Origin: an uncultured Holophagaceae bacterium | GTDB taxonomy: Bacteria > Acidobacteriota > Holophagae > Holophagales > Holophagaceae | DNA length: 64,000 bases | Reading direction: 5' to 3' | Assembly (NCBI GenBank): GCA_903857495.1 | Contig: CAIOFF010000023.1 | Coordinates: forward strand, 1-64,000 | Shown: in pieces, positions 1 to 64,000 of the stretch | Layout: every line of letters starts with the position of its first letter | How positions within the stretch are numbered: position 1 is the stretch's first letter | The notes under the pieces: generated by a model | Database searches by the model: none | What the model saw: only the letters and a program-made list of their open reading frames with translations | Told to the model about the DNA's origin: nothing | Made by a program: the position numbers and the translations under genes

Positions 1-10
1 CCCGGTCTCA

Positions 11-122
11 CCCCGGGCATCCCCAAGGGGGCGGCGGCTGGCTGCGGCCCCAAAAAGCCGTCCCAGCCGCCGCCCCCTTGGCCGGTCGCACGCGACCGGG
101 GGCCCCAGGCCCGGATGCCCCG
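11..122. repeat. Long GC-rich inverted repeat (hairpin)
   Basis: CCAAGGGGGCGGCGGCTG at 23-40 is the exact reverse complement of 64-81, giving an 18-bp perfect stem around a 23-nt loop. Further out, GGGCATCC (15-22) pairs with GGATGCCC at about 112-119, so the structure extends to about 110 bp with an unpaired shoulder. No T-run follows on either strand, so it does not look like a simple intrinsic terminator. It could be a small palindromic mobile or REP-like element. Confidence 0.75.
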
Positions 123-138
123 TCGGCGCGATGACTGC

Positions 139-187
139 GCCTTCGTGCCCTTTGGGCCAGCTCTTCGTGTCCTTTGTGGAGATCCTT
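139..187. repeat. Dispersed CTTCGTG-type repeat, degenerate copy 1
   Basis: CTTCGTGCCCTTT at 141-153 and CTTCGTGTCCTTTGTGG at about 163-179, followed by AGATCC, repeat the word found in the copies near 14.8 and 47.4 kb. It lies downstream of the minus-strand gene ending at 364, as the other copies lie downstream of minus-strand genes. Degeneracy suggests an old copy. Confidence 0.6.
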
Positions 188-363
188 GTAAGTCAAATTT
201 GGCGGAGCAAGGCCGATAACCAGGAAAGGTCTTTGCACTTATCCCCTGCATCTCTGTTTCAAGTGTTTTTTTGACGGGGATATATGGGATGGACGGGGAT
301 GTCTGCAATCTGGTTTGCAGGTTTGCAGATGGTGATCCTTTTTTGTTGGCCGAAAATTCGGGA

Positions 364-1227
364 TCACAGCCCCAACGGGTCGTAGGCCAGGTCCATGGCG
401 CCCTGCCAGGCGCCGAAGAGGCGGGTGCGGGTCCAGTCGGTGGGGTCGGGGCGCAGGCGGCGGAGGCGGCGGGAGAGGAACCACACGGTGCCGCCCTTCA
501 GGTGCAGTTCGTCGTAGGGCGCCGTGCGGGCCCGGGCCATGTCCGCCGGGGCCATGCCGCCGGGGAAGGCCGCCCAGGCCCAGCGCCGGGCGCTCAGGCC
601 CGCAGCCCAGGCGCCGCTCTGCAGCAGGGCCGGGTCCGAGACGACCGTGACCGCCGCCAGGCCCGCGCGCCCCAGCACGAAGCCGTCGAAGCGGGTCAGC
701 GTGGCGCCGCTGCGCACGAAGGGGCCGCTGCCCGGCACGCGCCAGTCAAGGAAGGCTGTCGGCAAGCTCGCGGGCCGGGCCTTGAAGCGCAGTTCCACGG
801 TGGCCGGATCGAGGGCGCTCCCCTTGCCGCCGAGGCTCGCTACCCGGGGCGCGACGGCCGCCAGCAGGCGGGCGGCATCCAGGGTGGACCCGTCCTGCAG
901 CCGCCAGCCCGGCCGCACCGTGAGGCGCCAGCGGCGACCGTGGCGGGAGACCGCGGCCTCGGCGATCAGCAGGCCCGCCAGGCCATTCGGCCCCTTCTCC
1001 AGCAGCGGCAGGTCCGACTGGGTCACCAGCAGGGCCTCCACGCCAGCGCCGGCAGGCAGGAGCACCACCACCTTCGCCAGGTCCTCCTGGAACTCCGGCA
1101 CCGCCGGGACGTAGAGCTTCCGGGCATCCGCAAGCGGAACCGGCTCCAGCCCGTTCTGCCAGACCAGCCAAGCTCCCGCGCCGAGGCCCAGGAGCAGCAC
1201 CGCGGCGAGGGCGAGGCGCAGCTTCAT
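364..1227 (-). CDS. Short extracellular solute-binding-like protein (SBP family 5-like)
   Basis: A 287-residue protein with an N-terminal hydrophobic anchor or signal (residues 3-23, ending LVW). The middle has the layout of dipeptide/nickel-type family 5 binding proteins: a 'LTVRPGWRLQDGSTLDAARL' stretch like the usual 'LRPGVKFHDGTPFTAEDV', then a 'VPGSGPF' element. Family 5 proteins usually run to about 500 residues, so only part of the fold is present. The start ATG lies 2 nt downstream of the threonine aldolase stop, so the two are probably co-transcribed. No permease or ATPase partner is nearby. The family match is moderate and the ligand unknown. Confidence 0.6.
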   Translation of the reverse strand: MKLRLALAAVLLLGLGAGAWLVWQNGLEPVPLADARKLYVPAVPEFQEDLAKVVVLLPAGAGVEALLVTQSDLPLLEKGPNGLAGLLIAEAAVSRHGRRWRLTVRPGWRLQDGSTLDAARLLAAVAPRVASLGGKGSALDPATVELRFKARPASLPTAFLDWRVPGSGPFVRSGATLTRFDGFVLGRAGLAAVTVVSDPALLQSGAWAAGLSARRWAWAAFPGGMAPADMARARTAPYDELHLKGGTVWFLSRRLRRLRPDPTDWTRTRLFGAWQGAMDLAYDPLGL

Positions 1228-1229
1228 GG

Positions 1230-2258
1230 TCAGGCCGAGCGCAGGGACAGGGCCACGGGCTCCAGGCGGCGCAGGGCCTCCTCGATGTCCCCGGCCGTCA
1301 GGTCGCGGTGGGCGATGAAGCGGATGGCGCTGCCCACGGGCAGGACCCGGACGCCGACCGCCTCCAGGGCCGTAAGGGCACCGGGCGCGTCGGCCACCGG
1401 CACCAGCAGGATGTTGGTCTCCGGCACGGGGGCGGCGACGCCGAAGGCGCGCAGGCCATCGGCCAGGCGCTGGATCTTGGCGTGGTCTTCGGCCACCCGG
1501 GGCAGGTAGTCCAGGGCCACGAGTCCCGCAGCGGCGACGACGCCGCCCTGCCGGACCCCGCCGCCCAGCATCTTGCGCAGCCGCCGGGCCTCGACCATGG
1601 CCGCCGCAGAGCCGCCGAGCATGGAACCCATGGGCGCGCCCAGCCCCTTGCTGAGGCAGACCTGCACCGTGTCCACGCCCGCGGTCAGCTCGGCCAGCGG
1701 ACAGCCCAGGGCGGCGGCGGCGTGCCAGAGCCGGGCGCCATCCAGGTGCACGGCCAGGCCCGCGGCCTTGGCGGCGGCCACCAGGGCCCTGTGCTCGGCC
1801 ACGGGCGTCACCGTTCCCCCGGCGAAGTTGTGGGTGTTCTCCAGGCAGAGCAGCCGGCTGCGCAGGGTGTAGTAGGGGCCTGGCGAGCCCGCGGTCTTCG
1901 TCACCTGCGCGGGGGTGGGCCGACCGGGGCCGCCCTCCCAGGCCAAGGCCTCGGGCATGCCCCCGGCCAGCCAGGCGCCCGTGCCCAGCTCCGAGCCCAG
2001 CACATGGGCCTGGGCCGGGGCCAGGAAGCGATCCCCCCGCCGCAGGTGCAGCATCAGGCCGATGAGGTTGCCCATGCAGCCCGAGGGCACCCACAGGGCC
2101 GCCTCGAGGCCCAGCAGGTCCGCCACCCGGGCCTCCAGAATGGCCATGGTGGGGTCGCGCTCCAGCACGTCGTCGCCGACCTCGGCCGAAGCCATGGCGG
2201 CGCGCATCTCCGGCGTGGGTCGGGTCACGGTGTCGGAACGGAGGTCGAGGGGTCGCAT
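1230..2258 (-). CDS. ltaE: Low-specificity threonine aldolase (PLP, beta-eliminating lyase family)
   Basis: A fold-type I PLP enzyme expected to cleave L-threonine or L-allo-threonine to glycine and acetaldehyde in the cytoplasm. The N-terminus has the family hallmark DLRSDTVTRP (residues 4-13). The cofactor lysine lies in LSKGLGAPMGS around residue 195. Length (342 residues) is normal. I chose the ATG at 2258 because the hallmark then begins at residue 4, as in known aldolases; an in-frame TTG at 2270 is the alternative. Neither start has a strong Shine-Dalgarno. It is followed after 2 nt by the short binding-protein-like gene, and transcribed away from uppP. Confidence 0.9.
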   Translation of the reverse strand: MRPLDLRSDTVTRPTPEMRAAMASAEVGDDVLERDPTMAILEARVADLLGLEAALWVPSGCMGNLIGLMLHLRRGDRFLAPAQAHVLGSELGTGAWLAGGMPEALAWEGGPGRPTPAQVTKTAGSPGPYYTLRSRLLCLENTHNFAGGTVTPVAEHRALVAAAKAAGLAVHLDGARLWHAAAALGCPLAELTAGVDTVQVCLSKGLGAPMGSMLGGSAAAMVEARRLRKMLGGGVRQGGVVAAAGLVALDYLPRVAEDHAKIQRLADGLRAFGVAAPVPETNILLVPVADAPGALTALEAVGVRVLPVGSAIRFIAHRDLTAGDIEEALRRLEPVALSLRSA

Positions 2259-2338
2259 CTGAAGATTCAATCATGCCCCGGGGGCGAGGCGGGAATCCTG
2301 AAGCCTCTGGCACACTGGTTCTTTGCGCCGGAGCCTGA

Positions 2339-3220
2339 ATGCACCTGTTACACGCCATCCTCCTGGGACTGATCCAGGGCCTGACGGAGTTCCTGCCGGT
2401 GTCCTCCACGGCGCACCTGACCCTGGCCGAGCACCTGATGTTCCATGGCCGGCCCATGCCGCTGGCCTTTGATGTGCTGCTGCACCTGGGCACCCTGCTG
2501 GCCCTGATGGTCTACTTCCGCCAGGAGCTGGTCCAGATCGTCATGGGCTGCTTCGGCCGCGACAGGGAGGGCCGCCGCCTGGCCTTCATGCTGTTCCTGG
2601 CCATGATCCCCACGGGCATCTTCGGCCTCGCCACCCGAGGGGTGAAGGAGGCTGCCAAGGAGCACCTCTGGGTCTACGGCGTGGGCCTGCTCTGCACCTC
2701 CCTGCTGCTCTACCTCGCCAACACCCTCAGCCGCCAACGGGTGAACCTCAGCAACCTGGACCTGGCGGGCCGGGACCACCATGACCTGCGGGCCATGGAC
2801 GCCCTGGCCGTGGGCACCATCCAGGGCCTCGGCGGCGGCTTCGGCCTGTCGCGCTCTGGCTCCACCATCTCCGTGGGCGTGTTCCGCGGCCTGAAGCTGC
2901 CGGCCTCCGCGCGGTTCAGCTTCCTCCTTGGCATGCCCACCATCGCGGCGGCGGCGCTGGTCGAGCTGCGGGGCCTGCTGAAGCCCCTGCTGAGGCACCA
3001 ACCCCTGCCGCCGGATCTGGCCTTTCCCGCGGGCTCGGTGTCCCCGGTGCTGCTCTGCATCGCCGGAGTGCTCGCCGCCGCGGTCTCTGGCTACCTGGCC
3101 ATCGGCCTCCTGGACCGCTTCACCCGGAAGCCCCGGCTCAACGGCTTCGCGCTCTACTGCCTGGGCCTCGGCCTGGTGCTGGTGGTGCTGGGCACCACTG
3201 GCGCGCTGAACCACCACTGA
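2339..3220 (+). CDS. uppP: Undecaprenyl-diphosphate phosphatase (BacA/UppP)
   Basis: An integral membrane enzyme that recycles undecaprenyl pyrophosphate to the monophosphate carrier used for peptidoglycan and other wall polymers. Both signature motifs are present: GLTEFLPVSSTAHL near residue 14 (carrying the catalytic Glu region) and GLSRSGSTISVGVFRGL near residue 170 (PGxSRSGxT class). Several hydrophobic helices span the protein. At 293 residues it is slightly longer than the common 265-275. It stands alone, divergent from ltaE. Confidence 0.95.
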   Translation: MHLLHAILLGLIQGLTEFLPVSSTAHLTLAEHLMFHGRPMPLAFDVLLHLGTLLALMVYFRQELVQIVMGCFGRDREGRRLAFMLFLAMIPTGIFGLATRGVKEAAKEHLWVYGVGLLCTSLLLYLANTLSRQRVNLSNLDLAGRDHHDLRAMDALAVGTIQGLGGGFGLSRSGSTISVGVFRGLKLPASARFSFLLGMPTIAAAALVELRGLLKPLLRHQPLPPDLAFPAGSVSPVLLCIAGVLAAAVSGYLAIGLLDRFTRKPRLNGFALYCLGLGLVLVVLGTTGALNHH

Positions 3221-3325
3221 CCGCCGGAATCGGACCACTCGCCTGCCGGGACTTCCCGCCCACCGGAGGGATGTTACGGGCTACGTGATGCCGCTTACAC
3301 TGGGAGCTTCCACCCGGAGGTCGCA

Positions 3326-4087
3326 GTGATCCAGCTGAACGAGGTCCACAAGTCCTTCAGCGTGAAGGACCGCAAGGCCCGCACCCCGAAGCGGATCGAT
3401 GCCGTCCGGGGCATCTCCCTCACGGTGCAGCCCGGGGAGATCTACGGCCTGCTCGGGCCCAACGGCGCGGGCAAGTCCACGACCCTCCGGATGATCGCGG
3501 GCCTCATGGACCCGGACGTCGGCAGCATCGAGGTCTGCGGCATGGACACGCGCCAGAAGCCCGAGGCCGTCCGGGGCTGCCTGGGCTACCTCAGCACCGA
3601 CATGGGGGTCTACACCCGCTTCACCCCCCGGGAACTCCTGCGGCTCTTCGGCGAGTTCCAGGACGTGGACCCCGCCGTGGCTGAGCGCCGGGGCCTCCAC
3701 CTGCTGGGCAAGCTGCAGCTGGCGGACTTCGCCGACGTGAAGATGGAGGGGTTCTCCTCGGGCCAGAAGCAGAAGGTCAGCATCGCCCGCGCCCTGCTGC
3801 ACGATCCCAAGGTGGTCATCTTCGACGAACCCACCACGGGCCTGGACGTCCTCACGGCCAAGACCGTACTGGACCTGCTGCGCATCATGCGGGAAGAGGG
3901 CCGCACGGTGATCGTCAGCACCCACGTCATGCCCATGGTGGAGGACATCTGCGACCGGGTAGGCATCATCTTCGACGGCAAGCTGCACGGCGACGCGCCG
4001 CCGCGGGACCTGCTCCAGAGCCGCAACGCCAAGACCCTGGACGAAGTGTTCTTCCAACTCGCGGCTGAGTCTGAGGGAGGCAACTGA
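3326..4087 (+). CDS. natA: ABC transporter ATP-binding protein, NatA-type
   Basis: The ATPase subunit of an ABC-2 exporter (253 residues). It has Walker A GPNGAGKST (about residue 48), signature SSGQKQKVSIARA (about residue 148), Walker B VVIFDEPTTGLD and a switch histidine in STHVMP. It starts at GTG 3326 with GGAGG five bases upstream. Its TGA overlaps the permease ATG as TGATG, so the two are translationally coupled. The pair resembles NatAB Na+ exporters, but the ABC-2 superfamily is broad and the substrate cannot be fixed from sequence. Confidence 0.9.
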   Translation: MIQLNEVHKSFSVKDRKARTPKRIDAVRGISLTVQPGEIYGLLGPNGAGKSTTLRMIAGLMDPDVGSIEVCGMDTRQKPEAVRGCLGYLSTDMGVYTRFTPRELLRLFGEFQDVDPAVAERRGLHLLGKLQLADFADVKMEGFSSGQKQKVSIARALLHDPKVVIFDEPTTGLDVLTAKTVLDLLRIMREEGRTVIVSTHVMPMVEDICDRVGIIFDGKLHGDAPPRDLLQSRNAKTLDEVFFQLAAESEGGN

Positions 4088-5277
4088 TGCGCGGCGCCCT
4101 GCTCATCGCCAAGAAAGAATTCCTGGAGCTCTCCAAGGACCGGAAGACGATGTTCTTTGCGTTCGTCCTGCCCTTCCTGCTGTATCCCGCGATCTTCGGC
4201 ATGATGGCCAAGATGGGGAAGCGGGACGAGGCCCAGAACCGCAACAAGGCCAGCCGCATCTATGTCGCGGACCCCTCCCACATCCTGGACGGGATCCTGG
4301 CCTCGGACCCCAAGCGCTTCGAGCGGGTGGCCCGCCCCGAGGGGGATCTGAAGCAGGCCATCCGCGACCAGAAGCTGGAGCTGGCCCTGGAGGTCGCCGC
4401 CACCGCCACCACCTCCCTCCAGAAGCAGGAGACCTTCACTGTCGGCGTCATCGTGGACGAGAGTGAGCGTGCCTCGGAGATCGCCCTCAAGCGCTTCAAG
4501 GAAGCCGTCCGGACCCAGGAGCAGGCCTGGGTGCAGGGCCGCCTCCAGACCCTGGGCGCCTCGGCCCAGCTGGCTGAGCCCCTGAAGCTGGACGTGAAGA
4601 ACGCGGCCGACATCACCCTGGAGGTGGGCAAGGTCATGGGCCGGATGCTCCCCTACCTGCTGATGATCATGATGTACGCCGGCTCCATGCAGCACGGGAT
4701 CTACGCCACCGCCGGGGAGAAGGAGCGCCACACGCTGCTGAGCCTCATGGCCACCCGCCTGCCCCGCAACCAGATCATCCTGGGCAAGCTGCTCTACATC
4801 TTCAGCATCGGGGTCATCGCCGCCCTGCTGAACCTGCTGAGCATGGGCCTCTCCGTGGCCACCGCCAGCAGCGGCGCGGCCGGGTCCATGCAGGCGGTGG
4901 CGGCCATCGCCAACCCCATGACGCTGGGCCTCACCTTCCTGATCATGGTGCCCCTGGGCCTGTTCTTCTCGAACTTCATCCTCCTCATGGGCATCCAGGC
5001 CCGGAACACCATCGAGGCCGGCAGCGCCATCACGCCGGGCATCTTCCTGGTCATGTTCCTGGGGATCTTCACCATGGCGCCGGGCGTGGACAAGATGGCC
5101 TTCCTCACCTACGTGCCGGTGGTGAACGTCTGCCTGGCGCTGCGCAAGCTGTTCAGCCAGCAGTTCAGCTGGGTGGAATACCTGGTGGCCTTCGCCATGA
5201 CCGTGGGCCTGGCGGCGATCATGACGATGGTGTCCACGCGGATGCTGAACCGTGAGAAAGCCCTGTTCAAAGCCTGA
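4087..5277 (+). CDS. natB: ABC-2 type permease, NatB-like
   Basis: The 396-residue membrane partner of the preceding ATPase. The N-terminal 'LLIAKKEFLELSKDRKTMFF' is typical of NatB/ABC-2 permeases, with a first transmembrane helix, a long extracytoplasmic domain (about residues 50-180) and five or more C-terminal helices. AGEKERHTLLSLMATRLPR carries the conserved cytoplasmic coupling segment (GEKE..TLE-like). It overlaps natA by one base. No third component is adjacent. Confidence 0.9.
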   Translation: MRGALLIAKKEFLELSKDRKTMFFAFVLPFLLYPAIFGMMAKMGKRDEAQNRNKASRIYVADPSHILDGILASDPKRFERVARPEGDLKQAIRDQKLELALEVAATATTSLQKQETFTVGVIVDESERASEIALKRFKEAVRTQEQAWVQGRLQTLGASAQLAEPLKLDVKNAADITLEVGKVMGRMLPYLLMIMMYAGSMQHGIYATAGEKERHTLLSLMATRLPRNQIILGKLLYIFSIGVIAALLNLLSMGLSVATASSGAAGSMQAVAAIANPMTLGLTFLIMVPLGLFFSNFILLMGIQARNTIEAGSAITPGIFLVMFLGIFTMAPGVDKMAFLTYVPVVNVCLALRKLFSQQFSWVEYLVAFAMTVGLAAIMTMVSTRMLNREKALFKA

Positions 5278-5298
5278 TTCCGCCTCCGGGTGCCGGAT

Positions 5299-5327
5299 TT
5301 GCCCAGAGAAACCTGTCACTCTATAGT
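5299..5327 (+). promoter_or_regulatory. Sigma-70-type promoter candidate
   Basis: TTGCCC (5299-5304) and TATAGT (5322-5327) are separated by exactly 17 bases. The -10 matches five of six consensus positions and the -35 four of six. It lies 28 bases upstream of the start at 5355 and would drive the TPR-like gene and probably the YvcK-like gene. Confidence 0.6.
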
Positions 5328-5354
5328 TTCTTCAAGGCTTCCAGAGGATCCCGC

Positions 5355-5888
5355 ATGGCAACGAAGGCCAAGACTGAAACCGCTCCCAAGTCCACCCCGA
5401 TGCCGGCCCAGGCCGCGCCGTCCCCGCTCGCGACCGCCTACGCCAAGGCTGTGAAGCTCGTGGACACCGGCAAGTACCCCGAGGCCGTCAAGGCCCTGGA
5501 GGCCCTGGTGGCCGAGGCCTTGGAGGCCGGTGACTGGGCCGTCAAGCGCCGGGCCCAGGTCTACCTCCTGCTGGCCCAGGCCAAGGTCACGCCGCCCGCC
5601 GTGGCCGCCCTGGATGCCCTCACCGAGATCCAGGCCTGCCTCAATCGCCACGCCACGGACGAAGCCGTCAAGCTGGTGGACAAGGCCATCAAGACCCACC
5701 CCGCCGTGGGCTCCCTCCACTACCTGCGGTCCGTGGCCTTCGCCCAGACCGAGAACGTCGAGGAATCCGCCCAGAGCCTCAAGAAGGCCATGGACCTGGA
5801 TGCCAACTTCGTCTTCCAGTGGCACATGGAGCCTGACTTCAACGCCATCCGGAAGTCCCCCCTCTTCGCCTTCACCGAGAACCGCTAG
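5355..5888 (+). CDS. TPR-like helical repeat protein, unknown role
   Basis: A 177-residue soluble protein with no signal peptide, an Ala/Pro/Lys-rich N-terminal 25 residues, and helical pairs resembling tetratricopeptide repeats (YAKAVKLVDTGKYPEAVKAL at about residues 30-49, and residues 118-150). The C-terminus 'DANFVFQWHMEPDFNAIRKSPLF' resembles the end of other TPR proteins that close with 'DPDFDPIRSDPRF'. ATG is preceded by AGAGGATC. It sits 18 bases before the YvcK-like gene and probably shares its promoter. No enzymatic motif; likely a scaffold or partner-binding protein. Confidence 0.75.
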   Translation: MATKAKTETAPKSTPMPAQAAPSPLATAYAKAVKLVDTGKYPEAVKALEALVAEALEAGDWAVKRRAQVYLLLAQAKVTPPAVAALDALTEIQACLNRHATDEAVKLVDKAIKTHPAVGSLHYLRSVAFAQTENVEESAQSLKKAMDLDANFVFQWHMEPDFNAIRKSPLFAFTENR

Positions 5889-5906
5889 CTCCGGCGTTCC
5901 ACGGCC

Positions 5907-6899
5907 ATGGCCGCTCGCTCCCAGGGTCTCGATCCCGAGCAGCCGCTGCGCGTGGTGGCTCTGGGGGGCGGCACGGGGCTGGCTTCCCTTCTTCGCGCCA
6001 TCAAGCGGGAAGCAGGGCGGGTGCGTGAGCCCTGGAAACTTACGGGCATCGTCACGGTCTCGGACAACGGCGGCTCCTCGGGGCGGCTGCGGGAGGAGCT
6101 CGGCGGCATTCCACCGGGGGACCTGCGCAACTGCCTGGCCGCCCTCACCCTCGAAGACTCCGCCCTGACGGACCTGCTGAACTACCGCTTCAAGAGCGAA
6201 GGCAGCCTCTCCGGCCACTCCCTGGGCAACCTGATGCTCTGGGCTCTGGCGGATCTGACCGGCGACTGGGTGCGCGCCATCCGCAAGCTCTCGGGCGTCC
6301 TGGTGACCCTGGGCCGGCTGTTCCCCTCGACCACCGTGCCTGTGACGCTGGTGGGCGAGGACATGGAGGGCCGCCGCTACGTGGGGGAAATGGCCGTGGG
6401 GACCAGCCACCAGCCCCTGGCCCGGCTCTGGCTGGAGCCCAACGACGCCGAGCCCCTACCGGAGGCGGTCCTGGCCCTGCTGCGCTCGGACCTGATCCTC
6501 CTGGCCCCGGGCAGCCTCTACACCTCCACCATCCCCAACCTGCTGCTGCCGGACCTCCAGGAGGCCCTGGAGTTCTCCCGCTCGCCGGTGATCTACGTGG
6601 CCAACCTGATGACCGAGCCCGGCGAGACCGACGGCCTGGACCTGGAGACCCACATTGCAGCCATCTCGGCCCTGGGCCGTACCGGAATCACAGCCATCAT
6701 CGCCAACGAGACCCCCCTCTGGCCCGAGATGCTCGCCCGCTACCGGCGGGAGGGCGGGGAGCCGCTGACGGCCGAGCGGGACGAGATCATGGGCATCCCG
6801 GTCCACCGGTTTCCCCTGCTGGATCCCGAGTCGCCCATGGCCCGCCACCACCCGGACCTGCTGAATCAGGCCATCCGGGCCACCCTGAGGCGGCTCTGA
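5907..6899 (+). CDS. yvcK: YvcK/CofD-like UPF0052 protein (gluconeogenesis factor family)
   Basis: A 330-residue cytoplasmic protein of the 2-phospho-L-lactate transferase/YvcK superfamily. Motifs are clear: VVALGGGTGLASLL (nucleotide-binding turn, residues 14-27), VSDNGGSSGRLREE, IPPGDLRNC, HSLGNLML and APGSLYTSTIPNLL. In Firmicutes and Actinobacteria, family members bind UDP-sugars and steer carbon to peptidoglycan precursors. There is no coenzyme F420 pathway nearby, so the YvcK role is more likely than CofD. It is usually found with rapZ and whiA; that context is absent here. Confidence 0.88.
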   Translation: MAARSQGLDPEQPLRVVALGGGTGLASLLRAIKREAGRVREPWKLTGIVTVSDNGGSSGRLREELGGIPPGDLRNCLAALTLEDSALTDLLNYRFKSEGSLSGHSLGNLMLWALADLTGDWVRAIRKLSGVLVTLGRLFPSTTVPVTLVGEDMEGRRYVGEMAVGTSHQPLARLWLEPNDAEPLPEAVLALLRSDLILLAPGSLYTSTIPNLLLPDLQEALEFSRSPVIYVANLMTEPGETDGLDLETHIAAISALGRTGITAIIANETPLWPEMLARYRREGGEPLTAERDEIMGIPVHRFPLLDPESPMARHHPDLLNQAIRATLRRL

Positions 6900-7025
6900 C
6901 CCCCTCTTGAAAGTCCGAAAGTTGCCGATAAGGTTTCTAGACGACCGGGTATTGCCTTCCGGGATGGTTTTTGGTCTCATGACAGGTAACAACTCACAAA
7001 TCAGCGATGGGACGGGGGACTGGCA

Positions 7026-8150
7026 TTGGCGCTAACCGGTGATCTGGCGACCATGAGCCTGGAAGACATCTTCCAGTGGCTGGCCGTGGGCAAGAAGACC
7101 GGGGTGCTCGAGCTCAAGGGGTCCATGCACACCAAGCGCGTCGCCTTCCACGAGGGGCGCATCACCAGCATCTGGTCCTCGGATCCGCGCGAGTACCTGG
7201 GGCAGTATCTGCTCGCCTACAACCGCATCACCGAAGAACAGCTCCGGGATGCCCTGGCCACCCAAGAGGATGAGCAGCAGCTGCTGGGCCGGATCCTCAT
7301 CAACCGGCAGCTCGTCACCGAGACCGAGATCCGGCGCATCGTCCAGATGAAGGTGGAGGAGAGCATCTACGACACCTTCCTGTGGGGCGTCGGGAACTTC
7401 GAGTTCCACGACGGCGCCGCCTCCCACCAGAAGAGCATGCTGCTGAGCCTGGATGTCACGGGCATCGTCCTCGAAGGCGCGCGCCGCCTCGATGACTGGC
7501 AGCGCATCCGCAAAGTCATCAAGGGTGGGGATGCCATCCTGGCCGCCATCTCCGAGGCCATCGCCGAGCGCCTGCCGCTGGCCACCGAGGACGCCAACAT
7601 CCTGTCCCGCCTGGATGGCCACCGGCGGATCGACCAGCTGGTGCTGGAGATGCGCCTGCCGGAGTTCAAGATCAACAAGCTGCTCTTCGACCTGCACGAG
7701 CGGGGTCTGGTGCGCATCGTCAACCCCGGCGGCAACCTGGGCGAGAACCCCAGCCTGCAACTGCAGCGGGCCCGCGCCCTGGTGGAGAAGCAGAAGCTGC
7801 AGGAGGCCCAGGAGGAGCTCCGCCGCATCCTCAAGGACCAGCCCCGCCACCTCGACGCCAACAAGATGATGGCCGTGGTGCAGGACCTTCTCCAGGAGAA
7901 GAAGCCGGACCTGGACTTGGTGCCCGAGCTGGCCATGAGCCTGGATGAGCTGACCAGCACCGACCTCGGGCCCAACGAGGCGTTCCTGGCCACCCGCGTG
8001 AACGGCCTGTGGACCATCCGCGACATCCTCTCCATCGCGCCTTTCGAGCCGGACGAATGCCTCGGCATCTTCTCCAAGCTCCTGAAGCGTGGGATTCTCA
8101 AGGCTACGAAACCCGCCCAGGGAGGCGATCAGCTGGGAGCCTCACGCTGA
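7026..8150 (+). CDS. DUF4388 (PATAN) protein with MshEN-like tandem repeats
   Basis: A 374-residue cytoplasmic protein starting at TTG 7026 behind GGGACGGGGG. Residues 1-50 match DUF4388/PATAN (LTGDLATMSLEDIFQWLAVG; TGVLEL; FHEGRI), common in delta-proteobacterial and acidobacterial signalling proteins. Residues 57-80 and 86-109 are two copies of the xLGxxLLxxxxITxxxLxxAL pattern with a 5-residue linker, the geometry of the c-di-GMP-binding MshEN/GspE N-terminal domain. The usual first Arg and the central Gly are replaced (Tyr/Leu and Asn/Gln). A C-terminal region has helical-repeat character. Probably a regulator; ligand binding is uncertain. Confidence 0.75.
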   Translation: MALTGDLATMSLEDIFQWLAVGKKTGVLELKGSMHTKRVAFHEGRITSIWSSDPREYLGQYLLAYNRITEEQLRDALATQEDEQQLLGRILINRQLVTETEIRRIVQMKVEESIYDTFLWGVGNFEFHDGAASHQKSMLLSLDVTGIVLEGARRLDDWQRIRKVIKGGDAILAAISEAIAERLPLATEDANILSRLDGHRRIDQLVLEMRLPEFKINKLLFDLHERGLVRIVNPGGNLGENPSLQLQRARALVEKQKLQEAQEELRRILKDQPRHLDANKMMAVVQDLLQEKKPDLDLVPELAMSLDELTSTDLGPNEAFLATRVNGLWTIRDILSIAPFEPDECLGIFSKLLKRGILKATKPAQGGDQLGASR

Positions 8151-8172
8151 ACCTCCCGCCTCAGGAGGTTCC

Positions 8173-8880
8173 ATGCGCTTCGCCGTCGCCCTGCTGCTGC
8201 TCGCCCTGCCCCTCTCGGCCGCCAAGAAACCGACGGTCCCCCAGCTCCAGACCCAGGTGAAGCAGCTCACCGAGGAGCGGGACGACTTGAAGCAGCGCCT
8301 GGCAGCCACTGAGGACCTCCAGCAGGAGCTCATGGCGGCCCGGAAGTCCCGGGACCTGGCCAAGACCGAGGCCGACGCGGCGCGCAAGGAAGCCGAGCAG
8401 CTGCGGGCCTCCCAGCGGGAGAACCAGGAGGGCGGCGACGCCATCGTCAAGGAGCTGCAGGCCGCCCGACAGGCCGCCGGGGAAGCCAAGGCCGAGGTCG
8501 CCCGCATCAAGGTCGAGAACGAGGCCCTGCAGCGCAAGGCCAGCACGGTGCCCGTCGAGGGTGACCTGGTGGTCCTGGGCGAGGACCTGACCCCCGCCCG
8601 GGCCATCAACCTGAACCGGATCACCCCCCGGATCAAGTCCTCCCGCCTGTTCAGCAGCCGCCCCAAGGGCACGGTGGTGGTCAACGTCCTCATCAGCGAG
8701 AAGGGGGACGTGCTGGCGGCCCGCCTGCTCCAGGGGCTGCCCGGCGACACCCCCGAGGCCCGGGAGGCCGACGAGGCCTGCCTGGAGGCCGCCAAGCGCA
8801 TCGTCTTCGACCCAGCCACCGCCAAGGACGGCAAGACCCGCTTCAAGGTCTGGCAGGGCGTGGGCTTCTTCCTGGACTAG
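8173..8880 (+). CDS. Secreted coiled-coil protein with TonB C-terminal-like domain
   Basis: A 235-residue protein starting at ATG 8173, five bases after a perfect AGGAGG. A short signal peptide (RFAVALLLLALPLSAA) is followed by a coiled coil (about residues 25-130, rich in E, K, A, Q) and a C-terminal domain with TonB-C/TonB-like features (TVVVNVLISEKGDVLAARLL, then EACLEAAKRIVFDPA). The domain order suggests a periplasmic protein, but the membrane anchor of true TonB is replaced by a cleavable signal. Convergent with truA, with 2 bases between stops. Confidence 0.7.
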   Translation: MRFAVALLLLALPLSAAKKPTVPQLQTQVKQLTEERDDLKQRLAATEDLQQELMAARKSRDLAKTEADAARKEAEQLRASQRENQEGGDAIVKELQAARQAAGEAKAEVARIKVENEALQRKASTVPVEGDLVVLGEDLTPARAINLNRITPRIKSSRLFSSRPKGTVVVNVLISEKGDVLAARLLQGLPGDTPEAREADEACLEAAKRIVFDPATAKDGKTRFKVWQGVGFFLD

Positions 8881-8882
8881 CC

Positions 8883-9686
8883 CTAGCCCTGGCGGCGGTG
8901 GCCCTCCCCCCAGGGGCTGGGCTCGCCCATGCCCCAGCGGGCCTCGTACCAGACCTTCTCCAGGCACAGGCCCTCGGGCGGGGCGGTGAGGCCGGCCCGG
9001 CGCCGGTCCAGGGACTGCAGCACCTGGGCCAGGGAGTCTGGCTGGCGGCGGCCCCGGCCCACCTCCACCAGCGTGCCCGCCATGATGCGGACCTGGTGCA
9101 TGAGGAAGCTGCTGCCTTCAAAGACCAGCTCGGCGCCGCCCTCCACCGGGGTGATCCCGATGCCATGCAGCGTCCGCACCGGTGTCTGGGCGGAGCACTC
9201 CGCGCAGCGGAAGGCCGAGAAGTCGTGGGTGCCCAGGAGCAGCGGGACGGCCGCGGCCATGGCGTCCAGGTCCAGGGGCTGGGCCTGGTGCACGTGCCAG
9301 CGGGTGGGCGCCAGCAGCGGGTCGGCCGCAGGTCCGAGGCCCAGGCGGTAGACATAGCGCTTGGCGACGGCATGCTGGCGGGGGAAGAACCCCTCGGGCG
9401 CCGGGCGGACGGCCATGACCCGGAGATCCGCAGCCAGATGGGCATTCAGGGCCGCGAGGAGCCGGTAGGGCTCCCAGGACCGCGCGGTGTGGATGAGCAC
9501 CCCCTGGGCCCTGGCGTGGACCCCGGCATCCGTGCGGCCCGTGCCCTGGGGCATGGGCGCCTCGGCATCGAAGGCCCGGAGCGCCTTCCAGAGGTCCCCC
9601 TGGCCGCTGCGCAGCGAGGTCTGGATCTGCCAGCCGTGGAAGCCAGCGCCCGCATAGGCCACGGTGAGGAAGTAGGGGTGGGACAT
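8883..9686 (-). CDS. truA: tRNA pseudouridine(38-40) synthase TruA
   Basis: A 267-residue enzyme converting uridines 38-40 of the tRNA anticodon arm to pseudouridine. The catalytic motif GTGRTDAGVHARAQ (catalytic Asp at about residue 52) and the following motifs (YVYRL, GTHDFSAFRC, GSSFLMHQVRIMAGTLVEVG) are in family order. Start ATG is at 9686. A monocistronic minus-strand gene whose 5' side is the long AT-rich gap before hup. Confidence 0.95.
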   Translation of the reverse strand: MSHPYFLTVAYAGAGFHGWQIQTSLRSGQGDLWKALRAFDAEAPMPQGTGRTDAGVHARAQGVLIHTARSWEPYRLLAALNAHLAADLRVMAVRPAPEGFFPRQHAVAKRYVYRLGLGPAADPLLAPTRWHVHQAQPLDLDAMAAAVPLLLGTHDFSAFRCAECSAQTPVRTLHGIGITPVEGGAELVFEGSSFLMHQVRIMAGTLVEVGRGRRQPDSLAQVLQSLDRRRAGLTAPPEGLCLEKVWYEARWGMGEPSPWGEGHRRQG

Positions 9687-10050
9687 GGCTCCATCTTACG
9701 ACCGCCGCAGCGAGGCCTGAACCGGCAGAGGCGACCCGGAGCACCCCCGAGCCGCGGTTCTACGGGGATCTGCGCGATCCACTGGGACTTAGAGTGAGCG
9801 TTTACGGGCTTCTCGATGTTCCATGGACCTCAGAAGCCACCAACCACGGTATTCCCAGAATTTTTTTATAGAAAAAGCCTTGACCCTGCTGGGTCTGCGG
9901 CGTAGCTTTTTTGCAGTTTATCAAACGCAGGATTCATGCGCCTCTGCGGGCTATAGCTCTTCAAAAACCTAGCAAACACGGACGTCTCCCTCCCGAGCGG
10001 ATCCGTTTCTCTCAACCCGGGGGCACAGACCCCCTATTTTGGAGGTTTCC
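9687..10050. promoter_or_regulatory. Upstream region of hup with candidate promoter
   Basis: A 364-base gap between divergent truA and hup, markedly AT-rich from 9860 to 9975 (TTTTTTTATAGAAAAA). TTGACC (9880-9885) matches five of six -35 positions and TAGCTT (9903-9908) follows after 17 bases, a weak -10. No ORF or RNA structure is convincing. HU genes are strongly expressed, and the AT-rich tract could act as an UP element. Exact start unknown. Confidence 0.45.
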
Positions 10051-10344
10051 ATGAACAAGAATGATCTCGTCAAGGACGTCGCTGTCAAAGCCAAGATCAC
10101 CAAGTCCCAGGCCGCCGCCGCCCTGGATCAGGTGCTGGGTAGCATCGCCGCCGCCCTCCGCCTCGGCGACAAGGTCACCCTCGTGGGCTTCGGCACCTTC
10201 TCCGTTGCCGCCCGCGGCGCCCGCACCGGCCGCAACCCCCGCGACAACAAGCCCATCAAGATCGCTGCCAAGAAGGTCGCGAAGTTCAAGCCCGGCAAGA
10301 AGCTGGCTGATGAAGTCAACGGCAAGGGCAAGAAGAAGAAGTAG
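10051..10344 (+). CDS. hup: HU-family DNA-binding protein
   Basis: A 97-residue nucleoid protein with the complete HU fold: N-terminal helices MNKNDLVKDVAVKAKITKSQ, the VTLVGFGTFSV strand, the DNA-binding arm GRNPRDNKPIKIAA with its intercalating proline, and a Lys-rich end (KGKKKK). ATG 10051 is five bases after GGAGG. Residues KFKPGKKL are the usual C-terminal helix start. It is followed by a strong terminator, so it is monocistronic. Confidence 0.97.
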   Translation: MNKNDLVKDVAVKAKITKSQAAAALDQVLGSIAAALRLGDKVTLVGFGTFSVAARGARTGRNPRDNKPIKIAAKKVAKFKPGKKLADEVNGKGKKKK

Positions 10345-10380
10345 CAGCCAACCTTCCGGCCAGAGGCTGGAAGCCAGAAA

Positions 10381-10415
10381 CAACGGGGCCTGTTTCGACA
10401 GGCCCCGTTGTTTTT
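10381..10415 (+). terminator. Intrinsic terminator of hup
   Basis: A 12-bp perfect stem, CAACGGGGCCTG (10381-10392) with CAGGCCCCGTTG (10399-10410), a 6-base loop and a following TTTTTC. It lies 37 bases after the hup stop. Confidence 0.93.
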
Positions 10416-10608
10416 CTATGAGTGTTTTTTGAGCGTTATATTGCCACTTGGCGTGGAAGGCTCTTTCTCCAGGTTTTCAGAGCATCTCAAGGGCTTTTGA
10501 TTTCGAAAATGCCAAATCCACTGGCTTTCAGCCTCCCTGGGGGAAACCGGGCGGAATTCAGGCTGGACCGGTTTTCACCCGATGAAGGGGGCATCTGGTG
10601 AGGAATGC

Positions 10609-11250
10609 ATGTCTGAAGAAGAAGCCCCCAGCCCGAAGAAAAGCATGATGAAGCTGATCATCATCGCCGTGGCCGCCCTCTTGGTGCTCGGCGGCGGTGG
10701 CGGCGGCACCTGGTATTGGCTGAAGAAGCGGGCTGCCGCCAAGGTGGCCAAGGCCAAGGCGGAGGAAGAGGCCAAGGCCCAGGCGGGATCGCCTTCCGAG
10801 GACCCCCACGCGGCGGAGGACACCGATACCTGCGAGGAGACCGGGGAGAAGAAGGAGGGCGGCGGACACGGCGGCGCGGATGCCTCACCTGTCATGGTCC
10901 TGACGCGCACGGTCAACCTCACCGGTCCCCGGCGCAACGCCTTCCTGCGGTGCGAGCTGAACATCCTGTTCTGTGACCCCGACTTGGGCAAGCTGGTGTC
11001 CGGGGACAAGCCCTCGGCTGAGAAGAGCCTCATCCAGTCCATCGTGCTGGGCGCTCTGGCCGGCAAGAGCGTGGACGAGGCCTCCGATGCCGAGTCCCGT
11101 GAGGCCCTGAGCAAGGAGATCAAGGAGAAGCTGAACGACCAGTTCAAGCCCCATCCCCCGAAGCCCGGTGAGAAGGAAGACCCCAAGCACAAGAAGCCCG
11201 CCCGCCCCATCAAGAGCGTGCTGATCGTGGACTGGGCCATCCAGCAGTAG
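10609..11250 (+). CDS. fliL: Flagellar basal-body-associated protein FliL
   Basis: A 213-residue inner-membrane protein that sits around the flagellar stator. A short cytoplasmic N-terminus with Glu/Pro/Lys is followed by one transmembrane helix (about residues 14-38, with a Gly run) and an acidic linker. The FliL domain runs from TVNLTGPRRNAFLRCELNI to the terminal VLIVDWAIQQ, which matches the family's 'V.ft.fviQ' ending. ATG 10609 is preceded by GAGG at five bases; an upstream in-frame ATG (10582) lacks this. It pairs with fliN, but no other flagellar genes are in the window. Confidence 0.82.
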   Translation: MSEEEAPSPKKSMMKLIIIAVAALLVLGGGGGGTWYWLKKRAAAKVAKAKAEEEAKAQAGSPSEDPHAAEDTDTCEETGEKKEGGGHGGADASPVMVLTRTVNLTGPRRNAFLRCELNILFCDPDLGKLVSGDKPSAEKSLIQSIVLGALAGKSVDEASDAESREALSKEIKEKLNDQFKPHPPKPGEKEDPKHKKPARPIKSVLIVDWAIQQ

Positions 11251-11260
11251 GTTCGGGTCC

Positions 11261-11275
11261 TGGCACATCCGTTGC
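11261..11275 (+). promoter_or_regulatory. Sigma-54 (-24/-12) promoter candidate for fliN
   Basis: TGGCAC-N5-TTGC lies at 11261-11275 in the fliL-fliN gap, with the required ten bases between the GG and GC doublets. Transcription would begin near 11287, 37 bases before the fliN ATG. Flagellar genes in many bacteria are RpoN-dependent, which supports the call. No bacterial enhancer-binding protein gene is in this window. Confidence 0.6.
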
Positions 11276-11323
11276 GACATCCGGCGCCAGGGTCCATGCT
11301 TTGACAGGACCAGCGGGAGAACC

Positions 11324-11629
11324 ATGATCAAACGGGGGGATCGGCTTGAGACCGACCGCGTGCTCACCTTTGAGCAGGTGGTGGACGATCTCATGCCCTT
11401 CATCGACACCCCGCTCCGGATGGAGATCCAGCTGGGCCAGGCCCGCCTGACCATCCGCGAGCTGCTGGAGCTGGAGCCAGGCTCCCTGGTGGAGCTCAAG
11501 AAGAGCGCTGGCGAACCCATGGATGTGCTCTGCAAGGAGCGCGTCATCATCCGCGGCGAGGTGACGGTGCTGGAAGACAGCCTGGGCCTGCGGGTGACCG
11601 AGATCGTGGATCCCGACCGCAGGGTCTGA
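11324..11629 (+). CDS. fliN: Flagellar motor switch protein FliN
   Basis: A 101-residue SpoA/FliN-domain protein: MRMEIQLGQ-like strand (PLRMEIQLGQARLTI), then ELLELEPGSLVELKKSAGEP, VLCKERVIIRGEVTVLEDSLGLRVTEI. These are the conserved C-ring FliN elements. The length suits a minimal FliN without a long N-terminal extension. GGGAG precedes the ATG. The 73-base gap from fliL holds a sigma-54-type promoter, so it may be transcribed separately. FliM and FliG are not nearby. Confidence 0.85.
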   Translation: MIKRGDRLETDRVLTFEQVVDDLMPFIDTPLRMEIQLGQARLTIRELLELEPGSLVELKKSAGEPMDVLCKERVIIRGEVTVLEDSLGLRVTEIVDPDRRV

Positions 11630-11676
11630 GGACCTGGAACGGAATAACCAGGCCTCCTGTGTCATTCTGAAGCCCC

Positions 11677-12510
11677 ATGGATGCTCCCCACCCCAGCGCC
11701 CCGCCGGTCGCCCTATGTCTGGGCGGGATGGACCCATCCGGTGGCGCGGGACTGCTCCGGGACGCCCTCTCCCTGGCGGAGCTGGGCTGCCAGCCCATGG
11801 CCGTCAGCCTCGGTGAGACCCTTCAGAACGGCCTGGCCTGCCTGCGCATTGAGCCGCCGGGCCTGGATCCCGTCCTGCGGGTGGAAGCACTGGCCCCGCA
11901 CCTGGCGGGCCGCTGGGGCGTGAAGCTCAGCCTCTGCGCCTTGGCTCCCAAGGACTTCCGCCGCCTCTGCGCCACCCTCCGCCACCTGGCTCCACCGGTC
12001 CGCATCTGGGACCCCATCCTCGCCCCCAGTGCCGGGGTGGGTCTGCACGATGGGGCCGACCTCCGCCGCATGGCCACCGAGCTGCTGCCCATGGGCGGCT
12101 GGGTGGTGAGCCCCAACCGCGGCGAGTCCGCCGCCTTCGCGGGCCTGCCGCCGGAAGCCATCCAGACCGCCGCGCCCGAAGCCCTCGCCGGCCCCTGGCT
12201 CGCGGCCGGTGCCGCCGCCGTCTGGCTCAAGGGCGGGCACGCGGCGGGAAGCGACATCCAGGACCTCTGGATCACCCCCCAGGGCCTCCAGCCCCTGGAC
12301 CGGGTCCGACGCCTGCCCGGCGAGCGCCGGGGCACCGGCTGCCTCCTCTCCGCCACCTGGCTGGGCCTGCGGCTCCTGGGCGCCTCGGACCTCGAGGCCG
12401 CCCGTCAGGCAGCCCGCCGCCTGCGGGACCGCTGGGACCAGGCCTTCGCGCCGGGCCTCGCGGGCCGGCCGATGTTCGCCCCCGCCCTGGCAGCCCGGGA
12501 GGCCCTGTGA
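11677..12510 (+). CDS. thiD: ThiD-like hydroxymethylpyrimidine/phosphomethylpyrimidine kinase
   Basis: A 277-residue ribokinase-fold kinase. Motifs: GGMDPSGGAGLLRD (residues 16-29, substrate and phosphate region), IWDPILAPSAG (about 110), VVSPNRGESAAFAG, VWLKGGH and the anion-hole GTGCLLSA with its catalytic region (about 215). These are ThiD elements, which would phosphorylate HMP and HMP-P for thiamine synthesis. The substrate loop (SLGETLQNGL) is less standard than 'TALTAQNT', and no other thi gene is adjacent, so a pyridoxal-type or other substrate remains possible. It overlaps the next gene by 4 bases. Confidence 0.75.
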   Translation: MDAPHPSAPPVALCLGGMDPSGGAGLLRDALSLAELGCQPMAVSLGETLQNGLACLRIEPPGLDPVLRVEALAPHLAGRWGVKLSLCALAPKDFRRLCATLRHLAPPVRIWDPILAPSAGVGLHDGADLRRMATELLPMGGWVVSPNRGESAAFAGLPPEAIQTAAPEALAGPWLAAGAAAVWLKGGHAAGSDIQDLWITPQGLQPLDRVRRLPGERRGTGCLLSATWLGLRLLGASDLEAARQAARRLRDRWDQAFAPGLAGRPMFAPALAAREAL

Positions 12511-13697
12511 CGGAGACCGAAGGCAAGGGGTTCCTGCTGCGGTCCTCCCTGGACGCGCCCTGGGCCGGCTGGGCTGGCTCGCGGTTCCTGGACGAGGGTC
12601 TGGCCTCGGTCCACGCCGCCCCGGGCCGCGCCCTGGCCCGCCTCATGCGGCTGGCGGCCCTGCTCCCGGGCGGGTTCGGCCTGATCTGGGACCACCCGCC
12701 GACCTGGATGGCCGCCCTGCCCCCCGAGTCCCGCCAGGGCTGGTGGGAGGCCATCACGGCCATTCCGAACCTGACCCTGCACCTGGAGGCCGAGGCCGCC
12801 GCGCAGCTGCCGGGCGGTGCCTTCCGCGGCTGGCTGCATGCCCCCGAGATGCCCGAGGGTCCCGTCGGCGAGCTCTGGCGCCAGGGCGTCCTCGGCTGGA
12901 TGCCCCGGGCGGGCGCGCCCTGGCGTCTGCCCGACCTGGGCACCGCTGCCGCCGGTGAGGAGGCTCCCAGCGGCTGGCTCTGGGGCGAAGTCACCCTGCC
13001 CTACGGCGCCCTGGCCAGCCTGGCCTCGGGCGAGGCCCTGGTGGCCGCCCTGTCCGAGGCCCAGGGCGCGGCCGAGCGGGGCCTGGCCCAGCGCCTGGCC
13101 GCCGGCGCCTGGGTGGACCTGCCCTTCGCCCGCCGCGCCGTGGGCTGGCGCGTGGCCCTGACGGGCGGCACCGAGTTCCAGCGCGCCGGGGGCTCCTGGG
13201 CCGCCGCCAACGGCCAGCTCCGGGCCCTGAAGGCCCTGCTCCAGGAGCGCCTGCGCACCCCGATCCACCTGGGCGCCTCCAGCGACCTGCAGCTGGCCAG
13301 CCTGCTGGGCCGCCAGGCCCTGCGAGAGGGCCACCCCTGGCGAGCCAGCCTGCCGCTACCACCCGCCCCCGGAGCCTTCACGCCGGGGCTCGCGGCCGAC
13401 CCCCGGGATCCGGCCCCCCTGGAGGCCCGGGTCACCCCCCCGACCGCCTGGGCGGACACCCTGGATCACCCGCCCGTGGCCCTGCTCCGCGTACCGGCCG
13501 TGCCGCCTGAAGCCGGGGCCCAGAGCCTCGTGGCCCAGGTCCACCCCACCCCGGCCCTCCGCTGGCTGCCACCCGACCTGCCCCCCCCCGGCCCCTTCGA
13601 CCCGGAGCGCCCCTGGGCGCCCGCGGCGGCCTATCCCTTCCCTGCGGACCCGGGCACCGGCGTCCAGCGCGGCCTCTTCGAAGACTTCAACGACTGA
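12507..13697 (+). CDS. Unknown protein translationally coupled to the ThiD-like kinase
   Basis: A 396-residue protein starting at GTG within the stop of the kinase (GTGA overlap), with GGGAGG five bases upstream. It is Ala/Leu/Pro/Gly-rich, has no signal peptide or membrane helix, and carries no motif I recognise. Trp-rich patches (LIWDHPPTWMAALP; GWLHAPEMPEGPVGELW) and a proline-rich last 70 residues suggest a compact N-terminal domain with a flexible tail. The overlap implies co-expression with the kinase, but the sequence gives no function. Very GC-rich like its neighbours, so no sign of recent transfer. Confidence 0.7.
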   Translation: MTETEGKGFLLRSSLDAPWAGWAGSRFLDEGLASVHAAPGRALARLMRLAALLPGGFGLIWDHPPTWMAALPPESRQGWWEAITAIPNLTLHLEAEAAAQLPGGAFRGWLHAPEMPEGPVGELWRQGVLGWMPRAGAPWRLPDLGTAAAGEEAPSGWLWGEVTLPYGALASLASGEALVAALSEAQGAAERGLAQRLAAGAWVDLPFARRAVGWRVALTGGTEFQRAGGSWAAANGQLRALKALLQERLRTPIHLGASSDLQLASLLGRQALREGHPWRASLPLPPAPGAFTPGLAADPRDPAPLEARVTPPTAWADTLDHPPVALLRVPAVPPEAGAQSLVAQVHPTPALRWLPPDLPPPGPFDPERPWAPAAAYPFPADPGTGVQRGLFEDFND

Positions 13698-13716
13698 GGC
13701 CTGAAAGCGAGCACCC

Positions 13717-14709
13717 ATGACATCTGCCGAACACGCTGAACAGAGATTCCGGATCCGCGTCGCCACCCTCTCCATCGTGGCCGGGGCCGTGGTCCTGGGC
13801 CTGAAGTTCTGGTCCTACCTACTCTCGGGCTCCGTGGCCCTGAAGTCCGACGCCATCGAGAGCATCGTCAACATCGTGGCCGCCACCTTCGCCCTGGGGG
13901 CGGTGATCTTCGCCGGCCAGCCCGCGGACAAGGAGCATCCCTACGGCCACGGCAAGATCGAGCACTTCAGCGCGGCCTTTGAAGGCGGCCTCATCTCCCT
14001 GGCCGCGGTGTTCATCCTCATCGAGGCCGGCAAGGGGCTCCTCTATGGCGTCGAGCTGAAAGACCTGGGCAAGGGCCTCATCGTGAACCTCATCGCGGGC
14101 GGCCTCAACGGCCTGCTGGGCTGGTTCCTGCTGACCCAGGGCCGCAAGACCCGCTCCAAGGCCCTGGAGGCCGACGGCCACCACATCCTCTCGGACTTCT
14201 GGACCACCGTGGGCATCGCCACGGGCCTGCTGGCCGTGAAGCTCACGGGCATCACCTGGCTGGATCCGGTCATGGCCATGATCGTGGGCCTGCTGCTGGC
14301 CCGCACAGGCTTCCGGCTGGTGAAGGAGTCCTCCCAGGCCCTCCTGGACATGGAAGACCCGGACACCCTCGGCAAAGTGCTGGCGGCCATGAACGACAGC
14401 CGCCCCGAAGACATCATCGCCCTCCATGAGCTGCGCACCTTCCGCAGCGGCCGCTACACCCACGTGGACGTGCACATGGTGGTGCCCGAGTTCTACCCCG
14501 TGCGGCAGGCCCATGACCTCTGCGAGGAGTTCGGCCGGAAGTCCCTGCTCGCGGGCGGCATCGAGGGCGAGGTCCACACCCACGTGGATCCCTGCGCCCG
14601 CCTCTACTGCGACCGCTGCCCCGTCGAGCCCTGCCCCATCCGCCGAGTCCCCAAGACCGCCGATGGCTCCTTCACCCTCGAAGACGCCACCGCCATGGGA
14701 CCGACCTGA
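13717..14709 (+). CDS. Cation diffusion facilitator (CDF) family transporter
   Basis: A 330-residue divalent-metal/proton antiporter of the inner membrane. SVALKSDAIESIVNIVAA (about residues 36-53) gives the helix-2 metal-site D, and EADGHHILSDFWTT (about 150) the helix-5 HxxxD site. A His-containing loop HPYGHGKIEHFSA precedes helix 3. The C-terminal cytoplasmic domain is followed by a Cys-rich tail, CARLYCDRCPVEPCPIR (about residues 293-309), which is not a normal CDF feature. Metal specificity (Zn, Fe, Mn) cannot be read with confidence. Confidence 0.9.
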   Translation: MTSAEHAEQRFRIRVATLSIVAGAVVLGLKFWSYLLSGSVALKSDAIESIVNIVAATFALGAVIFAGQPADKEHPYGHGKIEHFSAAFEGGLISLAAVFILIEAGKGLLYGVELKDLGKGLIVNLIAGGLNGLLGWFLLTQGRKTRSKALEADGHHILSDFWTTVGIATGLLAVKLTGITWLDPVMAMIVGLLLARTGFRLVKESSQALLDMEDPDTLGKVLAAMNDSRPEDIIALHELRTFRSGRYTHVDVHMVVPEFYPVRQAHDLCEEFGRKSLLAGGIEGEVHTHVDPCARLYCDRCPVEPCPIRRVPKTADGSFTLEDATAMGPT

Positions 14710-14727
14710 GCCGAGGAAAGACAAGGC

Positions 14728-14847
14728 TCACCACGAAGGGCACGAAGGAAAGAAAAGAACACTAAGAAACATTATTGAGAAAATGGCGGCCGCAAGTTTT
14801 CTTCGTGCCCTTGGTGTTCTATTCTTCGTGCCCTTCGTGGTGATCTT
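14728..14847. repeat. Palindromic dispersed repeat, copy 2 (CCACGAAGG type)
   Basis: TCACCACGAAGGGCACGAAG at 14728-14747 is repeated inverted and perfect at 14824-14843, enclosing about 76 bases. A further inner CTTCGTGCCCTTGG copy lies at 14803-14816. The right arm ends in GATCTTTTTT, which runs into the stop codon of the minus-strand dus gene at 14850. No ORF is present. It resembles the widespread CCACGAAGGACACGAAG intergenic repeat known to me from many environmental bacteria. Confidence 0.85.
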
Positions 14848-14849
14848 TT

Positions 14850-15833
14850 TTAGGAAACCGCTTGGTGCCGCAGGGCGTCGATGGCTTCCATGAGGGCCAC
14901 GGGGTCGCTGGCGGCGTGGAGGTTCTGCCGGAAGCCGTGGCCGCCGGGTACGCCCTTGGTGAACCAGGCGCCGATCTTCTTGATCTTGTGCAGGGCCTCG
15001 CGGGGCTCCAGCAGGTCCAGCAGGATCTGGAACAGCCGCAGGGTCGCGTCGATGCGCATGGCCGTGGTGACCTCGAGGTCCGGCTCCAGGATCTGCCGGA
15101 ACAGGTAGGGATTCGTCAGCGCACCCCGGCCGATCATCACCGCCGCACAGCCCGTCTCCTCGATCATGCGGTAGGCATCCTCGCGGGTGTTCACGTCGCC
15201 GTTGCCGATGATGGGATAGGGCACGCCCGCCGCCACGGCCCGGGCGATGATGCTCCAGTCCGCGTGGCCCTCGTACTGCTGGACCCGGGTGCGGGGGTGG
15301 ATGGCCAGGGCCTGCACACCCGCCGCCTCGAACATGCGCAGGAAGTCCAGGAACTCGCCCCGGTCCTTCTGCGACGCGTCCCAGCCGGCCCGCATCTTCA
15401 CGGTCACGGGGATCCTCACGGCCTTCACCATGCCGGTGACGCAGCGCTCCGCCAGGCGGATGTCCCGCAGCAGCGCTGAGCCCGCGCCGCCCTTGGTGAC
15501 GTTGCTGGCGGGACAGCCCATGTTCAGGTCCACCAGGTCCGCGCCCGCCGCCTCGCAGAGCCGCGCACTCTCGGCCAGGGCCTCGGGGCGTCCTCCGGAG
15601 ACCTGCATGGACAGCGGCCGCTCCCCCGTGGCGGCCATCATCTTCTCGGCCTTCACCGCGTGGCGCACCAGGGCCTCGCTGCTGATCATCTCCGACACCA
15701 CCAGCCCCACTCCGCCCACCTCGCGGATGAACTTCCGGAAGGGCTGGTCCGTGATTTCATGGAGCGGCGCCATGACGAGGCGGTTGGGCACCTCGACGGG
15801 ACCGATGCGGAAGGTGTTGGCAAAGCAGCTCAA
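14850..15833 (-). CDS. dus: tRNA-dihydrouridine synthase (DusB-like)
   Basis: A 327-residue FMN/TIM-barrel enzyme that reduces uridine to dihydrouridine in tRNA D-loops. Family motifs in order: NRLVMAPLHEITDQPFR, DLVDLNMGCPASNVTKGGAGSALL (catalytic Cys in GCP), VTVKMRAGWD, HPRTRVQQYEGHADW, PIIGNGDVN and VMIGRGALTNP. The apparent start is TTG 15833, without a good ribosome site; no better in-frame start precedes FRIGPVEVPNR. The 3' end touches the palindromic repeat. Confidence 0.93.
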   Translation of the reverse strand: MSCFANTFRIGPVEVPNRLVMAPLHEITDQPFRKFIREVGGVGLVVSEMISSEALVRHAVKAEKMMAATGERPLSMQVSGGRPEALAESARLCEAAGADLVDLNMGCPASNVTKGGAGSALLRDIRLAERCVTGMVKAVRIPVTVKMRAGWDASQKDRGEFLDFLRMFEAAGVQALAIHPRTRVQQYEGHADWSIIARAVAAGVPYPIIGNGDVNTREDAYRMIEETGCAAVMIGRGALTNPYLFRQILEPDLEVTTAMRIDATLRLFQILLDLLEPREALHKIKKIGAWFTKGVPGGHGFRQNLHAASDPVALMEAIDALRHQAVS

Positions 15834-15888
15834 GAGGAGGTCCAGGCAATCTTCCAGTCTAACGGGCGGACCGGGATCTGCGCAGGCC

Positions 15889-16377
15889 TCATCCCTTTTC
15901 GGGTGGCCCCGAGAGCTCCTTGCGCATGGTGGCGTTGGTCAGCGGCACGCCTCGAAGGATGACTGAGTGCCGAGCCTCGACCTGGAATCCCCACCTCGTG
16001 AAGAGGGGCTCGGCGGTCTTGCTGACCCTGGCCTGAACCACCCGGAGACCTCGCGCCCAGGCCTCCTGGATCAGGTGGGCCATGAGGGCATTACCCAGCC
16101 CCAGACGACCCCACTCGCCGGCCACATAGAAGTGGTCGATGTACCCGTCAGCCTGGAGGTCTCCATAGGCGACCGGACATCCCTCCACCTCCGCGACGTA
16201 GGGAGCGAGCTGCTGCAGGCGTACCGCCCAATCTCCGGCATCGAAATCCAGGGGAGCCCAGGCCTCCCGCTGCTCCAGGCTGTAGTGACCGGCAGCCAGC
16301 GTGTGCACAGATGAGTGGAAGAGGCTTCGGAGGGTGGGTGCATCGTCAGGCCTGAACCGGCGAATCCGGATCTCCAT
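15889..16377 (-). CDS. GNAT family N-acetyltransferase (YafP-like)
   Basis: A 162-residue acetyl-CoA-dependent N-acetyltransferase. The N-terminus EIRIRRFRPDDAPTLRSLFHSSVHTLAAGHYS and the stretch IDHFYVAGEWGRLGLGNALM (acetyl-CoA pyrophosphate loop, with R-x-x-G-x-G/A reduced to RLGLGNA) match the YafP branch, as does VSKTAEPLFTRWGFQ. ATG 16377 has AGGGGGTGG seven bases upstream; a GTG at 16386 is the alternative. Substrate unknown. It lies between dus and rho on the same strand. Confidence 0.85.
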   Translation of the reverse strand: MEIRIRRFRPDDAPTLRSLFHSSVHTLAAGHYSLEQREAWAPLDFDAGDWAVRLQQLAPYVAEVEGCPVAYGDLQADGYIDHFYVAGEWGRLGLGNALMAHLIQEAWARGLRVVQARVSKTAEPLFTRWGFQVEARHSVILRGVPLTNATMRKELSGPPEKG

Positions 16378-16440
16378 GACAGCCACCCCCTGCGACGATC
16401 TCTAGGCTTACGCCTCCCACTCCCATGCCTTCACCTATCT

Positions 16441-16465
16441 CTGAATTCGGCGCCGCCGGATTCAG
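16441..16465 (-). terminator. Hairpin downstream of rho, no T-run
   Basis: CTGAATTCGGCG and CGCCGGATTCAG form an 11-of-12 matched stem around one or a few bases, 10-34 bases after the rho stop (minus strand). No T-run follows, so it may be an RNA-stabilising hairpin rather than an intrinsic terminator. Confidence 0.35.
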
Positions 16466-16474
16466 AGCAGGGCA

Positions 16475-17767
16475 CTACCTCCGCGGCGGCGGTTCTTGGA
16501 GGTTCGCCAAGAACTCATCGTTGGTCTTGGTCTTGCCCAGGCGGTCCACGAGCAGCTCCATGCTCTCGCTGGGGCCGCTGGCGCTGAGGATCTTGCGCAG
16601 CACCCAGATCTTGGCCAGGCGGGCCGGATCGATGAGGAGGTCTTCCTTGCGGGTGCCGGACTTCTGGATGTCCATGGCGGGGAAGATGCGCTTGTCGCTG
16701 AGCTTGCGGTCCAGCACGATCTCGCTGTTGCCGGTGCCCTTGAACTCCTCGAAGATCACGTCATCCATGCGGCTGCCGGTCTCGATGAGGGCCGTGGCGA
16801 CGATGGTCAGGCTGCCCCCGGCCTCGATGTTGCGGGCGGCGCCGAAGAACCGCTTGGGCCGCTGCAGCGCGTTGCTGTCCACACCGCCGGAGAGCACCTT
16901 GCCGCTGGGCGGCACCACGGTGTTGTAGGCCCGGCCCAGGCGCGTGATGGAGTCCAGCAGGATGACCACGTCCTTCTTGTGCTCCACCAGCCGCTTGGCC
17001 TTCTCGATGACCATCTCGGCCACCTGGACGTGGCGGGTGGCGGGCTCGTCGAAGGTGCTGGAGACCACCTCGCCCTTGACGCTGCGCACCATGTCCGTGA
17101 CTTCCTCGGGGCGCTCGTCGATGAGCAGCACGATGAGGAACACCTCGGGATGGTTGGCGGTGATGGAGTTGGCGATGTTCTGCAGCAACACGGTCTTGCC
17201 CGTGCGCGGCGGGGCCACGATGAGGGCGCGCTGGCCTTTGCCGAGGGGCGTCATCAGGTCCATGACGCGGGTGCTCAGCTCCTGGGCGTCCCGCTCCATG
17301 CGCAGGTGGTGCTTGGGGTACAGGGGCACCAGGTCATCGAAGTGCACCCGCTCCTTGGCCATGCCCGGAGGATCGAAGTTCACGGCGTCCACGCGCAACA
17401 TCGCGAAGAACTTCTCGCCCTCCTTGGGGGGGCGGATCATGCCCGAGAGGGTGTCGCCGGTGCGCAGGTTGAACTTGCGGATCTGGCTGGGTGAGACGTA
17501 GATGTCCTCAGGTCCCGCGAGGTAGTTCTGGTCGGGGCTGCGCAAGAAGCCGAACCCCTCGGGCAGCACCTCCAGCACGCCTTCGGAGAAGAACTGCCCT
17601 TCCCGCTCAGCCTGGGCCTGCAGCACCCGGAACACCAGCTCCTGCTTGCGCATGGAGAGCGGGCTCTCGATGGCCAGCTCCTTCGACAGCTCCGCGAGCT
17701 TGCCGATGGAGAGCTCCTTGAGCTCCTGCAAACTCAGGGCGGCCGGTGGCTGGGTTGGGGTGGCCAT
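16475..17767 (-). CDS. rho: Transcription termination factor Rho
   Basis: A 430-residue hexameric RNA helicase. The N-terminal helical domain ([21 protein letters not shown]) is followed by the RNA-binding cold-shock-like domain ([20 protein letters not shown]), P-loop [14 protein letters not shown] (about residue 190), Walker [18 protein letters not shown], the Q-loop [16 protein letters not shown] and R-loop [12 protein letters not shown]. The length matches compact Rho without inserted domains. Start ATG 17767 has AGGTGA just upstream. Its leader is C-rich and could serve as a rut site for autoregulation. Confidence 0.97.
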
Positions 17768-17818
17768 AGGTCACCTGGGGGGGGGTTAGGGAGTCAGAAG
17801 TGGCTCGGGGATGCTGAC

Positions 17819-17847
17819 AGGATAGGTCAATTTTCCCGTTCAGCCAA
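17819..17847 (-). promoter_or_regulatory. rho promoter candidate
   Basis: On the minus strand TTGGCT (17847-17842) and TATCCT (17824-17819) are separated by 17 bases; each matches four of six consensus positions. Transcription would begin near 17812, giving a leader of about 45 bases rich in C, with a run of nine C at 17785-17777. It overlaps the 3' end of the upstream hydrolase gene. Confidence 0.45.
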
Positions 17848-18669
17848 ACAGGAGCCCATCTGATCGGTAAAATTCCGAACCCGGGCGACGAAGCCCTTGG
17901 GGTCCTCCACGGGGTAGGCGTGGCCGATGCCCGGCACCACCTCGAAGCGGCTGCCCGGGATCCCCTGGGCGGTCCCCAGGCACTTCCAGGGGGGCGTCAG
18001 CAGGTCTTCGGCACCGCAGAGCAGCAGGACCGGCGCCTGGATGCACTCCAGCCGTTCCCGGATGTCCCAGCCCAGGGTGCCCCGGATCTGGTGCAGGTTG
18101 CCGTGCGGGGGGCGGTCCTGACCCGTCACAACTTGGTGATAGGCCCGCAGCACCCCGTGGCGGGCCTCCAGGAAACGGTCGCCCCAGAGGAAGGGCGCCA
18201 CGGCGTCGAACTGCAGGAGCGGGCCACCCACCTCGAGGCAGCGCGCCCAGTGCTCGGCCTTGAGCCCCATGGCGAAGTCGAAGCGGGGCATGGCGCTGGT
18301 CAGCACGGCCCCGGGAAAGGCTCCGGGGTGGTCACAGAGCAGCTCCAGGCTCATGGCGCTGCCGTTGGAGAGACCCACCAGCCAGGGCTGCGAGACCTTC
18401 AGGACCTGGAACAGCTCCCAGGCATCGGCCGCCAGCAGCGCCGTGGGATAGGGGCCCTCCAGAGGGGCGTCGGAGCGGCCCTGGCCACGGCTGTCGAAGG
18501 TGAGCACCCGGAACCGGTCCGTGAGCCCCGGCAGCACACCGGCCCACATCGTCGTGTCCGAAAGCAGGCCGTTGAGCAACACCAGCCAGGGACCTTCCGG
18601 GTTGCCCTGCACCCGATAGTGCAGCTTCAGACCCGAGGCGAGGGTGGCGAAGGTCGGCTGGACCCGCAC
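17827..18669 (-). CDS. Alpha/beta hydrolase
   Basis: A 280-residue serine hydrolase. Oxyanion region LLNGLLSDTTMW replaces the usual HG; DSRGQGRSDAP is the strand 4 turn; the nucleophile elbow is LVGLSNGSAMSLEL (Ser at about residue 100). The acid is in LLLCGAEDLLTPPW and the His in VPGIGHAYPVEDP. It resembles 3-oxoadipate enol-lactonase-like and general esterase enzymes; the substrate is unknown. GTG start 18669 follows the sixA stop with one base between, so the pair is co-transcribed. Confidence 0.85.
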   Translation of the reverse strand: MRVQPTFATLASGLKLHYRVQGNPEGPWLVLLNGLLSDTTMWAGVLPGLTDRFRVLTFDSRGQGRSDAPLEGPYPTALLAADAWELFQVLKVSQPWLVGLSNGSAMSLELLCDHPGAFPGAVLTSAMPRFDFAMGLKAEHWARCLEVGGPLLQFDAVAPFLWGDRFLEARHGVLRAYHQVVTGQDRPPHGNLHQIRGTLGWDIRERLECIQAPVLLLCGAEDLLTPPWKCLGTAQGIPGSRFEVVPGIGHAYPVEDPKGFVARVRNFTDQMGSCLAEREN

Positions 18670-18670
18670 C

Positions 18671-19147
18671 TCAGCCCCGGAGTTCCATGGGCTGGAAGTG
18701 GCGCTCGAAGCTCCAGCTGCCGCTGTCCCAGGTCACGATCACACAGCCCGCCTTCTTGAACTCCAGGCTGCGGCCCGTGAGCTGGAAGACCAGGCTGCTG
18801 AGGAAGGGCTCGTGGCTGATGATGGCCAGGACGTGGTCCGGCGTGGCCTCGGCCAGCAGGCTCCGCAGCCAGAGGTCTGCCTGACCGGGCCGACCGCCCG
18901 GGGTCAGCTCCAGGGAAGTCTCCAGGGGGAAGCCGCCCGCCGCCTCCTGCAGGCAGGCCATGGTCTCTGCCGCGCGGCGGTAGGGGCTGTTGAAGCCCCG
19001 CTGAGGCCGGTAGCCCCGGGCCACGAGGCCCTGCATGGCCAGACGGGTGCGCTTCCACCCCTCGGGCGTCAGGGCGCGGTCCGCATCCGGCTGGCCGGGG
19101 CGGGGATCCTCGGCGATGCCGTGGCGGATGAGCAGCAGTGTGGCCAT
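18671..19147 (-). CDS. sixA: Phosphohistidine phosphatase SixA
   Basis: A 158-residue histidine-phosphatase-superfamily protein with LLIRHGIAEDP (nucleophilic His in RHG, residue 9), ALTPEGWKRTRLAM, the SPYRRAAETMA motif and ISHEPFLSSLV (second His). SixA removes phosphate from phosphohistidine (HPr-type or histidine-kinase HPt domains). Size and motif spacing match SixA. It forms an operon with the hydrolase. Confidence 0.88.
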   Translation of the reverse strand: MATLLLIRHGIAEDPRPGQPDADRALTPEGWKRTRLAMQGLVARGYRPQRGFNSPYRRAAETMACLQEAAGGFPLETSLELTPGGRPGQADLWLRSLLAEATPDHVLAIISHEPFLSSLVFQLTGRSLEFKKAGCVIVTWDSGSWSFERHFQPMELRG

Positions 19148-19206
19148 GTCCCCATCCTAGCCGCCCTCTTTCCCAGACCCTCCCCGAATCTAGGCGTGCC
19201 GGGGCC

Positions 19207-19923
19207 TCACAGCCCCAGGTCGCTGAGCTCCTGCTGGGCGGTGCGGGCCTCGGCGCTGCCGGCGAAGCCGTTCACGAGCTCCTGGAAGGCCTTCGCGGCG
19301 GCGGGCTTCAGCCCCTGCTTCAGCAGGCACTGGGCACGCTTCAGCTTGGCGGGCAGGAACTGCGAGGAGGCTGCGTGGTCCTTGATGATTCGCTCGAAGA
19401 CCGGCTGGGCCTTGTCGTAGCCCTGCTGGTTGTAGTGGCAGAGGCCCAGGAAGAAGAGAGCCTCGGGACGCTTGCTGCTCTGGGGATAGGTCTTCAGCCA
19501 GAGCTCGAGGCCGTCGGTGGCCAGGGGATAGTTGCCGCGGTTGTAGTCCACCACCGCCGCGTTCAGCACCCGCTCATCCTCGGAAGGCGCCGCGCTGGCC
19601 GGTGTCTCGGCCGGGGCCGCCTTCGTGCCCGCGGTGCGGGGCAGGTTGCCGAGGCGGTTGCTGAGCGCCCGGGTGGTGTCCTGGACCTGCCGCAGGCTCT
19701 CCTGGAGATCCGCCTGGAAACGGCGGTCCTGGGTGCGGGCTTCGGTAGCCGCCTGCTGATCGGTCTGCGCCTTCTTGTTGCCGTCCTCGACCGCCTGGCG
19801 GAGCTTGAAGACCTCGAGCTTGAGGTCGCCCACTTCCTGCTCCACGCGGCGGAGCTGGTCCTCGGATCCGCAACCGACCGCGAGCAGCGCGGCCAGGGCG
19901 GGAAGCATCATCGTGCGGCGCAT
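19207..19923 (-). CDS. cpoB: Tol-Pal accessory lipoprotein CpoB/YbgF-like
   Basis: A 238-residue protein with signal and lipobox (LLAVGC, Cys18), a coiled coil (about residues 22-95) and a C-terminal TPR domain starting AAVVDYNRGNYPLATDGLELWLK and following the YbgF pattern (YFLG-like FFLGLCHYNQQGYDKA). In known systems CpoB coordinates outer-membrane constriction with peptidoglycan synthesis. E. coli CpoB is periplasmic; here it looks lipid-anchored. It follows pal but a terminator separates them. Confidence 0.85.
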   Translation of the reverse strand: MRRTMMLPALAALLAVGCGSEDQLRRVEQEVGDLKLEVFKLRQAVEDGNKKAQTDQQAATEARTQDRRFQADLQESLRQVQDTTRALSNRLGNLPRTAGTKAAPAETPASAAPSEDERVLNAAVVDYNRGNYPLATDGLELWLKTYPQSSKRPEALFFLGLCHYNQQGYDKAQPVFERIIKDHAASSQFLPAKLKRAQCLLKQGLKPAAAKAFQELVNGFAGSAEARTAQQELSDLGL

Positions 19924-19950
19924 GGGAACTCCAGAGCTGGCTTCATTCTA

Positions 19951-19980
19951 AACGAAAAGCGGGGGCCATCGCCCCCGCTT
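19951..19980 (-). terminator. Intrinsic terminator between pal and cpoB
   Basis: On the minus strand AAGCGGGGGC (19980-19971) and GCCCCCGCTT (19966-19957) form a perfect 10-bp stem with a 4-base loop, followed by TTCGTTT. It lies 20 bases after the pal stop and 28 before the cpoB start, so cpoB expression depends on read-through or a separate promoter. Confidence 0.88.
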
Positions 19981-20000
19981 CACGCGATACGAAAGTCGGA

Positions 20001-20723
20001 TTACTTCAGCTTGAACTCGCCGCGACGGTTCAGGCTCCAGCAGGACTCCTTCGCCTCGGTGCAGAGCGGGCGCTCCTTGCCGTAGCTGATGGTGGTGAAG
20101 CGGGCCTCGTCGACACCGAGGGTCTTCAGGTAGGCCAGGGCGCCGGCGGCGCGCTTGTTGCCCAGGGCAAGGTTGTACTCGTTGGTGCCGCGCTCATCGC
20201 AGTGGCCTTCGATCTCGACCTTGGCCACGGGGTAGGCCTTCAGGAAGTCGGCGATGCCCTGCAGCACGGCGCGGTCGTTGGACTTGATGTCGGCCTTGTC
20301 GTAGTCGAAGTGGATGGTCTTGAGCGCGGCGGCGGCAGCGCGCTTGAAGGCGGCGGCCTTCTCGGCCTCGGCGGCCTTGCGGGCGGCTTCCTCAGCGGCA
20401 GCCTTCTCGGCGGCGGCGCGGTCAGCGGCGGCCTTGGCATCCGCAGCGGCCTTCGCATCGGCGGCGGCCTTGTCGGCAGCGGCCTTCTCGGCGGCGGCCT
20501 TGTCCCAGCCATCGTTCCAGCCCTGCGCCTTGTGCGGATTTTCCTTGTCGTTCACATAGGGATTCGTCGCACGGGCCTTGCCATCCTTGAAGGCCTGGTA
20601 GCCCTCATTGAACGCGGCCTGGGTTTCGGCCTTGAGCTGCTCCGCCGTCTTGGGCGGCTTGCAGGCCAGGCTTCCCAGGGTGAGCACAATGGCCGCCGGG
20701 ACGATGTAGATGCCGTATCGCAT
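20001..20723 (-). CDS. pal: Peptidoglycan-associated lipoprotein Pal with RMF-like N-terminal region
   Basis: A 240-residue OmpA-C-domain lipoprotein. Signal and lipidation Cys21 (GSLAC) are followed by an unusual segment at residues 38-76 with GYQA (41-44), G48, NPY (54-56), W69 and GW (72-73), the order seen in ribosome modulation factor. An Ala/Lys/Glu-rich helix (76-130) leads to the OmpA domain: TIHFDYDKADI, VEIEGHCDERGTNEYN (peptidoglycan binding), LGNKRA, ISYGKERPLC. ATG 20723 has a perfect AAGGAGGA. A TATACT -10 lies at 20755-20750. It follows tolB. Confidence 0.93.
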   Translation of the reverse strand: MRYGIYIVPAAIVLTLGSLACKPPKTAEQLKAETQAAFNEGYQAFKDGKARATNPYVNDKENPHKAQGWNDGWDKAAAEKAAADKAAADAKAAADAKAAADRAAAEKAAAEEAARKAAEAEKAAAFKRAAAAALKTIHFDYDKADIKSNDRAVLQGIADFLKAYPVAKVEIEGHCDERGTNEYNLALGNKRAAGALAYLKTLGVDEARFTTISYGKERPLCTEAKESCWSLNRRGEFKLK

Positions 20724-20789
20724 GGGGTTGGTCCTCCTTGATAGGTCTGAGTATAGATGGTGCATGCTCAGGGGAATGTCATTATTTTT

Positions 20790-22088
20790 TCACCTTCCGC
20801 GGATCCAGCGAGGGCTCTGGCAGTCCCCCATTTCGGACATGCGGAGGATTTGACGGCCCGAGAGGTCCGTGGTGAAGAGCTGAGAGCTGCCAAAGCGGTT
20901 ACTTGTAAAAACCAACCTTCGTTCGTCTGGGGACCAGGCGGGAGACTCCGAGGTGCTCACCCCGGTGGTGATCTGGTAGGCCTTGCCCTCGCCCAGCTTG
21001 TAGATGAAGAGGTCAAACTTGCCCTCGAACCGGGACACATAGGCCACCATGGCGCCGTTCGGGCTCCAGGCGGGGCTGGCGTTGTAGAGCCCCTCGGTGG
21101 TCAGCTTGCGGAGGTTCGAGCCGTCGTCCTGCATGAGGAAGACCTGGGGTCCGCCTTCGCGGTCGGAGGTGAAGGCGAGCTGGGTGCCGTTGGGGTTCCA
21201 GCTGGGCTCGGTGTTGATCCCGGTGCTGTCGGTCAGGCGCCGGGCCCGTCCGGTGGCCAGGTCCAGCACCATGATGTCGGCGTTGCCGCGGCGATCGCCC
21301 TGCACGAAGGCCAGGCGCTTGCCATCGGGCGACCAGGCGGGCGAGGAGAGCATGGAGATCATGCCGCCGACATTGGCCGTGGGGTAGAGCTTCTCGTGGT
21401 CGCCGTTCACGCGCCGCTGGCCCCAGACCTCAGGCGCGCCGCCCTTGTAGGTCACGTAGGCCAGCCGCCCGTCCTGGGCGACGGTGGGAGCCAGGGTCAG
21501 CGCCCCGTGCCGGGTGAGCTGCATCAGGCCCGCCCCATCGCGGTCCACCTGGAAGATCTCTTTGACACCCTTGGCGAGTCCCCGCACGAAGACGATGCGA
21601 CTGGAAGCCACCCCCCGATCCCCGGTGAGGCGCCCCACCAGGTCATCGGCCAGGGAGTGGGCGATGTGGCGCAGCGGCACGATCTTGTCGGCCTTGTAGG
21701 TGCGGGTGAACACGCCCTTCTCGGCGCCAGTGTCCACGGCCGAGGCCTCCACCTGCAGGTCGCCGCTGCCCGCCTTGCTCAGCCGGACCGACAGCAGCCA
21801 CTGGGCGCCCGCTTCCTTCCAGGCCTTCACCGGCGCCGCATCGGCGGGCAGCCGCTCCTGGAGGACGGCGATGACGCCGGACTCGTCCAGGTCCCGCTTG
21901 AGGACGGCGGTGAACTCCGTGCCCACCGTGGCTTCGCTCACGCCGGAGACCTTGGGTGCCGTCATGGCCAGCACCAGCTTCGCGCTGCTGGTGGCGGTGA
22001 GCACCACCTCGGTCGGCGGCGCCTGCTGGGCGCAGAGCCCGGAGGCGGCGAGGACCCAGAGGAAGGTCCGAATGAGGAATCGCGTCAT
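20790..22088 (-). CDS. tolB: Tol-Pal system protein TolB
   Basis: A 432-residue periplasmic protein with signal peptide (FLWVLAASGLCAQ), an N-terminal alpha/beta domain (about 45-165) and a six-bladed propeller with the TolB repeats (SSPAWSPDGKRLAFVQGDRRGN; EPSWNPNGTQLAFTSDREGG; ASPAWSPNGAMVAYVSRFEG; ESPAWSPDERRLVFTSNRFG). TolB couples Pal to the TolQRA motor. pal follows 66 bases downstream. tolQ, tolR and tolA are not upstream; mutT and rnhB lie there instead. Confidence 0.94.
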   Translation of the reverse strand: MTRFLIRTFLWVLAASGLCAQQAPPTEVVLTATSSAKLVLAMTAPKVSGVSEATVGTEFTAVLKRDLDESGVIAVLQERLPADAAPVKAWKEAGAQWLLSVRLSKAGSGDLQVEASAVDTGAEKGVFTRTYKADKIVPLRHIAHSLADDLVGRLTGDRGVASSRIVFVRGLAKGVKEIFQVDRDGAGLMQLTRHGALTLAPTVAQDGRLAYVTYKGGAPEVWGQRRVNGDHEKLYPTANVGGMISMLSSPAWSPDGKRLAFVQGDRRGNADIMVLDLATGRARRLTDSTGINTEPSWNPNGTQLAFTSDREGGPQVFLMQDDGSNLRKLTTEGLYNASPAWSPNGAMVAYVSRFEGKFDLFIYKLGEGKAYQITTGVSTSESPAWSPDERRLVFTSNRFGSSQLFTTDLSGRQILRMSEMGDCQSPRWIRGR

Positions 22089-22111
22089 GACAGCTCCGGG
22101 CCGGGAAGGCT

Positions 22112-22516
22112 TCAGCCTATCAGATGAGCAGGATCACCCTGAAGTTCCGGGCCGGGCGGCTCCCGCCCCAGCCAATCGAGCAGCGCGCGGTTCCGGGGCG
22201 GGACCGGCAGACCTCGCAGCTCCGCCACCGTGCACCAGGCCCAGGCCAGCGCCGTGCGGGGAGTGCCGTCCGCTTCCACAAGGAAGGGGTGCAGGCGGAC
22301 CGCGCCTTCGAGCACCGGCCAGGCCTGCAAGGACTCAGGACGCAGCCCGATCTCCTCGTGCAGTTCCCGCGCCAGGGCCTGTTCCGGCGCCTCGCTGGCC
22401 TCGCACTTGCCGCCCGGAAACTCCCACAGCCCGGGCAATACCGGGTTGTCCAGGGCCCGGCGCTGGACGAACCAGCGGTTGCCGCGGCGCAGCAGGGCCA
22501 GGGCCGCGTCGGTCAC
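22112..22516 (-). CDS. mutT: NUDIX hydrolase (MutT-like, 8-oxo-dGTP diphosphatase candidate)
   Basis: A 134-residue protein with an intact Nudix box starting WEFPGGKCEASE and continuing to ARELHEEIGL, matching Gx5Ex7REUxEExGU exactly. The N-terminus DAALALLRRGNRWFVQRRAL resembles MutT/MutY-C-like enzymes that hydrolyse oxidised nucleotides. GTG 22516 overlaps the rnhB stop (GTGA), so it is coupled to rnhB, which suits a shared genome-integrity role. Upstream tolB start is 23 bases from its stop. Confidence 0.88.
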   Translation of the reverse strand: MTDAALALLRRGNRWFVQRRALDNPVLPGLWEFPGGKCEASEAPEQALARELHEEIGLRPESLQAWPVLEGAVRLHPFLVEADGTPRTALAWAWCTVAELRGLPVPPRNRALLDWLGREPPGPELQGDPAHLIG

Positions 22517-23328
22517 TGGACCAGCCCCTCGGCCTCCGCCAGCTGCGCCAGCCGATCGGCGTAGTTGCGGCGCAGGGTCTCCACCCAGACCAGCTTGAGG
22601 CGGCCATAGGCAGGCCGCAGCTCCCGGGCTACCCAGGCCTGCAGCTCGGCCACGGAGGCGCAGCGCTCGAGGCTGTGCCGGAGCGCGTCGCGCAGCTCCT
22701 CGTCGACCTGCTGCAGCGCAGCCACGGGTGCGTAGCTGATGCGGTGCACGGGGCTCACGCCCAGGACCCGGATCTGCGCCCGGTGCAGGGCCGTGCCGTA
22801 GCCCTTGTGCTGGCCGAAGCCGTAGCCCGGGTGCTGCTCCTCCAGGCCGATCATCAGGGCATCCCGGTGGGCCTTGGCCAGGATGCTGGCCGCGCCGATG
22901 GCGCAGCTGAGGGCGTCCCCGTCCACCACCAGGCGCTCGGGCAGGCCGGTCCGAGGGCCGCGGTTGCCGTCGATGAAGAGCAGGCGCGGACGCAGCGTCA
23001 GGTTCGACACCGACTGGCGCATGGCCATCATGGTGGCCTCCAGGATGTTCTCCCGGTCGATGGCCAGGGCGTCGATTTCCGCGATGCCGTAGGCGGGCAG
23101 CAGCGCCTTCAGCTCCGCAGCCAGAGCCTCCCGTTTCTCGGGCTTCAGCTCCTTGCTGTCCCGCACGCCGCGGAGCACATGGCCCCACTTCTGGACCGTC
23201 GCCCCGTCCAGCACCGCGCAGGCCGCCACCACCGGCCCCGCCCAGGCCCCCCGCCCCGCCTCGTCCACGCCGCCCCAGGCCACGCCCGGCGGCACATTGC
23301 CAAGGTCCCAGTCCAGAGGGTTGATCAT
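22513..23328 (-). CDS. rnhB: Ribonuclease HII
   Basis: A 271-residue enzyme that incises RNA in RNA-DNA hybrids and single ribonucleotides in DNA. Catalytic elements are present: GVDEAGRGAWAGPVV (Asp-Glu pair at residues 22-23), RDSKELKPEKRE, FIDGNRG, VDGDALSCAIGAASILAKAHRDA and HPGYGFGQHKGYGT. The C-terminal 50 residues are longer than the minimal enzyme. Followed by mutT with a 4-base overlap. Confidence 0.95.
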   Translation of the reverse strand: MINPLDWDLGNVPPGVAWGGVDEAGRGAWAGPVVAACAVLDGATVQKWGHVLRGVRDSKELKPEKREALAAELKALLPAYGIAEIDALAIDRENILEATMMAMRQSVSNLTLRPRLLFIDGNRGPRTGLPERLVVDGDALSCAIGAASILAKAHRDALMIGLEEQHPGYGFGQHKGYGTALHRAQIRVLGVSPVHRISYAPVAALQQVDEELRDALRHSLERCASVAELQAWVARELRPAYGRLKLVWVETLRRNYADRLAQLAEAEGLVQ

Positions 23329-23399
23329 GGAACGAAGGTACCAGTTCCGGGGCGGTTCTCCAATGAAGCCCGCAGACGCCGCGCGGATCTGAGCCTCGC

Positions 23400-23645
23400 T
23401 TACGAGGGAGCCCCGCGCCGGGCCCTGGGCTTGCCCGTCCTGCTGTGCCCAGGCACCAGGGAGACCTCCAGGGTTCCCTTGGCAATCTCGACCCGCAGGG
23501 CCGCAGCGAACTCGGGAGGCAGCGAGTCCAGGTAGGTCTCGAGGGTCCAGTCCACTCCAGCCTGGGACTGGTCCACATCAGCAGGAAGGTGATGCTGGAT
23601 GGTGAGTTCCATGGCCTGCCGGACGTTGCTGAGTTTTTTCGGCAT
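23400..23645 (-). CDS. Small hypothetical protein (81 residues)
   Basis: An 81-residue ORF starting MPKKLSNVRQAMELTIQHH with GGGGGT about eight bases upstream. It has a predicted amphipathic first half, an acidic centre (DVDQSQAGVDWTLETYLDSL), a conserved-looking LPPEFAAALRVEIAKGTLEVS core, and a basic tail (TGKPRARRGAPS). It is upstream of rnhB on the same strand with a 71-base gap. Unrecognised; coding is supported by start context, GC composition and the absence of any alternative gene, but not by homology. Confidence 0.5.
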   Translation of the reverse strand: MPKKLSNVRQAMELTIQHHLPADVDQSQAGVDWTLETYLDSLPPEFAAALRVEIAKGTLEVSLVPGHSRTGKPRARRGAPS

Positions 23646-23709
23646 TCGGGAATACCCCCGGTGAGAACGCCCAGGACGGCAGAGTCCTCCCTGGGCTGGC
23701 TGGAACCAG

Positions 23710-23751
23710 GCAAACAAAGCGCCCGGCACGATGGGAATCGTTCCGGGCGCT
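23710..23751 (-). terminator. Intrinsic terminator of the Ig-like lipoprotein gene
   Basis: On the minus strand AGCGCCCGGAACGAT (23751-23737) pairs with ATCGTGCCGGGCGCT (23732-23718), a 15-bp stem with one mismatch and a 4-base loop, followed by TTGTTTG. It starts 14 bases after the gene's stop codon. Confidence 0.88.
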
Positions 23752-23764
23752 GAGGCGCTGCCTG

Positions 23765-26101
23765 CTACTTGTGAAGGTAAACGTTGTCTACGTAGACCGT
23801 GCCGCTGCCGGTTCCTGAAACGAACAGGAGCTGAGCCAGGTGAGAGCGGTTCCAGGTGGCGCCGCTCTTAACAAAACTGGCGATGGGGATCTCCAGGGAG
23901 ACCCACCGGCCGGTGCCGGTGAGGGCGGGTGTAGACGTGGCGGTGGCAGTGAAGGTGGCGTCGGTGTCATCGCCGCCGCCGTAGGCCCCGTTGGCCCCGA
24001 AGTCCACCAGCTTGGCCTGGAAGTTGGTGACGTCAGGAGTCCAGACATCCACGTGGAAATACGTCATGGTCGAGCCGTCGATGACATGGGCAGTGAACTC
24101 GACTCCCACGTAGCTGAGGCCGGTGTACTTCTTGACCACCTTGGAGGTGCCCGCGATGGTGTAGTCACTGCCGACGCCCACGCCCCAGCTGGCGGCCCAG
24201 GTGTCCACCGTGGCATTGGTGTAGGTGCCGCTGCTGGTGTAGAGAGAGATCACATTCGCCGCGGCCACGGAGGGGGTGGCGGCAACGGTGGTGGGGGCGG
24301 TGGCCCCGGTGGGCGCACTGAGGGGAGGTGCGGAAGGCCCGGTGGCGCCGATGAAGGTGATGGGGCCGACGTAGTAGGTCTTGTCCGCCGCGGGGGTGGT
24401 GCCGAACTCGGGGAAGATCGAGATCTTGTTGAAGGTGAAGGTGAGATCGAGCGCGGCGGTTCCTGCGGCGGGGACGCCCATGTCAAAGGTCAGCGTCTGC
24501 CAGCCCGCCGCAGCCGTGACATCGGCCTCGACCGTGTGCGTGCTGTTGTTGGCATCCTCGAGCTTGAGCTTCATGACCACCCCTGCCGCGGGGCAGTAGA
24601 CCACCGCCTTCAGGGTCTTGTTGGAAGCCGAGAAAGGGACGGTCCCAACGGAATCCAGGTAACCCACGGACAGGGTGGTCCCGGCCCAGGACTGGGCGCC
24701 GGTCGTCTTGACGATCTTGACCACCGGGGTGGTGGGCCCCCCCGCGGGAGCGCCCGTGCCAGGGATCGTGGAGGCGGTTCCGCCAAAATCGGTGCCCTTG
24801 TAGGTGAGGCTGCTGGTGTTGAAGTCAAGGACGGGGTAGGAGGATACGGCGGCCACAGTGTTGTAGGTCTGAGTGGCCGAGGCAGCGGCCGTGTTCAGGT
24901 TGCCGGCCAGGTCACTGAAGGCCCCAACCGCGATACCGATGGTGATGGTCCCCGTGGCATTGGTGGGCGGGGTGACCAGCAGGGTGTAGTGGGCGGCGTC
25001 CACCTTGGTGACACTGGAAGCCGCCGTGGCCCCGGTGACCGTCACATCGCTGGCGGTGAAGCTGGTGCCCACATCCTCGCTGAAGGTGAAGGTCAGGGTC
25101 ACGGGTCCGGTGATGGCGGTGCCACTGGTGCCGCTGATGGCAACGGTGGGTGCCACAGTGTCCGTCAGGGCCGGACCCGCGGGGGCGGAGGCACCGACGA
25201 AGGTGAGAGGGCCGACGTAGTAGATCAAGCCTGTTCCAGCGGCTCCGAAGGCCGGGAAGAGCGACACTTTGTTGTAGGTGTAGGCAAGGTTGATAGCGGC
25301 CGTGCCGGAAGACTGGGTCGCGAAGTCGAAGGTGAGGGTCTGCCAGCCGGTCGCGGCGGTCACGGCGTCGGTCTCGACCGAGTGCGTGCCGTCATTGGCG
25401 TCTTCGACCTTTAGCTTGAAGGAGGTGCCCGCGGCGCTGTAGACCACTGCGGTCATCTTGTGCGCGGTGGCAGAGAAGGGCAGCTTCGGGATCGAGTCGA
25501 GGTAGCCGACGGACAGCGTGGTGCCAGCCCAGATCTCGGCGCCCGCGGTCTTCGTGACCTGGACGACCTTGTTGGCGGGTCCGCCGGTGGGTATACCGGT
25601 GCTGGTGACCGCCGAGACGGTGCCACCGAAGTCCGTGGCCTTGTAGGTCAGGCCAGCAGTATTGAAGTCCAGCACCGTGTAGCTGACCACTGTGTTGAAG
25701 GGCTGAGTGGCCGTGGCAGCAGTCGTGTTGGCATTCCCGGCCAGGTCACTGAAGGCGCCAACGGCCACGCTGATGGTCATGGTGCCGGAGGCATTCGCGG
25801 CCGGCGTGGCCACCAGGGTGTAGTGGGTGGTGTCAACCTTGGTCACCGCTGCCGCGGCTGTGCCGTTCGTGACAGTGACATCGCTGGCCGTGAAGCTCGT
25901 GCCGACATCCTCACTGAAGGTGAAGCTCAAGGTCACGGGAGCACTGGTCGGAGTGGCGGTGGTGCCGCTGATGGCCACGGTGGGAGCCGTGGTATCTGCC
26001 GGCGCGGCGGGCGGCGAAGAGGTGCCACCACAGCCCATCAGGAGGGAAAAAACCAGAAGGGCCAGCGTCAGGAACGTCCTTCGGAAACGATCAGTCAGCA
26101 T
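23765..26101 (-). CDS. Modular Ig-like/carbohydrate-binding-like lipoprotein
   Basis: A 778-residue lipoprotein (lipobox LLMGC, Cys24) without a catalytic motif I recognise. Modules in order: Ig-like 1 (APTVAISGT... FSEDVGTSFTASDVTVT, about 40-145), a beta-rich module starting VLDFNTAGLTYKATDFGG (about 145-300), Ig-like 2 (about 315-420), a second copy of the beta-rich module starting VLDFNTSSLTYKGTDFGG (about 425-585), then a third type of beta-sandwich ending GTVYVDNVYLHK (about 615-778). The same ending style (LQVDNIYWSK) closes the GH17 protein. ATG 26101 follows GGAG; ATG 26113 is the alternative. Likely a cell-surface glucan-binding protein of the locus. Confidence 0.75.
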   Translation of the reverse strand: MLTDRFRRTFLTLALLVFSLLMGCGGTSSPPAAPADTTAPTVAISGTTATPTSAPVTLSFTFSEDVGTSFTASDVTVTNGTAAAAVTKVDTTHYTLVATPAANASGTMTISVAVGAFSDLAGNANTTAATATQPFNTVVSYTVLDFNTAGLTYKATDFGGTVSAVTSTGIPTGGPANKVVQVTKTAGAEIWAGTTLSVGYLDSIPKLPFSATAHKMTAVVYSAAGTSFKLKVEDANDGTHSVETDAVTAATGWQTLTFDFATQSSGTAAINLAYTYNKVSLFPAFGAAGTGLIYYVGPLTFVGASAPAGPALTDTVAPTVAISGTSGTAITGPVTLTFTFSEDVGTSFTASDVTVTGATAASSVTKVDAAHYTLLVTPPTNATGTITIGIAVGAFSDLAGNLNTAAASATQTYNTVAAVSSYPVLDFNTSSLTYKGTDFGGTASTIPGTGAPAGGPTTPVVKIVKTTGAQSWAGTTLSVGYLDSVGTVPFSASNKTLKAVVYCPAAGVVMKLKLEDANNSTHTVEADVTAAAGWQTLTFDMGVPAAGTAALDLTFTFNKISIFPEFGTTPAADKTYYVGPITFIGATGPSAPPLSAPTGATAPTTVAATPSVAAANVISLYTSSGTYTNATVDTWAASWGVGVGSDYTIAGTSKVVKKYTGLSYVGVEFTAHVIDGSTMTYFHVDVWTPDVTNFQAKLVDFGANGAYGGGDDTDATFTATATSTPALTGTGRWVSLEIPIASFVKSGATWNRSHLAQLLFVSGTGSGTVYVDNVYLHK

Positions 26102-26355
26102 CGTGCTCTCCATGTGTGGCTGCGGCCGGGTCGCCGCAAGGAGTGGTAGGAGACGGGCCAGTGGGCTGCAAACCGGATGGACCGTTCAAAGGAAGGGAGG
26201 GCGATCGGAAATCGAATCAAGGATGCATTTTTAAAATGGATCAGTATATGGTCTTTTTTTGTTTTCCATTATGAATTTTCGCGAAGACACCTCACCGGGA
26301 GCTTGCCCGGAATACCTCCACGAAAGGCTGGGGTCCAGGCTTTCCCACCCGGGGC
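26102..26355 (-). promoter_or_regulatory. AT-rich upstream region of the Ig-like lipoprotein gene
   Basis: This gap is strikingly AT-rich at 26213-26285 compared with its neighbours. It carries the motif AAAAAAAGACCATATAC on the minus strand (26260-26244), shared with two other promoter regions of this locus. A clear -35/-10 pair cannot be fixed; the T/A tracts at 26231-26275 are the probable promoter zone. Confidence 0.5.
26244..26260 (-). promoter_or_regulatory. Candidate glucan-locus operator, site A
   Basis: AAAAAAAGACCATATAC read on the minus strand, about 143 bases upstream of the Ig-like lipoprotein start. It matches site C (30005-30020) over 15 of 16 positions and site B (27536-27550) more loosely. 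Binding by the adjacent XylR-type regulator is inferred. Confidence 0.55.
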
Positions 26356-27534
26356 TCAGCGCCGCAGGAGACCTGCCCGGTAAAGCGCCGGTGTGGTCCC
26401 GGCCTCACGCTTGAAGAACCGGCAGAAGTAGGTGGCCGACTGGAAGCCGCATTCCCGGGCAATCTCTTCGAGTCCCAGGTTGGAGTTCTCAAGCAGCCGC
26501 ATGCCCCGGTTGAGGCGGACCCGGGTCATCTCCCGGGCGACCGGGCGGCCCAGGTGCTTCTTGAACAGGTTGTCCAGGGTGGACCGGGAGCAGTTGGCGA
26601 GCTCACAGACCTGCTCCACGGAGATCCCCCGGCAGGCGCGGTCCCGGATGATGCGGGAGGCGGCCAGGACGATGGGGTTGTGGGCCGTGGTGATGTCCGT
26701 GGACTGGCGCTCCACGACCCGCAGGGGGGGGTGGTTGTAGAGCCCGGGTTCGAGGCGCTCGCCGTCCAGCATGCGGGTCAGCATCTCTGCAGCCATCTGG
26801 CCGATACCTTCCCCGTTGGGCGCGACGCTGGTCAGCGTGGGCCGGCAGAGGCGGCAGAGGATCTCGTCGTTGTCCACGCCGATCACCGAGACGTCCGAGG
26901 GCATGGAGATGCCCAGGTCCCGGCAGGCGTTGATGATCTGCTGCCCGCGGATGTCGTTGCAGGCAAGGATCGCGCTGGGCTTGGGCAGCTTCGTCAGCCA
27001 GGCGGCCAGGGCCGGCTCGTATTCGAGTCCCCGCATCTCGCGGAACTGGAGGCTGATGTTCGCAGAGACCCTCGGGGGTGGTGCGTAGACGTCGACAACC
27101 CTGCCCAGGGCCTGGAGGATACGACAGAAGGCCTCCGAGCGCCGGTCCGAGAAGAAGATGCCTGGGTAGCCCCCAAAGGCGAAATGGACGAAGCCGGCCT
27201 GAACGAAGAAGTCCGCAGCCAGCTGGGCCACGACGGCGGGGTCCGTGTCGATGCAGGGCGAATCCGGGCAGTTGCCCTCCCCCTGGCAGTCCACCACGGG
27301 CACCCCCAGGGACTTGATCTGCCGCCCCAAGTCCGGGGTGGAGATGAAGCCGATGATCCCGTCGATGTGCCCCTTCTTCAGCCAGCCCGGGAGCTTCATG
27401 AACTCGGCCCGCTCATAGGGGAAGATGAGCCACTCCTCGTGCTCCAGGGCGTAGGTGGCAACCCCGCGGCAGATCCCCCGGCTGTACCCACCGGAGGCCG
27501 GGACGAGCAGGGCGATGTGTCGGATACCTGGCAT
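26356..27534 (-). CDS. XylR-type transcriptional regulator (LacI-like sensor, AraC DNA-binding domain)
   Basis: A 392-residue regulator. Residues 1-270 form a periplasmic-binding-protein-like sensor (RHIALLVPASGGYSRGICRGVATYA; IDTDPAVVAQLAADFFVQAGF; ILACNDIRGQQII; DVSVIGVDNDEILCRL), closely parallel to E. coli XylR. Residues 285-392 hold two AraC-type helix-turn-helix units (SVEQVCELANCSRSTLDNLFKK; GLEEIARECGFQSATYFCRFFKREAG). It sits inside the beta-1,3-glucan locus between the lipoprotein and GH81 genes, so the ligand is probably a glucan-derived sugar. A motif copy directly abuts its start codon, suggesting autoregulation. Confidence 0.9.
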   Translation of the reverse strand: MPGIRHIALLVPASGGYSRGICRGVATYALEHEEWLIFPYERAEFMKLPGWLKKGHIDGIIGFISTPDLGRQIKSLGVPVVDCQGEGNCPDSPCIDTDPAVVAQLAADFFVQAGFVHFAFGGYPGIFFSDRRSEAFCRILQALGRVVDVYAPPPRVSANISLQFREMRGLEYEPALAAWLTKLPKPSAILACNDIRGQQIINACRDLGISMPSDVSVIGVDNDEILCRLCRPTLTSVAPNGEGIGQMAAEMLTRMLDGERLEPGLYNHPPLRVVERQSTDITTAHNPIVLAASRIIRDRACRGISVEQVCELANCSRSTLDNLFKKHLGRPVAREMTRVRLNRGMRLLENSNLGLEEIARECGFQSATYFCRFFKREAGTTPALYRAGLLRR

Positions 27535-27535
27535 G

Positions 27536-27550
27536 AAAAAAGATCATACC
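27536..27550. promoter_or_regulatory. Candidate glucan-locus operator, site B
   Basis: AAAAAAGATCATACC lies immediately upstream of the regulator's ATG (start at 27534, minus strand), where bound protein could block initiation. It is the weakest of the three motif copies (T for C in GACC/GATC, and CC instead of TAC at the end). Confidence 0.45.
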
Positions 27551-27655
27551 CTACTCAAAGCAGGTAAAGCTGCCTCTCCCCAGGATCACCTGGGTTTCCC
27601 TGCTCCTGACTCGCTTTGGGTTCTCCTCCAGGCGGCCTTCCAGGGGCAGCGGTCT

Positions 27656-29920
27656 CTACTTCTCGGCCAGCGAGCGCGGCGGAACCGTCAGCTGGACCCC
27701 GTCGCTGAAGCGGACGTTGAGCGGCGTGGAGCCGGCGTTGTAGGCCAGGTGGGTCCGCGTGCCGTCCGGCTTGCGGAACACTGAGAACAGGGCCGTGTCC
27801 GCGGTGATGGACAGGTCGGGCACGCCCATGCGCTGGAGGCTCAGCAGCCAGTGCAAGGTGTGAGAGCGGGTGTCGCCGAACTCCACCGCCCCCCAGCGGT
27901 TCCACTGGGCGAGGGCGGCGGCCGGGTCGGCCAGCGCCAGGTACTTGGCGAAGACGTCCTGCCAGATGTCCGGCGGATCGGGACGCCGACCGGTCTTGGC
28001 GAAGACCGCGCTCTGGGCGGGCAGCTCGGCGAGGCTCTGCCGCACGAACTTCGGGTCCCGGCCCAGGTAGAGAGAGGCACTGGTAATGGGCAGCAGGTTG
28101 ATGCCCTTGATCTGGCGGGGTTCGTCGATCCACCACGTGTTGTGTGCGTATTTTCCCCCGAACAGCATGCTGACTTCGGTGTTGAGGTAGTCCGGCGGCA
28201 GGACCAAGTGGTCCAGATCGAACCAGTAGTGCTGAATGCTCGAGATCTCGGTGGTGTAGAGCCAGATGCCCAGGTCCCGCAGGGCCCGGTCGCCGGTGAC
28301 CTCGCCCCAGAGCACCAGCCCCGCCCAGGCGTTCACGGCCTCGGAGGAGGACTCCTGGTTGTTCCCGAAGGGTCCAAGGCCGATGCCGGAAGCCCAGGAG
28401 TGGCCCTCGTAGGCGTCGAAGTTGCGGAGGAACGGGAAGTCGCTCCCGCCGCGCCGGGTCGTGGCGATGTCGGCCACCAGCAGATCGACCATGGCCCCCC
28501 ACTGGTCCTTCCCGGCCCAGGCGGGATCCCGCAGCGCGATCTCGGCCATGGCGCGGATCCAGTAGCCGTAGTGGAAATGGTGGTCGTTCACCTGCTCGAC
28601 CCCGAAGTATTCCTCGGGGTAGGCGACCACGGTCCCCAGGGTCTTGGTGTAGCGGAAGTAGGTCTTGCGGCTCTCGCCGTTGAACCACATCTCGACGCGG
28701 CCCTTCAGCAGCTTCAGCAGCTGATCGCGCATCTCGAGATCACCCTGTTGCTCCGCCACGTTCATCAGGCTGGTGATGCGCTGCAGGCCCTTGCCCTGCC
28801 AGTAGGCTCCGTTCCCGATCTCCAGCAGCATGCGGCGGGCGTTGCGGAGGTCGGTCTTGAGCAGGTCCCGCAGCTCAGGCAGGCGGTCCCCAGCCTTGAT
28901 GCCCGGCCACCACGGCACGAAGCCTGTGTAGGTGGACGTGGTCTTGAAGCCGGGGGCCGCGAGCAGGTGGATGCGGCCCCGGAGCGTCTCATAGGCCGGG
29001 CCCAGGCGGCCCTTGACAGAAGCGTTGCCAAACCACTGGTGGGGATAAAGCCCCAGCAGGGGCGCGGCCTCAGGGCCTTCTAGGGTGCGGGTGTCCGCGT
29101 CGAAGCGGGTCTCCACCTGACCGCTGGCCCGGTTGACGTCCCAGGAGACGCGGGTCTCCTGCAGGAAGCTGTAGGCGTGCTTCATGAAGAGCTGCAGGGT
29201 GGCCGGCTGGTCATCCGGCAGCGCCGCGGCGGAGAGGTAGTCTCGGCCGGCCGGCATCCGGGCCAGCCACTGCTTCTCGCCGACCTTCTCCCAGCGGACC
29301 CCCGCAGGTCCGAAGAGGGCATAGGTGCGGGCCTTCACCTTCAGGGCGAGGACCCTCGGGTCCGCGCCATCGTCGATCCGGTTGCCCGCTTCCGGCAGGG
29401 TCAGCCGGACATCGCCCCGGGAGATCCGCAGGTAGGAGAAGGGCGAGCCGTGGGCGATGGTCGCCCGGAAGGTGTCCGGCCCCCGGGACATGTCGACTTC
29501 GATGGACCAGTCCCCGGCCTTGGCCAGCCGGGCCGGGCCGGGCTCGAAGGCTACGGGCGCAAGCAGGATCGGATCCTTGTGGGGGAAGTGGATCTCAGTG
29601 TCCCGGCGCTTGGTGGGAACGACCTCCCTGCCCGGCAGCGCCAGCTCCAGCCCGGCGGGGCTGAACCGGAAGGTCAGCGGCTGGGCGTAGATCACCTCGG
29701 GCTGGGGGCTGAACAGCAGCGCCGAATACCACTGGTTGGTCTGGGCGGCAGTCTTCAGCAGGGCCTCGGTGCGCATCGGCGCCGACGGCACGTCGCGGTC
29801 GCCGCCCTGGCCGCTGAGCCAGTAGGCGCCAGCGCCAGCCTTGACGGTCTGCGCGGGCACGGGAACCGACTGGAGCACACCCACCAGGGTCGCCAGCAGC
29901 AGGCATGGGATGGATTTCAT
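27656..29920 (-). CDS. GH81 endo-beta-1,3-glucanase (laminarinase)
   Basis: A 754-residue secreted enzyme with signal peptide (PCLLLATLVGVLQSVPVPAQ). It hydrolyses internal beta-1,3-glucosidic bonds with inversion. GH81 landmarks: NQWYSALLF, DHHFHYGYWI with Asp446, FPFLRNFDAYEGHSWASG, NNQESSSEAVNAW with Glu523 and Glu527 (the acidic pair of the active site) and EVSMLFGGKYAHNTWW. N-terminal beta-sandwich and C-terminal (alpha/alpha)6 domains fill the length with no extra binding module. Divergent from the porin; their shared gap carries site C. Probably periplasmic or extracellular. Confidence 0.93.
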   Translation of the reverse strand: MKSIPCLLLATLVGVLQSVPVPAQTVKAGAGAYWLSGQGGDRDVPSAPMRTEALLKTAAQTNQWYSALLFSPQPEVIYAQPLTFRFSPAGLELALPGREVVPTKRRDTEIHFPHKDPILLAPVAFEPGPARLAKAGDWSIEVDMSRGPDTFRATIAHGSPFSYLRISRGDVRLTLPEAGNRIDDGADPRVLALKVKARTYALFGPAGVRWEKVGEKQWLARMPAGRDYLSAAALPDDQPATLQLFMKHAYSFLQETRVSWDVNRASGQVETRFDADTRTLEGPEAAPLLGLYPHQWFGNASVKGRLGPAYETLRGRIHLLAAPGFKTTSTYTGFVPWWPGIKAGDRLPELRDLLKTDLRNARRMLLEIGNGAYWQGKGLQRITSLMNVAEQQGDLEMRDQLLKLLKGRVEMWFNGESRKTYFRYTKTLGTVVAYPEEYFGVEQVNDHHFHYGYWIRAMAEIALRDPAWAGKDQWGAMVDLLVADIATTRRGGSDFPFLRNFDAYEGHSWASGIGLGPFGNNQESSSEAVNAWAGLVLWGEVTGDRALRDLGIWLYTTEISSIQHYWFDLDHLVLPPDYLNTEVSMLFGGKYAHNTWWIDEPRQIKGINLLPITSASLYLGRDPKFVRQSLAELPAQSAVFAKTGRRPDPPDIWQDVFAKYLALADPAAALAQWNRWGAVEFGDTRSHTLHWLLSLQRMGVPDLSITADTALFSVFRKPDGTRTHLAYNAGSTPLNVRFSDGVQLTVPPRSLAEK

Positions 29921-30192
29921 GGTGGCCCTCCGGAACGGTCACCCGGAATGTAGACGATCGGCGCACCGGAAATGGGCCCCTCGGAAACTTTTTCAAGAAT
30001 TACGAAAAAGGACCATATACAACCTGTATTTTTGGTTTCACCTTGAATCAGCCTTCTCTCGGCCCAGTTATTAACCTGAAGACCTGCCAAGGAAAAGGGA
30101 CTGGAACCTGCAGATTCCCAAAGAATAAGAACAAGAAATCGTAGGTTTCGACGTTCATCCTCGCGATTCGACCTCCAGCCAAAAGGTGCACC
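29921..30192. promoter_or_regulatory. Divergent promoter region, GH81 and porin
   Basis: A 272-base gap serving two outward genes, AT-rich between 29985 and 30150. It contains site C and, just to its right, GTATTTTTGGTTTCACC (30026-30042), which could be an imperfect inverted partner of ACCATATAC. TTGAAT (30043-30048) is a possible -35 for the porin without a clear -10 at the right distance. Confidence 0.5.
30005..30020. promoter_or_regulatory. Candidate glucan-locus operator, site C
   Basis: AAAAAGGACCATATAC in the GH81/porin gap, about 85 bases upstream of GH81 and 173 upstream of the porin. It shares GACCATATAC exactly with site A. An imperfect inverted element GTATTTTTGGT starts 5 bases to its right. 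Confidence 0.55.
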
Positions 30193-31554
30193 ATGCACAT
30201 CGATATCCAGGGCTCAGCCACCGACCAACGACCTGCACAGCCGATCCTTGGCCGCATCCTCCAGAGGGGGCTGCCGTTCCTCGCGGGCCTGGCCTGCTGC
30301 ACCACCGCGGCGGCCCAGGGCCTCAGCTACGGGCCCTTCACCCTAAACGCCTTCGCCAAGTACGAGGGGGGGCGATCAAACAACCAGGCCAAGGACGCCC
30401 AGCTCTACCCCGGTGAGGACAAGCAGCGTGTGTGGGCGGACCAGCTCGTCATCGGCCGCGGCTACGGGACCGAGAGCACGGGTACCCTGCTGGTGCAGCC
30501 CTGGCTCGGCGTCAAGTTCGATATCGGTGGCGGCTTCAAGCTGAGCGCCCTGGTGAGCCAGCGATGGCGCGGCGGCCGGGGCCTGCCGACCACGGCCGAC
30601 GTGCCCGGTTACGTCTACGAGGAGAACGTGGCCATCAGCCACGAGGAGTATGGCAGCCTGCGGGTGGGCAAGATGACCGCGCGCGCCTGGGCCGTCGCCG
30701 ACTACCCCTACGGCACGAACGTGGGCCTGGCGGACGAGTGGGGCGCCAGTGGCGCCGGCTACGGCATGAACACCTCTGCCATCCGGTACACCTCCCGTGT
30801 CTTCGATGTGTTCCAGGGCGACCTGGTCCTCGAGGGCACCTACGACCGCGGCAACATGGCCTTCAAGACCCACAAGCCCAGGTTCTACGAGCTCTACGCC
30901 CAATACCACAGCGGCGATCTGGTGGTGGACGCGATCTTCCAGGACACCCGCAACGGCAACCCCATGGCCTGGGGCCATGGGCCCTTCACGGGCCTGACAC
31001 CCTTCCCCCAGGACGACAGCAAGCTCGGCGGCTCCGGCCAGGGCATCGCAATGGTGATGGCCCGCTACGAGCTGAACACCCACTGGCAGGTGTCCGGCGG
31101 TCTCCGCCGCAACCGCTGGAGTGGCGCCTACGCGGTGCTCACCAAGGTCGGCCCCCCGGATCTCTGGAACAACATGTTCAATGTCGACTGGGCCAGCACT
31201 GCCAACCCCCTGTGGAAACCGGGCTACGCCGCGACTTCCAACGACGGCTTCGCGGGCCTGCGCTACCGCTGGAACAAGTGGTCCACCTGGGCGGCCATGG
31301 AATACCTGGGCAGGGCCGCCACGGACAACCCTGCCGAGCGGGGCCAGAGCAACTGGGCCACCTACAACACAGCTGGCCTGCAATACGACTTCGGGCACGG
31401 GCTCGCCCTCTACGGCTCCGTGGGCATGGTCCACTACGGCCGGCTCGGGCTGTCTCCGATGTCCATGCCCACCAACTCCGCCTTCACCGGTGTCGACTCG
31501 CGCGTCACGCGCAACGGCAACTGGTTCATCCTGGGTGCCGTCTACGTCCTCTGA
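30193..31554 (+). CDS. Outer-membrane porin-like beta-barrel
   Basis: A 453-residue protein with a long-n-region signal (residues 1-42, ending TAAAQG) and a barrel-like pattern of alternating aromatic/hydrophobic strands: FTLNAFAKYEGG, LLVQPWLGVKFDI, SLRVGKMTARAW, AIRYTSRVFDVFQGDLVLEGTYD, FYELYAQYHSGDLVVDAIFQD, WFILGAVYVL at the C-terminus. It resembles porins of the Gram-negative porin superfamily, but the end is Leu rather than the usual Phe. Placed between GH81 and GH17, it probably admits glucan oligosaccharides. It starts with a short 5' overlap-free gap before GH17. Confidence 0.75.
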   Translation: MHIDIQGSATDQRPAQPILGRILQRGLPFLAGLACCTTAAAQGLSYGPFTLNAFAKYEGGRSNNQAKDAQLYPGEDKQRVWADQLVIGRGYGTESTGTLLVQPWLGVKFDIGGGFKLSALVSQRWRGGRGLPTTADVPGYVYEENVAISHEEYGSLRVGKMTARAWAVADYPYGTNVGLADEWGASGAGYGMNTSAIRYTSRVFDVFQGDLVLEGTYDRGNMAFKTHKPRFYELYAQYHSGDLVVDAIFQDTRNGNPMAWGHGPFTGLTPFPQDDSKLGGSGQGIAMVMARYELNTHWQVSGGLRRNRWSGAYAVLTKVGPPDLWNNMFNVDWASTANPLWKPGYAATSNDGFAGLRYRWNKWSTWAAMEYLGRAATDNPAERGQSNWATYNTAGLQYDFGHGLALYGSVGMVHYGRLGLSPMSMPTNSAFTGVDSRVTRNGNWFILGAVYVL

Positions 31555-31573
31555 TCCCTAAGGAACCATCGCC

Positions 31574-33289
31574 ATGTCGATTCAGCTGCCCGCCTTGATC
31601 CAACGCGCTTCTGCCTTCCTGCTCCTCGCCCTGCTGGCCGCCTGCGGCGGAGGGGGTGTCATCACTTCGGATGGCGTCGCCGTCCGCACGCTTCCGGCGG
31701 AATTCAGCTCCCGCCAGGGGGTGGCCTACTCGCCCTTCCGGACCGGGAATCGCGACACGGAGACCGTCACCACCGCGCACATCAAGCAGGATCTCGACCT
31801 GCTCGTGGCCGGCAACCTCAAGCTCATCCGCCTGTTCGACAGCTCCGACAGCGTCGCCAGACAGACCCTGCAGGTCATCAAGGACAACGCCCTGGACATC
31901 AAGGTCCAGCTCGGGGTCTACATCGTGAGCGGCAACGAGACCTTCAACCAGGCGGAGATTGCCCGCGGCATCGCCCTGGCCAACGCCTATCGCGACACGG
32001 TGCTGGCGGTCAGCGTGGGCAATGAGACCATGGTCAGCTGGTCCTTCAACCCCGTGTCCACCACCAAGATGGCCGCCTACATCACCCAGGTGCGCAACAA
32101 CATCTCCCAGCCCGTGACGACCGACGACAACTTCGCCTTCTTCGCCGGGGCCACTTCCGAGGTGCTCCGCACCATCGACTTCGTCGCCCTGCATACCTAC
32201 GCGCTGATCGACACGGTTTCAGATGCCGGTTCCTGGGACTGGAAGCAGGAGACCGTGGCCCCCAACCTCCGCGCCGCGGCGATGATGGACGCCGCCATTG
32301 CCAAGGCCAAGAAGGACTACAGCGCAGCCCGTACGAACCTCGACAAACTCGGCTACACCTTCCTGCCCATCATCATCGGCGAGACCGGCTGGAAGTCCGT
32401 GGCCACCGGCGGCGAGGTCTACCGCGCCCACCCGGTGAACCAGAAGATGTACGTGGACCGCCTCAAGGCCTGGCAGGCGGCAGCGGTGGCTGGCGGCGGC
32501 GGCCCCAGGACCATCGTCTACTTCGAGGCCTTCGACGAGCCCTGGAAGGGTGGCGATGACGGGTGGGGGCTCTTCAACGTGTCCCGCCAGGCCCGATATG
32601 TGATCCAGAGCCTCTATCCCTCTTCCCAGTGGGAGGCCGGGAGCTACACCGCGGCCGATGCCCTCTACTACGTCCCTCCCATCAACCACGGCCCCGTCAC
32701 CGCCAACCGCTACACCCTCTACGCCGAGACCTTGACTACAGGCGAGGTCCGCCCCGTGGAGACACCCATCTGGAACGCCTGGCAGAACGGCACCACCTCG
32801 GTCGCGTCCGAGACCTCATCCAGCTCGGTCGAAGGCACCAAGAGCATGGTGATCACGCCCACTCCCCTCGACTGGGGCTGGGGCATGACCATGGCCTTCA
32901 CCTACAGCTCGGACGACCTCACGGCCTTCGCCACGACCGGCTACCTGAACTTCAGCATCAAGACCACCTACCCCGGCAAGCTCGAGGTGGGCTTCCTGAC
33001 GGGCACCGCCGCGAATACCAGCCTCTATGACGTCTATCTCCCCATCCAGTCCGGCGACTACGGCTACGTGAACGACGGGGCCTGGCACAACGTCAAGATC
33101 CCCATCAGCGCCATCACGCCCCACGGCGCCATGGCCTACGGCATGACGGATCCCACCAAGGCCAAGCTGGACCTGGCCACTCTCACCAACCCCTTCGTGA
33201 TCGCCGACCGCTACGCTGTCACCGGCAAGGCGACCAACAGCAACATCACGACCGCCCTCCAGGTGGACAACATCTACTGGTCGAAGTGA
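31574..33289 (+). CDS. GH17-like beta-1,3-glucanase lipoprotein
   Basis: A 571-residue lipoprotein (lipobox LLAAC, Cys24). The catalytic barrel matches GH17: GVAYSPFRTG, IRLFDSSDS, VSVGNETMVSW with acid/base Glu151, VDFVALHTYAL-like IDFVALHTY, IIGETGWKS with nucleophile Glu270, and YFEAFDEPWKGGDDGWGLF. Residues about 370-571 form a beta-sandwich that may bind glucan (ends LQVDNIYWSK). GH17 enzymes cleave or transglycosylate beta-1,3-glucans with retention. It follows the porin after 19 bases. Confidence 0.9.
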   Translation: MSIQLPALIQRASAFLLLALLAACGGGGVITSDGVAVRTLPAEFSSRQGVAYSPFRTGNRDTETVTTAHIKQDLDLLVAGNLKLIRLFDSSDSVARQTLQVIKDNALDIKVQLGVYIVSGNETFNQAEIARGIALANAYRDTVLAVSVGNETMVSWSFNPVSTTKMAAYITQVRNNISQPVTTDDNFAFFAGATSEVLRTIDFVALHTYALIDTVSDAGSWDWKQETVAPNLRAAAMMDAAIAKAKKDYSAARTNLDKLGYTFLPIIIGETGWKSVATGGEVYRAHPVNQKMYVDRLKAWQAAAVAGGGGPRTIVYFEAFDEPWKGGDDGWGLFNVSRQARYVIQSLYPSSQWEAGSYTAADALYYVPPINHGPVTANRYTLYAETLTTGEVRPVETPIWNAWQNGTTSVASETSSSSVEGTKSMVITPTPLDWGWGMTMAFTYSSDDLTAFATTGYLNFSIKTTYPGKLEVGFLTGTAANTSLYDVYLPIQSGDYGYVNDGAWHNVKIPISAITPHGAMAYGMTDPTKAKLDLATLTNPFVIADRYAVTGKATNSNITTALQVDNIYWSK

Positions 33290-33305
33290 GCGGCGCGCAG
33301 CAGGC

Positions 33306-34238
33306 ATGAGCGGCGTGGAGATGCTTACTTCCTCCGAGCAGGGCTACCTTGTGAAGGGGCTCCGCAGCGCCAGCGCGGAGCTCCTGATGGTCCCCGAGCT
33401 CGGCGGGAGGATCATCAGCCTGCGCTGCCTGAAGTCGGGTCGGGAGTGGTGCTGGCACCAGCCCCGCCCCGACTGGCTCTGGCCCAACGACGGCGGTGAT
33501 GACTTTGCCAACAGCCCCCAGGCTGGCATCGACGAGTGCGTGCCCACCGTGGCGGCGTGCCAGGTGCGCGGCAGGCGGCTCCCCGACCACGGCGAGGTCT
33601 GGTACCAGGACTGGCCGCTGGACCCCGAAGCGCTCGCGTCCCGGGAGCTGCGGGCCACGGTCCCACTCACGGTCTCGCCCCTCGTCTTCAGCCGGGGCAT
33701 CCGGGTCGCGAAGGATGGCGCTTTCGTCTTCGACTACAGCCTGCGCAACACGGGCTTGCTCTCGGAGCCCTACCTCTGGAGCTTCCATCCGCTGCTGAAC
33801 CTGGAGCCGGGTGATCGCCTGGAGCTGCCCGCCGAAGTCCGAGAGCTCCGGCTGAACGGGGGGCTGGGAGTGCCCATGGCCCAGGGCGACCTGTGGGACT
33901 ACCCGGAGCCTATCCCAGGCATCCGCCTCGACGAGGCGGCACTGCCGGGCATGCCCGGCGCCTGTCTCAAGGGCTTCGCGGGTCCGCTTGACCAGGGCCT
34001 TGCCGCCGTGGTGAACGACCGCACCGGGGACCGCCTCGAGCTCCAGTGGGACGCCACCGTCATCCCCTACCTCGGCCTCTGGATCAACCGCGGACACGGT
34101 GGCTTCCACCACCTGGCCCTGGAGCCGACCTCTGGTGCTCCGGACTCCCTCGCGGACGCGGTGGAGTCCTGGAGCCAGCATGGCGTCCTGCCCCCGCGCG
34201 GGACCGCGCACTGGTCCTTGAGACTCAACCTTTCCTAG
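33306..34238 (+). CDS. Aldose 1-epimerase-like protein
   Basis: A 310-residue galactose-mutarotase-fold protein with no signal. The layout follows aldose epimerases (ELGGRIISLRCLKSGREW; GIDECVPTVAAC; SFHPLLNLEPGDRLELP; LGLWINRGHGGFHHLALEPTSGAPDSL with an EPxxG-like catalytic Glu). It would interconvert anomers of released glucose or oligosaccharides before phosphorolysis or kinase action. Start ATG 33306 is 16 bases from the GH17 stop; GTG/ATG alternatives exist nearby. Substrate not provable. Confidence 0.78.
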   Translation: MSGVEMLTSSEQGYLVKGLRSASAELLMVPELGGRIISLRCLKSGREWCWHQPRPDWLWPNDGGDDFANSPQAGIDECVPTVAACQVRGRRLPDHGEVWYQDWPLDPEALASRELRATVPLTVSPLVFSRGIRVAKDGAFVFDYSLRNTGLLSEPYLWSFHPLLNLEPGDRLELPAEVRELRLNGGLGVPMAQGDLWDYPEPIPGIRLDEAALPGMPGACLKGFAGPLDQGLAAVVNDRTGDRLELQWDATVIPYLGLWINRGHGGFHHLALEPTSGAPDSLADAVESWSQHGVLPPRGTAHWSLRLNLS

Positions 34239-34253
34239 CTTGCGGAGGCCCGC

Positions 34254-35744
34254 GTGGGTGAATCAGTGGAACGGGTCCAGGCGGGAGAATCGGCAGCCCT
34301 CGAGGGCAGGCTCTCCTTCGTGGAAAAGGCCGGCTACTCGCTGGGCGATGCGGCCTCGAACTTCTACTGGAAGACCTTCGAGTTCTTCATCATCTTCTTC
34401 TACACGGATGTGTTCGGCATCTCCGCGGCGGCCGTTGGCACCATGATGCTGGTCACCCGGGTGCTCGATGCCGTGGCCGACCCGGTCATGGGCACCATTG
34501 CCGACCGCACTCAGACCCGCTGGGGCCACTTCCGGCCCTACCTGCTGTGGTTCGCCCTCCCCCTGGCCGCCGCCGGCGTCATCACCTTCACCACGCCCAA
34601 CTTCGGCCCCTCCGGCAAGCTGGTCTACGCCTACGTGACCTACTGCCTCCTGATGCTGCTCTACACGGCCGTGAACATTCCCTACAGCGCCCTGCTGGGG
34701 GTCATGACACCCAGCTCCATCGAGCGCACGTCCCTGGCCTCCTTCCGGTTCGTCGGCGCCTTCTCCATCGCTGTGCTGGTGCAGTACTGCACGCCCAGCC
34801 TGGCCCAGTGGTTCGGCATGAGCTCCGCCCTGCGCGCCCAGCACAGCTTCCTGGCCCATCCCGTCGAGTGGGTGCGGTGGTTCCTCTCCCGGGACTTCCT
34901 CCTGCTGCCCTCGGACCCCATCCAGGGCTGGCAGCTGACCATGGCCCTCTACGGCGTGTGCGCCGTGGTCCTGCTATTCCTCTGCTTCTTCCTGACCCGG
35001 GAGCGGGTCACGCCTCCCGAGGACCAGAGCCCCGACTTCAAGGAGGACCTGAAGAGCATGGCCACCAGCCGCTCCTTCGTGGTGATGCTGGGAGTGCTGA
35101 TCATCATGATCATGTCCTTCGTGCTCCGGGGCTCGGTCTCGGCCTACTACTTCAAGTACTACGTGCACCGCAATGACCTGCTGGGCCCCTTCCTGGTGGC
35201 CAACGCCCTGGCCTTCCTGGCTGCCGTGGTCATCACCCCCACCATCGCCAAACACTTCGACAAGAAGAACCTGTTCATCGCGGCCATCGGCATCGGCGGC
35301 CTTATCATTGGCAGCTTCTGGCTCGCCAAGCCCTCAGACATCAGCCTCATGTTCGGCCTCCAGGTCCTCGCCAGCTTCGTCATCGGCTTCAACTCGCCCC
35401 TGGTCTGGGCCATGTTCGCCGACACCGCCGATGACGCGGAGTGGCGTCTGGGGCGCCGCAACACCGGCCTGGTCTTCGCCTCGGCGGTCTTCGGCATGAA
35501 GATCGGCCTGGCCATCGGCGCCTGGGTGACGGGCCTGGTCCTGACACTGTTCGGCTACGTCCCGAACCTTGACCAGTCCGCCAGCTCCCTCCTGGGCATC
35601 CGCCTCTCCATGAGCCTCTTCCCCGGCGTGCTGCTGGTGATCGCGGCGGTCCTGATGAAGGCCTATCCCCTCGATGACAAGAAGATGATCCAGATCGAGA
35701 AGGATCTGGCGGCCCGCAAGAAGATCGCGGCGGGTGAAGCCTGA
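34254..35744 (+). CDS. GPH-family sugar:cation symporter (MelB-like MFS)
   Basis: A 496-residue inner-membrane transporter of 12 helices starting at GTG 34254. The first helix is preceded by FVEKAGYSLGDAASNFYWKTFEFFIIFFYTDV, the GPH hallmark with its Asp; DAVADPVMGTIADRTQTRWGHFRPY matches the family signature loop. GPH carriers move glycosides with Na+ or H+. Position in the locus suggests laminaribiose or longer beta-1,3-gluco-oligosaccharides. Its TGA overlaps the phosphorylase ATG (TGATG). Confidence 0.9.
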   Translation: MGESVERVQAGESAALEGRLSFVEKAGYSLGDAASNFYWKTFEFFIIFFYTDVFGISAAAVGTMMLVTRVLDAVADPVMGTIADRTQTRWGHFRPYLLWFALPLAAAGVITFTTPNFGPSGKLVYAYVTYCLLMLLYTAVNIPYSALLGVMTPSSIERTSLASFRFVGAFSIAVLVQYCTPSLAQWFGMSSALRAQHSFLAHPVEWVRWFLSRDFLLLPSDPIQGWQLTMALYGVCAVVLLFLCFFLTRERVTPPEDQSPDFKEDLKSMATSRSFVVMLGVLIIMIMSFVLRGSVSAYYFKYYVHRNDLLGPFLVANALAFLAAVVITPTIAKHFDKKNLFIAAIGIGGLIIGSFWLAKPSDISLMFGLQVLASFVIGFNSPLVWAMFADTADDAEWRLGRRNTGLVFASAVFGMKIGLAIGAWVTGLVLTLFGYVPNLDQSASSLLGIRLSMSLFPGVLLVIAAVLMKAYPLDDKKMIQIEKDLAARKKIAAGEA

Positions 35745-38700
35745 TGGATGATCGGAGAACCTCAAGGATGCGCACCACCTACATCTCTGATGCCGAGCTC
35801 AAGGGGCAGGACGCAGCCGTCTCAGGCTTCCTGGCGGAGATCGACGGCGAGCCCTGCTACTGCGTCGCCAACCACGACGCCATGGCCCCCTTCTTCATGA
35901 GCCTGGTGAGCGATTCAGACCACTGGCTGTTCATCTCCAGCAATGGCGCCCTCACCGCCGGACGCCGGGACCCGGACAACGCCCTCTTTCCCTACTACAC
36001 CGATGACCGGATCCACGACAGCCAGGATCAGACGGGCAGCAAGACCCTCCTGCGCATCACCCGTGGTGGCCAGACCTGGCTCTGGGAGCCCTTCTCCCAG
36101 CGGATGGAAGGGTTGTACCGCGTCACGCGGAACCTCTGCAAGAGCGTCTATGGCAACAAAATCCTCTTCGAAGAGATCAACCACGACCTCGGCCTGACCT
36201 TCCGCTACGAGTGGATGAACAGCGAGCGTTTCGGCTTCGTGCGCCGGGCAGCCCTCTCCAACCAGGGCACCGAGGCCATCTCCGCCGAGGTGGTCGACGG
36301 CATCGAGAACGTGCTGCCCTGGGGGGTGGAGCGTCGCTTCCAGGTGGAATACAGCACCCTGGTCGATGGCTACAAGCGCACCGAGTTGCTGGCAGGCACG
36401 GGCCTGGCCCTCTTCCGCCTCAGTTCCGTCCCCGTGGACAAGCCCGAGCCCAGCGAGGCGCTGCGGGTGAACTTGGCCTGGTCCACGGGCCTGGAACCGG
36501 CCAGGCGCCTCCTCTCCACCGCCCAGCTCCGAGCCTTCCGGCACGGCGAGACAGTGCAGGAGGAGACGGATATCCGTGGCCGGCGTGGCGCCTACCTGCT
36601 GAACGCGACCTTCCCCTTGGAACCAGGTGCCCGCAAAGACTGGCTGGTGGTCGCCGAGCTCGACCAAGATGCCACCCGCGTCGTGGCCCTCAACCAGCGG
36701 CTGGCCTCCGGCGCCGACCTCATGCCGGAAGTCCTGGAGGACGTGGCCCGGGGCACCCGGAACCTGATGCGACTCGTGGCCAGCGCCGATGGCCTGCAGA
36801 CCACGGGCGACCACCTGAACACCTGGCGGCACTTCTCGAACACCCTGTTCAACCTTCTGCGCGGTGGCGTGCCCGAGGATGGCTACGGGATCACCCGCGC
36901 GGACCTCAGGCTGTTCCTGGAAGAGTCCAACAAGGGCGTTGCGCAGCGCCACGGAGCCTTCCTGGACGCCCTGCCCGAACGCCTGGCCCATGGCGACCTC
37001 ATGGCCCGGGTGGCGGCCCTGGGCGACCCGGACCTGGAGCGCCTGACCCGGGAATACCTACCCCTCACCTTCAGCCGGCGCCATGGCGATCCCAGCCGCC
37101 CGTGGAACGCCTTTTCCATCAAGGTGAAGGACGAGCAGGGCAGGAAGCTTCTCACCTACGAGGGCAACTGGCGGGACATCTTCCAGAACTGGGAGGCCCT
37201 TGGCTACTCCTACCCCGACTACCTGGAGAGCATGGTCTTCAAGTTCCTGGACTGCTCCACGGTGGAGGGCTACAACCCCTACCGGCTGCTGCGGGCGGGC
37301 TTCGACTGGGAGGTGAGCGATCCCCACGATCCCTGGTCCTTCATCGGCTACTGGGGGGACCACCAGGTCATCTACCTCCTGAAGCTGCTGGAGGCCTCCC
37401 GCCGCTTCCACCCGGGCCGGCTGGCAGAGCTGCTGGGCCGGCGCGTCTTCACCTACGCAAACGTCCCCTACCGCCTCAAGACCTACGAGGCCATGCTGGC
37501 GGATCCCCACAGCACCATCGACTTCGACGCGGACCTGCACCAGCAGACCCTGGACCGGGCGGCGACCCTGGGCGCTGATGGCCTGGCAGTGTGGGACGCC
37601 CAGGGTCCAGTCCGGGCCAACCTCACAGAGAAGCTCCTGGTGGTGGCCCTCTCCAAGCTCACCAGCTACATCCCCGGGGCCGGCATCTGGATGAACACCC
37701 AGCGCCCCGAGTGGAATGACGCCAACAATGCCCTGGTGGGCTACGGCGTCTCCATGGTCACCCTCTGCTACCTGCGTCGCTACCTGGCCTTCTGCGAGGA
37801 GCTTTTCGGGGAGGCTCCGGCGCCCAGCCAGGAAGTGGCCGGTGAGCTGGCGGAGCTCCTGGAGGTCGTGGCCCGGGTCCTGGAACAGCACGCCCCACCC
37901 ACAGACCGCGCCTTCACGGACGCAGAACGTCGGCTCATCCTGGATCCGCTTGGCCAGGCGGGCTCCAGCTACCGCACCAAGGTCTATGCCAGCGGCTTCA
38001 CCGCGCCGAGGACCCTTGTTTCCCGGGAGCGCCTGGAGGCCTTCTGTGCCGTCGCCCTGGCCCACATCGACCATGCCATCCGGGCCAACCGCCGCAGCGA
38101 CGGCCTCTACCACGCCTACAACGTCATGAAGCTCACCGGCGACGGCATCGAGGTGCGCGGGCTGCACGAGATGCTTGAGGGCCAGGTGGCGGTGCTCAGC
38201 TCCGGCGCCCTCTCCGCCGAAGAGTCCGTCGCGGTGCTCGACGCACTGCGGGCCAGCGCCCTCTACCGACCTGACCAGGCCAGCTACCTCCTCTATCCCG
38301 ACCACCCGCTGCCGCACTTCCTGGAGAAGAACACGCTGCCCGCGGCCGCCCTCGCGGACTCCGCCTTGCTGCGTGCCCTTCTGGCCGCCGGTGACGAGCG
38401 CCTCGCGAGCCGCGACGTGGCAGGCCACGTCCACTTCAACCCGGCCTTCCGGAACGCCGAGGGTCTGAGACTCGCCCTGGAGGACCTGAAGGCCGGCCCC
38501 CACCGGTCCCTGGTCGTGGCCGACGAAACCAGGCTCCTGGAGCTCTACGAGGAGGTCTTCGACCACCGCTCCTTCACCGGCCGCTCCGGGACCTTCTACA
38601 AATACGAAGGCCTCGGCTGCGTCTACTGGCACATGGTCTCAAAGCTGCTCCTGGCCGTGGATGAGGTGATGCGCCAGGCCGCCCGCCACGACGCGGGGGC

Positions 38701-39220
38701 CCTGCCCCGCCTCCAGCGGCACTACCAGGCCATCCGCGAGGGCCTCGGCGTCCACAAGTCCCCGGCCCTGCACGGCGCCATTCCCACGGATCCCTACTCC
38801 CACACCACGGGCTTCGCCGGCGCCCAGCAGCCGGGCATGACCGGGCAAGTGAAGGAGGACCTCCTCTCCCGCATGAGCGAGGTGGGGGTGCGCGTGGCGC
38901 AGGGCCGCATCATCTTCCAGCCCTGGGCCGTCTCGACGGCGGAGTTCCTGCAAGAGCCCGCCACCTTCCGCCATGTGGACCTGGCCGGTCAGCCTCGCAT
39001 GCTGGCCCTGGAGGCCGGTACTTTCGCCTTCACTTTCTGCCAGGTCCCGGTGGTGGTCCACCGGGCGGGCCCGGCAGGCCTCCGAATCACCCGCCAGGAC
39101 AGTGCCAGCTCTGCCCGCCCGGAGCTTGCCCTGGACGCATCCACCAGCCGCCTCATCTTCAGCCGCTCAGGTGAAATCCATCGCCTCGACGTGTTCCTCG
39201 GTCTCCCGGGGCAGGCCTGA
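35744..39220 (+). CDS. GH94-like beta-1,3-glucan phosphorylase candidate (GH149/GH161 type)
   Basis: A 1158-residue cytoplasmic protein without signal. It has an N-terminal beta-sandwich (about residues 1-300: HDAMAPFFMSLVSDSDHWLF; TWLWEPFSQRMEGL), a helical linker and an (alpha/alpha)6 region (about 400-1000) with RPEWNDANNALVGYG near residue 655; Asp659 would be the general acid by analogy with the WND element of GH94 phosphorylases. YYTDDRIHDSQDQTG, FEEINHDLGLTFRYEW and KYEGLGCVYWHMVSKL are other fixed-looking blocks. Size and context fit the GH149 or GH161 beta-1,3-glucan phosphorylases, which release glucose 1-phosphate. The ATG at 35768 has GGAGA nine bases upstream and may be the true start. 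Confidence 0.75.
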   Translation: MDDRRTSRMRTTYISDAELKGQDAAVSGFLAEIDGEPCYCVANHDAMAPFFMSLVSDSDHWLFISSNGALTAGRRDPDNALFPYYTDDRIHDSQDQTGSKTLLRITRGGQTWLWEPFSQRMEGLYRVTRNLCKSVYGNKILFEEINHDLGLTFRYEWMNSERFGFVRRAALSNQGTEAISAEVVDGIENVLPWGVERRFQVEYSTLVDGYKRTELLAGTGLALFRLSSVPVDKPEPSEALRVNLAWSTGLEPARRLLSTAQLRAFRHGETVQEETDIRGRRGAYLLNATFPLEPGARKDWLVVAELDQDATRVVALNQRLASGADLMPEVLEDVARGTRNLMRLVASADGLQTTGDHLNTWRHFSNTLFNLLRGGVPEDGYGITRADLRLFLEESNKGVAQRHGAFLDALPERLAHGDLMARVAALGDPDLERLTREYLPLTFSRRHGDPSRPWNAFSIKVKDEQGRKLLTYEGNWRDIFQNWEALGYSYPDYLESMVFKFLDCSTVEGYNPYRLLRAGFDWEVSDPHDPWSFIGYWGDHQVIYLLKLLEASRRFHPGRLAELLGRRVFTYANVPYRLKTYEAMLADPHSTIDFDADLHQQTLDRAATLGADGLAVWDAQGPVRANLTEKLLVVALSKLTSYIPGAGIWMNTQRPEWNDANNALVGYGVSMVTLCYLRRYLAFCEELFGEAPAPSQEVAGELAELLEVVARVLEQHAPPTDRAFTDAERRLILDPLGQAGSSYRTKVYASGFTAPRTLVSRERLEAFCAVALAHIDHAIRANRRSDGLYHAYNVMKLTGDGIEVRGLHEMLEGQVAVLSSGALSAEESVAVLDALRASALYRPDQASYLLYPDHPLPHFLEKNTLPAAALADSALLRALLAAGDERLASRDVAGHVHFNPAFRNAEGLRLALEDLKAGPHRSLVVADETRLLELYEEVFDHRSFTGRSGTFYKYEGLGCVYWHMVSKLLLAVDEVMRQAARHDAGALPRLQRHYQAIREGLGVHKSPALHGAIPTDPYSHTTGFAGAQQPGMTGQVKEDLLSRMSEVGVRVAQGRIIFQPWAVSTAEFLQEPATFRHVDLAGQPRMLALEAGTFAFTFCQVPVVVHRAGPAGLRITRQDSASSARPELALDASTSRLIFSRSGEIHRLDVFLGLPGQA

Positions 39221-39285
39221 TTCCGAGAGGAAGCAAAGGGCTGCGGTTCAGGTTTTGAGCTTGAAATGACCGGGTTGAAGCCAGC

Positions 39286-39957
39286 TCAACACTTGAGCGA
39301 CTCCCAGGCGATGAGCCACGTGTCCATGACCCCTCTGAAATGGCTCCTCGGCGGTCCGGGGTGGTAGATGGCGCGGATGGGGATGTGGGCCCAGTGGAGC
39401 TTCCAGTCCGCGGCCTTCATGGCGATCTCCATCTCGATGGCGAAGCCGCGGGAGCGCAGGTCCAGGCGGTCGAGGACCTTCTTGCGGATCAGGCGGAAGC
39501 CGCTCTGGGTGTCCTCCCAGGTGACCCCGGCGATGCGGCCCAGGGTCCAGCTGCCCAAGGCGTTGGTCCGCCAGCGCTTGGCCGGAATCCGGGCGCGGTC
39601 CTGGTGACGTGAGCCGATGAGGAAGTCCGTATCAGGATGGGCAGCGAGCTGGTCGAGGAAGCCCTGCAGGTCCGCGGGGTCGTGCTGCCCGTCCGCGTCC
39701 AGGAACAGGTAGAAGTCGAAAAGGTCGCCGCAGAGGTGGGCGATGCCGGCGCGCATGGCCTGGCCCTTGCCGCCGCCCTGCCCCGGCTCGAGCCGCAGCA
39801 CCTCGGCGCCAGCAGCCCGGGCGCAGTCGCCGGTGCCGTCCGTGGAGCCGTCGTCCACCACCAGGATGCGGTGGAGACCGAAGGGCTGCAGTCCGGCCAG
39901 CACCGCCGGGAGGGCCTCGGCCTCATCATGGGCGGAGAGGATCGCGGCGATCCTCAC
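39286..39957 (-). CDS. Family 2 glycosyltransferase (DPM1/polyprenyl-phosphate type)
   Basis: A 223-residue cytoplasmic GT-A protein: VRIAAILSAHDEAEAL, ILVVDDGSTDGTGD, QGGGKGQAMRAG, FDFYLFLDADGQHDPADL (DxD), DTDFLIGSRHQ, DTQSGFRLIRKKVL. These match dolichol/undecaprenyl-phosphate mannosyl- or glucosyltransferases. No membrane helix. GTG 39957 overlaps the M61 gene's stop (GTGA) and so reads as the second gene of its operon. Acceptor unknown. Confidence 0.85.
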   Translation of the reverse strand: MRIAAILSAHDEAEALPAVLAGLQPFGLHRILVVDDGSTDGTGDCARAAGAEVLRLEPGQGGGKGQAMRAGIAHLCGDLFDFYLFLDADGQHDPADLQGFLDQLAAHPDTDFLIGSRHQDRARIPAKRWRTNALGSWTLGRIAGVTWEDTQSGFRLIRKKVLDRLDLRSRGFAIEMEIAMKAADWKLHWAHIPIRAIYHPGPPRSHFRGVMDTWLIAWESLKC

Positions 39958-41789
39958 GGGCGTCGGCCCCGCTTCTTGGCCGAGGCGGGATGGGGCTGGC
40001 CGTAGGTGGCGGCGAAGGCGGCCCACTGCGCCAGCCCGGCCCCGGCCGCCGGCACCAGCCGGTAGGACCGTTCGGGACTCTGCTGCACCGGCACCGTGAC
40101 CTGGAAGACCCGCCCGCGCTCCGCTGCGAGCACCGTGACCGTGGCGCCGGGTCCGGGCTGGGCCAGCCAGCGCAGGGCCTCCGCCGAGGTGGGGGTGCGC
40201 CAGCCATCCACGGCGAGGAGCTCCATGCCGAAGCTGAGGCCCGCCTCGGCGGCGGGGCTGCCGGGCAGCACGTTCTGGACGAAGGGGCCATTGGCGCCGA
40301 GGACCAGGCCGGTCCAGGCCTGGGCGCGCCGGAGAGCGATCGGATCGGCCTGTTCCACAGGCGTCAGCCCCTCCCAGGGGGCGCGGGCTTCCAGCACGAG
40401 CCCGAAAACATGCTCCAGCCGGGAGGCGTCGAGCTCGGCCCGCCCGGAGATATAGGCTTCCCAGAAGGGGCCCGGGTCCTGCGTCGAGAGCTCCGCATAG
40501 GCGCAGCGCACATCGACGTCCGTGAGGCCGGCCTCGCCGTGCCGGGACCAGAGCAGCGCGAACAGCTCCGGCAGGCCGGCCTGGCCCCGGCTGCCCGCGC
40601 GGAGCTCCGCGTCCATGAGCCAGCCCACCAGCTCGCCCTTCTCGTAGTAGCTGACCGAGCTGTTCGGGCTGAACTCTTGGGGCTTGTAGAGGCGGATCCA
40701 GGCATCGAAGCTGGACTCCTCGAGGCTCTGCTCCAGGCGGCCCGGCCGCTGCGTCTGCTCGCTCCAGCAGCGGGCCAGCTCCCTGGCGGTGTGGCTCCAG
40801 GGCACCACGCCCGCCCGCAGCACTAGAACGTGCTCCATGTAGGACGTGAAGCCCTCGTGAAACCAGAGCAGCTTGAGGGGGTTCTCCCGGCTGTAGTCGA
40901 AGGGCCCGAGCACGGGGTCGTGGAGCCGCTTCACATTCCAGGCGTGGAAGAACTCGTGGGCCACCAGCTGGTAGAGCGCGTAGTAGCCCTCGGGCTTGTC
41001 GAAGGCCGTGCTGTCCGAGATCAGGCTGGTGCAGTCACGGTGCTCCAGGCCGCCCCGCAGCCGCGGCGCGAAGGTGAACAGGAACACATAGCGGCGGAAG
41101 GGGAAGCCCCCGAAGAGGGCGCCCTCGGCCTCGACGATCTTCTGGGTGGCCTCGGTGATGCGGGCCTCATCGCCGTTGTGCGGCCCCGTGAAGACCAGCT
41201 CGAAGGTGGTGCCGCCGGTCTTGAAGCGCCGCGACCGGAAGGTACCCAGCTCGAAGGGGGAGTCCACCAGGGTGTCGAAGTCCGCCGCGCGGTAGGCGCC
41301 CTGCGCCCGGGGCAGCGCAGAGGCCACCTTCCAGGCCGCGGGGAAGCCCTCGAACTTGACCTCATAGGGCCGGTCCAGCTGGCCTTCCAGGTACAGGAAA
41401 GTCGCCGCGGGAATGAGCTGCGCGTGGCTGGCATCCACGTGGTTGGTGCGCACGGTGAGCTCGTTGCCGTAGACCCGGTAGGTGAGGGTGAGGCCCTGCC
41501 GGGACGGCGGCAGTCGCCAGGTCTGCTTGCCCACCTTCTCGAGGGGCGTCTCCCGGCGGCCCGCCCGCAGCCGCATCCGGTCCAGGAAGCGGGCGTAGTC
41601 CCGCACCAGGTAGGAGCCGGGCGTCCAGGCGGCCAGCGCCGCCACGGCGCCCTCCCGCACCGCCTCGGCAGGGAGCTCCAGCTCCACTTCGAAGAGATGC
41701 TGCGCGAGGTCCAGGGGCCGAACCGTGGCCCGGATCGGGGCGAGCCTGGAGGCGGTGCCCACAGCCTTCAAGTCAGCCCTGCACGCCAT
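39954..41789 (-). CDS. M61 glycyl-aminopeptidase-like metallopeptidase with PDZ
   Basis: A 611-residue protein. The N-terminal beta domain (ATVRPLDLAQHLFEVELELP) precedes the zinc helix HEFFHAWNVKRLHDP (His278, Glu279, His282), GLEHRDC upstream and LLWFHEGFTSYMEH downstream, all M61 features. A PDZ domain closes the protein (LVLGANGPFVQNVLPGSPAAEAGL, about 505-570), then a basic tail. No obvious signal peptide. ATG 41789 overlaps the TetR gene by 17 bases and lacks a good ribosome site; a GTG about 30 bases inside is possible. Confidence 0.88.
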   Translation of the reverse strand: MACRADLKAVGTASRLAPIRATVRPLDLAQHLFEVELELPAEAVREGAVAALAAWTPGSYLVRDYARFLDRMRLRAGRRETPLEKVGKQTWRLPPSRQGLTLTYRVYGNELTVRTNHVDASHAQLIPAATFLYLEGQLDRPYEVKFEGFPAAWKVASALPRAQGAYRAADFDTLVDSPFELGTFRSRRFKTGGTTFELVFTGPHNGDEARITEATQKIVEAEGALFGGFPFRRYVFLFTFAPRLRGGLEHRDCTSLISDSTAFDKPEGYYALYQLVAHEFFHAWNVKRLHDPVLGPFDYSRENPLKLLWFHEGFTSYMEHVLVLRAGVVPWSHTARELARCWSEQTQRPGRLEQSLEESSFDAWIRLYKPQEFSPNSSVSYYEKGELVGWLMDAELRAGSRGQAGLPELFALLWSRHGEAGLTDVDVRCAYAELSTQDPGPFWEAYISGRAELDASRLEHVFGLVLEARAPWEGLTPVEQADPIALRRAQAWTGLVLGANGPFVQNVLPGSPAAEAGLSFGMELLAVDGWRTPTSAEALRWLAQPGPGATVTVLAAERGRVFQVTVPVQQSPERSYRLVPAAGAGLAQWAAFAATYGQPHPASAKKRGRRP

Positions 41790-42474
41790 GCAGCCAGCGC
41801 CGGGTCACCCACTGGAGCTCGTCCTCGGTGATCTGGTAGTGCGGATCCCGCAGCTTCTCCTCCACCAGCGAGCCCACCAGCGAGGTGAACAGCAGGACTT
41901 CCTTGCGGGCCCGCTCGAGGCCCGTGTGGAAGACGTGGTCCATGAACAGGCCCAGGGGGCTGAGGCCCCGCTCCACCAGCGGCATCAGGTCCCGGAAGCT
42001 GGAGTCCGGCGAGGGCACAGCGATGGAACGCAGGATGAAGCCTGTGAACTCCTGGCTCTCCAGCAGCATGCCGAGGTAGTCGCGGGAGAGCTGCAGGCAG
42101 GCGGCCTCGCGCGCCTCGGGCGTCTCGACGGGGCCCGCCAGGAACGGCTCGACCATGGCCTGGATGCGCACGGCCATGCCCGCCAGGGCCACCAGACAGA
42201 GCTGCCGGAACAGGCCCTCCTTGCTGCCGAAGTGGTAGTAGAGGGTCGGCTTCGAGACCCCGGCCTCCTCGGCGACTTCCTTCACCTGCACGCCGTCATA
42301 GCCCTTGGCGGCGAAGTGCGACAGGGCGGACAGCAGCAGCCGGGCCTTGAGGTCGCCGGAGCTGCCCAGCCGCTCAAGACCCGCATAGAAGCTGCCATGA
42401 GCGCCCACGCCGAGGGCTTCGGGACCAAAGACCGGCACCAGCTCTTTGAGACCATGGTCGGGAACGGTGGACAT
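41773..42474 (-). CDS. TetR/AcrR family regulator
   Basis: A 233-residue repressor-type protein. Residues 35-85 form the TetR DNA-binding domain (ARLLLSALSHFAAKGYDGVQVKEVAEEAGVSKPTLYYHFGSKEGLFRQL, cited here in pieces: GYDGVQVKEVAEEAGVSK, TLYYHFGSKEGLF). The rest is a helical ligand domain. ATG 42474 is preceded by GAGG; an ATG at 42507 would add 11 residues. It overlaps the M61 gene and likely regulates the M61-GT2 operon. Confidence 0.88.
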   Translation of the reverse strand: MSTVPDHGLKELVPVFGPEALGVGAHGSFYAGLERLGSSGDLKARLLLSALSHFAAKGYDGVQVKEVAEEAGVSKPTLYYHFGSKEGLFRQLCLVALAGMAVRIQAMVEPFLAGPVETPEAREAACLQLSRDYLGMLLESQEFTGFILRSIAVPSPDSSFRDLMPLVERGLSPLGLFMDHVFHTGLERARKEVLLFTSLVGSLVEEKLRDPHYQITEDELQWVTRRWLHGVQG

Positions 42475-42539
42475 GCGTTGCCTCGGAAGTTCCCCCCAGG
42501 ATGCCATGAACGGCCTTACTCGGGGTCCAGTCGGTGTTG

Positions 42540-42763
42540 GCAGCTGGTGGTCGGCTATCAGCTGTCAGCTATCAGCTAGGAGCCAGCGCCGACCCATCCG
42601 GGGCGCACTCCCCCGATCCGCCGGGCCCTTCTTGACCGACAGCTGACAGCCGAGAGCCCCACACCAGCTGCGGCGACCAGCTGACGCCTACCCATCCAGG
42701 CGCGAACGCCCGATCCGCCGGGCCCTTCTTGGCCGACAGCTGACAGCTGACAGCCGAGAGCCC
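42540..42763. repeat. Tandem imperfect repeat with AGCTGACAGCTGA palindromes
   Basis: Two copies of an ~75-base unit: 42590-42660 and 42687-42763. The core CCGATCCGCCGGGCCCTTCTT is shared except for the flanks, followed by (GA/GG)CCGACAGCTGACAGC; the second copy has an extra GACAGCT. 5' of copy one is a further block GCTATCAGCTGTCAGCTATCAGCT (42547-42570, cited as TATCAGCTGTCAGCTATCAG). The units are GC-rich, non-coding and lie between the TetR and miaE genes. Confidence 0.8.
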
Positions 42764-42770
42764 AATCCCT

Positions 42771-43364
42771 TCAGTGCACCGCCGAGGTCCACGGCAGGGC
42801 CGAGATCACCTCGGCCTCCCGGTCCAGCCACCAGTCGAGCCGGGCCTCGGCATCGAGGCCGAAGCGCTCCACGGCCAGGCTGCGGTAGCCCACCGCGTGG
42901 CCCGCCTCGCAGCGCTCCAGCTCCAGCAGGAGGGCCAGCCAGGGCGCGGTGCCCAGCTCCGGGTGGGCGGTTCCGGCCTGCTCCAGCAGCCAGAGCCGCT
43001 CACAGCTGCGCGCCTCGATGAGGGCCCCCATGAGCAGCCGATCCAGCAGACCCTTGGCGGCCAGCTTGTGGAGGCCCTGGGCGTAGGCATTGCCGCCGTC
43101 GGGACGCAGGGGCCAGCTGAAAGCCTGGAGGGCCTCCAGCACCCGGCGGAAGTGGTTCATCTCGTCCTCGGCCAGCCGCGCCAGCAACACCGAGGCCCGG
43201 GGCCAGTCCGCCAGGGCCAGGCTCAGGTTGAGGGCATTGATAGCCGCCTTCTTCTCGCAGTGGGCGTGGTCTGACAGCAGCGCGGCGGGATCCGCCAGGG
43301 CCACCGCCGCCCAGCCCGCTGGGGTGGTGTAGCGCAGCGGCAGGGGTGGGACAAAGTCAGTCAA
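42771..43364 (-). CDS. miaE: tRNA-(ms2io6A)-hydroxylase MiaE-like
   Basis: A 197-residue non-haem diiron oxygenase of the ferritin-like fold that hydroxylates 2-methylthio-N6-isopentenyl-A37 of tRNA. Iron-ligand segments: LLSDHAHCEKKAAINALNLS (E and His, about 30-45), LARLAEDEMNHFRRVLEAL (ExxH, about 65-80), ALIEARSCERLWLLEQ and ELERCEAGHAVGYRSL (ExxH, about 150). Order and length match MiaE. It overlaps the DUF2520 gene by 8 bases. Confidence 0.9.
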   Translation of the reverse strand: MTDFVPPLPLRYTTPAGWAAVALADPAALLSDHAHCEKKAAINALNLSLALADWPRASVLLARLAEDEMNHFRRVLEALQAFSWPLRPDGGNAYAQGLHKLAAKGLLDRLLMGALIEARSCERLWLLEQAGTAHPELGTAPWLALLLELERCEAGHAVGYRSLAVERFGLDAEARLDWWLDREAEVISALPWTSAVH

Positions 43365-43992
43365 GGGCGCCCCCCAGCTTCAGGAAGATCTCGCGCCAGG
43401 CCTCAGGCAGGGCCGCCGCGTCCCGGGCGATGGTGGCCGTGTCCCCCCGGGGGAAGGGGCCGGTGCGGCCCGCGGGACCGCGTTCGGCGATGTTGCGCAG
43501 GGTGGCCTCGGCCAGCGGCAGCAGGCCCCGGCCCGGCAGGGCCACGCCCTGGGCGCGCAGCAGGGCCTGGGCCCCCAGCCAGAGGGTGGCCGCGTGGCCC
43601 GAGGTGAGCACCGCCGCCGCGTGGTAGAGGGGCTTCAGCTCGCCGGGCAGGTCGAAGGGGGCGAAGCCCAGGTCCCCGAAGGCGCGACGCAGCTCGTCGG
43701 GCACCGCCCCGGTGATCGCCAGGGGCGTGCCCGACCAGTCCCGGGCCTGGCCGTCAAAGCTTGTCAGCGGGTGGGCGCAGGGCACCCCGGGCAGGTGCAG
43801 GCTGCCCGCGAGATGGACACAGCGGCCCGGAAACCGCGCCGCGCACGCCGCCACCGCGTGGTCCGGCACCGCCAGCAGCACCAGCCCCTCCGGCTGGGCC
43901 GTATGCGCCAGCAGCGTCGCCCGCTCGCCCCAGGCCTCCGCCAGCGCGCGCCCCGCGCGGCCCCGACCCAGGATGGAGATGGTTGCGGTCAT
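43357..43992 (-). CDS. DUF2520 / Rossmann-like protein
   Basis: A 211-residue protein: N-terminal Rossmann motif ISILGRGRAGRALAEAW (GxGxxG), LVLLAVPDHAVA, then PLTSFDG, AITGAVPDELRRAF and LKPLYHAAAVLTSGHAATLW, which match the DUF2520/Rossmann-like (pyrroline-5-carboxylate reductase-like) family. An NAD(P)-dependent reduction is the family guess; the substrate is unknown. It overlaps miaE by 8 bases, so the pair is coupled. Confidence 0.82.
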   Translation of the reverse strand: MTATISILGRGRAGRALAEAWGERATLLAHTAQPEGLVLLAVPDHAVAACAARFPGRCVHLAGSLHLPGVPCAHPLTSFDGQARDWSGTPLAITGAVPDELRRAFGDLGFAPFDLPGELKPLYHAAAVLTSGHAATLWLGAQALLRAQGVALPGRGLLPLAEATLRNIAERGPAGRTGPFPRGDTATIARDAAALPEAWREIFLKLGGALD

Positions 43993-44032
43993 GGGGAGAG
44001 GCTAGCAGCGATCAGCCCCAGTACACTGCCCC

Positions 44033-44761
44033 ATGCCCCGCCCTTCCCCCACCCCCTGGGCCCTGCCGCCCGCGGTGCCGTGGCCGCGCTTCCTGCGGCT
44101 GCTGCGGCAGCCCGACCCGCCCCGGGGCTGGCTGGAAGCCGCCGCGGAGCTCCCGGAGCTGCGGAAGCGGCCCCTGCTGCTGCGCTGGGTCGCCCAGCAT
44201 CCCAAGGCCCCGGCCCACCTGCGGGCGCAGCTCCTGGGCCGCCTGCCCTGGCGGGCCCTGGTGGCGGTGGCGGCGGACGCGGCGGCGCACCCCCAGGCCC
44301 GCCAGCAGGCCACGGAGAAGCTCCAGCAAATCTGGGCCACCCTCACCACCGGCGAGCGGCGCAGCCTGGCGCGGAGTGCGCCCCGGGCCCTGTGGCGCCT
44401 GATCTGGCCCTGCCCCAGCGCCGACGTGCTGGCCGCCTTCCTGCAGCACCCCAAGCTCAGCCTGGAGGCGCTGCTCGCCCTCATCCAGGCGCCCCTGCGG
44501 CCCCCTCAGGCCGAGGCCCTCGCCGCCTCGCGCTGGCGGGACAGCGGCCCCGTGGCCGAGCAGGTGCTCCAGGTCCTGGACCGCAGCCTCGCCCTGCCCG
44601 ACTCCGGCCTCGTCCTGGGCCACGCCGCCCCCTGGATCCGCGCCCTCGACGAAGAGGCCCGCATCCTCGCCGCCAGCCGAACCCTCACCCCCGCCCTGCG
44701 CCGCATGGTCCACCCAAGGCGCGGCGAGTGTGCCTTCCAGACAGGAGCTTCGCCATGTTGA
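44033..44761 (+). CDS. HEAT-like helical protein, unknown
   Basis: A 242-residue Ala/Leu/Arg/Pro-rich protein made of repeating helical units of ~22 residues with 'QHPKAPAHLRAQLLG', 'AAHPQARQQATEKL', 'QHPKLSLEALLALI' turns, typical of HEAT or leucine-rich-variant solenoids. No signal peptide or catalytic motif. Promoter lies in the 40-base divergent gap with the DUF2520 gene. The 3' end overlaps the M23 start by 7 bases, which suggests coupling. Confidence 0.6.
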   Translation: MPRPSPTPWALPPAVPWPRFLRLLRQPDPPRGWLEAAAELPELRKRPLLLRWVAQHPKAPAHLRAQLLGRLPWRALVAVAADAAAHPQARQQATEKLQQIWATLTTGERRSLARSAPRALWRLIWPCPSADVLAAFLQHPKLSLEALLALIQAPLRPPQAEALAASRWRDSGPVAEQVLQVLDRSLALPDSGLVLGHAAPWIRALDEEARILAASRTLTPALRRMVHPRRGECAFQTGASPC

Positions 44762-45876
44762 ACCGAACGGGTCTCTTCCTGGCTCTGGCTGCGGCCATCG
44801 GCCTCTTCAGCTGCATGCATGCGCCCACGAGAGCCCGGGACCTCATCGAGGTCTCCCAGAGCTACGTTCCCTACAAGACCGAAGCGTTTCTTCGCATCGG
44901 CTACCTGCTCAACACCTGGGAATACGAGAAGGATGGGCTGCAGCTGCAGCGCATCGTGGTGCTGGATGACGACACGAAGGCGAGCCTTCTCACCATTGAG
45001 AAGGCGGACCTGCCCACCCTCTTCAAAGGCCCCCTGCCCACCAATGCCGAGATCCAGATCGATGCACTGGACCGCTACTACCTGTCGATCCAGGTGCCCA
45101 TCCCCTTGACGCAGGCCACTCCCAGCAGCCTCTCCCACCGCTTCACCTTCTCCGATGCGGCCGGAAAGAAGGAGCTGACGGTGGAGGGGGGCCGCCTTCA
45201 GCCCCGAAAGGGTGAATCACCCCGGCTGATTGCCTCGCCGGTGAAGGGCAGCTTCTACATCTTCGCCAACCAATCCACCATGGGCTACCACTACTGGTAC
45301 ACCGCCTTCACGGGCGGGGAGATCTACACCAGCGAGAAGTTCGCCTTCGACCTGACCCGGGGCAATGAGCTCTGGGAGAACACCTACTCCGGCGATCCCA
45401 GAACCAACAGTTCCTACTTTGCCTACGGGAACCCGCTCTACGCCGTGGCTTCGGGCAAGGTGCTCAAGGTGGTGGATGGGCGGGTCGAGAACTCCGGCGA
45501 TGCCCACGATGCGCCGCTGCTGTTCAACGACGCCTACTATGGCAACTACCTGATTCTCGATATCGGGGGCGGCTGCTACGCGGGCTACATGCACTGCAAG
45601 CCGCACTCGTTCCTGGTATCGGTGGGGGACACCGTGACCGAGGGCCAGCCGCTCGCCAGCCTTGGGAACTCCGGGAACTCCGACGAGCCCCACCTGCACT
45701 TCCAGCTCACGGACAAGCCGGACGCGGCCTTCTCCCACGGCCTGCCCTTCGTGTTCAAGAGCTACACCAAGCTGGGCGAAGTGGTGCTGGCACCCGTGCC
45801 GGGCATGGTCCAGCGGACCCCCTTCGAGGTGACCAGCGCGAACATGGAGAACTGGACCGTGGCCCGGGTCCCCTAG
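44755..45876 (+). CDS. M23-type (LytM) lipoprotein, non-canonical first zinc site
   Basis: A 373-residue lipoprotein (LFSC, Cys20). Residues 25-170 are an unrecognised beta-rich domain; residues 200-345 form an M23/LytM domain with VASGKVLKVVDG, YGNYLILDIGGGCYAGYMHCKPHSF, SVGDTVTEGQPLASLGNSGNSDEPHLHFQL. The HxH pair (HLHF) and YMHCK are present, but the first ligand motif HxxxD is replaced by EKFAFDL (Glu/Lys where His is expected). It may be a variant or non-catalytic member. AGGAG lies eight bases before ATG 44755. It ends back-to-back with the GH19 gene. Confidence 0.82.
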   Translation: MLNRTGLFLALAAAIGLFSCMHAPTRARDLIEVSQSYVPYKTEAFLRIGYLLNTWEYEKDGLQLQRIVVLDDDTKASLLTIEKADLPTLFKGPLPTNAEIQIDALDRYYLSIQVPIPLTQATPSSLSHRFTFSDAAGKKELTVEGGRLQPRKGESPRLIASPVKGSFYIFANQSTMGYHYWYTAFTGGEIYTSEKFAFDLTRGNELWENTYSGDPRTNSSYFAYGNPLYAVASGKVLKVVDGRVENSGDAHDAPLLFNDAYYGNYLILDIGGGCYAGYMHCKPHSFLVSVGDTVTEGQPLASLGNSGNSDEPHLHFQLTDKPDAAFSHGLPFVFKSYTKLGEVVLAPVPGMVQRTPFEVTSANMENWTVARVP

Positions 45877-46461
45877 CTAGACGAGAACCTGCTTGGCCTT
45901 GGCGTAGAAGCCCTTGCGCTCCTCCATCCCGTTGTAGCCGCCATTGATGGAGAGGCTGATGAACTCCACCGGGGAGACAGATATCAGCTGGCCCTTGTGT
46001 TTCTTGCTGAGCACGGCGGTGTCGCTCTGGTTGGCAATGTCATTGAGGCCCCGCGTTTTCCAATACTCGCAGGCGCTCCAGACGCTGAGTTCGGGTTGCT
46101 CCAGTAGCTCCGGATTGTTGATGAAGAAATCCCGATTGCCCTTCTTGATGCCCAGTTGGAGATAGTTGGCTCGGCCGGTGGTCTGGAAGATGCCGCGACC
46201 CCGGAAGCGCACGCCATCCCCCGGATTCCTGTTGCCGAGATCGACCCGGCCCTCGTAGGCGCTCCCGGAGGCATACTCGCGGAGCGTCCTGAAGTGATCG
46301 GTTTCGTGGCAGGCCTGGGCCAGGAAGTGGCAGAACTCCTGGGGCGTATCGATCTCGTAGCCTGGGCAGGTGGTGTTGATCCACTCCGCAAGCCCGGCCA
46401 CGAGGGGCGTCGCGTGGCCGGCAATCGCTGCCAGGTGCTCCGGGGTGATGATGTAGGACAT
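45877..46461 (-). CDS. GH19-family chitinase/endolysin-like enzyme
   Basis: A 194-residue GH19 protein of the phage-lysin size class, without signal peptide. Catalytic-region motifs: FLAQACHETDHFRTLREYASG (HExxHF-like start, catalytic Glu), YEGRVDLGNRNPGDGVRFRGRGIFQTTGRANYLQLG, and SINGGYNGMEER. It may hydrolyse chitin or peptidoglycan. ATG 46461 is preceded by GAGGAG. Its stop directly abuts the M23 stop (TAGCTAG, with no intervening base). No other phage genes are nearby. Confidence 0.85.
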   Translation of the reverse strand: MSYIITPEHLAAIAGHATPLVAGLAEWINTTCPGYEIDTPQEFCHFLAQACHETDHFRTLREYASGSAYEGRVDLGNRNPGDGVRFRGRGIFQTTGRANYLQLGIKKGNRDFFINNPELLEQPELSVWSACEYWKTRGLNDIANQSDTAVLSKKHKGQLISVSPVEFISLSINGGYNGMEERKGFYAKAKQVLV

Positions 46462-46592
46462 AGGCTCCTCCTGGATAAAGGGCCTAACAATAGCAGCCAA
46501 CCGAAGCCCCCTGTGGAAGGGCTCTGATCAGCCTTGAAAAGGCTAGACATAGTGTGAGGACAGGCAATGAGACAGGCGGACCCGAGCTGGTT

Positions 46593-47141
46593 TTAGCTCG
46601 GGCGGAGCCGATCCTGGTAAAGACGCCACCCCAGCCAGGCGAGCCAGGCCAACATCACGACCCATCCGATGAAGGCGACCCGGCTGGCCAGGACGGTATC
46701 CCTCCCAAGCATCCCCCAGCGGCCGAGGAGTGCCGTCCAGTCGTGCTCGCCGCCGCCGACGAGGGGAAGCTCCTGGGCCCGGGCATCGGCCATGTAGGGC
46801 GCGATGTTGAGGAGGTTCTGGCCCAGCCACTGTCCGCACAGGGCCGTGCCCAGGGCCTGGCGCTTGCCGACGAAACCAAGGCAGAGGACCAGCGGCACCA
46901 GCAACTGCATGAAGGTGCCCCCGAGGATGGTGAGCGTCTCCCAGCCAAGCACCGAGAAGAGCGGATGCCCCGCTTCGTGGAACAGGAGATTCACCCCGTC
47001 GAGGAAGGGCGTCCAGCCGGAGGGTGCCCTGGTCAGGAGGACAAAGAGAAAGAAACCGACCGCCGCCGAGACCGCAGGCCAGCCCACGGGCTCCCAAGGG
47101 TCCTCCAGACACTCCAGCCTGCTCTCGATCCACTCACGCAC
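46593..47141 (-). CDS. Integral membrane M50-like metalloprotease candidate
   Basis: A 182-residue membrane protein with an HEAGH zinc motif (NLLFHEAGHPLFSVLG, about residues 50-65) inside the first of about five helices. It has C-terminal helices (VAFIGWVVMLAWLAWLGW) but no obvious second ligand motif (NxxPG/LDG class). This resembles small M50/abortive site-2-protease-like proteins. GTG 47141 start with GGAG nine bases upstream. The 3' end overlaps an 8-bp hairpin. Confidence 0.6.
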   Translation of the reverse strand: MREWIESRLECLEDPWEPVGWPAVSAAVGFFLFVLLTRAPSGWTPFLDGVNLLFHEAGHPLFSVLGWETLTILGGTFMQLLVPLVLCLGFVGKRQALGTALCGQWLGQNLLNIAPYMADARAQELPLVGGGEHDWTALLGRWGMLGRDTVLASRVAFIGWVVMLAWLAWLGWRLYQDRLRPS

Positions 47142-47204
47142 TGGGATGGCTCCGTGTCCTGACCTGCCGACTCAGACAAGTATCCGCAATGGTTGGCTCC
47201 CTAT

Positions 47205-47272
47205 CCCTGTTCATCCCCGTTCATCCCCGTCAGAAAAGCATTTTCACAGGGATGAAGGGGATGAAGGGGATG
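47205..47272. repeat. GTTCATCCCC / GGGGATGAA inverted repeat cluster
   Basis: CCCTGTTCATCCCCGTTCATCC (about 47205-47226) faces the inverted GATGAAGGGGATGAAGGGG (about 47251-47270) around CGTCAGAAAAGCATTTTCACAG. The direct words repeat every 10-11 bases. It belongs to the family of TCATCCC repeats found intergenically; a loose relative occurs at 277-300. Confidence 0.75.
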
Positions 47273-47307
47273 AGCCGCTCCAACTTCAGAGGAAAGGAAT
47301 CGACCAC

Positions 47308-47455
47308 CGATGAACACAGATAAAGGCTGATGAACACCGAAAATGACAAAAGCGGAATTAACCACAAAGAACACAAAGGGACACAAAGAAAAGCAACAAC
47401 CGTTCCTCGGCTTTTCTTCGTGTCTTCGCGCCTTCGTGGTGAATCCTTTTTCAGT
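47308..47455. repeat. Palindromic dispersed repeat, copy 3, with CACAGATGAACACAG element
   Basis: ACCACCGATGAACACAGAT at about 47308-47326 leads into ACCACAAAGAACACAAAGGG (47361-47380). The inverted arm CTTTTCTTCGTGTCTTCG ... CTTCGTGGTGAATCCTTTTTC follows (47411-47455). Arms are diverged but in the same order as copy 2. The right end sits 16 bases from the stop of the minus-strand elbB gene. Confidence 0.8.
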
Positions 47456-47470
47456 CTCTCTTGCCAGCCC

Positions 47471-48148
47471 CTACGCCCGCTTCAGCACTTCGGCGATGCA
47501 GCGCTCGATGCCGACCCAGACGTCGCTGAGGCGGGCGTCGTCGAACATGTAGGCGGCGGTGGTGATTAGCTTGTTCGCTTCGTCAATGACGACCTCGCGG
47601 GCGCTGGGGGTGTCGCGGTGCTGCTGGCCCAGCTTGGTCACGGCGGCGGCGCAGCCGGGGTCGTTGCCCAGGGTCAGCTCCGTGGAGGTCTTCCCCGCCA
47701 GGGTCAGGGCCACCAGGGCCGGGGCGATGCAGATGGCGCCCACGGGCTTGCCGGCGTCGAAGAAGCCGCGCACGAAGGCGGCCACGTCGGGGCGCACCTC
47801 GCCCTCGGCGCCCTTGAAGGCGAAGCTGCAGTGGTTCTTGGCCACGCCGAAGCCGCCGGGCATGACCAGGGCGTCGTAGTCCTCCACCTTGGCCTGGGCC
47901 AGGTCCAGGCACTGGCCCACCCGGGCGATGCGGCTGGACTCTTCCAGGATGTTGCGGACGGCGCCGGGCACCGGCTGGCCCGAGACGTGGTTGATGACGT
48001 GGTGCTGAGGGGCGTCCGGCGCCAGGCACTGGAACGCGGCGCCATGCTGGTCCAGGGCCAGCAGGGTGAGCACCGCCTCACGCACTTCCGCGCCGTCCAG
48101 GTGGCCGCAGCCGGCCAGCAGCACCGCGACCTTGGGTGTCTTCGCCAT
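47471..48148 (-). CDS. elbB: ElbB-like DJ-1/PfpI family glyoxalase
   Basis: A 225-residue enzyme of the DJ-1 superfamily. KVAVLLAGCGHLDGAEVREAV, MPGGFGVAKN and the nucleophile elbow PVGAICIAPALVALTL (Cys at about residue 140), with E in DGAEV, match the isoprenoid-associated glyoxalase ElbB. In E. coli it shows glyoxalase activity and lies near isoprenoid genes. ATG 48148 has GAGGAGGC. Divergent from the aminotransferase. Confidence 0.9.
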   Translation of the reverse strand: MAKTPKVAVLLAGCGHLDGAEVREAVLTLLALDQHGAAFQCLAPDAPQHHVINHVSGQPVPGAVRNILEESSRIARVGQCLDLAQAKVEDYDALVMPGGFGVAKNHCSFAFKGAEGEVRPDVAAFVRGFFDAGKPVGAICIAPALVALTLAGKTSTELTLGNDPGCAAAVTKLGQQHRDTPSAREVVIDEANKLITTAAYMFDDARLSDVWVGIERCIAEVLKRA

Positions 48149-48223
48149 GGGAGCCTCCTCAGGATGTCGCCCCATTATGGCTCCGCCGGGAAGGCTTCGC
48201 CGGATCTCGTCTACCCTGGTCCC

Positions 48224-49381
48224 ATGCGCCTCTCCTCCCGTCTTCCGCAGGGCCTCGAGCCCAATGCCCTGTCCGCGGCCCTGGCCCGGCGGCGCGCGGC
48301 GGGGCAGGCGGTGCTGGACCTGACGGTATCGAACCCCACCCGCTGCGGCTTCACCTACCCCGAGACGGCGATCCGCGCGGCCCTGGCCCAGCCGGCGGTG
48401 CTGGCCTACGATCCGGACCCACTGGGCACCCGGTCCGCCCGGGAGGCCGTGGCGGCGCACCATGGCCACGGGCTGCGGGCCGAGGACCTGCTGCTCACGG
48501 CCTCCACCAGCGAGGGCTACGGCCTGCTCTTCAAGCTGCTGGGCGACCCCGGGGACGAGGTGCTGGTGCCCAGCCCCGCCTATCCCCTGTTCCACTGGCT
48601 GGCCCGGCTCGAGGGCCTGGTGGCCCGGCCCGTGCCGTCCTACTTCCACGAGCGCTGGCACCTGGACCTCGGAGCCCTGGAGGCCGCGGCCGGTCCGCGC
48701 ACCCAGGCCGTGGTGGTGGTGAACCCCAACAACCCCACGGGCCACTTCCTGTCCCAGGCCGAGTGGGATGGCCTTACGGCCCTCTGCGCCCGCCGGGGCC
48801 TGGCCCTGCTGGTGGACGAGGTCTTCGCGGACTTCGCCCTGGAGCCGCCGAACGATCGCCTGGCCACGGCCCTCGCCGATCCCGCGCCGCCCTGCCCGGT
48901 CTTCCTGCTGTCGGGGCTCAGCAAGGTGGCCGCCCTGCCCCAGCTGAAGCTGGGCTGGATCGCCGTGCGCGGTCCCGACGCCGCGGAGCGCCTGGAGGCC
49001 CTGGCCTTCCTGGCGGACCAGTACCTGTCCGTGTCCGCCCCGGTGCAGGCCGCCGCGGGCACCCTGCTGGCCCTGGCCCCGGCGCTGCGGGCGCAGGTGC
49101 AGGCCCGACTCCAGGCCAACCTCGCCACCCTGGACGCGGCCCTGGCCGACCATCCCCACCTGGCCCGCCTGCCCGTGGAGGGGGGCTGGTCCGTGCTCCT
49201 GCGCCGCCCCGCGGTGGACGCGGATGAGGTCTGCGCCCTGCGGCTGCTGGAGGCGACGGGCACCCTGGTGCATCCCGGTTCCTTCTTCGACCTGCCGGGG
49301 GACGGCCACCTGGTGCTGAGCCTGCTGACCCCAGAGGCTGATTTCCGGGCCGGCCTGCGCCAGATCTTCCCCCACCTCTGA
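48224..49381 (+). CDS. PLP-dependent aminotransferase class I/II
   Basis: A 385-residue fold-type I enzyme. VLDLTVSNPTRCGFTYP, ASTSEGYGLLFKLLGDPGDEVLVPSPAYPLF, VVVVNPNNPTGHFL, LLVDEVFADFAL (Asp contacts PLP N1) and FLLSGLSKVAALPQLKLGWIAV with the Schiff-base Lys (about 240) are in order. Substrate not evident. ATG 48224 lacks a clear Shine-Dalgarno. It ends 25 bases before the DUF4178 gene and may start that operon, though its tie to the following genes is by proximity only. Confidence 0.85.
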   Translation: MRLSSRLPQGLEPNALSAALARRRAAGQAVLDLTVSNPTRCGFTYPETAIRAALAQPAVLAYDPDPLGTRSAREAVAAHHGHGLRAEDLLLTASTSEGYGLLFKLLGDPGDEVLVPSPAYPLFHWLARLEGLVARPVPSYFHERWHLDLGALEAAAGPRTQAVVVVNPNNPTGHFLSQAEWDGLTALCARRGLALLVDEVFADFALEPPNDRLATALADPAPPCPVFLLSGLSKVAALPQLKLGWIAVRGPDAAERLEALAFLADQYLSVSAPVQAAAGTLLALAPALRAQVQARLQANLATLDAALADHPHLARLPVEGGWSVLLRRPAVDADEVCALRLLEATGTLVHPGSFFDLPGDGHLVLSLLTPEADFRAGLRQIFPHL

Positions 49382-49406
49382 CCTGCCTGCATAATCACGG
49401 CATCCC

Positions 49407-51419
49407 ATGACCACCCTCGCCTCCTGCCCCAGCTGCGGTGCCGCCCTGAACTTCCGGCCGGGCACCATGGTCACGGTCTGCCCCTACTGCAAGGCCCTGG
49501 CGGCGCGGCGGGACCGCAACCCCGAGCTGCTGGGCAAGGTTGCGGACCTGGTGGACACCGGATCCCCCCTGGGCCTCGGGGCCTCGGGCACCCACGCGGG
49601 CCGCGCTTTCACCCTGGCGGGCCGGGTGCAGCTGAAGCATCCCCTGGGCGGCGTCTGGGACGAGTGGTACCTGGCCCTGGACGACGGGCGCTGGGGCTGG
49701 CTGGCCGAGGCCCAGGGCCGCTTCTACCTCACCTTCACCCAGGCTCCCCACGGCGCCCTGCCCCCCGCAGGCGCCTTGCAGCCGGGCGGCCAGGCGGACC
49801 TGGGACCCGACGGCCTCTGGACCGTGGGCGAGGTCAGCGAGGCCACCTTCCACAGCGCCGAGGGCGAGATCCCCTGGGCCGTGGACCCGGGCGCCACCTA
49901 CCGCTACGCGGACCTCTCGGGCCGCAACGGCGCCTTCGCCACGCTGGACTACAGCGAGGAGCCGCCCCTGTTCTTCCTGGGCCGCGAGACGCCCCTGGCG
50001 GAGCTGGGCATCCAGGGGGGCCGCCGCAAGCCCGCCAAGGTGGGCGTCCAGAGCCTCGGCTGCCCCCACTGCGGCGGGACGCTGGCGCTGCACGCCCCGG
50101 ACCAGACCCAGCGCGTGGGCTGCCCCAGCTGCGGCAGCCTGCTCTCCGCGGCAGAGGGCAAGCTGACCTTCCTGAAGAGCCTCAAGCAGCCCCAACCGGA
50201 TGTCGTCATCCCCCTGGGCGCCGAGGGCACCCTGCAGGGCGAGCGCGTCACTTGCATCGGCCAGCTGCGCCGCAGCTGCACCCTCGACGACATCGACTAC
50301 CCCTGGAACGAGTACCTGCTGCTGGACAGCCAGCACGGCTTCCGCTGGCTGGTGCAGAGCGACGGCCACTGGAGCCTGGCCATGGCCGTGGCGCCGGGCG
50401 AGGTGCCTGCGGTGCGGGACGGCCAGAAGAACCTCAGCGCCCTGGGGCAGAGCTGGCGGCGCTTCCAGGACGTGACGGCCGTAGTCGAGGGCGTCTGGGG
50501 CGAGTTCTACTGGGCCGTGGAGCAGGGTGAGCGGGTGGAGGTGGCCGAGTTCGTGGCCCCGCCCCGCAGCCTCAGCTGTGAGCGGCAGGCCCACAAGGGC
50601 GGCGGCGGCGAGGTGAACTGGAGCCTGTCCACCTACCTGGAGCCCGAGGCGGTCTGGAGTGCCTTCAAGCTCGAGGGCGCCCCCTCCGCGCCCCAGGGCA
50701 TCGCCTCCTTCCAGCCCAACCCCCACAAGGCAACCCTGGCGCAGGGCGCGCTCTGGCTGGTGGGCGCCCTGGGCCTGCTGCTGGTGCTGGTGATCGTGGA
50801 GTCCATGACCCACCGCGGCACGGAGCTGTACCGCCAGCGGGTGGACCTCTTCGAGCTGGCGCGGATCGGCACCGGCCCGGCGGCGACGCCCGACCAGCGC
50901 ATCCCCGCCAAGCGGCCGACCCCGACTCCCGGCGCCGCGCCCACCGCCGAGCCGCAAGAGCCCGTCTTCTTCTCGGGCCCCATCGAGATCAAGGACGGCT
51001 TCCAGAACCTGGCCCTCACCGTGGAAGCCCCGGTGAACAACGCCTGGATCGCCATCGAGGGCGCACTGGTAAGCGAGACCACGGGCGTGGCTGAGCTGTT
51101 CCTGGTGGAGTCCAGCTTCTACCACGGCGTGGACGGCGGCGAGGCCTGGGCCGAGGGCGCCCAGGCGGAGACCGTCTACCTGAGCGCCGTGCCCGCGGGC
51201 ACCTACGTGCTGCGCCTTGCCCCCAGCTGGGACAGCCGGGTGCCGCCCGTCCGCAGCATCGACGTGCGGCTGCGCCAGGGGGTGCTGCGCTGGCTCTATC
51301 CGGGTCTCGCCCTGCTGGCCATCCTGATCGTGCCGCTGCTGCTGGTGCTCCGCATGGCGGCCTTCGAGAGCTGGCGCTGGCAGGAGAGCATGTACTCATC
51401 CAAGACCGGAGGCGGCTGA
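49407..51419 (+). CDS. DUF4178 zinc-ribbon membrane protein
   Basis: A 670-residue protein. Two zinc ribbons (CPSCGAALNFRPGTMVTVCPYC, residues 7-28; CPHCGGTLALHAPDQTQRVGCPSC, about 219-243) precede DUF4178-like repeats (LAGRVQLKHPLGGVWDEWYLALDDGRWGWL; TCIGQLRRSCTLDDIDYPWNEYLLLD). Two transmembrane helices at about 447-468 and 629-651 bracket a periplasmic domain. It starts the overlapping cluster: its TGA overlaps the 59-residue protein's ATG (TGATG). DUF4178 genes are seen beside DUF350 and spermidine-synthase-like genes in many bacteria; function is unknown. Confidence 0.88.
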   Translation: MTTLASCPSCGAALNFRPGTMVTVCPYCKALAARRDRNPELLGKVADLVDTGSPLGLGASGTHAGRAFTLAGRVQLKHPLGGVWDEWYLALDDGRWGWLAEAQGRFYLTFTQAPHGALPPAGALQPGGQADLGPDGLWTVGEVSEATFHSAEGEIPWAVDPGATYRYADLSGRNGAFATLDYSEEPPLFFLGRETPLAELGIQGGRRKPAKVGVQSLGCPHCGGTLALHAPDQTQRVGCPSCGSLLSAAEGKLTFLKSLKQPQPDVVIPLGAEGTLQGERVTCIGQLRRSCTLDDIDYPWNEYLLLDSQHGFRWLVQSDGHWSLAMAVAPGEVPAVRDGQKNLSALGQSWRRFQDVTAVVEGVWGEFYWAVEQGERVEVAEFVAPPRSLSCERQAHKGGGGEVNWSLSTYLEPEAVWSAFKLEGAPSAPQGIASFQPNPHKATLAQGALWLVGALGLLLVLVIVESMTHRGTELYRQRVDLFELARIGTGPAATPDQRIPAKRPTPTPGAAPTAEPQEPVFFSGPIEIKDGFQNLALTVEAPVNNAWIAIEGALVSETTGVAELFLVESSFYHGVDGGEAWAEGAQAETVYLSAVPAGTYVLRLAPSWDSRVPPVRSIDVRLRQGVLRWLYPGLALLAILIVPLLLVLRMAAFESWRWQESMYSSKTGGG

Positions 51420-51598
51420 TGCGGATCCTCTACCTGCTCTTCCTGGGCGCCGGCTTCAGTCTGGCGGTGGCCAACGGCTTCTTCGGCCGGGAGTTCTTCG
51501 GCAACCGCCGCCGCGCCGACCTGCCGCCCAGCGTGCGCCAGACGCCCGGCGCCTACCGCACCTTCCTGCACAACAACGGCTTCCACGGAGGTAAGTGA
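51419..51598 (+). CDS. Small membrane-anchored protein (59 residues), in DUF4178 operon
   Basis: ATG 51419 (overlapping the DUF4178 TGA as TGATG) to TGA 51596-51598. The product has an N-terminal hydrophobic segment (MRILYLLFLGAGFSLAVANG), then FFGREFFGNRRRADLPPSVR, a QTPGAYRTFLHNNGFHGGK tail. Its stop overlaps the next ATG (TGATG). Fully in line with both neighbours' frames and spacing, so this is a real gene too short for common ORF cut-offs. Function unknown; a single-pass or secreted peptide partner of the cluster is likely. Confidence 0.8.
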   Translation: MRILYLLFLGAGFSLAVANGFFGREFFGNRRRADLPPSVRQTPGAYRTFLHNNGFHGGK

Positions 51599-51816
51599 TG
51601 TTCACGAACCAACTGCTGCACCAGCTCCTCGTCGCCGCCGTCTTCTCCATCCTGGGCCTCGTGATCCTCGGCGCGGTCTGGCTGGTGCTCATCAAGGTCC
51701 TGCCCTTCTCCCTCCGCAAGGAGATGGAGGACGACCAGAACACCGCCCTGGGCATCGTCCTCGGCAGCATCGTCCTGGGCATCTCCATCATCATCGCTGC
51801 CGCGATCCATGGATGA
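51598..51816 (+). CDS. DUF350 membrane protein
   Basis: A 72-residue protein of two predicted helices (LLVAAVFSILGLVILGAVWLVLI; ALGIVLGSIVLGISIIIAAAI) with KEMEDDQNTALGIVLGS, the typical DUF350 (N.A.GI..G) motif. DUF350 proteins are usually longer (about 130 residues with four helices), so this is a half-size copy. TGATG overlap upstream; its end overlaps the next gene by 8 bases. Possibly a channel-like or scaffold subunit. Confidence 0.8.
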   Translation: MFTNQLLHQLLVAAVFSILGLVILGAVWLVLIKVLPFSLRKEMEDDQNTALGIVLGSIVLGISIIIAAAIHG

Positions 51817-53332
51817 GGCCGCCCAGCCCACGCTGAAGGCGCCTCTGCTGTTCCTCAGCGTGCTGCTCATCTCGAGCTGTGGGCTGATCTATGAGCTGGT
51901 GGCGGGGACGCTGTCGAGCTACCTGCTGGGGGACTCGGTCACGCAGTTCTCCACGGTGATCGGCGTCTACCTCAGCGCCATGGGGCTGGGGTCCTACCTG
52001 TCGAAGTTCCTGCAGCGCGGCCTGGCCCGGCGCTTCGTGGACCTGGAGCTGGCGGTGGCCCTGGTGGGCGGCTTCTCGGCGCCGATCCTGTTCCAGGCCT
52101 TCGCCCACACCCACGCCTTCCGGGTGGTGCTCTACAGCGTGGTGGCGTCGGTGGGCACCCTGGTGGGGCTGGAGATCCCCATCCTCATGCGGATCCTCAA
52201 GGACCAGATCCGCTTCAAGGATCTCGTGGCGGGCGTCCTCACTCTGGACTACATCGGCGCGCTGTTCGCGTCCCTGCTGTTCCCCCTGCTGTTCATGCCC
52301 AAGCTGGGCCTGGTGCGGACCAGCCTGCTCTTCGGCCTGCTGAACGCCGCCGTGGGGCTGTGGTCCACGCACCTGCTGGTTTCGCAGCTGGGACCCACGC
52401 GGATGATCCGCCTGCGCTGCCTGGCGGTGCTGGCGATCCTGGCCGTGGGCCTGGCCTTCGCCGGAAAGTTCACCCTGGCCGTGGAGGAGGAGATCTTCGC
52501 GGACGAGATCGTCTACGCCCGGGACAGCGAGTACCAGCGCATCGTGCTCACCCGGGGCCGGGGCAGCTTCCAGCTCTTCCTCAACGGCAACCTGCAGTTC
52601 TCCTCGGCCGACGAGTACCGCTACCACGAGGCCCTGGTGCACCCGGCCTTCGGCGTGAGGCCGGACGCGCAGCGGGTGCTGATCTGCGGCGGCGGCGACG
52701 GCCTGGCCGTGCGCGAGGTGCTGAAGCACCCGTCGGTGCGCGAGGTGGTGCTGGTGGACCTGGACCCGGCCATGACCGACATGGCCCGGCGCCAGCCCAT
52801 GGTGCGCACGCTGAACGGCGCCGCCCTGGACGATCCCCGGGTGCGGGTGGTGAACGCGGACGCCATGGTCTGGCTGCAGGAGAATGCCGTGGCCCCCTTC
52901 GACCTGGCCCTGGTGGACTTCCCGGATCCCAACACCTACGCCCTCGGCAAGCTCTACACCGCACGCTTCTACCGCCTGCTGCAGCGGCGCCTCACAGCGG
53001 ACGCCGTCATCGCCGTGCAGAGCACCTCGCCCCTCATGGCCCGGGAGTCCTTCTGGTGCATCACCGCCACCATGGAGTCCGCGGGCCTCAAGGTGCGGCC
53101 CTACCATCTGGCGGTGCCCTCCTTCGGCGTGTGGGGCTTCGCGCTGGCCTCGAAGCGCGACTTCGCCGTCCCCACCCGCGTGCTGCCGGGCCTGCGCCAC
53201 CTGTCCGATGAGGCCACGGCGGCCATGTTCGCCTTCCCCAAGGACATGGACCGGGTGCCGGTGGAGGTGAACCGCCTGGACAACCAGGTGCTCGTGCACC
53301 TCTACGCCCGGGAGTGGAGACGCTGGTCGTGA
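51809..53332 (+). CDS. Membrane spermidine-synthase-like protein (aminopropyltransferase family)
   Basis: A 507-residue protein. About seven transmembrane helices (residues 10-225) precede a SpeE-like domain: IVYARDSEYQRIVLTRGRGS, FLNGNLQFSSADEYRYHEAL (conserved substrate segment), SAM-binding VLICGGGDGLAVREVL (about 290), LVDLDPAMTDMA, and FDLALVDFPDPNT with Asp near 369 in the catalytic position. Such membrane SpeE proteins are not shown to make spermidine in every case. It overlaps DUF350 by 8 bases and the FAD gene by 4. Confidence 0.88.
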   Translation: MDEAAQPTLKAPLLFLSVLLISSCGLIYELVAGTLSSYLLGDSVTQFSTVIGVYLSAMGLGSYLSKFLQRGLARRFVDLELAVALVGGFSAPILFQAFAHTHAFRVVLYSVVASVGTLVGLEIPILMRILKDQIRFKDLVAGVLTLDYIGALFASLLFPLLFMPKLGLVRTSLLFGLLNAAVGLWSTHLLVSQLGPTRMIRLRCLAVLAILAVGLAFAGKFTLAVEEEIFADEIVYARDSEYQRIVLTRGRGSFQLFLNGNLQFSSADEYRYHEALVHPAFGVRPDAQRVLICGGGDGLAVREVLKHPSVREVVLVDLDPAMTDMARRQPMVRTLNGAALDDPRVRVVNADAMVWLQENAVAPFDLALVDFPDPNTYALGKLYTARFYRLLQRRLTADAVIAVQSTSPLMARESFWCITATMESAGLKVRPYHLAVPSFGVWGFALASKRDFAVPTRVLPGLRHLSDEATAAMFAFPKDMDRVPVEVNRLDNQVLVHLYAREWRRWS

Positions 53333-54930
53333 AGCGCCGGGACTTCCTGGCGGCGACGGCAGCCGCGGCCCTGCCCCTGGCCTGCCGCCCGAAGCCCGCC
53401 TTCCCCTTCGGCGGGGAGCTGGTGGGGCCCAACCTGGCCCTGGGCCACTGGCTGAAGGGCGGAGCCTTCCCGGACCCCGAGCGCTTCGAGCCCATCTCCA
53501 CCCTCGTCGTGGGCGGTGGCGTGGCGGGCCTCAGCGCCGCCTGGCGCCTGGCGGGCGGCGGCCTCGATGACTTCGCGGTGCTGGAGCTCGAAACAGAACC
53601 CGGCGGCACCTCGCGCTCGGGCCAGAACCACGTCAGCCCCTTCCCCTGGGCGGCCCACTACCTGCCGGTGCCGGACCGCGGCAACCACGCGGTGCTGCGG
53701 CTGCTGAAGGAGTGCGGCGTGCTCGAAGGCTTCGACGCCAAGGGCGATCCGGTGTTTGCCGAGGAGGCCACGGTGCGCGCCCCGGAGGAGCGTGTCTTCG
53801 CCCACGGCCAGTGGTGGGAGGGCCTCTACCTGCGGGCCGGGGCCAGTCCCGAGGACGAGCGGCAGTATCACGCCTTCTTCCGCGAGGTGGACCACTGGGC
53901 GGCCTTCCGGGACCGCCGCGACCGGCCCGCCTTCAGCATCCCGCGCTCCCGCTGCTCGGACGCCCCCGAGGCCCGGGCTCTGGACCAGCTCACCTTCGCC
54001 GCCTGGCTGGACCAGCACGGGCTGCAGTCGCCGCGCCTGCGCTGGCTGCTGGACTACGCCTGCCGGGACGACTACGGCTCCCGCCTGGAGACCACCAGCG
54101 CCTGGGCCGGCCTTTTCTACTTCGCCGCTCGCAAGCAAGGGCCCGGCGAGGACTCCCGGCCCCTGCTGACCTGGCCCCAGGGCAACGGCTTCCTGGTGGA
54201 CCACCTGCGCCGGGCCAGCGGCGACCGCCTGCGCTGCGGCGTGGCCGCCACGGCGATCCGGCCGGACAAGGACGGCCTGCTGGTCACCGCCTGGGACGCC
54301 GCCAACCAGCGCCGCCTGGGCTGGCGGGCCCGCCGGGTGATCTTCGCGGGACCGCAGCACGTGGCCAAACACGTGGTCGAAGGCCTGGCCCGCCCGACCG
54401 CGGCCCGCATCCACAACGCCCCCTGGCTGGTGGCCAACCTCACGCTGCGCGCCCGGCCCAAGGAGCCCACCTTCCCCTTGGCCTGGGACAACGTCCTGCG
54501 TGACAGCGAGGCCCTGGGCTACGTGGCTGCCACCCACCAGAGCCTGCGCGACCACGGCCCCACGGTGCTGACCTGGTATCGCCCCTTCGCCGGCGCCGAC
54601 TGCGATGCGGAGCGGGCACGGATGCGGGCGCTGGACTGGCCCGCCTGCGCGCGGATGGTGCTGGACGACCTGCGGCCGGCCCACCCGGACCTCACGGAGC
54701 TGGTCACGCGCCTGGACGTCATGCGCTGGGGCCACGCCATGGTCCGCCCAACCCCGGGCCTGCTCTGGGATCCGGAGTTCCTCGCCCTGGCCCGGCCCTT
54801 CGGCGCCGTGCACTTCGCCCATACGGAGCTGAGCGGGCTCGCCCTGTTCGAGGAGGCCCAGGACCACGGCGTCCGGGCCGCCGAGGAAGTGCTCGCGGCC
54901 CTGGGCCGGCGCGGAAAGAGCTGGCGCTGA
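53329..54930 (+). CDS. Tat-exported flavin amine-oxidase-like lipoprotein
   Basis: A 533-residue FAD protein starting at GTG 53329 inside the previous stop. The N-terminus KRRDFLAATAAAALPLAC combines a twin-arginine motif and a lipobox (Cys19). STLVVGGGVAGLSAAWRLAG (about 57-75) is the FAD GxGxxG motif and EPGGTSRSG the second; the C-terminal FGAVHFAHTELSG region is the amine-oxidase FAD end. Domain order matches monoamine/polyamine-oxidase-like enzymes. Being lipidated and exported, it may oxidise a periplasmic amine, possibly a product of its neighbour. Confidence 0.82.
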   Translation: MKRRDFLAATAAAALPLACRPKPAFPFGGELVGPNLALGHWLKGGAFPDPERFEPISTLVVGGGVAGLSAAWRLAGGGLDDFAVLELETEPGGTSRSGQNHVSPFPWAAHYLPVPDRGNHAVLRLLKECGVLEGFDAKGDPVFAEEATVRAPEERVFAHGQWWEGLYLRAGASPEDERQYHAFFREVDHWAAFRDRRDRPAFSIPRSRCSDAPEARALDQLTFAAWLDQHGLQSPRLRWLLDYACRDDYGSRLETTSAWAGLFYFAARKQGPGEDSRPLLTWPQGNGFLVDHLRRASGDRLRCGVAATAIRPDKDGLLVTAWDAANQRRLGWRARRVIFAGPQHVAKHVVEGLARPTAARIHNAPWLVANLTLRARPKEPTFPLAWDNVLRDSEALGYVAATHQSLRDHGPTVLTWYRPFAGADCDAERARMRALDWPACARMVLDDLRPAHPDLTELVTRLDVMRWGHAMVRPTPGLLWDPEFLALARPFGAVHFAHTELSGLALFEEAQDHGVRAAEEVLAALGRRGKSWR

Positions 54931-55004
54931 GGCCTGCTCCGAATCCGGGGCAGATGCCTGTTGTGATGTCCAGCACATGCTGGTCCGGACACACCTCGAT
55001 GGCG

Positions 55005-55027
55005 ACAGGTGTACCCATCTGTTTTTT
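55005..55027 (+). terminator. Intrinsic terminator after the flavoprotein gene
   Basis: ACAGGTG (55005-55011) pairs with CATCTGT (55016-55022) through one G-T wobble around TACC, followed by TTTTT. It lies 75 bases after the flavoprotein stop and closes the DUF4178 operon. Confidence 0.6.
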
Positions 55028-55153
55028 CTGACAAATCCCTTGCAGATTGAATCTCTGGAACTTCCTTGCGTCGGCCCTGGCGATCATTGAATCTTTTATG
55101 AATTCATTGGAATATTTGATTTTATCTTGACCAATCGGGGCCGCTGTCGTGGC
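55028..55153 (+). promoter_or_regulatory. AT-rich upstream region of the DUF2339 gene
   Basis: The last 100 bases before ATG 55154 are AT-rich (TTGAATCTTTTATGAATTCATTGGAATATTTGATT). TTGAAT (about 55087) could be a -35 with GAATAT about 17 bases on as -10. Several start codons (TTG 55127, ATG 55154) are possible. Confidence 0.35.
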
Positions 55154-56950
55154 ATGGAACTTATCAACTCACCTCCCAGTCTCGATTGCGCCCCCCAGGA
55201 GCCTCGCCTCGTGTCCACTCCCTCTAGCCAGCCCGGCGTCCCCCCCCCAGGCGCAGGCCTGGAGGCGCGGGTGGCCTCGCTGGAGACGGCCCTCGCCGAG
55301 ATGCTGGAGCGGGTCGCCATGCTGGAAGCGGGGGCCCCGCTGGCCCTGCCCAAGGCCAGCCCGGCAGAAGCGCCTGCGGTCCTCGTGGAGCCGCCCCCGG
55401 CCCTGCCCAGCGGGGTCCAGATCATGGGCCTCATCGGCAAGGTCTGTCTCATCCTCGGCGGCGGGTTCTTCATCCGGACCCTGGCTGAGGCCGGCCGCCT
55501 GCCTAACGCCATGAGCGTGGCCCTGGGCCTGACCTACGCCCTTGCCTGGGCGCTCATCGCCCTGCGCGACAAGCAGGCCATGGTGGCCACCTTCGACGCC
55601 CTGGCCTCTATCCTCATCGCCTACCCCCTTGTGGTGGAATCCACCGTGCGCTTCAAGTGGCTCGCCCCGGAAGTGGCGGGCCCCCTCCTGCTCGCGATCA
55701 CCATCATGCACACCGTCGTCGCCTGGCGCCGGGACCTCCAGCCCATGATCTGGATGGCCACCCTGGGCGCCCTGGGCTCGGCCCTGGTCATGATGGCCGC
55801 CACTCACGCCCTGGAGCCCTTCCTGGCGGTGCTGCTGGTCCTGGGCCTGGGCTCGCTCTGGCTCACCTACGACCGCCGCTGGCAGGGCCTCCGCTGGCCC
55901 ACGGCCCTGGCCGCCAACCTCGGCGCCCTGGTACTGGCCTACCTGGCGGGCTGGACCGGCGGCCCGCCCGAGGGCTACCTGCACCTGAGCGCCACCCGCG
56001 CCATGGGCTTCACCCTGGCGCTGGCGGCAGGCTACCTCGGCAGCTTCGCCTGGCGGCTGCTGAAGCAGCGTCGGGTGGTCGGCGCCTTCGAGCGGACGCA
56101 GACCTGCCTGGCCCTCGCGGTGGGCTTCGGCGGTGCCCTCCGCCTCGCCCTGACCTCCGGCTCCGGCGGGGGTCTCCTGGGGCTCGGCGCGCTCCTGGCC
56201 GGCGCGGCCTGCTATGCCGCCGCAGCGCCCTTCGCCCGGGACGAGGAGGCGACCCGCACCAACTTCACCTACTTCTCGCTGTTGGCCACCTTCCTGCTGC
56301 TGCTGGGCGGGGCCATGGTCGCTCCCCTGCCCTGGTTCGCCGTGCTGGCCGGCGTGCTGGGCCTCGGCGCCCTGGTCGGGACCGTCCGGACGCAGCGCCC
56401 CATCCTGCTCCTGCAGAGCGCGGTCTACTTCGCCGTGGCCTGTGGTGGCTCGGGCCTGTTCCGGTGGACCTTTCAGGCCTTCCTGGGCCCGGCTGGCGCC
56501 GGGTCTGCCCCTGCCCTGGCGGCGGGCCTTGCCCTGGCCCTGGTGGCCGGCGCCGTCGGCTACGCCCTCACCCGCCCCCCGGCGCCGGAAGCCGCGCCGA
56601 AGCTGCAGCCCTTCACCCTCCTGGCCGGGGGCCTGGTGGTCCTGAGCCTGGGTGCCCTGGCGGTCTGGCTCATCGGCCCTGCTCAGGCCTCCAGACCTGC
56701 GGAGCTGGCCCGCCTGGCCGTGGGCCGCACGGCCGTGCTCACGACCCTGACCATCGGCCTCGCCTGGTCGGCCCGCCGGATTCCGACCCTGGATCTGCGT
56801 TGGCTCGTGTATCCCTTCCTTGCATTGGCTACCATTAAGTTCCTTTTCGAAGACATGGCCGTGGGCCATCCGCTGACCCTGTTCCTGGCCTTCATGTTCC
56901 TAGGCACCACGTTCATCCTCGCTCCCCGTCTGCTGAAGGTGACTCCATGA
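55154..56950 (+). CDS. DUF2339 multi-pass membrane protein
   Basis: A 598-residue protein with an N-terminal coiled coil (ARVASLETALAEMLERVAML, about residues 40-60), a Pro/Ala linker and some 14-16 hydrophobic helices, typical of DUF2339 proteins. MGLIGKVCLILGGGFFIRTL starts the first helix. Function unknown; the family is often seen near envelope genes. Its TGA overlaps the cytochrome ATG (ATGA at 56947-56950), so it is part of that operon. Start uncertain. Confidence 0.8.
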   Translation: MELINSPPSLDCAPQEPRLVSTPSSQPGVPPPGAGLEARVASLETALAEMLERVAMLEAGAPLALPKASPAEAPAVLVEPPPALPSGVQIMGLIGKVCLILGGGFFIRTLAEAGRLPNAMSVALGLTYALAWALIALRDKQAMVATFDALASILIAYPLVVESTVRFKWLAPEVAGPLLLAITIMHTVVAWRRDLQPMIWMATLGALGSALVMMAATHALEPFLAVLLVLGLGSLWLTYDRRWQGLRWPTALAANLGALVLAYLAGWTGGPPEGYLHLSATRAMGFTLALAAGYLGSFAWRLLKQRRVVGAFERTQTCLALAVGFGGALRLALTSGSGGGLLGLGALLAGAACYAAAAPFARDEEATRTNFTYFSLLATFLLLLGGAMVAPLPWFAVLAGVLGLGALVGTVRTQRPILLLQSAVYFAVACGGSGLFRWTFQAFLGPAGAGSAPALAAGLALALVAGAVGYALTRPPAPEAAPKLQPFTLLAGGLVVLSLGALAVWLIGPAQASRPAELARLAVGRTAVLTTLTIGLAWSARRIPTLDLRWLVYPFLALATIKFLFEDMAVGHPLTLFLAFMFLGTTFILAPRLLKVTP

Positions 56951-57519
56951 CCCGACTCCTGCGCCTGAGCATCCTCCCCTGGGTGGCAGCCTGCCTGCTG
57001 GCCTTCGCGGCCACGGCGGTGACCGCCGAGGAGCACAAGAAATCCCATGCCGCTGTGGCGGAGGCCCCCAAGGACCTGGTGCAGGTGCCCAAGCCGCCTT
57101 TCAGCGAGGGGATCTTCCCCTGCAGCCAGTGCCACGACCCCAAGGCCATGGCGCCGAACACGACCCGGCGCGTGCTGAAGGACATGCACACCGACATCTC
57201 CCTCCACCACGGCCCCGACTCCCGCTGGTGCCTGGACTGCCACGATGCCTACAACCGGGACAACCTCCACCTCGCCGGCGGCAAGCTGGTGTCCTTCAAC
57301 ACCTCCTACCAGCTCTGCGGCCAGTGCCACGGCGACAAGCTGCGCGACTGGCGCGTGGGCATCCACGGCAAGCGCACGGGCAGTTGGAACGGCGCGAAGC
57401 AGTATCTGCTCTGCGTCCACTGCCACAACCCGCACTCGCCCCACTTCAAGTCGCTCAAACCCATGCCCCCGCCTGCGCGGCCCGAGGCGATCCAGATCAA
57501 GAACGGAGGTGCCAAATGA
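56947..57519 (+). CDS. Tetrahaem c-type cytochrome, periplasmic
   Basis: A 190-residue protein with signal peptide (LPWVAACLLAFAATAVTA) and four CXXCH haem sites: CSQCH (about 59-63), CLDCH (95-99), CGQCH (124-128), CVHCH (156-160). Distal His residues (MHTDISLHHG; GIHGK; NPHSPHF) could provide bis-His ligation. Compared with DsrJ/NrfB-type partners it is the electron acceptor or donor of the Fe-S/NrfD pair. GGAGGT precedes the next start. Overlap with DUF2339 upstream. Confidence 0.9.
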   Translation: MTRLLRLSILPWVAACLLAFAATAVTAEEHKKSHAAVAEAPKDLVQVPKPPFSEGIFPCSQCHDPKAMAPNTTRRVLKDMHTDISLHHGPDSRWCLDCHDAYNRDNLHLAGGKLVSFNTSYQLCGQCHGDKLRDWRVGIHGKRTGSWNGAKQYLLCVHCHNPHSPHFKSLKPMPPPARPEAIQIKNGGAK

Positions 57520-58448
57520 TGGACCAGGACGCTTGCCAGCCGACCCCTGGCGCTCCTTGCCCCTCCGGCGAGAACAACGGCCGCCGGGAGTTCCTCGGCG
57601 CTGCGGTGGCCGCCGTGGCGACAGCCCTGACCGGCTGCGGAAAGCTGAGCAAGGAGGAGTTCCTCCAGCACAACTTCCGAGAGCTCTCGAAGGAGGAGGT
57701 CCTCACCGTCATCGAGCGCCTCGAGAAGGAATACAAAGAGAAGTACGGCAAGGATGTCAAGGTCGCCAACACGCCGGCCCTGCCCGGCGTGATGTTCGGC
57801 TACGCCCTGGACCTGAGCCGCTGCATCGGCTGCCGGCGCTGTGTCCACGCCTGCGTCAAGGAGAACAACCAGTCCCGGGATCCCGAGATCCAGTGGATCC
57901 GGGTGCTGGAGATGGAGAAGGAGGAGGGCGTCAACCTCCAGGTCGCCGAGCAGTACTACAACCCCGCCGAAGTCCCCCGCGAGGGCCACTTCTACATGCC
58001 CGTCCAGTGCCAGCAGTGCAAGAAGCCGCCCTGCGTCAAGGTCTGCCCCGTGGGCGCCACCTGGAAGGAGAAGGACGGCATCGTGGTGGTGGACTACAAC
58101 TGGTGCATCGGCTGCCGCTACTGCATGGCTGCCTGCCCCTACGGCGCGCGCCACTTCAACTGGGGCGAGCCGAACCTGCCCAGCAAGGACGTCAACACCG
58201 ATACCCACTACCTGGGCAACCGCCCCCGGGCCAAGGGCGTGGTGGAGAAATGCACGTTCTGTGTCCAGCGCACCCGCAAGGGCCTCTACACCGCCTGCGT
58301 CGAGGTCTGCCCCACCGGCTCGCGGAAGTTCGGCAACCTGCTCGACAAGGAGAGCGAGATCCGCTACGTCCTCGAGAACAAGCGGGTCTTCAAGTTCAAG
58401 GAAGAACTGAACACTCAACCCAACTTCTTCTACTTCTACGGGGTGTGA
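57516..58448 (+). CDS. Tat-exported 4x[4Fe-4S] ferredoxin subunit (DsrO/HybA-like)
   Basis: A 310-residue protein. RREFLGAAVAAVATALTGC (residues 23-41) joins a Tat motif and a lipobox, so the subunit is outside the cytoplasm. Cys clusters: CIGCRRCVHAC (about 103-113), CQQCKKPPCVKVC (about 168-180), CIGCRYCMAAC (about 202-212) and CTFCVQR...CVEVC (about 247-270), making four cubanes. GGAGGT is five bases before ATG 57516 (a second ATG follows at 57519). It overlaps the cytochrome stop. Confidence 0.93.
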   Translation: MMDQDACQPTPGAPCPSGENNGRREFLGAAVAAVATALTGCGKLSKEEFLQHNFRELSKEEVLTVIERLEKEYKEKYGKDVKVANTPALPGVMFGYALDLSRCIGCRRCVHACVKENNQSRDPEIQWIRVLEMEKEEGVNLQVAEQYYNPAEVPREGHFYMPVQCQQCKKPPCVKVCPVGATWKEKDGIVVVDYNWCIGCRYCMAACPYGARHFNWGEPNLPSKDVNTDTHYLGNRPRAKGVVEKCTFCVQRTRKGLYTACVEVCPTGSRKFGNLLDKESEIRYVLENKRVFKFKEELNTQPNFFYFYGV

Positions 58449-58452
58449 GCCA

Positions 58453-59712
58453 ATGACCACGCTGAGGAATTTCTCACGGTTCGTCACCGATACGCTCCGG
58501 ATGGTCACCACCGGCGGGCCCGTCTACTACGCCTGGGTCGCTTTCCTGCTCCTGCTGATCGCCTTCGGCGCCAACGCCTACATCGGCCAGATCCACAACG
58601 GGCTCCTCGTCACGAACATGCGGGACCAGGTCTCGTGGGGCTTCTACATCGGCAACTTCACCTTCCTGGTGGGTGTGGCCGCCGCGGCCATCATGCTGGT
58701 GATCCCCGCCTACATCTATGACTGGGAACCCATCAAGGAGATCACCATCCTGGGCGAGATGCTGGCCATCAGCGCCCTGGTCATGTGCCTGGGCTTCGTC
58801 ATGGTGGACATCGGCCGCCCCGACCGCTTCTGGCACATCATGCCCCTGGTGGGCCGCCTCAACTGGCCCCAGTCCATGCTGGCCTGGGACGTGCTGGTGC
58901 TGAACGCCTACCTGGTCCTGAACTACTTTGTGGTGACCTACCTCCTCTACTGCGCCTACACCGAGCGCCACTACGTCAAGAAGCTGGTGACCCCCCTGGT
59001 GCTGCTGTCCATCCCCATGGCCGTGAGCATCCACACCTGCACCGCCTACCTCTACAACGGCCTGGCCTCCCGCCCCTTCTGGAACTCGGCCATCCTGGCC
59101 CCGCGCTTCCTGGCCTCGGCCTTCTGCTCGGGTCCTGCCATCCTGCTGATCCTGCTCCAGATCCTGCGGAAGACCACGAAGCTCTCCATCAAGGACGAGG
59201 CCATCTTCAAGATCGCCGAGCTCATGGCCTACACCATGGGCTTCAACCTCTTCCTGACCGCCGCCGAGTCCTTCAAGGAGCTCTACTCCGGCACCGAGCA
59301 CATGGTCTATTTCCAGTACCTGCTGTTCGGCCTCAAGGGCCACAACACCCTGGTGCCCTACGCCTGGGCGTCGATCATCTTCGGCGCGATCGCCTTCATC
59401 CTCTTCCTGGTGCCCAAGACCCGCACCAACTGGGTGACCCTCAACATCGGCTGCGTCCTGATCTACGCCAGCGTCTACATCGAGAAGGGCATGGGCCTCA
59501 TCATCCCCGGCCTCACCCCCGATGCCCTGGGCGAGATCTACGTCTACACGCCCTCCGTCACCGAGATCTCCGTGGCTGCGGGCATCTTCGCCCTGGGCTT
59601 CCTGGTCTTCACCCTCATGCTGAAGGCCGCCGTACCCATGATGCTCGGCGAGTTCACCATCAGCCGCGGCCGGAAAGGCGCCCAGCCCGCCAAGTCCGAA
59701 GGGCACGCCTGA
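58453..59712 (+). CDS. nrfD: NrfD/DsrP-family quinol-interacting membrane subunit
   Basis: A 419-residue protein with about ten helices. GPVYYAWVAFLLLLIAFGANAY opens the first, and DIGRPDRFWHIMPLVGRLNW and SIHTCTAYLYNGLASRPFW are the NrfD-family conserved loops (quinol site). With the cytochrome and Fe-S proteins it forms a quinol:cytochrome-type oxidoreductase resembling DsrJOP or HmcC-type modules. 4 bases after the Fe-S gene. Which terminal acceptor it serves is not shown. Confidence 0.92.
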   Translation: MTTLRNFSRFVTDTLRMVTTGGPVYYAWVAFLLLLIAFGANAYIGQIHNGLLVTNMRDQVSWGFYIGNFTFLVGVAAAAIMLVIPAYIYDWEPIKEITILGEMLAISALVMCLGFVMVDIGRPDRFWHIMPLVGRLNWPQSMLAWDVLVLNAYLVLNYFVVTYLLYCAYTERHYVKKLVTPLVLLSIPMAVSIHTCTAYLYNGLASRPFWNSAILAPRFLASAFCSGPAILLILLQILRKTTKLSIKDEAIFKIAELMAYTMGFNLFLTAAESFKELYSGTEHMVYFQYLLFGLKGHNTLVPYAWASIIFGAIAFILFLVPKTRTNWVTLNIGCVLIYASVYIEKGMGLIIPGLTPDALGEIYVYTPSVTEISVAAGIFALGFLVFTLMLKAAVPMMLGEFTISRGRKGAQPAKSEGHA

Positions 59713-59751
59713 CGGTTCACGCGCCCCGCAACAGGGATCGCCATCGCCAAG

Positions 59752-59793
59752 AGAAAAGGAGCTGCAGAAGCATCTGCAGCTCCTTTTCTGTAC
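59752..59793 (+). terminator. Strong intrinsic terminator after nrfD
   Basis: AGAAAAGGAGCTGCAGA (59752-59768) and TCTGCAGCTCCTTTTCT (59773-59789) form a 17-bp perfect stem with the loop AGCA. The terminal Us come from the stem's own T-run (TTTTC). Closes the redox operon. Confidence 0.9.
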
Positions 59794-59893
59794 CAGGAGA
59801 CGCTGCGGTGGGATGAAAATCAGCCTTACTGCCACTCGACCGATAAGAGAGGGAACCGGGGACAAGCGCTGCAAGATCAGCGGGGAGATTCGG

Positions 59894-62419
59894 ATGAAAG
59901 GCTATCTGACTCGGCTTGGCATTCGCACAAAGCTTGTTGCTCTGTTTGTTGCGATCAAGGTGGTGCCAATGCTGCTGCTGGCTTTGCTGGCCTGGCAGGG
60001 GGTCACCCGGCTGGGGAGAGAAGTCTCCGACCGCAGTTCCCGCATGGCCGACAGCATGCGCGACACCGTGGGAGAGCTGAGTGATGTGATGGCCAAGGAA
60101 TCGGTGCGCGCCCTTGACCTCAAGTCACGGGAACTCATCGAGCGGCTGACGACGGACACCGCGCTGGCGGTCGCAGAGTTCCTGAAGGCCCGGGACAATG
60201 ATGTGCTTCTGGCAGCGGCCCTCGAACCTACCGAGGCCGATTTCGAGCGCTTCCTGAGGAACCGGACTCGTGCCCTGGTGGTGCCCGGGAAATGGGTTCT
60301 GAGTGGAGATGAAAAATCCTGGCTGCAGGAGACCAAACAGACGACACGTTCGGAAAGGATCGAACCAGACAACCCCGAGAACAAGCTGGATTTCAATTAT
60401 CGTCCCCCGGACCATTCCAGCTTGAGGGAAGAGCGACCTCTCTATCACGAGATGACGTTCGTGGCTTTGGACGGTCTTGAGAAGGTGAAGGTTTCGGCCA
60501 CAGGACTACTGTCCAGGGAGCTACGTAATGTGGCGCAGAAAAGGAACACCTATGCCTGTGCCGAGACCTACTTCGAGGACCTGAAACGATTGCTGCCCGG
60601 AGAGATCTATGTTTCGGACGTGATTGGACCCTACGTTCGCTCCCACTACTACGGGGCGGTTACCCCAGAAGCCGCCCAGCAGGCCAAGATTCCCTTCGCT
60701 CCGGGCAAGGAAGCCTACTCTGGCCGGGAGAATCCCCTTGGCAAGCGCTTCCAGGGGATCATCCGCTGGGCAACCCCGGTGGTCAGGAACGGCAAGACGA
60801 TCGGATATGTGACCCTGGCGCTCAACCACGATCACGTGATGAGTTTTACCGACAATCTGATGCCAACAGAGGCCCGCTATACGCCCATTCCGGATGCTTC
60901 GAATGGCAACTATGCCTTCATGTGGGATTACCGGGATCGAAACATCGCGCACCCTCGGCATCAATCGATCATCGGGTTCAACCCGAAAACAGGGGACTAC
61001 GAAACCCCCTGGCTCGAGGCCTCTATTTACAAAGGGTGGAAACAGAGTGGCAAATCACTGAGGAAATACCTTGAAACCGTACCGGCTTTTGATCACCAGA
61101 GCCGAGAGAAGAAACCTTCCGTGGAGTTGATCAAGGAAGGCATCCGAGGGCTGGACGGGCGCTACCTGAATTTCGCCCCCCAGTGCCAGGGCTGGTATGA
61201 CCTGACCAAGCAGGGGGGGTCAGGGTCCTTCGCCATCCTCTGGTCGGGAGTATGGAAGCTGACGACCGCAGCGACCATCCCCTACTTCACAGGGAAATAT
61301 GGCAAGACGCCCCGCGGATTCGGCTACGTGACCATTGGGGCAAATGTGGATGAGTTCCACAAGGCCGCCACCGTGACGAAAGCGCTGCTCGATACCCGAG
61401 TCAACGTCTACAGCCAGCAGATGAAGCAAACCGCAAAAGATACACGCGACATGATTTTTTCGAGCATGAGCAAGACGGCATGGTCCCTGGCAGGGATGAC
61501 AACCCTGATGATCGTGCTGGTGATCCTGATTGCGGTCTGGTTGGCCAACATGCTGACCGGCCGGGTGACCATGCTTTCCGGGGGGCTTCAGAAGATCGAG
61601 CAAGGCGACCTGTCCTTCCGGATCGGGAAGACCAGCGATGACGAGATGGGGCTCCTTGCCGATTCGATCAACCGCATGGCTGACAGCGTCCAGAGTTCCT
61701 TCACGCACCTGGAAGGGGCCCGCCAGCGGGCTGAAGAGGCCAACCGGCTGAAGAGCGTGTTCCTGGCCAGCATGTCCCACGAACTGCGGACACCCCTCAA
61801 TGGCATTCTGGGCTTTTCGGAACTTCTGAAATTGGATCTGCAGGATGCCGAGCAGCGCTCTTTCGCGGAGACGATTCACAGCAGCAGTGAGCATCTGCTC
61901 AATCTGTTGAATGACCTGCTGGACCTGGCCAAGATCGAGGCCGGGCGAATGGAATTGAAACTGGTGTCAACGGAACTCAAGCCTCTCCTGGTCAACGTCA
62001 CCGCAGTCCATCGGGCCCATGCCGAGCGCAAAGGCCTCGTGCTGACAGAGCAGTACGCCCCAGAGCTTCCGGCCACACTGCTGTGCGACCCCACGCGCCT
62101 GGTCCAGATCCTCAACAATCTCCTCAACAACGCCGTCAAGTTCACAGCGAGCGGTTCGATCACGCTGTCCGTCGAGTGTCTCGAGCATGCCCTGCGGTTC
62201 GCCGTGAGCGACACCGGAATCGGTATATCAAAAGACCAGCAGCAGCGAATTTTCGATAAATTTCATCAAGCTGACAATTTTCTTACCAGCGAGCATACTG
62301 GTACCGGCCTCGGTTTGGCTCTCGCAAGGGAATTTGTGACTCTGATGGGAGGGGAGATGGGCATCGAATCCGAACCGGGCAAAGGGGCATCCTTCTTCTT
62401 CCTCGTGCCGAACCGATGA
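59894..62419 (+). CDS. Sensor histidine kinase with periplasmic sensing domain
   Basis: An 841-residue membrane kinase. Two helices (about 12-35 and about 530-556) flank a large extracytoplasmic domain with dCache-like features, then HAMP (GRVTMLSGGLQKIEQGDLS), HisKA with SHELRTPLNGILGF (phospho-acceptor His629) and HATPase_c (NNLLNNAVKF; DTGIGISKDQ; GTGLGLALAREFV). Only the kinase core is well conserved, so the signal is unknown. ATG 59894 follows GGGGAG; an upstream ATG (59813) would add 27 residues. Lower GC than its neighbours. Its stop overlaps the receiver gene (ATGA). Confidence 0.93.
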   Translation: MKGYLTRLGIRTKLVALFVAIKVVPMLLLALLAWQGVTRLGREVSDRSSRMADSMRDTVGELSDVMAKESVRALDLKSRELIERLTTDTALAVAEFLKARDNDVLLAAALEPTEADFERFLRNRTRALVVPGKWVLSGDEKSWLQETKQTTRSERIEPDNPENKLDFNYRPPDHSSLREERPLYHEMTFVALDGLEKVKVSATGLLSRELRNVAQKRNTYACAETYFEDLKRLLPGEIYVSDVIGPYVRSHYYGAVTPEAAQQAKIPFAPGKEAYSGRENPLGKRFQGIIRWATPVVRNGKTIGYVTLALNHDHVMSFTDNLMPTEARYTPIPDASNGNYAFMWDYRDRNIAHPRHQSIIGFNPKTGDYETPWLEASIYKGWKQSGKSLRKYLETVPAFDHQSREKKPSVELIKEGIRGLDGRYLNFAPQCQGWYDLTKQGGSGSFAILWSGVWKLTTAATIPYFTGKYGKTPRGFGYVTIGANVDEFHKAATVTKALLDTRVNVYSQQMKQTAKDTRDMIFSSMSKTAWSLAGMTTLMIVLVILIAVWLANMLTGRVTMLSGGLQKIEQGDLSFRIGKTSDDEMGLLADSINRMADSVQSSFTHLEGARQRAEEANRLKSVFLASMSHELRTPLNGILGFSELLKLDLQDAEQRSFAETIHSSSEHLLNLLNDLLDLAKIEAGRMELKLVSTELKPLLVNVTAVHRAHAERKGLVLTEQYAPELPATLLCDPTRLVQILNNLLNNAVKFTASGSITLSVECLEHALRFAVSDTGIGISKDQQQRIFDKFHQADNFLTSEHTGTGLGLALAREFVTLMGGEMGIESEPGKGASFFFLVPNR

Positions 62420-62811
62420 AAAAAAGAGCGCTGATTGTCGACGACACAGAGCTGAACCGCAAACTCGCCATCGCCATCTTGAGGCGGGAAGGCTGGGAAG
62501 CCGAGCAGGTGGCCTGCGGTAAGGCGGCACTCGCCATGCTCAAGGAAGACTGCAACTTCGACATCGTCCTGCTCGACATCAGGATGCCCGACATGAGTGG
62601 GGAGGAAGTCTGCGGTACCCTGCGCGCCGACCCCCGCACAGCCAAGATCCCGCTGATCGCCTACACCGCGCATGCGCTTGAGGACGAGCTCCAGGGCTTT
62701 CGGGATATTGGATTCAACGAAGTGCTGGTGAAGCCGACCAATGTCGAGGCCATGAGGGCTGCGCTGGCAAAGGTCCTGGTCCTGCCGAAGCTGCCGGAAG
62801 AGCAGGGCTGA
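62416..62811 (+). CDS. Single-domain response regulator (CheY-like)
   Basis: A 131-residue receiver: ALIVDDTELNRK (acidic pair), DIVLLDIRMPDMSG (phosphorylated Asp at about 54) and IPLIAYTAHAL with VLVKPTN (Lys). No output domain. Translationally coupled to the kinase (ATGA), so it is its likely phosphorylation target or a shuttle. Confidence 0.95.
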   Translation: MKKRALIVDDTELNRKLAIAILRREGWEAEQVACGKAALAMLKEDCNFDIVLLDIRMPDMSGEEVCGTLRADPRTAKIPLIAYTAHALEDELQGFRDIGFNEVLVKPTNVEAMRAALAKVLVLPKLPEEQG

Positions 62812-62843
62812 AGAGGGACTCGTATCGACGTCCGAAGCAGACG

Positions 62844-63926
62844 CTACAGCCCCGTGAACCCGGGCAGGGGGTCGTTGGGGTGGGCGGCGAGGATTTCCCT
62901 GAACCGGTCCAGGTTGGGCAGGAAGAGCTCCACCAGGTCGGGATCGAAGTGGACACCGGCCCCCTCCCGGATCACCTGGATCACCTGGTGTTCTGGCCAG
63001 GGCTCCTTGTAGTGCCGCCGGTTGCTGACAGCGTCGTAGACATCCAGCAGCGAGGTGATCCTCGCTTCGATGGGGATCTCCTGCTCGCGGAGGCCGAAGG
63101 GGTAGCCGCTGCCATCCCACTTCTCGTGGTGCCCCAGGGCGATGCGGGCGCCCATCTGGATGAAGGGGACCGTGGAGCCCTTGAGGATGGTGGCGCCCAT
63201 GGTGGTGTGCATCTTCATGGTGACCCACTCGTCCGGCGTGAGGGCCGCGGGCTTCTGGAGAATGGCGTCGGGCACGCCGATCTTGCCGATGTCATGCATG
63301 GGGGCGGCGGACTCGATGGTCTCCACCGCCAGCTCGCTCCAGCCCAGCAGGCGCACCAGCTCGGCCGCGTAGAGGCCGATGCGCCGCACGTGCATGCCCG
63401 TCTCGTTGTCGCGGTGCTCGCTCGCGGAGATGAGCCGGAGGGCGATCTCCTCGCGTGACTGCCGGATCTCCAGAGTCTGCTCGCGCACCTTCCGGGCCAG
63501 CTGGGCCTCCCGATCCCGGTAGGCGATCTCGAGCATCCGCCGCCGCAGGGCGCTGTTCACCTGGACCAGGATCTCGCGGGGCTGGAAGGGCTTCAGCACG
63601 TAGCCGAAGGCCCCCTGCTGGAGGCACTCGATGGCGGTCTCCGTGTCCTCCAGGGAGCTGACCATCACCACCGAGATGTCCGGGATCCGGTCCTGGATGG
63701 CCCGCACGAGATCCAGCCCCGAGGCGGCCGGCATCTGGATGTCGCAAAGGATCAGGTCGATCCCGTCCGCGGCCAGCAGGGCCAAGGCCCCCGCCACGTC
63801 CTCCGCCTCGAGGCAGCGGTAGCCCGCCTTGGTTAGAATGCGCTGCAGGGCGAGGCGGACGATGGGCAAGTCATCGACGATGAGCACGCTGGTCTGCTTC
63901 GGCCCCACCCAGGCATGGTCCGCCAT
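62844..63926 (-). CDS. Response regulator with HD-GYP phosphodiesterase domain
   Basis: A 360-residue protein. N-terminal receiver (SVLIVDDLPIVRLAL; LILCDIQMPAASGLDLV; GYVLKPFQP), a coiled linker (AQLARKVREQTLEIRQS) and an HD-GYP domain: APMHDIGKIGVPDAIL, HTTMGATILKG, ALGHHEKWDGSGYPFGL, all catalytic motifs. HD-GYP domains degrade c-di-GMP to pGpG or GMP. ATG 63926 with GGAGAGG. Convergent with the receiver/kinase pair, gap 32 bases. Confidence 0.94.
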   Translation of the reverse strand: MADHAWVGPKQTSVLIVDDLPIVRLALQRILTKAGYRCLEAEDVAGALALLAADGIDLILCDIQMPAASGLDLVRAIQDRIPDISVVMVSSLEDTETAIECLQQGAFGYVLKPFQPREILVQVNSALRRRMLEIAYRDREAQLARKVREQTLEIRQSREEIALRLISASEHRDNETGMHVRRIGLYAAELVRLLGWSELAVETIESAAPMHDIGKIGVPDAILQKPAALTPDEWVTMKMHTTMGATILKGSTVPFIQMGARIALGHHEKWDGSGYPFGLREQEIPIEARITSLLDVYDAVSNRRHYKEPWPEHQVIQVIREGAGVHFDPDLVELFLPNLDRFREILAAHPNDPLPGFTGL

Positions 63927-64000
63927 GGCCTCTCCGTTCCAATGACTCAACGGCTCCTGTCCCGGATGACTGTAGTTCAAGCTGCCCCACCTGGCGGAAA

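What the first reader, a model, noticed from the sequence alone, without database searches (positions are those of the whole stretch)
23765..39220. A coherent beta-1,3-glucan (laminarin-type) utilisation locus with phosphorolysis
GH81 (27656-29920, active-site Asp446/Glu523/Glu527), a GH17 lipoprotein (Glu151/Glu270), a porin, GPH symporter, epimerase-like protein, XylR-type regulator and an 1158-residue GH94-like phosphorylase candidate sit together. Known enzymology of GH81 and GH17 explains extracellular cutting; a phosphorylase would save ATP by making glucose 1-phosphate. There is no SusC/SusD pair, so this is a non-Bacteroidetes design using a porin instead. The system logic is inference; the families are seen in the sequence.
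Basis: partly seen in the sequence, partly recalled or inferred. Interest (0 to 1): 0.8.

Follow-up and report, generated by a model that had tools for sequence, protein, structure and literature searches.

The report
Beta-1,3-glucan eating locus using a porin
A bacterium of the genus Geothrix carries a compact gene cluster for eating beta-1,3-glucans (laminarin- or curdlan-like sugar polymers) that breaks the last bonds with phosphate instead of water; sister species run the same pathway through a different outer-membrane gate, which makes the cluster a ready natural experiment, though the basic kind of locus is already known.

Summary
The 1158-aa protein is not merely GH94-like: it is a GH149 1,3-beta-glucan phosphorylase (NCBIfam NF058639, 1568 bits against a cut-off of 1150; PDB 6hq6, 1198 bits) with all three active-site motifs. 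GH81, GH17 lipoprotein, GPH symporter, mutarotase-like protein and XylR-type regulator are confirmed. The unnamed 782-aa lipoprotein at the left edge ends in a carbohydrate-binding-module fold. Porin, GH17, mutarotase-like, symporter and GH149 genes form a tight operon.

Relatives show two locus types in this family. Type A (this one, 6 genomes): porin, GH81, large GH17, mutarotase-like gene. Type B (8 genomes): TonB-dependent receptor, small outer-membrane protein, small GH17. Regulator, symporter and GH149 are shared. Porin and receptor never co-occur. A 14-bp motif lies upstream of the lipoprotein and porin genes: two copies in the 3.7-Mb genome, and in the genus only at GH149 loci.

GH149 clusters with GH17, MFS_2 symporter and regulator are published (2018), so this is a new variant of a known kind. 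New here: the exclusive porin/receptor exchange, the candidate operator, and a porin without a detectable family. No growth or expression data exist.

The parts
23765..26113 (-). 782-aa lipoprotein: two Big_12 Ig-like domains, two repeated jelly-roll-like domains, C-terminal CBM-like domain; candidate surface glucan-binding protein
   Evidence: Pfam Big_12 5.9e-24; lipobox LMGC; C-terminal domain predicted at pLDDT 94.5 and matched to CBM11, CBM30 and the laminarin-binding CBM X584; the domain recurs beside GH149 in many Bacteroidota loci
26244..26258 (-). candidate operator AAAAAGACCATATAC, 130 bp upstream of the lipoprotein start codon
26356..27534 (-). XylR-type regulator (LacI-like sensor domain plus AraC DNA-binding domain)
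   Evidence: PF13377, PF12833, PF22177; orthologue in 10 of 11 GH149+ and 1 of 36 GH149- genomes of the genus
27656..29920 (-). GH81 endo-beta-1,3-glucanase with signal peptide, no lipobox
   Evidence: PF17652; PDB 6fop, 5v1w; D446, E523, E527
30006..30020 (+). candidate operator AAAAGGACCATATAC between GH81 and the porin operon, 172 bp upstream of the porin start codon
30193..31554 (+). 453-aa porin, Porin_4-like by its constriction-loop motif
   Evidence: signal peptide; conserved only in type A loci; profile alignment to a Porin_4 protein
31574..33289 (+). GH17 beta-1,3-glucanase lipoprotein with C-terminal CBM30-like region
   Evidence: PF00332, weak CBM30, PDB 6fcg; E151 and E270
33306..34238 (+). 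aldose-1-epimerase-like (mutarotase) protein, no signal peptide
   Evidence: H95, H161, E273
34254..35744 (+). GPH-family sugar:cation symporter (MFS_2)
   Evidence: TIGR00792 and PF13347
35744..39220 (+). GH149 1,3-beta-glucan phosphorylase, no signal peptide
   Evidence: NF058639 1568.4 bits; PDB 6hq6 1198.5 bits; R477-D478, W657-N658-D659 and H963 match Pro_7066 R470-D471, W651-N652-D653 and H959

Best explanation
It is a beta-1,3-glucan utilisation locus of a Geothrix species. A GH81 endo-glucanase and a GH17 lipoprotein cut the glucan at or outside the outer membrane, helped by a lipoprotein carrying carbohydrate-binding modules. Short oligosaccharides diffuse through a dedicated porin, enter the cytoplasm by a GPH cation symporter, and are phosphorolysed by GH149 down to glucose, giving glucose 1-phosphate that phosphoglucomutase feeds into glycolysis without ATP. 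The mutarotase-like protein speeds the anomer exchange of the sugars. A XylR-type activator senses a small sugar and switches on two transcription units through a shared 14-bp operator. Shown from sequence: families, active-site residues, operon spacing, conserved synteny, porin/receptor exclusion, motif distribution. Inferred: substrate, cell location of GH81, porin selectivity, motif-regulator binding, role of the mutarotase.
For: GH149 assignment with active site. GH81 and GH17 with catalytic residues. The same gene set is kept together in five other Geothrix genomes at 52-85% identity, in two gene orders. Operon gaps 19/16/15/-1 bp. Regulator orthologue in 10 of 11 GH149+ against 1 of 36 GH149- genomes of the genus, p 2e-8 without correction for kinship. 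Motif: exactly two copies in 3.7 Mb; nine exact copies in the genus, in eight GH149+ genomes, all in this locus; none in 36 genomes without it; reversed-pattern control zero. Lipoprotein C-terminal domain has a CBM fold with CBM11, CBM30 and the laminarin-binding X584 among the matches. Two phosphoglucomutase-type genes in the genome. Characterised GH149 enzymes phosphorolyse beta-1,3-oligosaccharides down to glucose (PMC6484121).
Against: No growth, induction or enzyme data. The porin has no family match and its single-sequence fold failed (pLDDT 29), so its role rests on context and one local profile match. The motif pattern was derived from these loci, so its presence there is by construction; only its absence elsewhere is informative. 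Glucokinase was not searched for. Whether GH81 leaves the cell is unknown.
Confidence: 0.87

Rival explanations
1. The locus targets another glucan, for example mixed-linkage beta-1,3/1,4-glucan or beta-1,3/1,6-glucan of fungal or oomycete walls, rather than laminarin-type storage glucan.
For: Best fold match of the binding domain is CBM11, which binds mixed-linkage glucan. GH30 proteins nearest to endo-1,6-beta-glucanases sit by the locus in two type A relatives.
Against: [quoted passage not shown] Fungal or callose beta-1,3-glucan is not excluded and may be as likely as laminarin in soil or freshwater sediment (inference).
Confidence: 0.3
2. The porin is a general diffusion pore that happens to lie in the operon, and oligosaccharides enter by other outer-membrane routes.
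For: Its only detectable kin is a Porin_4 general porin; TonB-type receptors of other subfamilies are likely present in the genome (not tested).
Against: It is conserved 65-72% in exactly the six type A genomes, always in the locus, and absent from the rest of 93 genomes of the class and from the other genomes of 396 drawn across the phylum; the type B receptor (75% identity or more) is absent exactly where it is present.
Confidence: 0.2
3. GH149 acts in synthesis here, building beta-1,3-glucan from glucose 1-phosphate as a reserve.
For: The reaction is reversible (PMC5827456).
Against: Operon with secreted glucanases, porin, importer and a sugar-responsive type of regulator; no synthetic partners in the locus.
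Confidence: 0.03

Closest known systems
GH149 Type II clusters of Alteromonadales (Kuhaudomlarp et al. 2018, PMC5827456)
   Same: GH149 with GH17, MFS_2 (pfam13347) inner-membrane transporter, further glucanase and regulator; same pathway logic.
   Different: Those have a TonB-dependent receptor, GH16 and a two-component regulator; this locus has a porin, GH81, a CBM lipoprotein, a mutarotase-like gene and a XylR-type regulator. The type B relatives in this family are closer to Type II.
Laminarin PULs of Bacteroidota (for example Formosa Hel1_33_131)
   Same: GH149, GH17, often GH30 and lipoprotein-type genes with the same C-terminal domain.
   Different: Those use SusC/SusD; no SusD is present in this genome.
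GH161 clusters of Paenibacillus (PMC6484121)
   Same: Phosphorolysis of beta-1,3-oligosaccharides after import.
   Different: GH161 stops at the disaccharide and works with ABC transporters and GH1 or GH94; this enzyme is GH149.

Membership tests
GH149 1,3-beta-glucan phosphorylase | Full-length match to the curated family model above its cut-off | tested here: met
   NF058639, 1568.4 bits against 1150, residues 24-1151; PDB 6hq6 1198.5 bits
GH149 1,3-beta-glucan phosphorylase | WND catalytic loop, RD motif, phosphate-site histidine | tested here: met
   W657-N658-D659, R477-D478, H963 against Pro_7066 residues in PMC6771811
GH149 1,3-beta-glucan phosphorylase | Phosphorolytic activity on beta-1,3-gluco-oligosaccharides | not testable with these tools
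   needs purified enzyme
GH81 endo-beta-1,3-glucanase | Family match and catalytic Asp/Glu residues | tested here: met
   PF17652 and PDB 6fop, 5v1w alignments; D446, E523, E527
GH17 | Family match with acid/base and nucleophile Glu | tested here: met
   PF00332 32.5 bits over 28.2; 6fcg alignment; E151 and E270
SusC/SusD PUL | SusD homologue next to a SusC receptor | tested here: not met
   no SusD_RagB (PF07980) in the genome; the control genome Bacteroides ihuae rings
GH149 Type II cluster | TonB-dependent receptor in the cluster | tested here: not met
   porin in its place; the receptor orthologue is absent from this genome
Porin_4-type general porin | Match to a curated porin family | tested here: inconclusive
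   no Pfam or NCBIfam match for six members; local profile match to a Porin_4 protein at the loop-3 region, hhalign E 4e-5, probability 70
Aldose 1-epimerase superfamily | Homology to solved members and catalytic His/His/Glu | tested here: met
   hmmsearch 3q1n E 6.9e-5; H95, H161, E273 invariant in six sequences; the residue roles are from general knowledge of GalM

The most novel reading that the evidence does not exclude
One genus carries two interchangeable outer-membrane front ends on the same beta-1,3-glucan phosphorolysis pathway: a TonB-dependent receptor with little external cutting (selfish uptake), or a dedicated glucan porin of a new, lineage-restricted family coupled to secreted GH81, large GH17 and a mutarotase (external digestion). 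The locus would then be a natural switch between private and shared polysaccharide feeding under one regulator and one operator.
Probability: 0.4. Interest if true: 0.62.

Novelty: new variant of a known kind. Interest (0 to 1): 0.45.

Why it matters
GH149 clusters were described chiefly in Proteobacteria and Bacteroidota; this places a complete and regulated one in Geothrix, a genus that the held literature does not connect with beta-1,3-glucan. The clean exchange of porin plus external glucanases for a TonB-dependent receptor, with symporter, phosphorylase and regulator held constant, lets one test directly whether the outer-membrane gate decides between external digestion and selfish uptake. 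The two-copy operator gives a simple regulon prediction.

Tried and rejected
Single-sequence fold of the porin: failed, pLDDT 29, not used. An aligned porin fold was not attempted, because the related porins come from whole-genome loci outside the tool's stated list. Search for a porin donor in 398 Pseudomonadota genomes, 16 GH149-bearing genomes of other groups and 72,556 plasmids: nothing beyond weak local matches. Type A as one clade in the GH149 tree: not recovered, but not rejected either (p-AU 0.175; at least 2 changes on the free tree), so one or two switches are both possible. Sigma-70 consensus promoters: none found, as in shuffles. The PF10633 search was only a probe to obtain the genome handle. 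GH161 and GH94 for the phosphorylase: rejected. The epimerase-like gene on a Pseudoalteromonas plasmid (24% identity) lies in a galactonate-type pathway and tells little here.
Full report
OBSERVATION. Pfam and NCBIfam scans confirm GH81 (PF17652), GH17 (PF00332), a GPH symporter (TIGR00792), a XylR-type regulator (LacI-like sensor plus AraC DNA-binding domain) and, decisively, GH149 for the 1158-aa protein: NF058639 with 1568.4 bits against a cut-off of 1150. Against solved structures, the GH149 enzyme Pro_7066 (6hq6) scores 1198.5 bits while two further phosphorylases, one of them named GH161, reach 57-58. The active-site residues named for Pro_7066 (W651-N652-D653, R470-D471, H959; PMC6771811) correspond to W657-N658-D659, R477-D478 and H963 here.

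OTHER PARTS. In 6fop the position of E523 is alanine, while a BhGH81 chain (5v1w) has glutamate there; I take 6fop for an active-site mutant, from memory. The 310-aa protein belongs to the aldose-epimerase superfamily (hmmsearch with six relatives, 3q1n, E 6.9e-5) with H95, H161 and E273 invariant. The 453-aa porin matches no Pfam or NCBIfam model, but its profile aligns to residues 108-166 of a Porin_4 protein (hhalign E 4e-5), the stretch that holds the constriction loop of general porins (inference). Its C-terminal domain, folded with 29 relatives taken from other GH149 loci, gave pLDDT 94.5 and matches CBM11 (Z 13.2), CBM30 (12.5) and the laminarin-binding CBM X584, 8qx6 (11.5); some non-CBM jelly rolls score as high, so the fold alone does not prove binding. 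A repeated inner domain also has a weak sequence match to 8qx6 (E 0.056).

OPERON AND CELL LOCATION. Porin, GH17, epimerase-like, symporter and GH149 genes are spaced 19, 16, 15 and -1 bp apart. Lipoboxes are seen in the 782-aa protein and GH17, signal peptides without lipobox in GH81 and porin, and none in the epimerase-like protein and GH149 (read by eye).

RELATIVES. GH149 is found in 16 of 93 genomes of the class and in 11 of 47 of the genus. Two locus types emerge. Type A (window, G025, G046, G049, G051, G052): porin, GH81, large GH17, epimerase-like protein, symporter, GH149. Type B (G011, G026, G029, G032 and four genomes of another genus, G072, G073, G075, G077): a 1141-aa TonB-dependent receptor (CarboxypepD_reg + Plug), a 195-aa outer-membrane protein, a small GH17, symporter, GH149. 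Class-wide searches put the porin in exactly the six type A genomes and the receptor, at 75% identity or more, in exactly the eight type B genomes; Fisher p 3.3e-4, uncorrected for kinship. GH81 and the epimerase-like gene occur only in type A loci. In the GH149 tree type A is not one clade, but that is not rejected (p-AU 0.175), so the front end changed once or twice. The porin is absent from 396 genomes drawn across the phylum apart from type A members, from the 80 other GH149 loci and from 398 Pseudomonadota: its origin is unknown.

REGULATION. The regions upstream of the lipoprotein and of the porin share AAAAAGACCATATAC / AAAAGGACCATATAC; four matches with up to 3 mismatches in the window against 0.19 expected, two of them exact. 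The same element precedes lipoprotein or porin genes in relatives of both types. As AAARGAYCATWTAC it occurs twice in the 3.7-Mb genome and nine times in 47 genomes of the genus, every time in this locus, never in the 36 genomes without GH149, and the reversed pattern never occurs. The pattern was built from these loci, so only the absence elsewhere is evidence. The XylR-type regulator is 66-81% identical in 10 of the 11 GH149+ genomes and present in one of 36 others. That one, G041, has a receptor, 195-aa protein, regulator, BglX-type GH3 and GH30 but no GH149, a hydrolytic version of the same locus. That the regulator binds the motif is inference.

MECHANISM. GH81 and GH17 cut; the CBM lipoprotein holds the glucan; the porin passes short oligosaccharides; the symporter imports them; GH149 yields glucose 1-phosphate and, at the end, glucose; two PGM-type genes are present, two GH3-domain genes lie elsewhere, no SusD. 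A passive pore fits with more cutting outside, which is what type A carries (GH81, larger GH17 with CBM), whereas a TonB-dependent receptor can take longer chains; this pairing is inference but fits 6 of 6 and 8 of 8 genomes. Since GH81 is inverting (general knowledge), a mutarotase that accompanies GH81 makes sense but is untested.

KNOWN OR NEW. Kuhaudomlarp et al. 2018 described GH149 clusters with GH17, pfam13347 transporter, GH16, TonB-dependent receptor and regulator, and Bacteroidota PULs. The locus is thus a new variant of a known kind. I found no held paper linking Geothrix to GH149 or laminarin use; papers outside the held library were not searched.

Noticed in passing
L162 (G041:C1:727500-747000), 8039-18576: A Geothrix genome without GH149 has the type B receptor, 195-aa outer-membrane protein and XylR-type regulator next to a BglX-type GH3 and a GH30 nearest to endo-1,6-beta-glucanases: a hydrolytic version of the locus.
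   Followed up: partly
L038, L039, L040: GH149 genes 57-59% identical to the window's lie in bins labelled Brockarchaeota, Demequina and Rhizomicrobium and group with or next to acidobacterial GH149 in the tree; mis-binning or transfer.
   Followed up: no
window 39286-41789 and relatives L019-L030: The downstream neighbours (GT2 and M61 peptidase genes) are not found near the locus in any relative fetched, so the locus appears to sit at different chromosomal sites.
   Followed up: partly
L020 15521-17158; L165 13571-14932: GH30 genes, one of them nearest to endo-1,6-beta-glucanases, flank two type A loci, suggesting branched glucans as substrate in those species.
   Followed up: partly
window 20001-23328: Upstream of the locus lie Tol-Pal genes (TolB, Pal) and ribonuclease HII, ordinary housekeeping genes.
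   Followed up: no
G036:C227 and G036:C304 (L016, L018): A GH149 gene split over two short contigs; neither porin, type B receptor nor regulator found in this 84% complete genome, so its type is undecided.
   Followed up: no

Follow-up and report, generated by a model that had tools for sequence, protein, structure and literature searches.

The window analysed here, a stretch of 64,000 nucleotides (positions 1 to 64,000 of contig CAIOFF010000023.1, assembly GCA_903857495.1), comes from an uncultured Holophagaceae bacterium of the phylum Acidobacteriota, whose genome amounts to 3.70 Mb in 70 contigs and is 98.5% complete. On its minus strand, an open reading frame at 23765-26101 encodes a protein of 778 aa, counted from the ATG at 26101; if started from an alternative in-frame ATG, at 26113, it would have 782 aa. 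In the translation, the hydrophobic leader of this protein ends in SLLMG/C24, which we take to be a plausible lipobox, and is followed by the modules Ig (Big_12), A1, Ig, A2, and B in this order, with a short Pro/Ala/Thr linker between A2 and B. The features of the lipoprotein gene and of the genes beside it are as follows.

23771..24277, minus strand: module B, CBM-like beta-sandwich at the C-terminus, residues 609-777 (alignments and predicted model)
24350..24838, minus strand: module A2, laminarin-binding-CBM-like, residues 422-584 (module HMM)
24857..25162, minus strand: Ig-like domain 2 (Big_12), residues about 314-415 (second Big_12 stretch)
25196..25681, minus strand: module A1, laminarin-binding-CBM-like, residues 141-302 (module HMM)
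25712..25996, minus strand: Ig-like domain 1 (Big_12), residues 36-130 (Pfam PF19078)
26030..26101, minus strand: signal peptide with lipobox, residues 1-24; cleavage site in front of Cys24 (read from the translation)
26244..26259, plus strand: first copy of operator-like site A, exact GTATATGGTCTTTTTT, 143 bp before the lipoprotein start
26356..27534, minus strand: XylR-like regulator, periplasmic-binding-protein sensor and AraC-type HTH (Pfam PF13377, PF12833)
27536..27551, minus strand: weak match to the operator-like site, 3 mismatches to GTATATGGTCNTTTTT, immediately before the start of the regulator
27656..29920, minus strand: GH81 endo-β-1,3-glucanase (PF17652, E 1.5e-57)
30005..30020, minus strand: second copy of operator-like site A, exact GTATATGGTCCTTTTT, in the promoter region between the divergent GH81 and porin genes
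30193..31554, plus strand: outer-membrane porin-like protein, 61% identical to a Limnohabitans homologue
31574..33289, plus strand: GH17 lipoprotein with a C-terminal CBM30-like module (PF00332, E 8.8e-8)
34254..35744, plus strand: GPH-type sugar:cation symporter (PF13347, E 7.2e-93; TIGR00792 over cut-off)
35744..39220, plus strand: β-1,3-oligosaccharide phosphorylase, presumably of the GH149 type (1198-bit match to PDB 6hq6)

Big_12 is found in two stretches of the lipoprotein (whole-protein E 5.8e-24, 84.7 bits against a curated cut-off of 27). Apart from Big_12, only one sub-threshold match was returned by Pfam, and no catalytic family was found in Pfam or NCBIfam, which bears out the view of the first-pass annotation that the protein has no catalytic site. 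The Pfam families SusE and SusF are likewise absent among its matches up to E 1. NCBIfam also suggested CopC, with 29.8 bits where the cut-off is 95; this was rejected as a likeness that the Ig domain shows by chance.

The two Ig and A units are the product of a tandem duplication. The openings VLDFNTAGLTY and VLDFNTSSLTY, by which a repeat of Ig/beta-module pairs had been recognized at first reading, were found at residues 143-153 and 424-434, respectively, and the protein identity is 73.5% between the Ig domains, 60.9% between A1 and A2, and 66.0% over the whole unit (71.8% at the DNA level). The pairwise score of A1 and A2, 509, lies 54 SD above that of shuffled sequences, the best of 300 shuffles reaching 72.

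Sequence profile and predicted fold both make module A a homologue of the laminarin-binding CBM of PDB 8QX6, an entry with the title 'Novel laminarin-binding CBM X584' and the molecule name 'PKD domain-containing protein'. Eleven proteins provided 25 A modules for a first profile (alignment A1), which had 8qx6 as its sole PDB match up to E 1 (E 1.6e-11), and a profile of 53 diverse A modules (alignment A3) matched it at E 7.9e-17, with positions 23-158 of 159 covered. The latter profile also matched designed dTor proteins in the PDB, which were set aside as repeat artefacts. In alignment A5, one row (L053) is aligned wrongly. Single sequences match 8qx6 weakly (whole protein, E 0.055; A2, E 0.0029). 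A2 was predicted by AlphaFold2 as a beta-strand domain with a pLDDT of 96.1, and Trp116 of the A2 construct is the only residue invariant across the 53 modules. In the VIA alignment of this model, 8qx6_B comes first (Z 16.5, rmsd 2.7, 150 residues, 23% identity) and CBM11 next (Z 13.5), whereas Foldseek places CBM11 first (E 7.2e-6) and 8qx6_A fifth (E 1.1e-5) with similar E-values. Of the checks that had been proposed, the structure prediction of the repeated modules, made for A2 and aligned with VIA, and the profile search for carbohydrate-binding-module homologues both have 8QX6 as the best match. The module type was reportedly named CBM102 by Zuehlke et al. in 2024, from a four-module surface glycan-binding protein (SGBP) of Christiangramia forsetii; we take 8QX6 to be of this CBM102 type, that of the laminarin SGBP of that organism.

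Module B is predicted to be a generic beta-sandwich CBM of the CBM11/CBM30 kind. Its model (pLDDT 85.8) shows a CBM-type beta-sandwich, for which Foldseek gave CBM30 as the best match and then CBM11; VIA put a complex I assembly-factor domain (7zkq, Z 13.2) level with CBM11 (13.0), followed by CBM30 at 12.0. Alignments were made from 24 Holophagaceae copies (alignment A2) and then from 18 that include Burkholderiales (alignment A4). Against the PDB, the profile reached CBM11 chains marginally (E 0.029), and Pfam CBM30 was touched by one of the 24 B modules (0.18), the B of the window being without a Pfam match. No convincing sequence relative with an established ligand was found for module B in these Pfam and PDB profile searches. 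The statement in the first-pass annotation that the final module ends like that of the GH17 protein holds weakly: the last strands are alike (VYVDNVYLHK in module B and LQVDNIYWSK in the GH17 protein), and hhalign finds a partial profile similarity (probability 84%, E 7.6e-6, 45 columns), but the pairwise comparison is no better than shuffles (z 0.5). Such last strands are a common ending of sandwiches of this kind. The homology between module B and the GH17 C-terminus was dropped as first claimed, and the likeness, being weak, is not used as an argument. Homology between A and B was also rejected (pairwise z -0.1 and -0.4); their profile similarity is weak (probability 92%, E 7e-7), and the two are regarded as sharing no more than a fold superfamily. 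Between module A and the GH17 C-terminus, no homology was seen.

The surrounding genes plausibly form a complete set for the use of β-1,3-glucan, a sugar that algae store and that fungi have in their walls. The porin and GH17 genes are divergent from the GH81 gene, and an epimerase-like protein is encoded between GH17 and the GPH symporter. The CBM30 match in the GH17 lipoprotein (E 4.8e-4) lies under the Pfam cut-off. PDB 6hq6, the match of the phosphorylase, bears the name 'Bacterial beta-1,3-oligosaccharide phosphorylase'; in view of this match and of the absence of any Pfam family, an assignment of 35744-39220 to GH94 was rejected. The product of 30193..31554, for which neither a Pfam nor a PDB match was found, is a putative porin judged by the character of its sequence. 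SusD (PF07980) has no match in the genome, the Bacteroides control being positive, and the TonB plug domain occurs eight times in the genome and nowhere on the contig of the window. Hence the locus lacks the SusC/SusD pair by which a polysaccharide utilization locus (PUL) of the Bacteroidota type is recognized.

Operator-like site A links the lipoprotein gene with this set, as had been noticed at first reading: exact copies lie before the lipoprotein gene and at the GH81/porin promoter region. The window contains two exact copies and one 3-mismatch copy of GTATATGGTCNTTTTT against 0.09 expected, and the only two exact copies of GTATATGGTC in the 3.7-Mb genome are both at this locus. In the window and in two relatives (L037 and L044), site A or its one-mismatch form stands 139-143 bp ahead of the lipoprotein start, and L032-L035 have such a site, identical or with one mismatch, before the gene for a B-module protein. 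Altogether, the site was found in 6 of 15 Holophagaceae stretches, the patterns used being absent from the other nine, and a regulator homologue with 67-81% identity is present in 13 of 15 stretches of relatives. The XylR-like regulator probably controls the lipoprotein gene through site A by a presumed contact with it.

Among 77 Holophagaceae genomes, 14 have a match to the lipoprotein, 11 to module A, and 13 to module B; GH81 is found in 6, GH16 in 14, and a match to the GH17 query in 16. All 14 lipoprotein genomes carry GH81 or GH16, compared with 4 of the 63 others (Fisher 3.6e-12, kinship ignored), and all 14 have a GH17-query match, compared with 2 of 63 (p 1.4e-13, kinship ignored), the Fisher value overstating independence because these genomes are related. 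Synteny of the whole locus with regulator, GH81, porin, and GH17 is retained in L036, L037, and L045, and in the genome of L042 and L043 the set is spread across two contigs. One relative (L037) has five A modules in its protein. Geothrix sp. SG200 is among the close relatives found with module A.

Module A was also scanned in one genome per species from 84,980 species, with at least 595 pattern matches, at least 491 of them confirmed, and at least 79 distinct loci kept, all found by module A alone. Among the matches listed, a homologue of GH16, GH17, or GH81 lies in the flanks of 68 of the 79 loci (67 without L110, whose GH17 match is weak at 4.4e-8), and 11 have none of these in the fetched flanks. 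The flank models are our own: Holophagaceae proteins served to build them, and these very loci were used in their iteration; the genes of relatives are longest-ORF calls, shadow ORFs included; and five of the 79 loci (L047-L050 and L052) belong to Holophagaceae genomes already examined. Pfam confirms the sampled flank enzymes except the GH17 of L051, a fusion that remains below the cut-off, and L056, a fusion without Pfam confirmation. Fusion of A to GH16 is confirmed by Pfam in L065 and L076.

Two uptake designs can be told apart among these loci. SusD is present in 33 of the 79 among the matches listed, and in all 33 the A protein is encoded by the next gene after SusD, at a gap of -10 to +44 bp. 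A homologue of the porin of the window (26-69% identity) occurs in 18 of the 79 among the matches listed, L052 included and none of them with SusD, and GH81 accompanies it in 17 of the 18. Neither SusD nor a porin homologue is found in 28 of the 79, again among the matches listed. The locus of the window, with GH81, GH17, β-1,3-oligosaccharide phosphorylase, and porin, belongs to the porin type. The same binding module thus serves two uptake designs, one SusD-adjacent and the other porin-associated.

Most work on surface glycan-binding lipoproteins has dealt with them as SusC/SusD partners in Bacteroidota, and four systems invite comparison with the window protein. The A modules resemble the 8QX6 CBM in fold and by profile, and relatives likewise have the module in several copies on Ig/PKD spacers of non-enzymatic lipoproteins. 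The window protein differs in sequence, with 23% identity, and in having two copies plus module B, Big_12 instead of PKD spacers, and an acidobacterial host with a locus without SusC/SusD. The SGBPs at the SusE/SusF position of Bacteroidota laminarin loci are similarly non-enzymatic A-module lipoproteins encoded in a β-1,3-glucan locus; in Mucilaginibacter pineti (L061), for example, the order is SusC, SusD, a PKD+AAA lipoprotein, a PKD protein, GH16, and GH16, whereas the window genome has no SusD and the porin stands in its place. The homologues hold the position of SusE/F, which is not membership of the SusE/SusF families. A further parallel is found in the porin-GH17 / GH81-lipoprotein loci of Burkholderiales, for example in Limnohabitans sp. 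Rim11 (L097), whose porin and GH81 are 61% and 57% identical to those of the window; GH17 adjoins the porin, GH81 is divergent, and the lipoprotein has A and B. It differs in an additional GH16 between GH81 and the lipoprotein, and a regulator of the Geothrix type was not found in the Limnohabitans locus. By role, the window protein, for which non-enzymatic β-1,3-glucan binding is predicted, can also be compared with BuSGBP-B of Bacteroides uniformis, which is described as a non-enzymatic β-1,3-glucan-binding surface protein with GH16 and other enzymes as partners, together with SusC/SusD (mBio 2020, PMC7157763).

Taken together, the gene very probably encodes a non-enzymatic lipoprotein of the SGBP type, presumably exposed on the surface, that would hold β-1,3-glucan for the enzymes of the adjoining genes. 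This role is proposed because of the homology of module A, the post-SusD position of the homologues, and the neighbouring β-1,3-glucan enzymes, and the protein has the makeup of an SGBP: a lipoprotein without a catalytic domain, carrying modules on spacers and encoded beside β-1,3-glucan enzymes. The non-enzymatic, SusE/SusF-like glucan-binding role suggested in the first-pass annotation thus gains support from the profile and predicted-fold homology to a laminarin-binding CBM, from the place of the A-module protein directly after SusD in 33/33 SusD loci, and from the GH81, GH17, and phosphorylase neighbours together with the confinement of the lipoprotein, within Holophagaceae, to GH81- or GH16-bearing genomes. 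In the proposed mechanism, the exported lipoprotein would be anchored by a lipid at Cys24, with two Ig spacers carrying the laminarin-binding-type CBMs A1 and A2 and the different CBM, B, capping the C-terminus. It would keep β-1,3-glucan chains close to two enzymes, GH17 with its lipid anchor and the exported GH81; the oligosaccharides that arise might cross the dedicated porin, be imported by the GPH symporter, and be split by the phosphorylase, in this putative order, while the adjacent XylR-like regulator would act on the lipoprotein gene via site A. The relative of module A in its family is described as laminarin-binding. Laminarin is largely soluble, and the specificity of CBMs may change inside one family.

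Other roles are conceivable for such a protein. Lipid-anchored beads of Ig domains and CBMs also suit adhesion, and the five A modules of the L037 relative would provide reach and avidity, so that the protein might grip the β-1,3-glucan of fungal or algal walls and hold the cell on its food or on a surface instead of delivering glucan to the uptake machinery. This is quite improbable, given that the lipoprotein gene has site A in common with the enzyme genes, that the homologue directly follows SusD in every SusD locus, and that A modules are fused to GH16 enzymes. It is also decidedly unlikely that the ligand is another β-glucan, namely mixed-linkage β-1,3-1,4-glucan or cellulose, as for CBM11 and CBM30: although CBM11 ranks second among the structural matches of A, and first by Foldseek, and although CBM11 and CBM30 are among the best structural matches of B, whose profile also touches CBM11, module A is nearest to a laminarin-binding CBM both in sequence and in the VIA alignment, and GH81 and the β-1,3-oligosaccharide phosphorylase are β-1,3-type enzymes.

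The orientation of the lipoprotein bears on a further alternative, in which it would be anchored in the outer membrane and face the periplasm, concentrating oligosaccharides to be transported or phosphorolysed. Outside Bacteroidota, lipoproteins cannot be assumed to reach the cell surface, and the protein showed no identifiable export signal. Three CBMs on Ig spacers, together with endo-glucanases that cleave polymers, nevertheless suit the capture of polymer outside the cell, and homologues are found in SusC/SusD loci, where the proteins at the SusE/F position lie on the cell surface; a periplasmic role is therefore unlikely.

In the most far-reaching reading, the locus would represent a glycan capture system independent of SusC/SusD outside Bacteroidota, in which a dedicated porin is combined with a CBM-bead surface lipoprotein of the module family known from Bacteroidota SGBPs, and the set of porin, GH81, GH17, and lipoprotein would have moved between Burkholderiales and Geothrix-like Acidobacteriota; the chances for and against this wider proposal appear evenly balanced. 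A porin-based locus without SusC/D is common to Geothrix relatives and Burkholderiales. In trees of porin and GH81, the five rows of the genus Geothrix form one clade (100/100 and 100/99), with mainly Burkholderiales rows beside it, and transfer of porin and GH81 between the phyla is likely from these sequences. The branching around the Geothrix clade is poorly settled in both trees, which favour no particular direction or number of inter-phylum transfers. The parts of the locus are of known kinds, and their combination with a porin and without SusC/SusD seems new; no report of a porin-based laminarin locus or of Geothrix with laminarin was found in the titles and abstract starts of an open-access subset of the literature. 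By the gene set named above, Acidobacteriota and freshwater Burkholderiales join the candidate users of β-1,3-glucan. In the porin type there is no SusC/SusD lid to be fed, which makes testable whether binding proteins feed a transporter or simply hold the polymer near the enzymes. Among public plasmids, one record was matched, from Emticicia oligotrophica, with a B-like part in a gene annotated as family 16 glycosylhydrolase.

The porin-like protein of the window, recognized by its sequence character, had no match in Pfam, NCBIfam or the PDB. Homologues occur, among the matches listed, in 18 of the 79 loci with module A (a domain resembling laminarin-binding modules), for the most part in Burkholderiales, and 17 of these 18 also carry GH81. 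Judged from sequence, the protein and its homologues are a candidate family of beta-1,3-oligoglucan porins. Features of the window and of related Holophagaceae loci (L-numbers) are as follows:

Window 30193-31554, porin-like protein
Window 35744-39220, beta-1,3-oligosaccharide phosphorylase, 1158 aa
L032 13778-15391, L034 13642-15252 and L035 12824-14467, ~540-aa protein with the beta-sandwich module B at its C-terminus
L034 9278-10930 (equivalents in L032 and L035), ~550-aa protein
L035 15461-18886, TonB-plug receptor, 1141 aa, also carrying a carboxypeptidase-regulatory domain (both domains from Pfam)
L037 8018-11074, minus strand, lipoprotein of a relative

In the GH16-type Holophagaceae loci, the TonB-plug receptor of L035, with 1141-aa ORFs also in L032 and L038, seems to stand in for the porin, so that both uptake designs would occur within one genus, where the fetched flanks contain no SusD. 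The genes for the ~540-aa proteins are preceded by the operator-like site A, and the L034 copy contains an Ig domain of the Big_2 family; no catalytic family was found in it. The ~550-aa protein, whose gene adjoins those for GH16 and the lipoprotein, found no Pfam match (L034 copy) and, in loci from these same genomes, shows a remote likeness to the GH17 model built here, with E-values of 3e-8 to 9e-12; it is possibly a new glucan-active family.

The phosphorylase, which we take to be of the GH149 type, matched no Pfam family at all. The L037 lipoprotein has five A modules and lacks module B, and its gene adjoins counterparts of the window's genes for the regulator, GH81, the porin and GH17.
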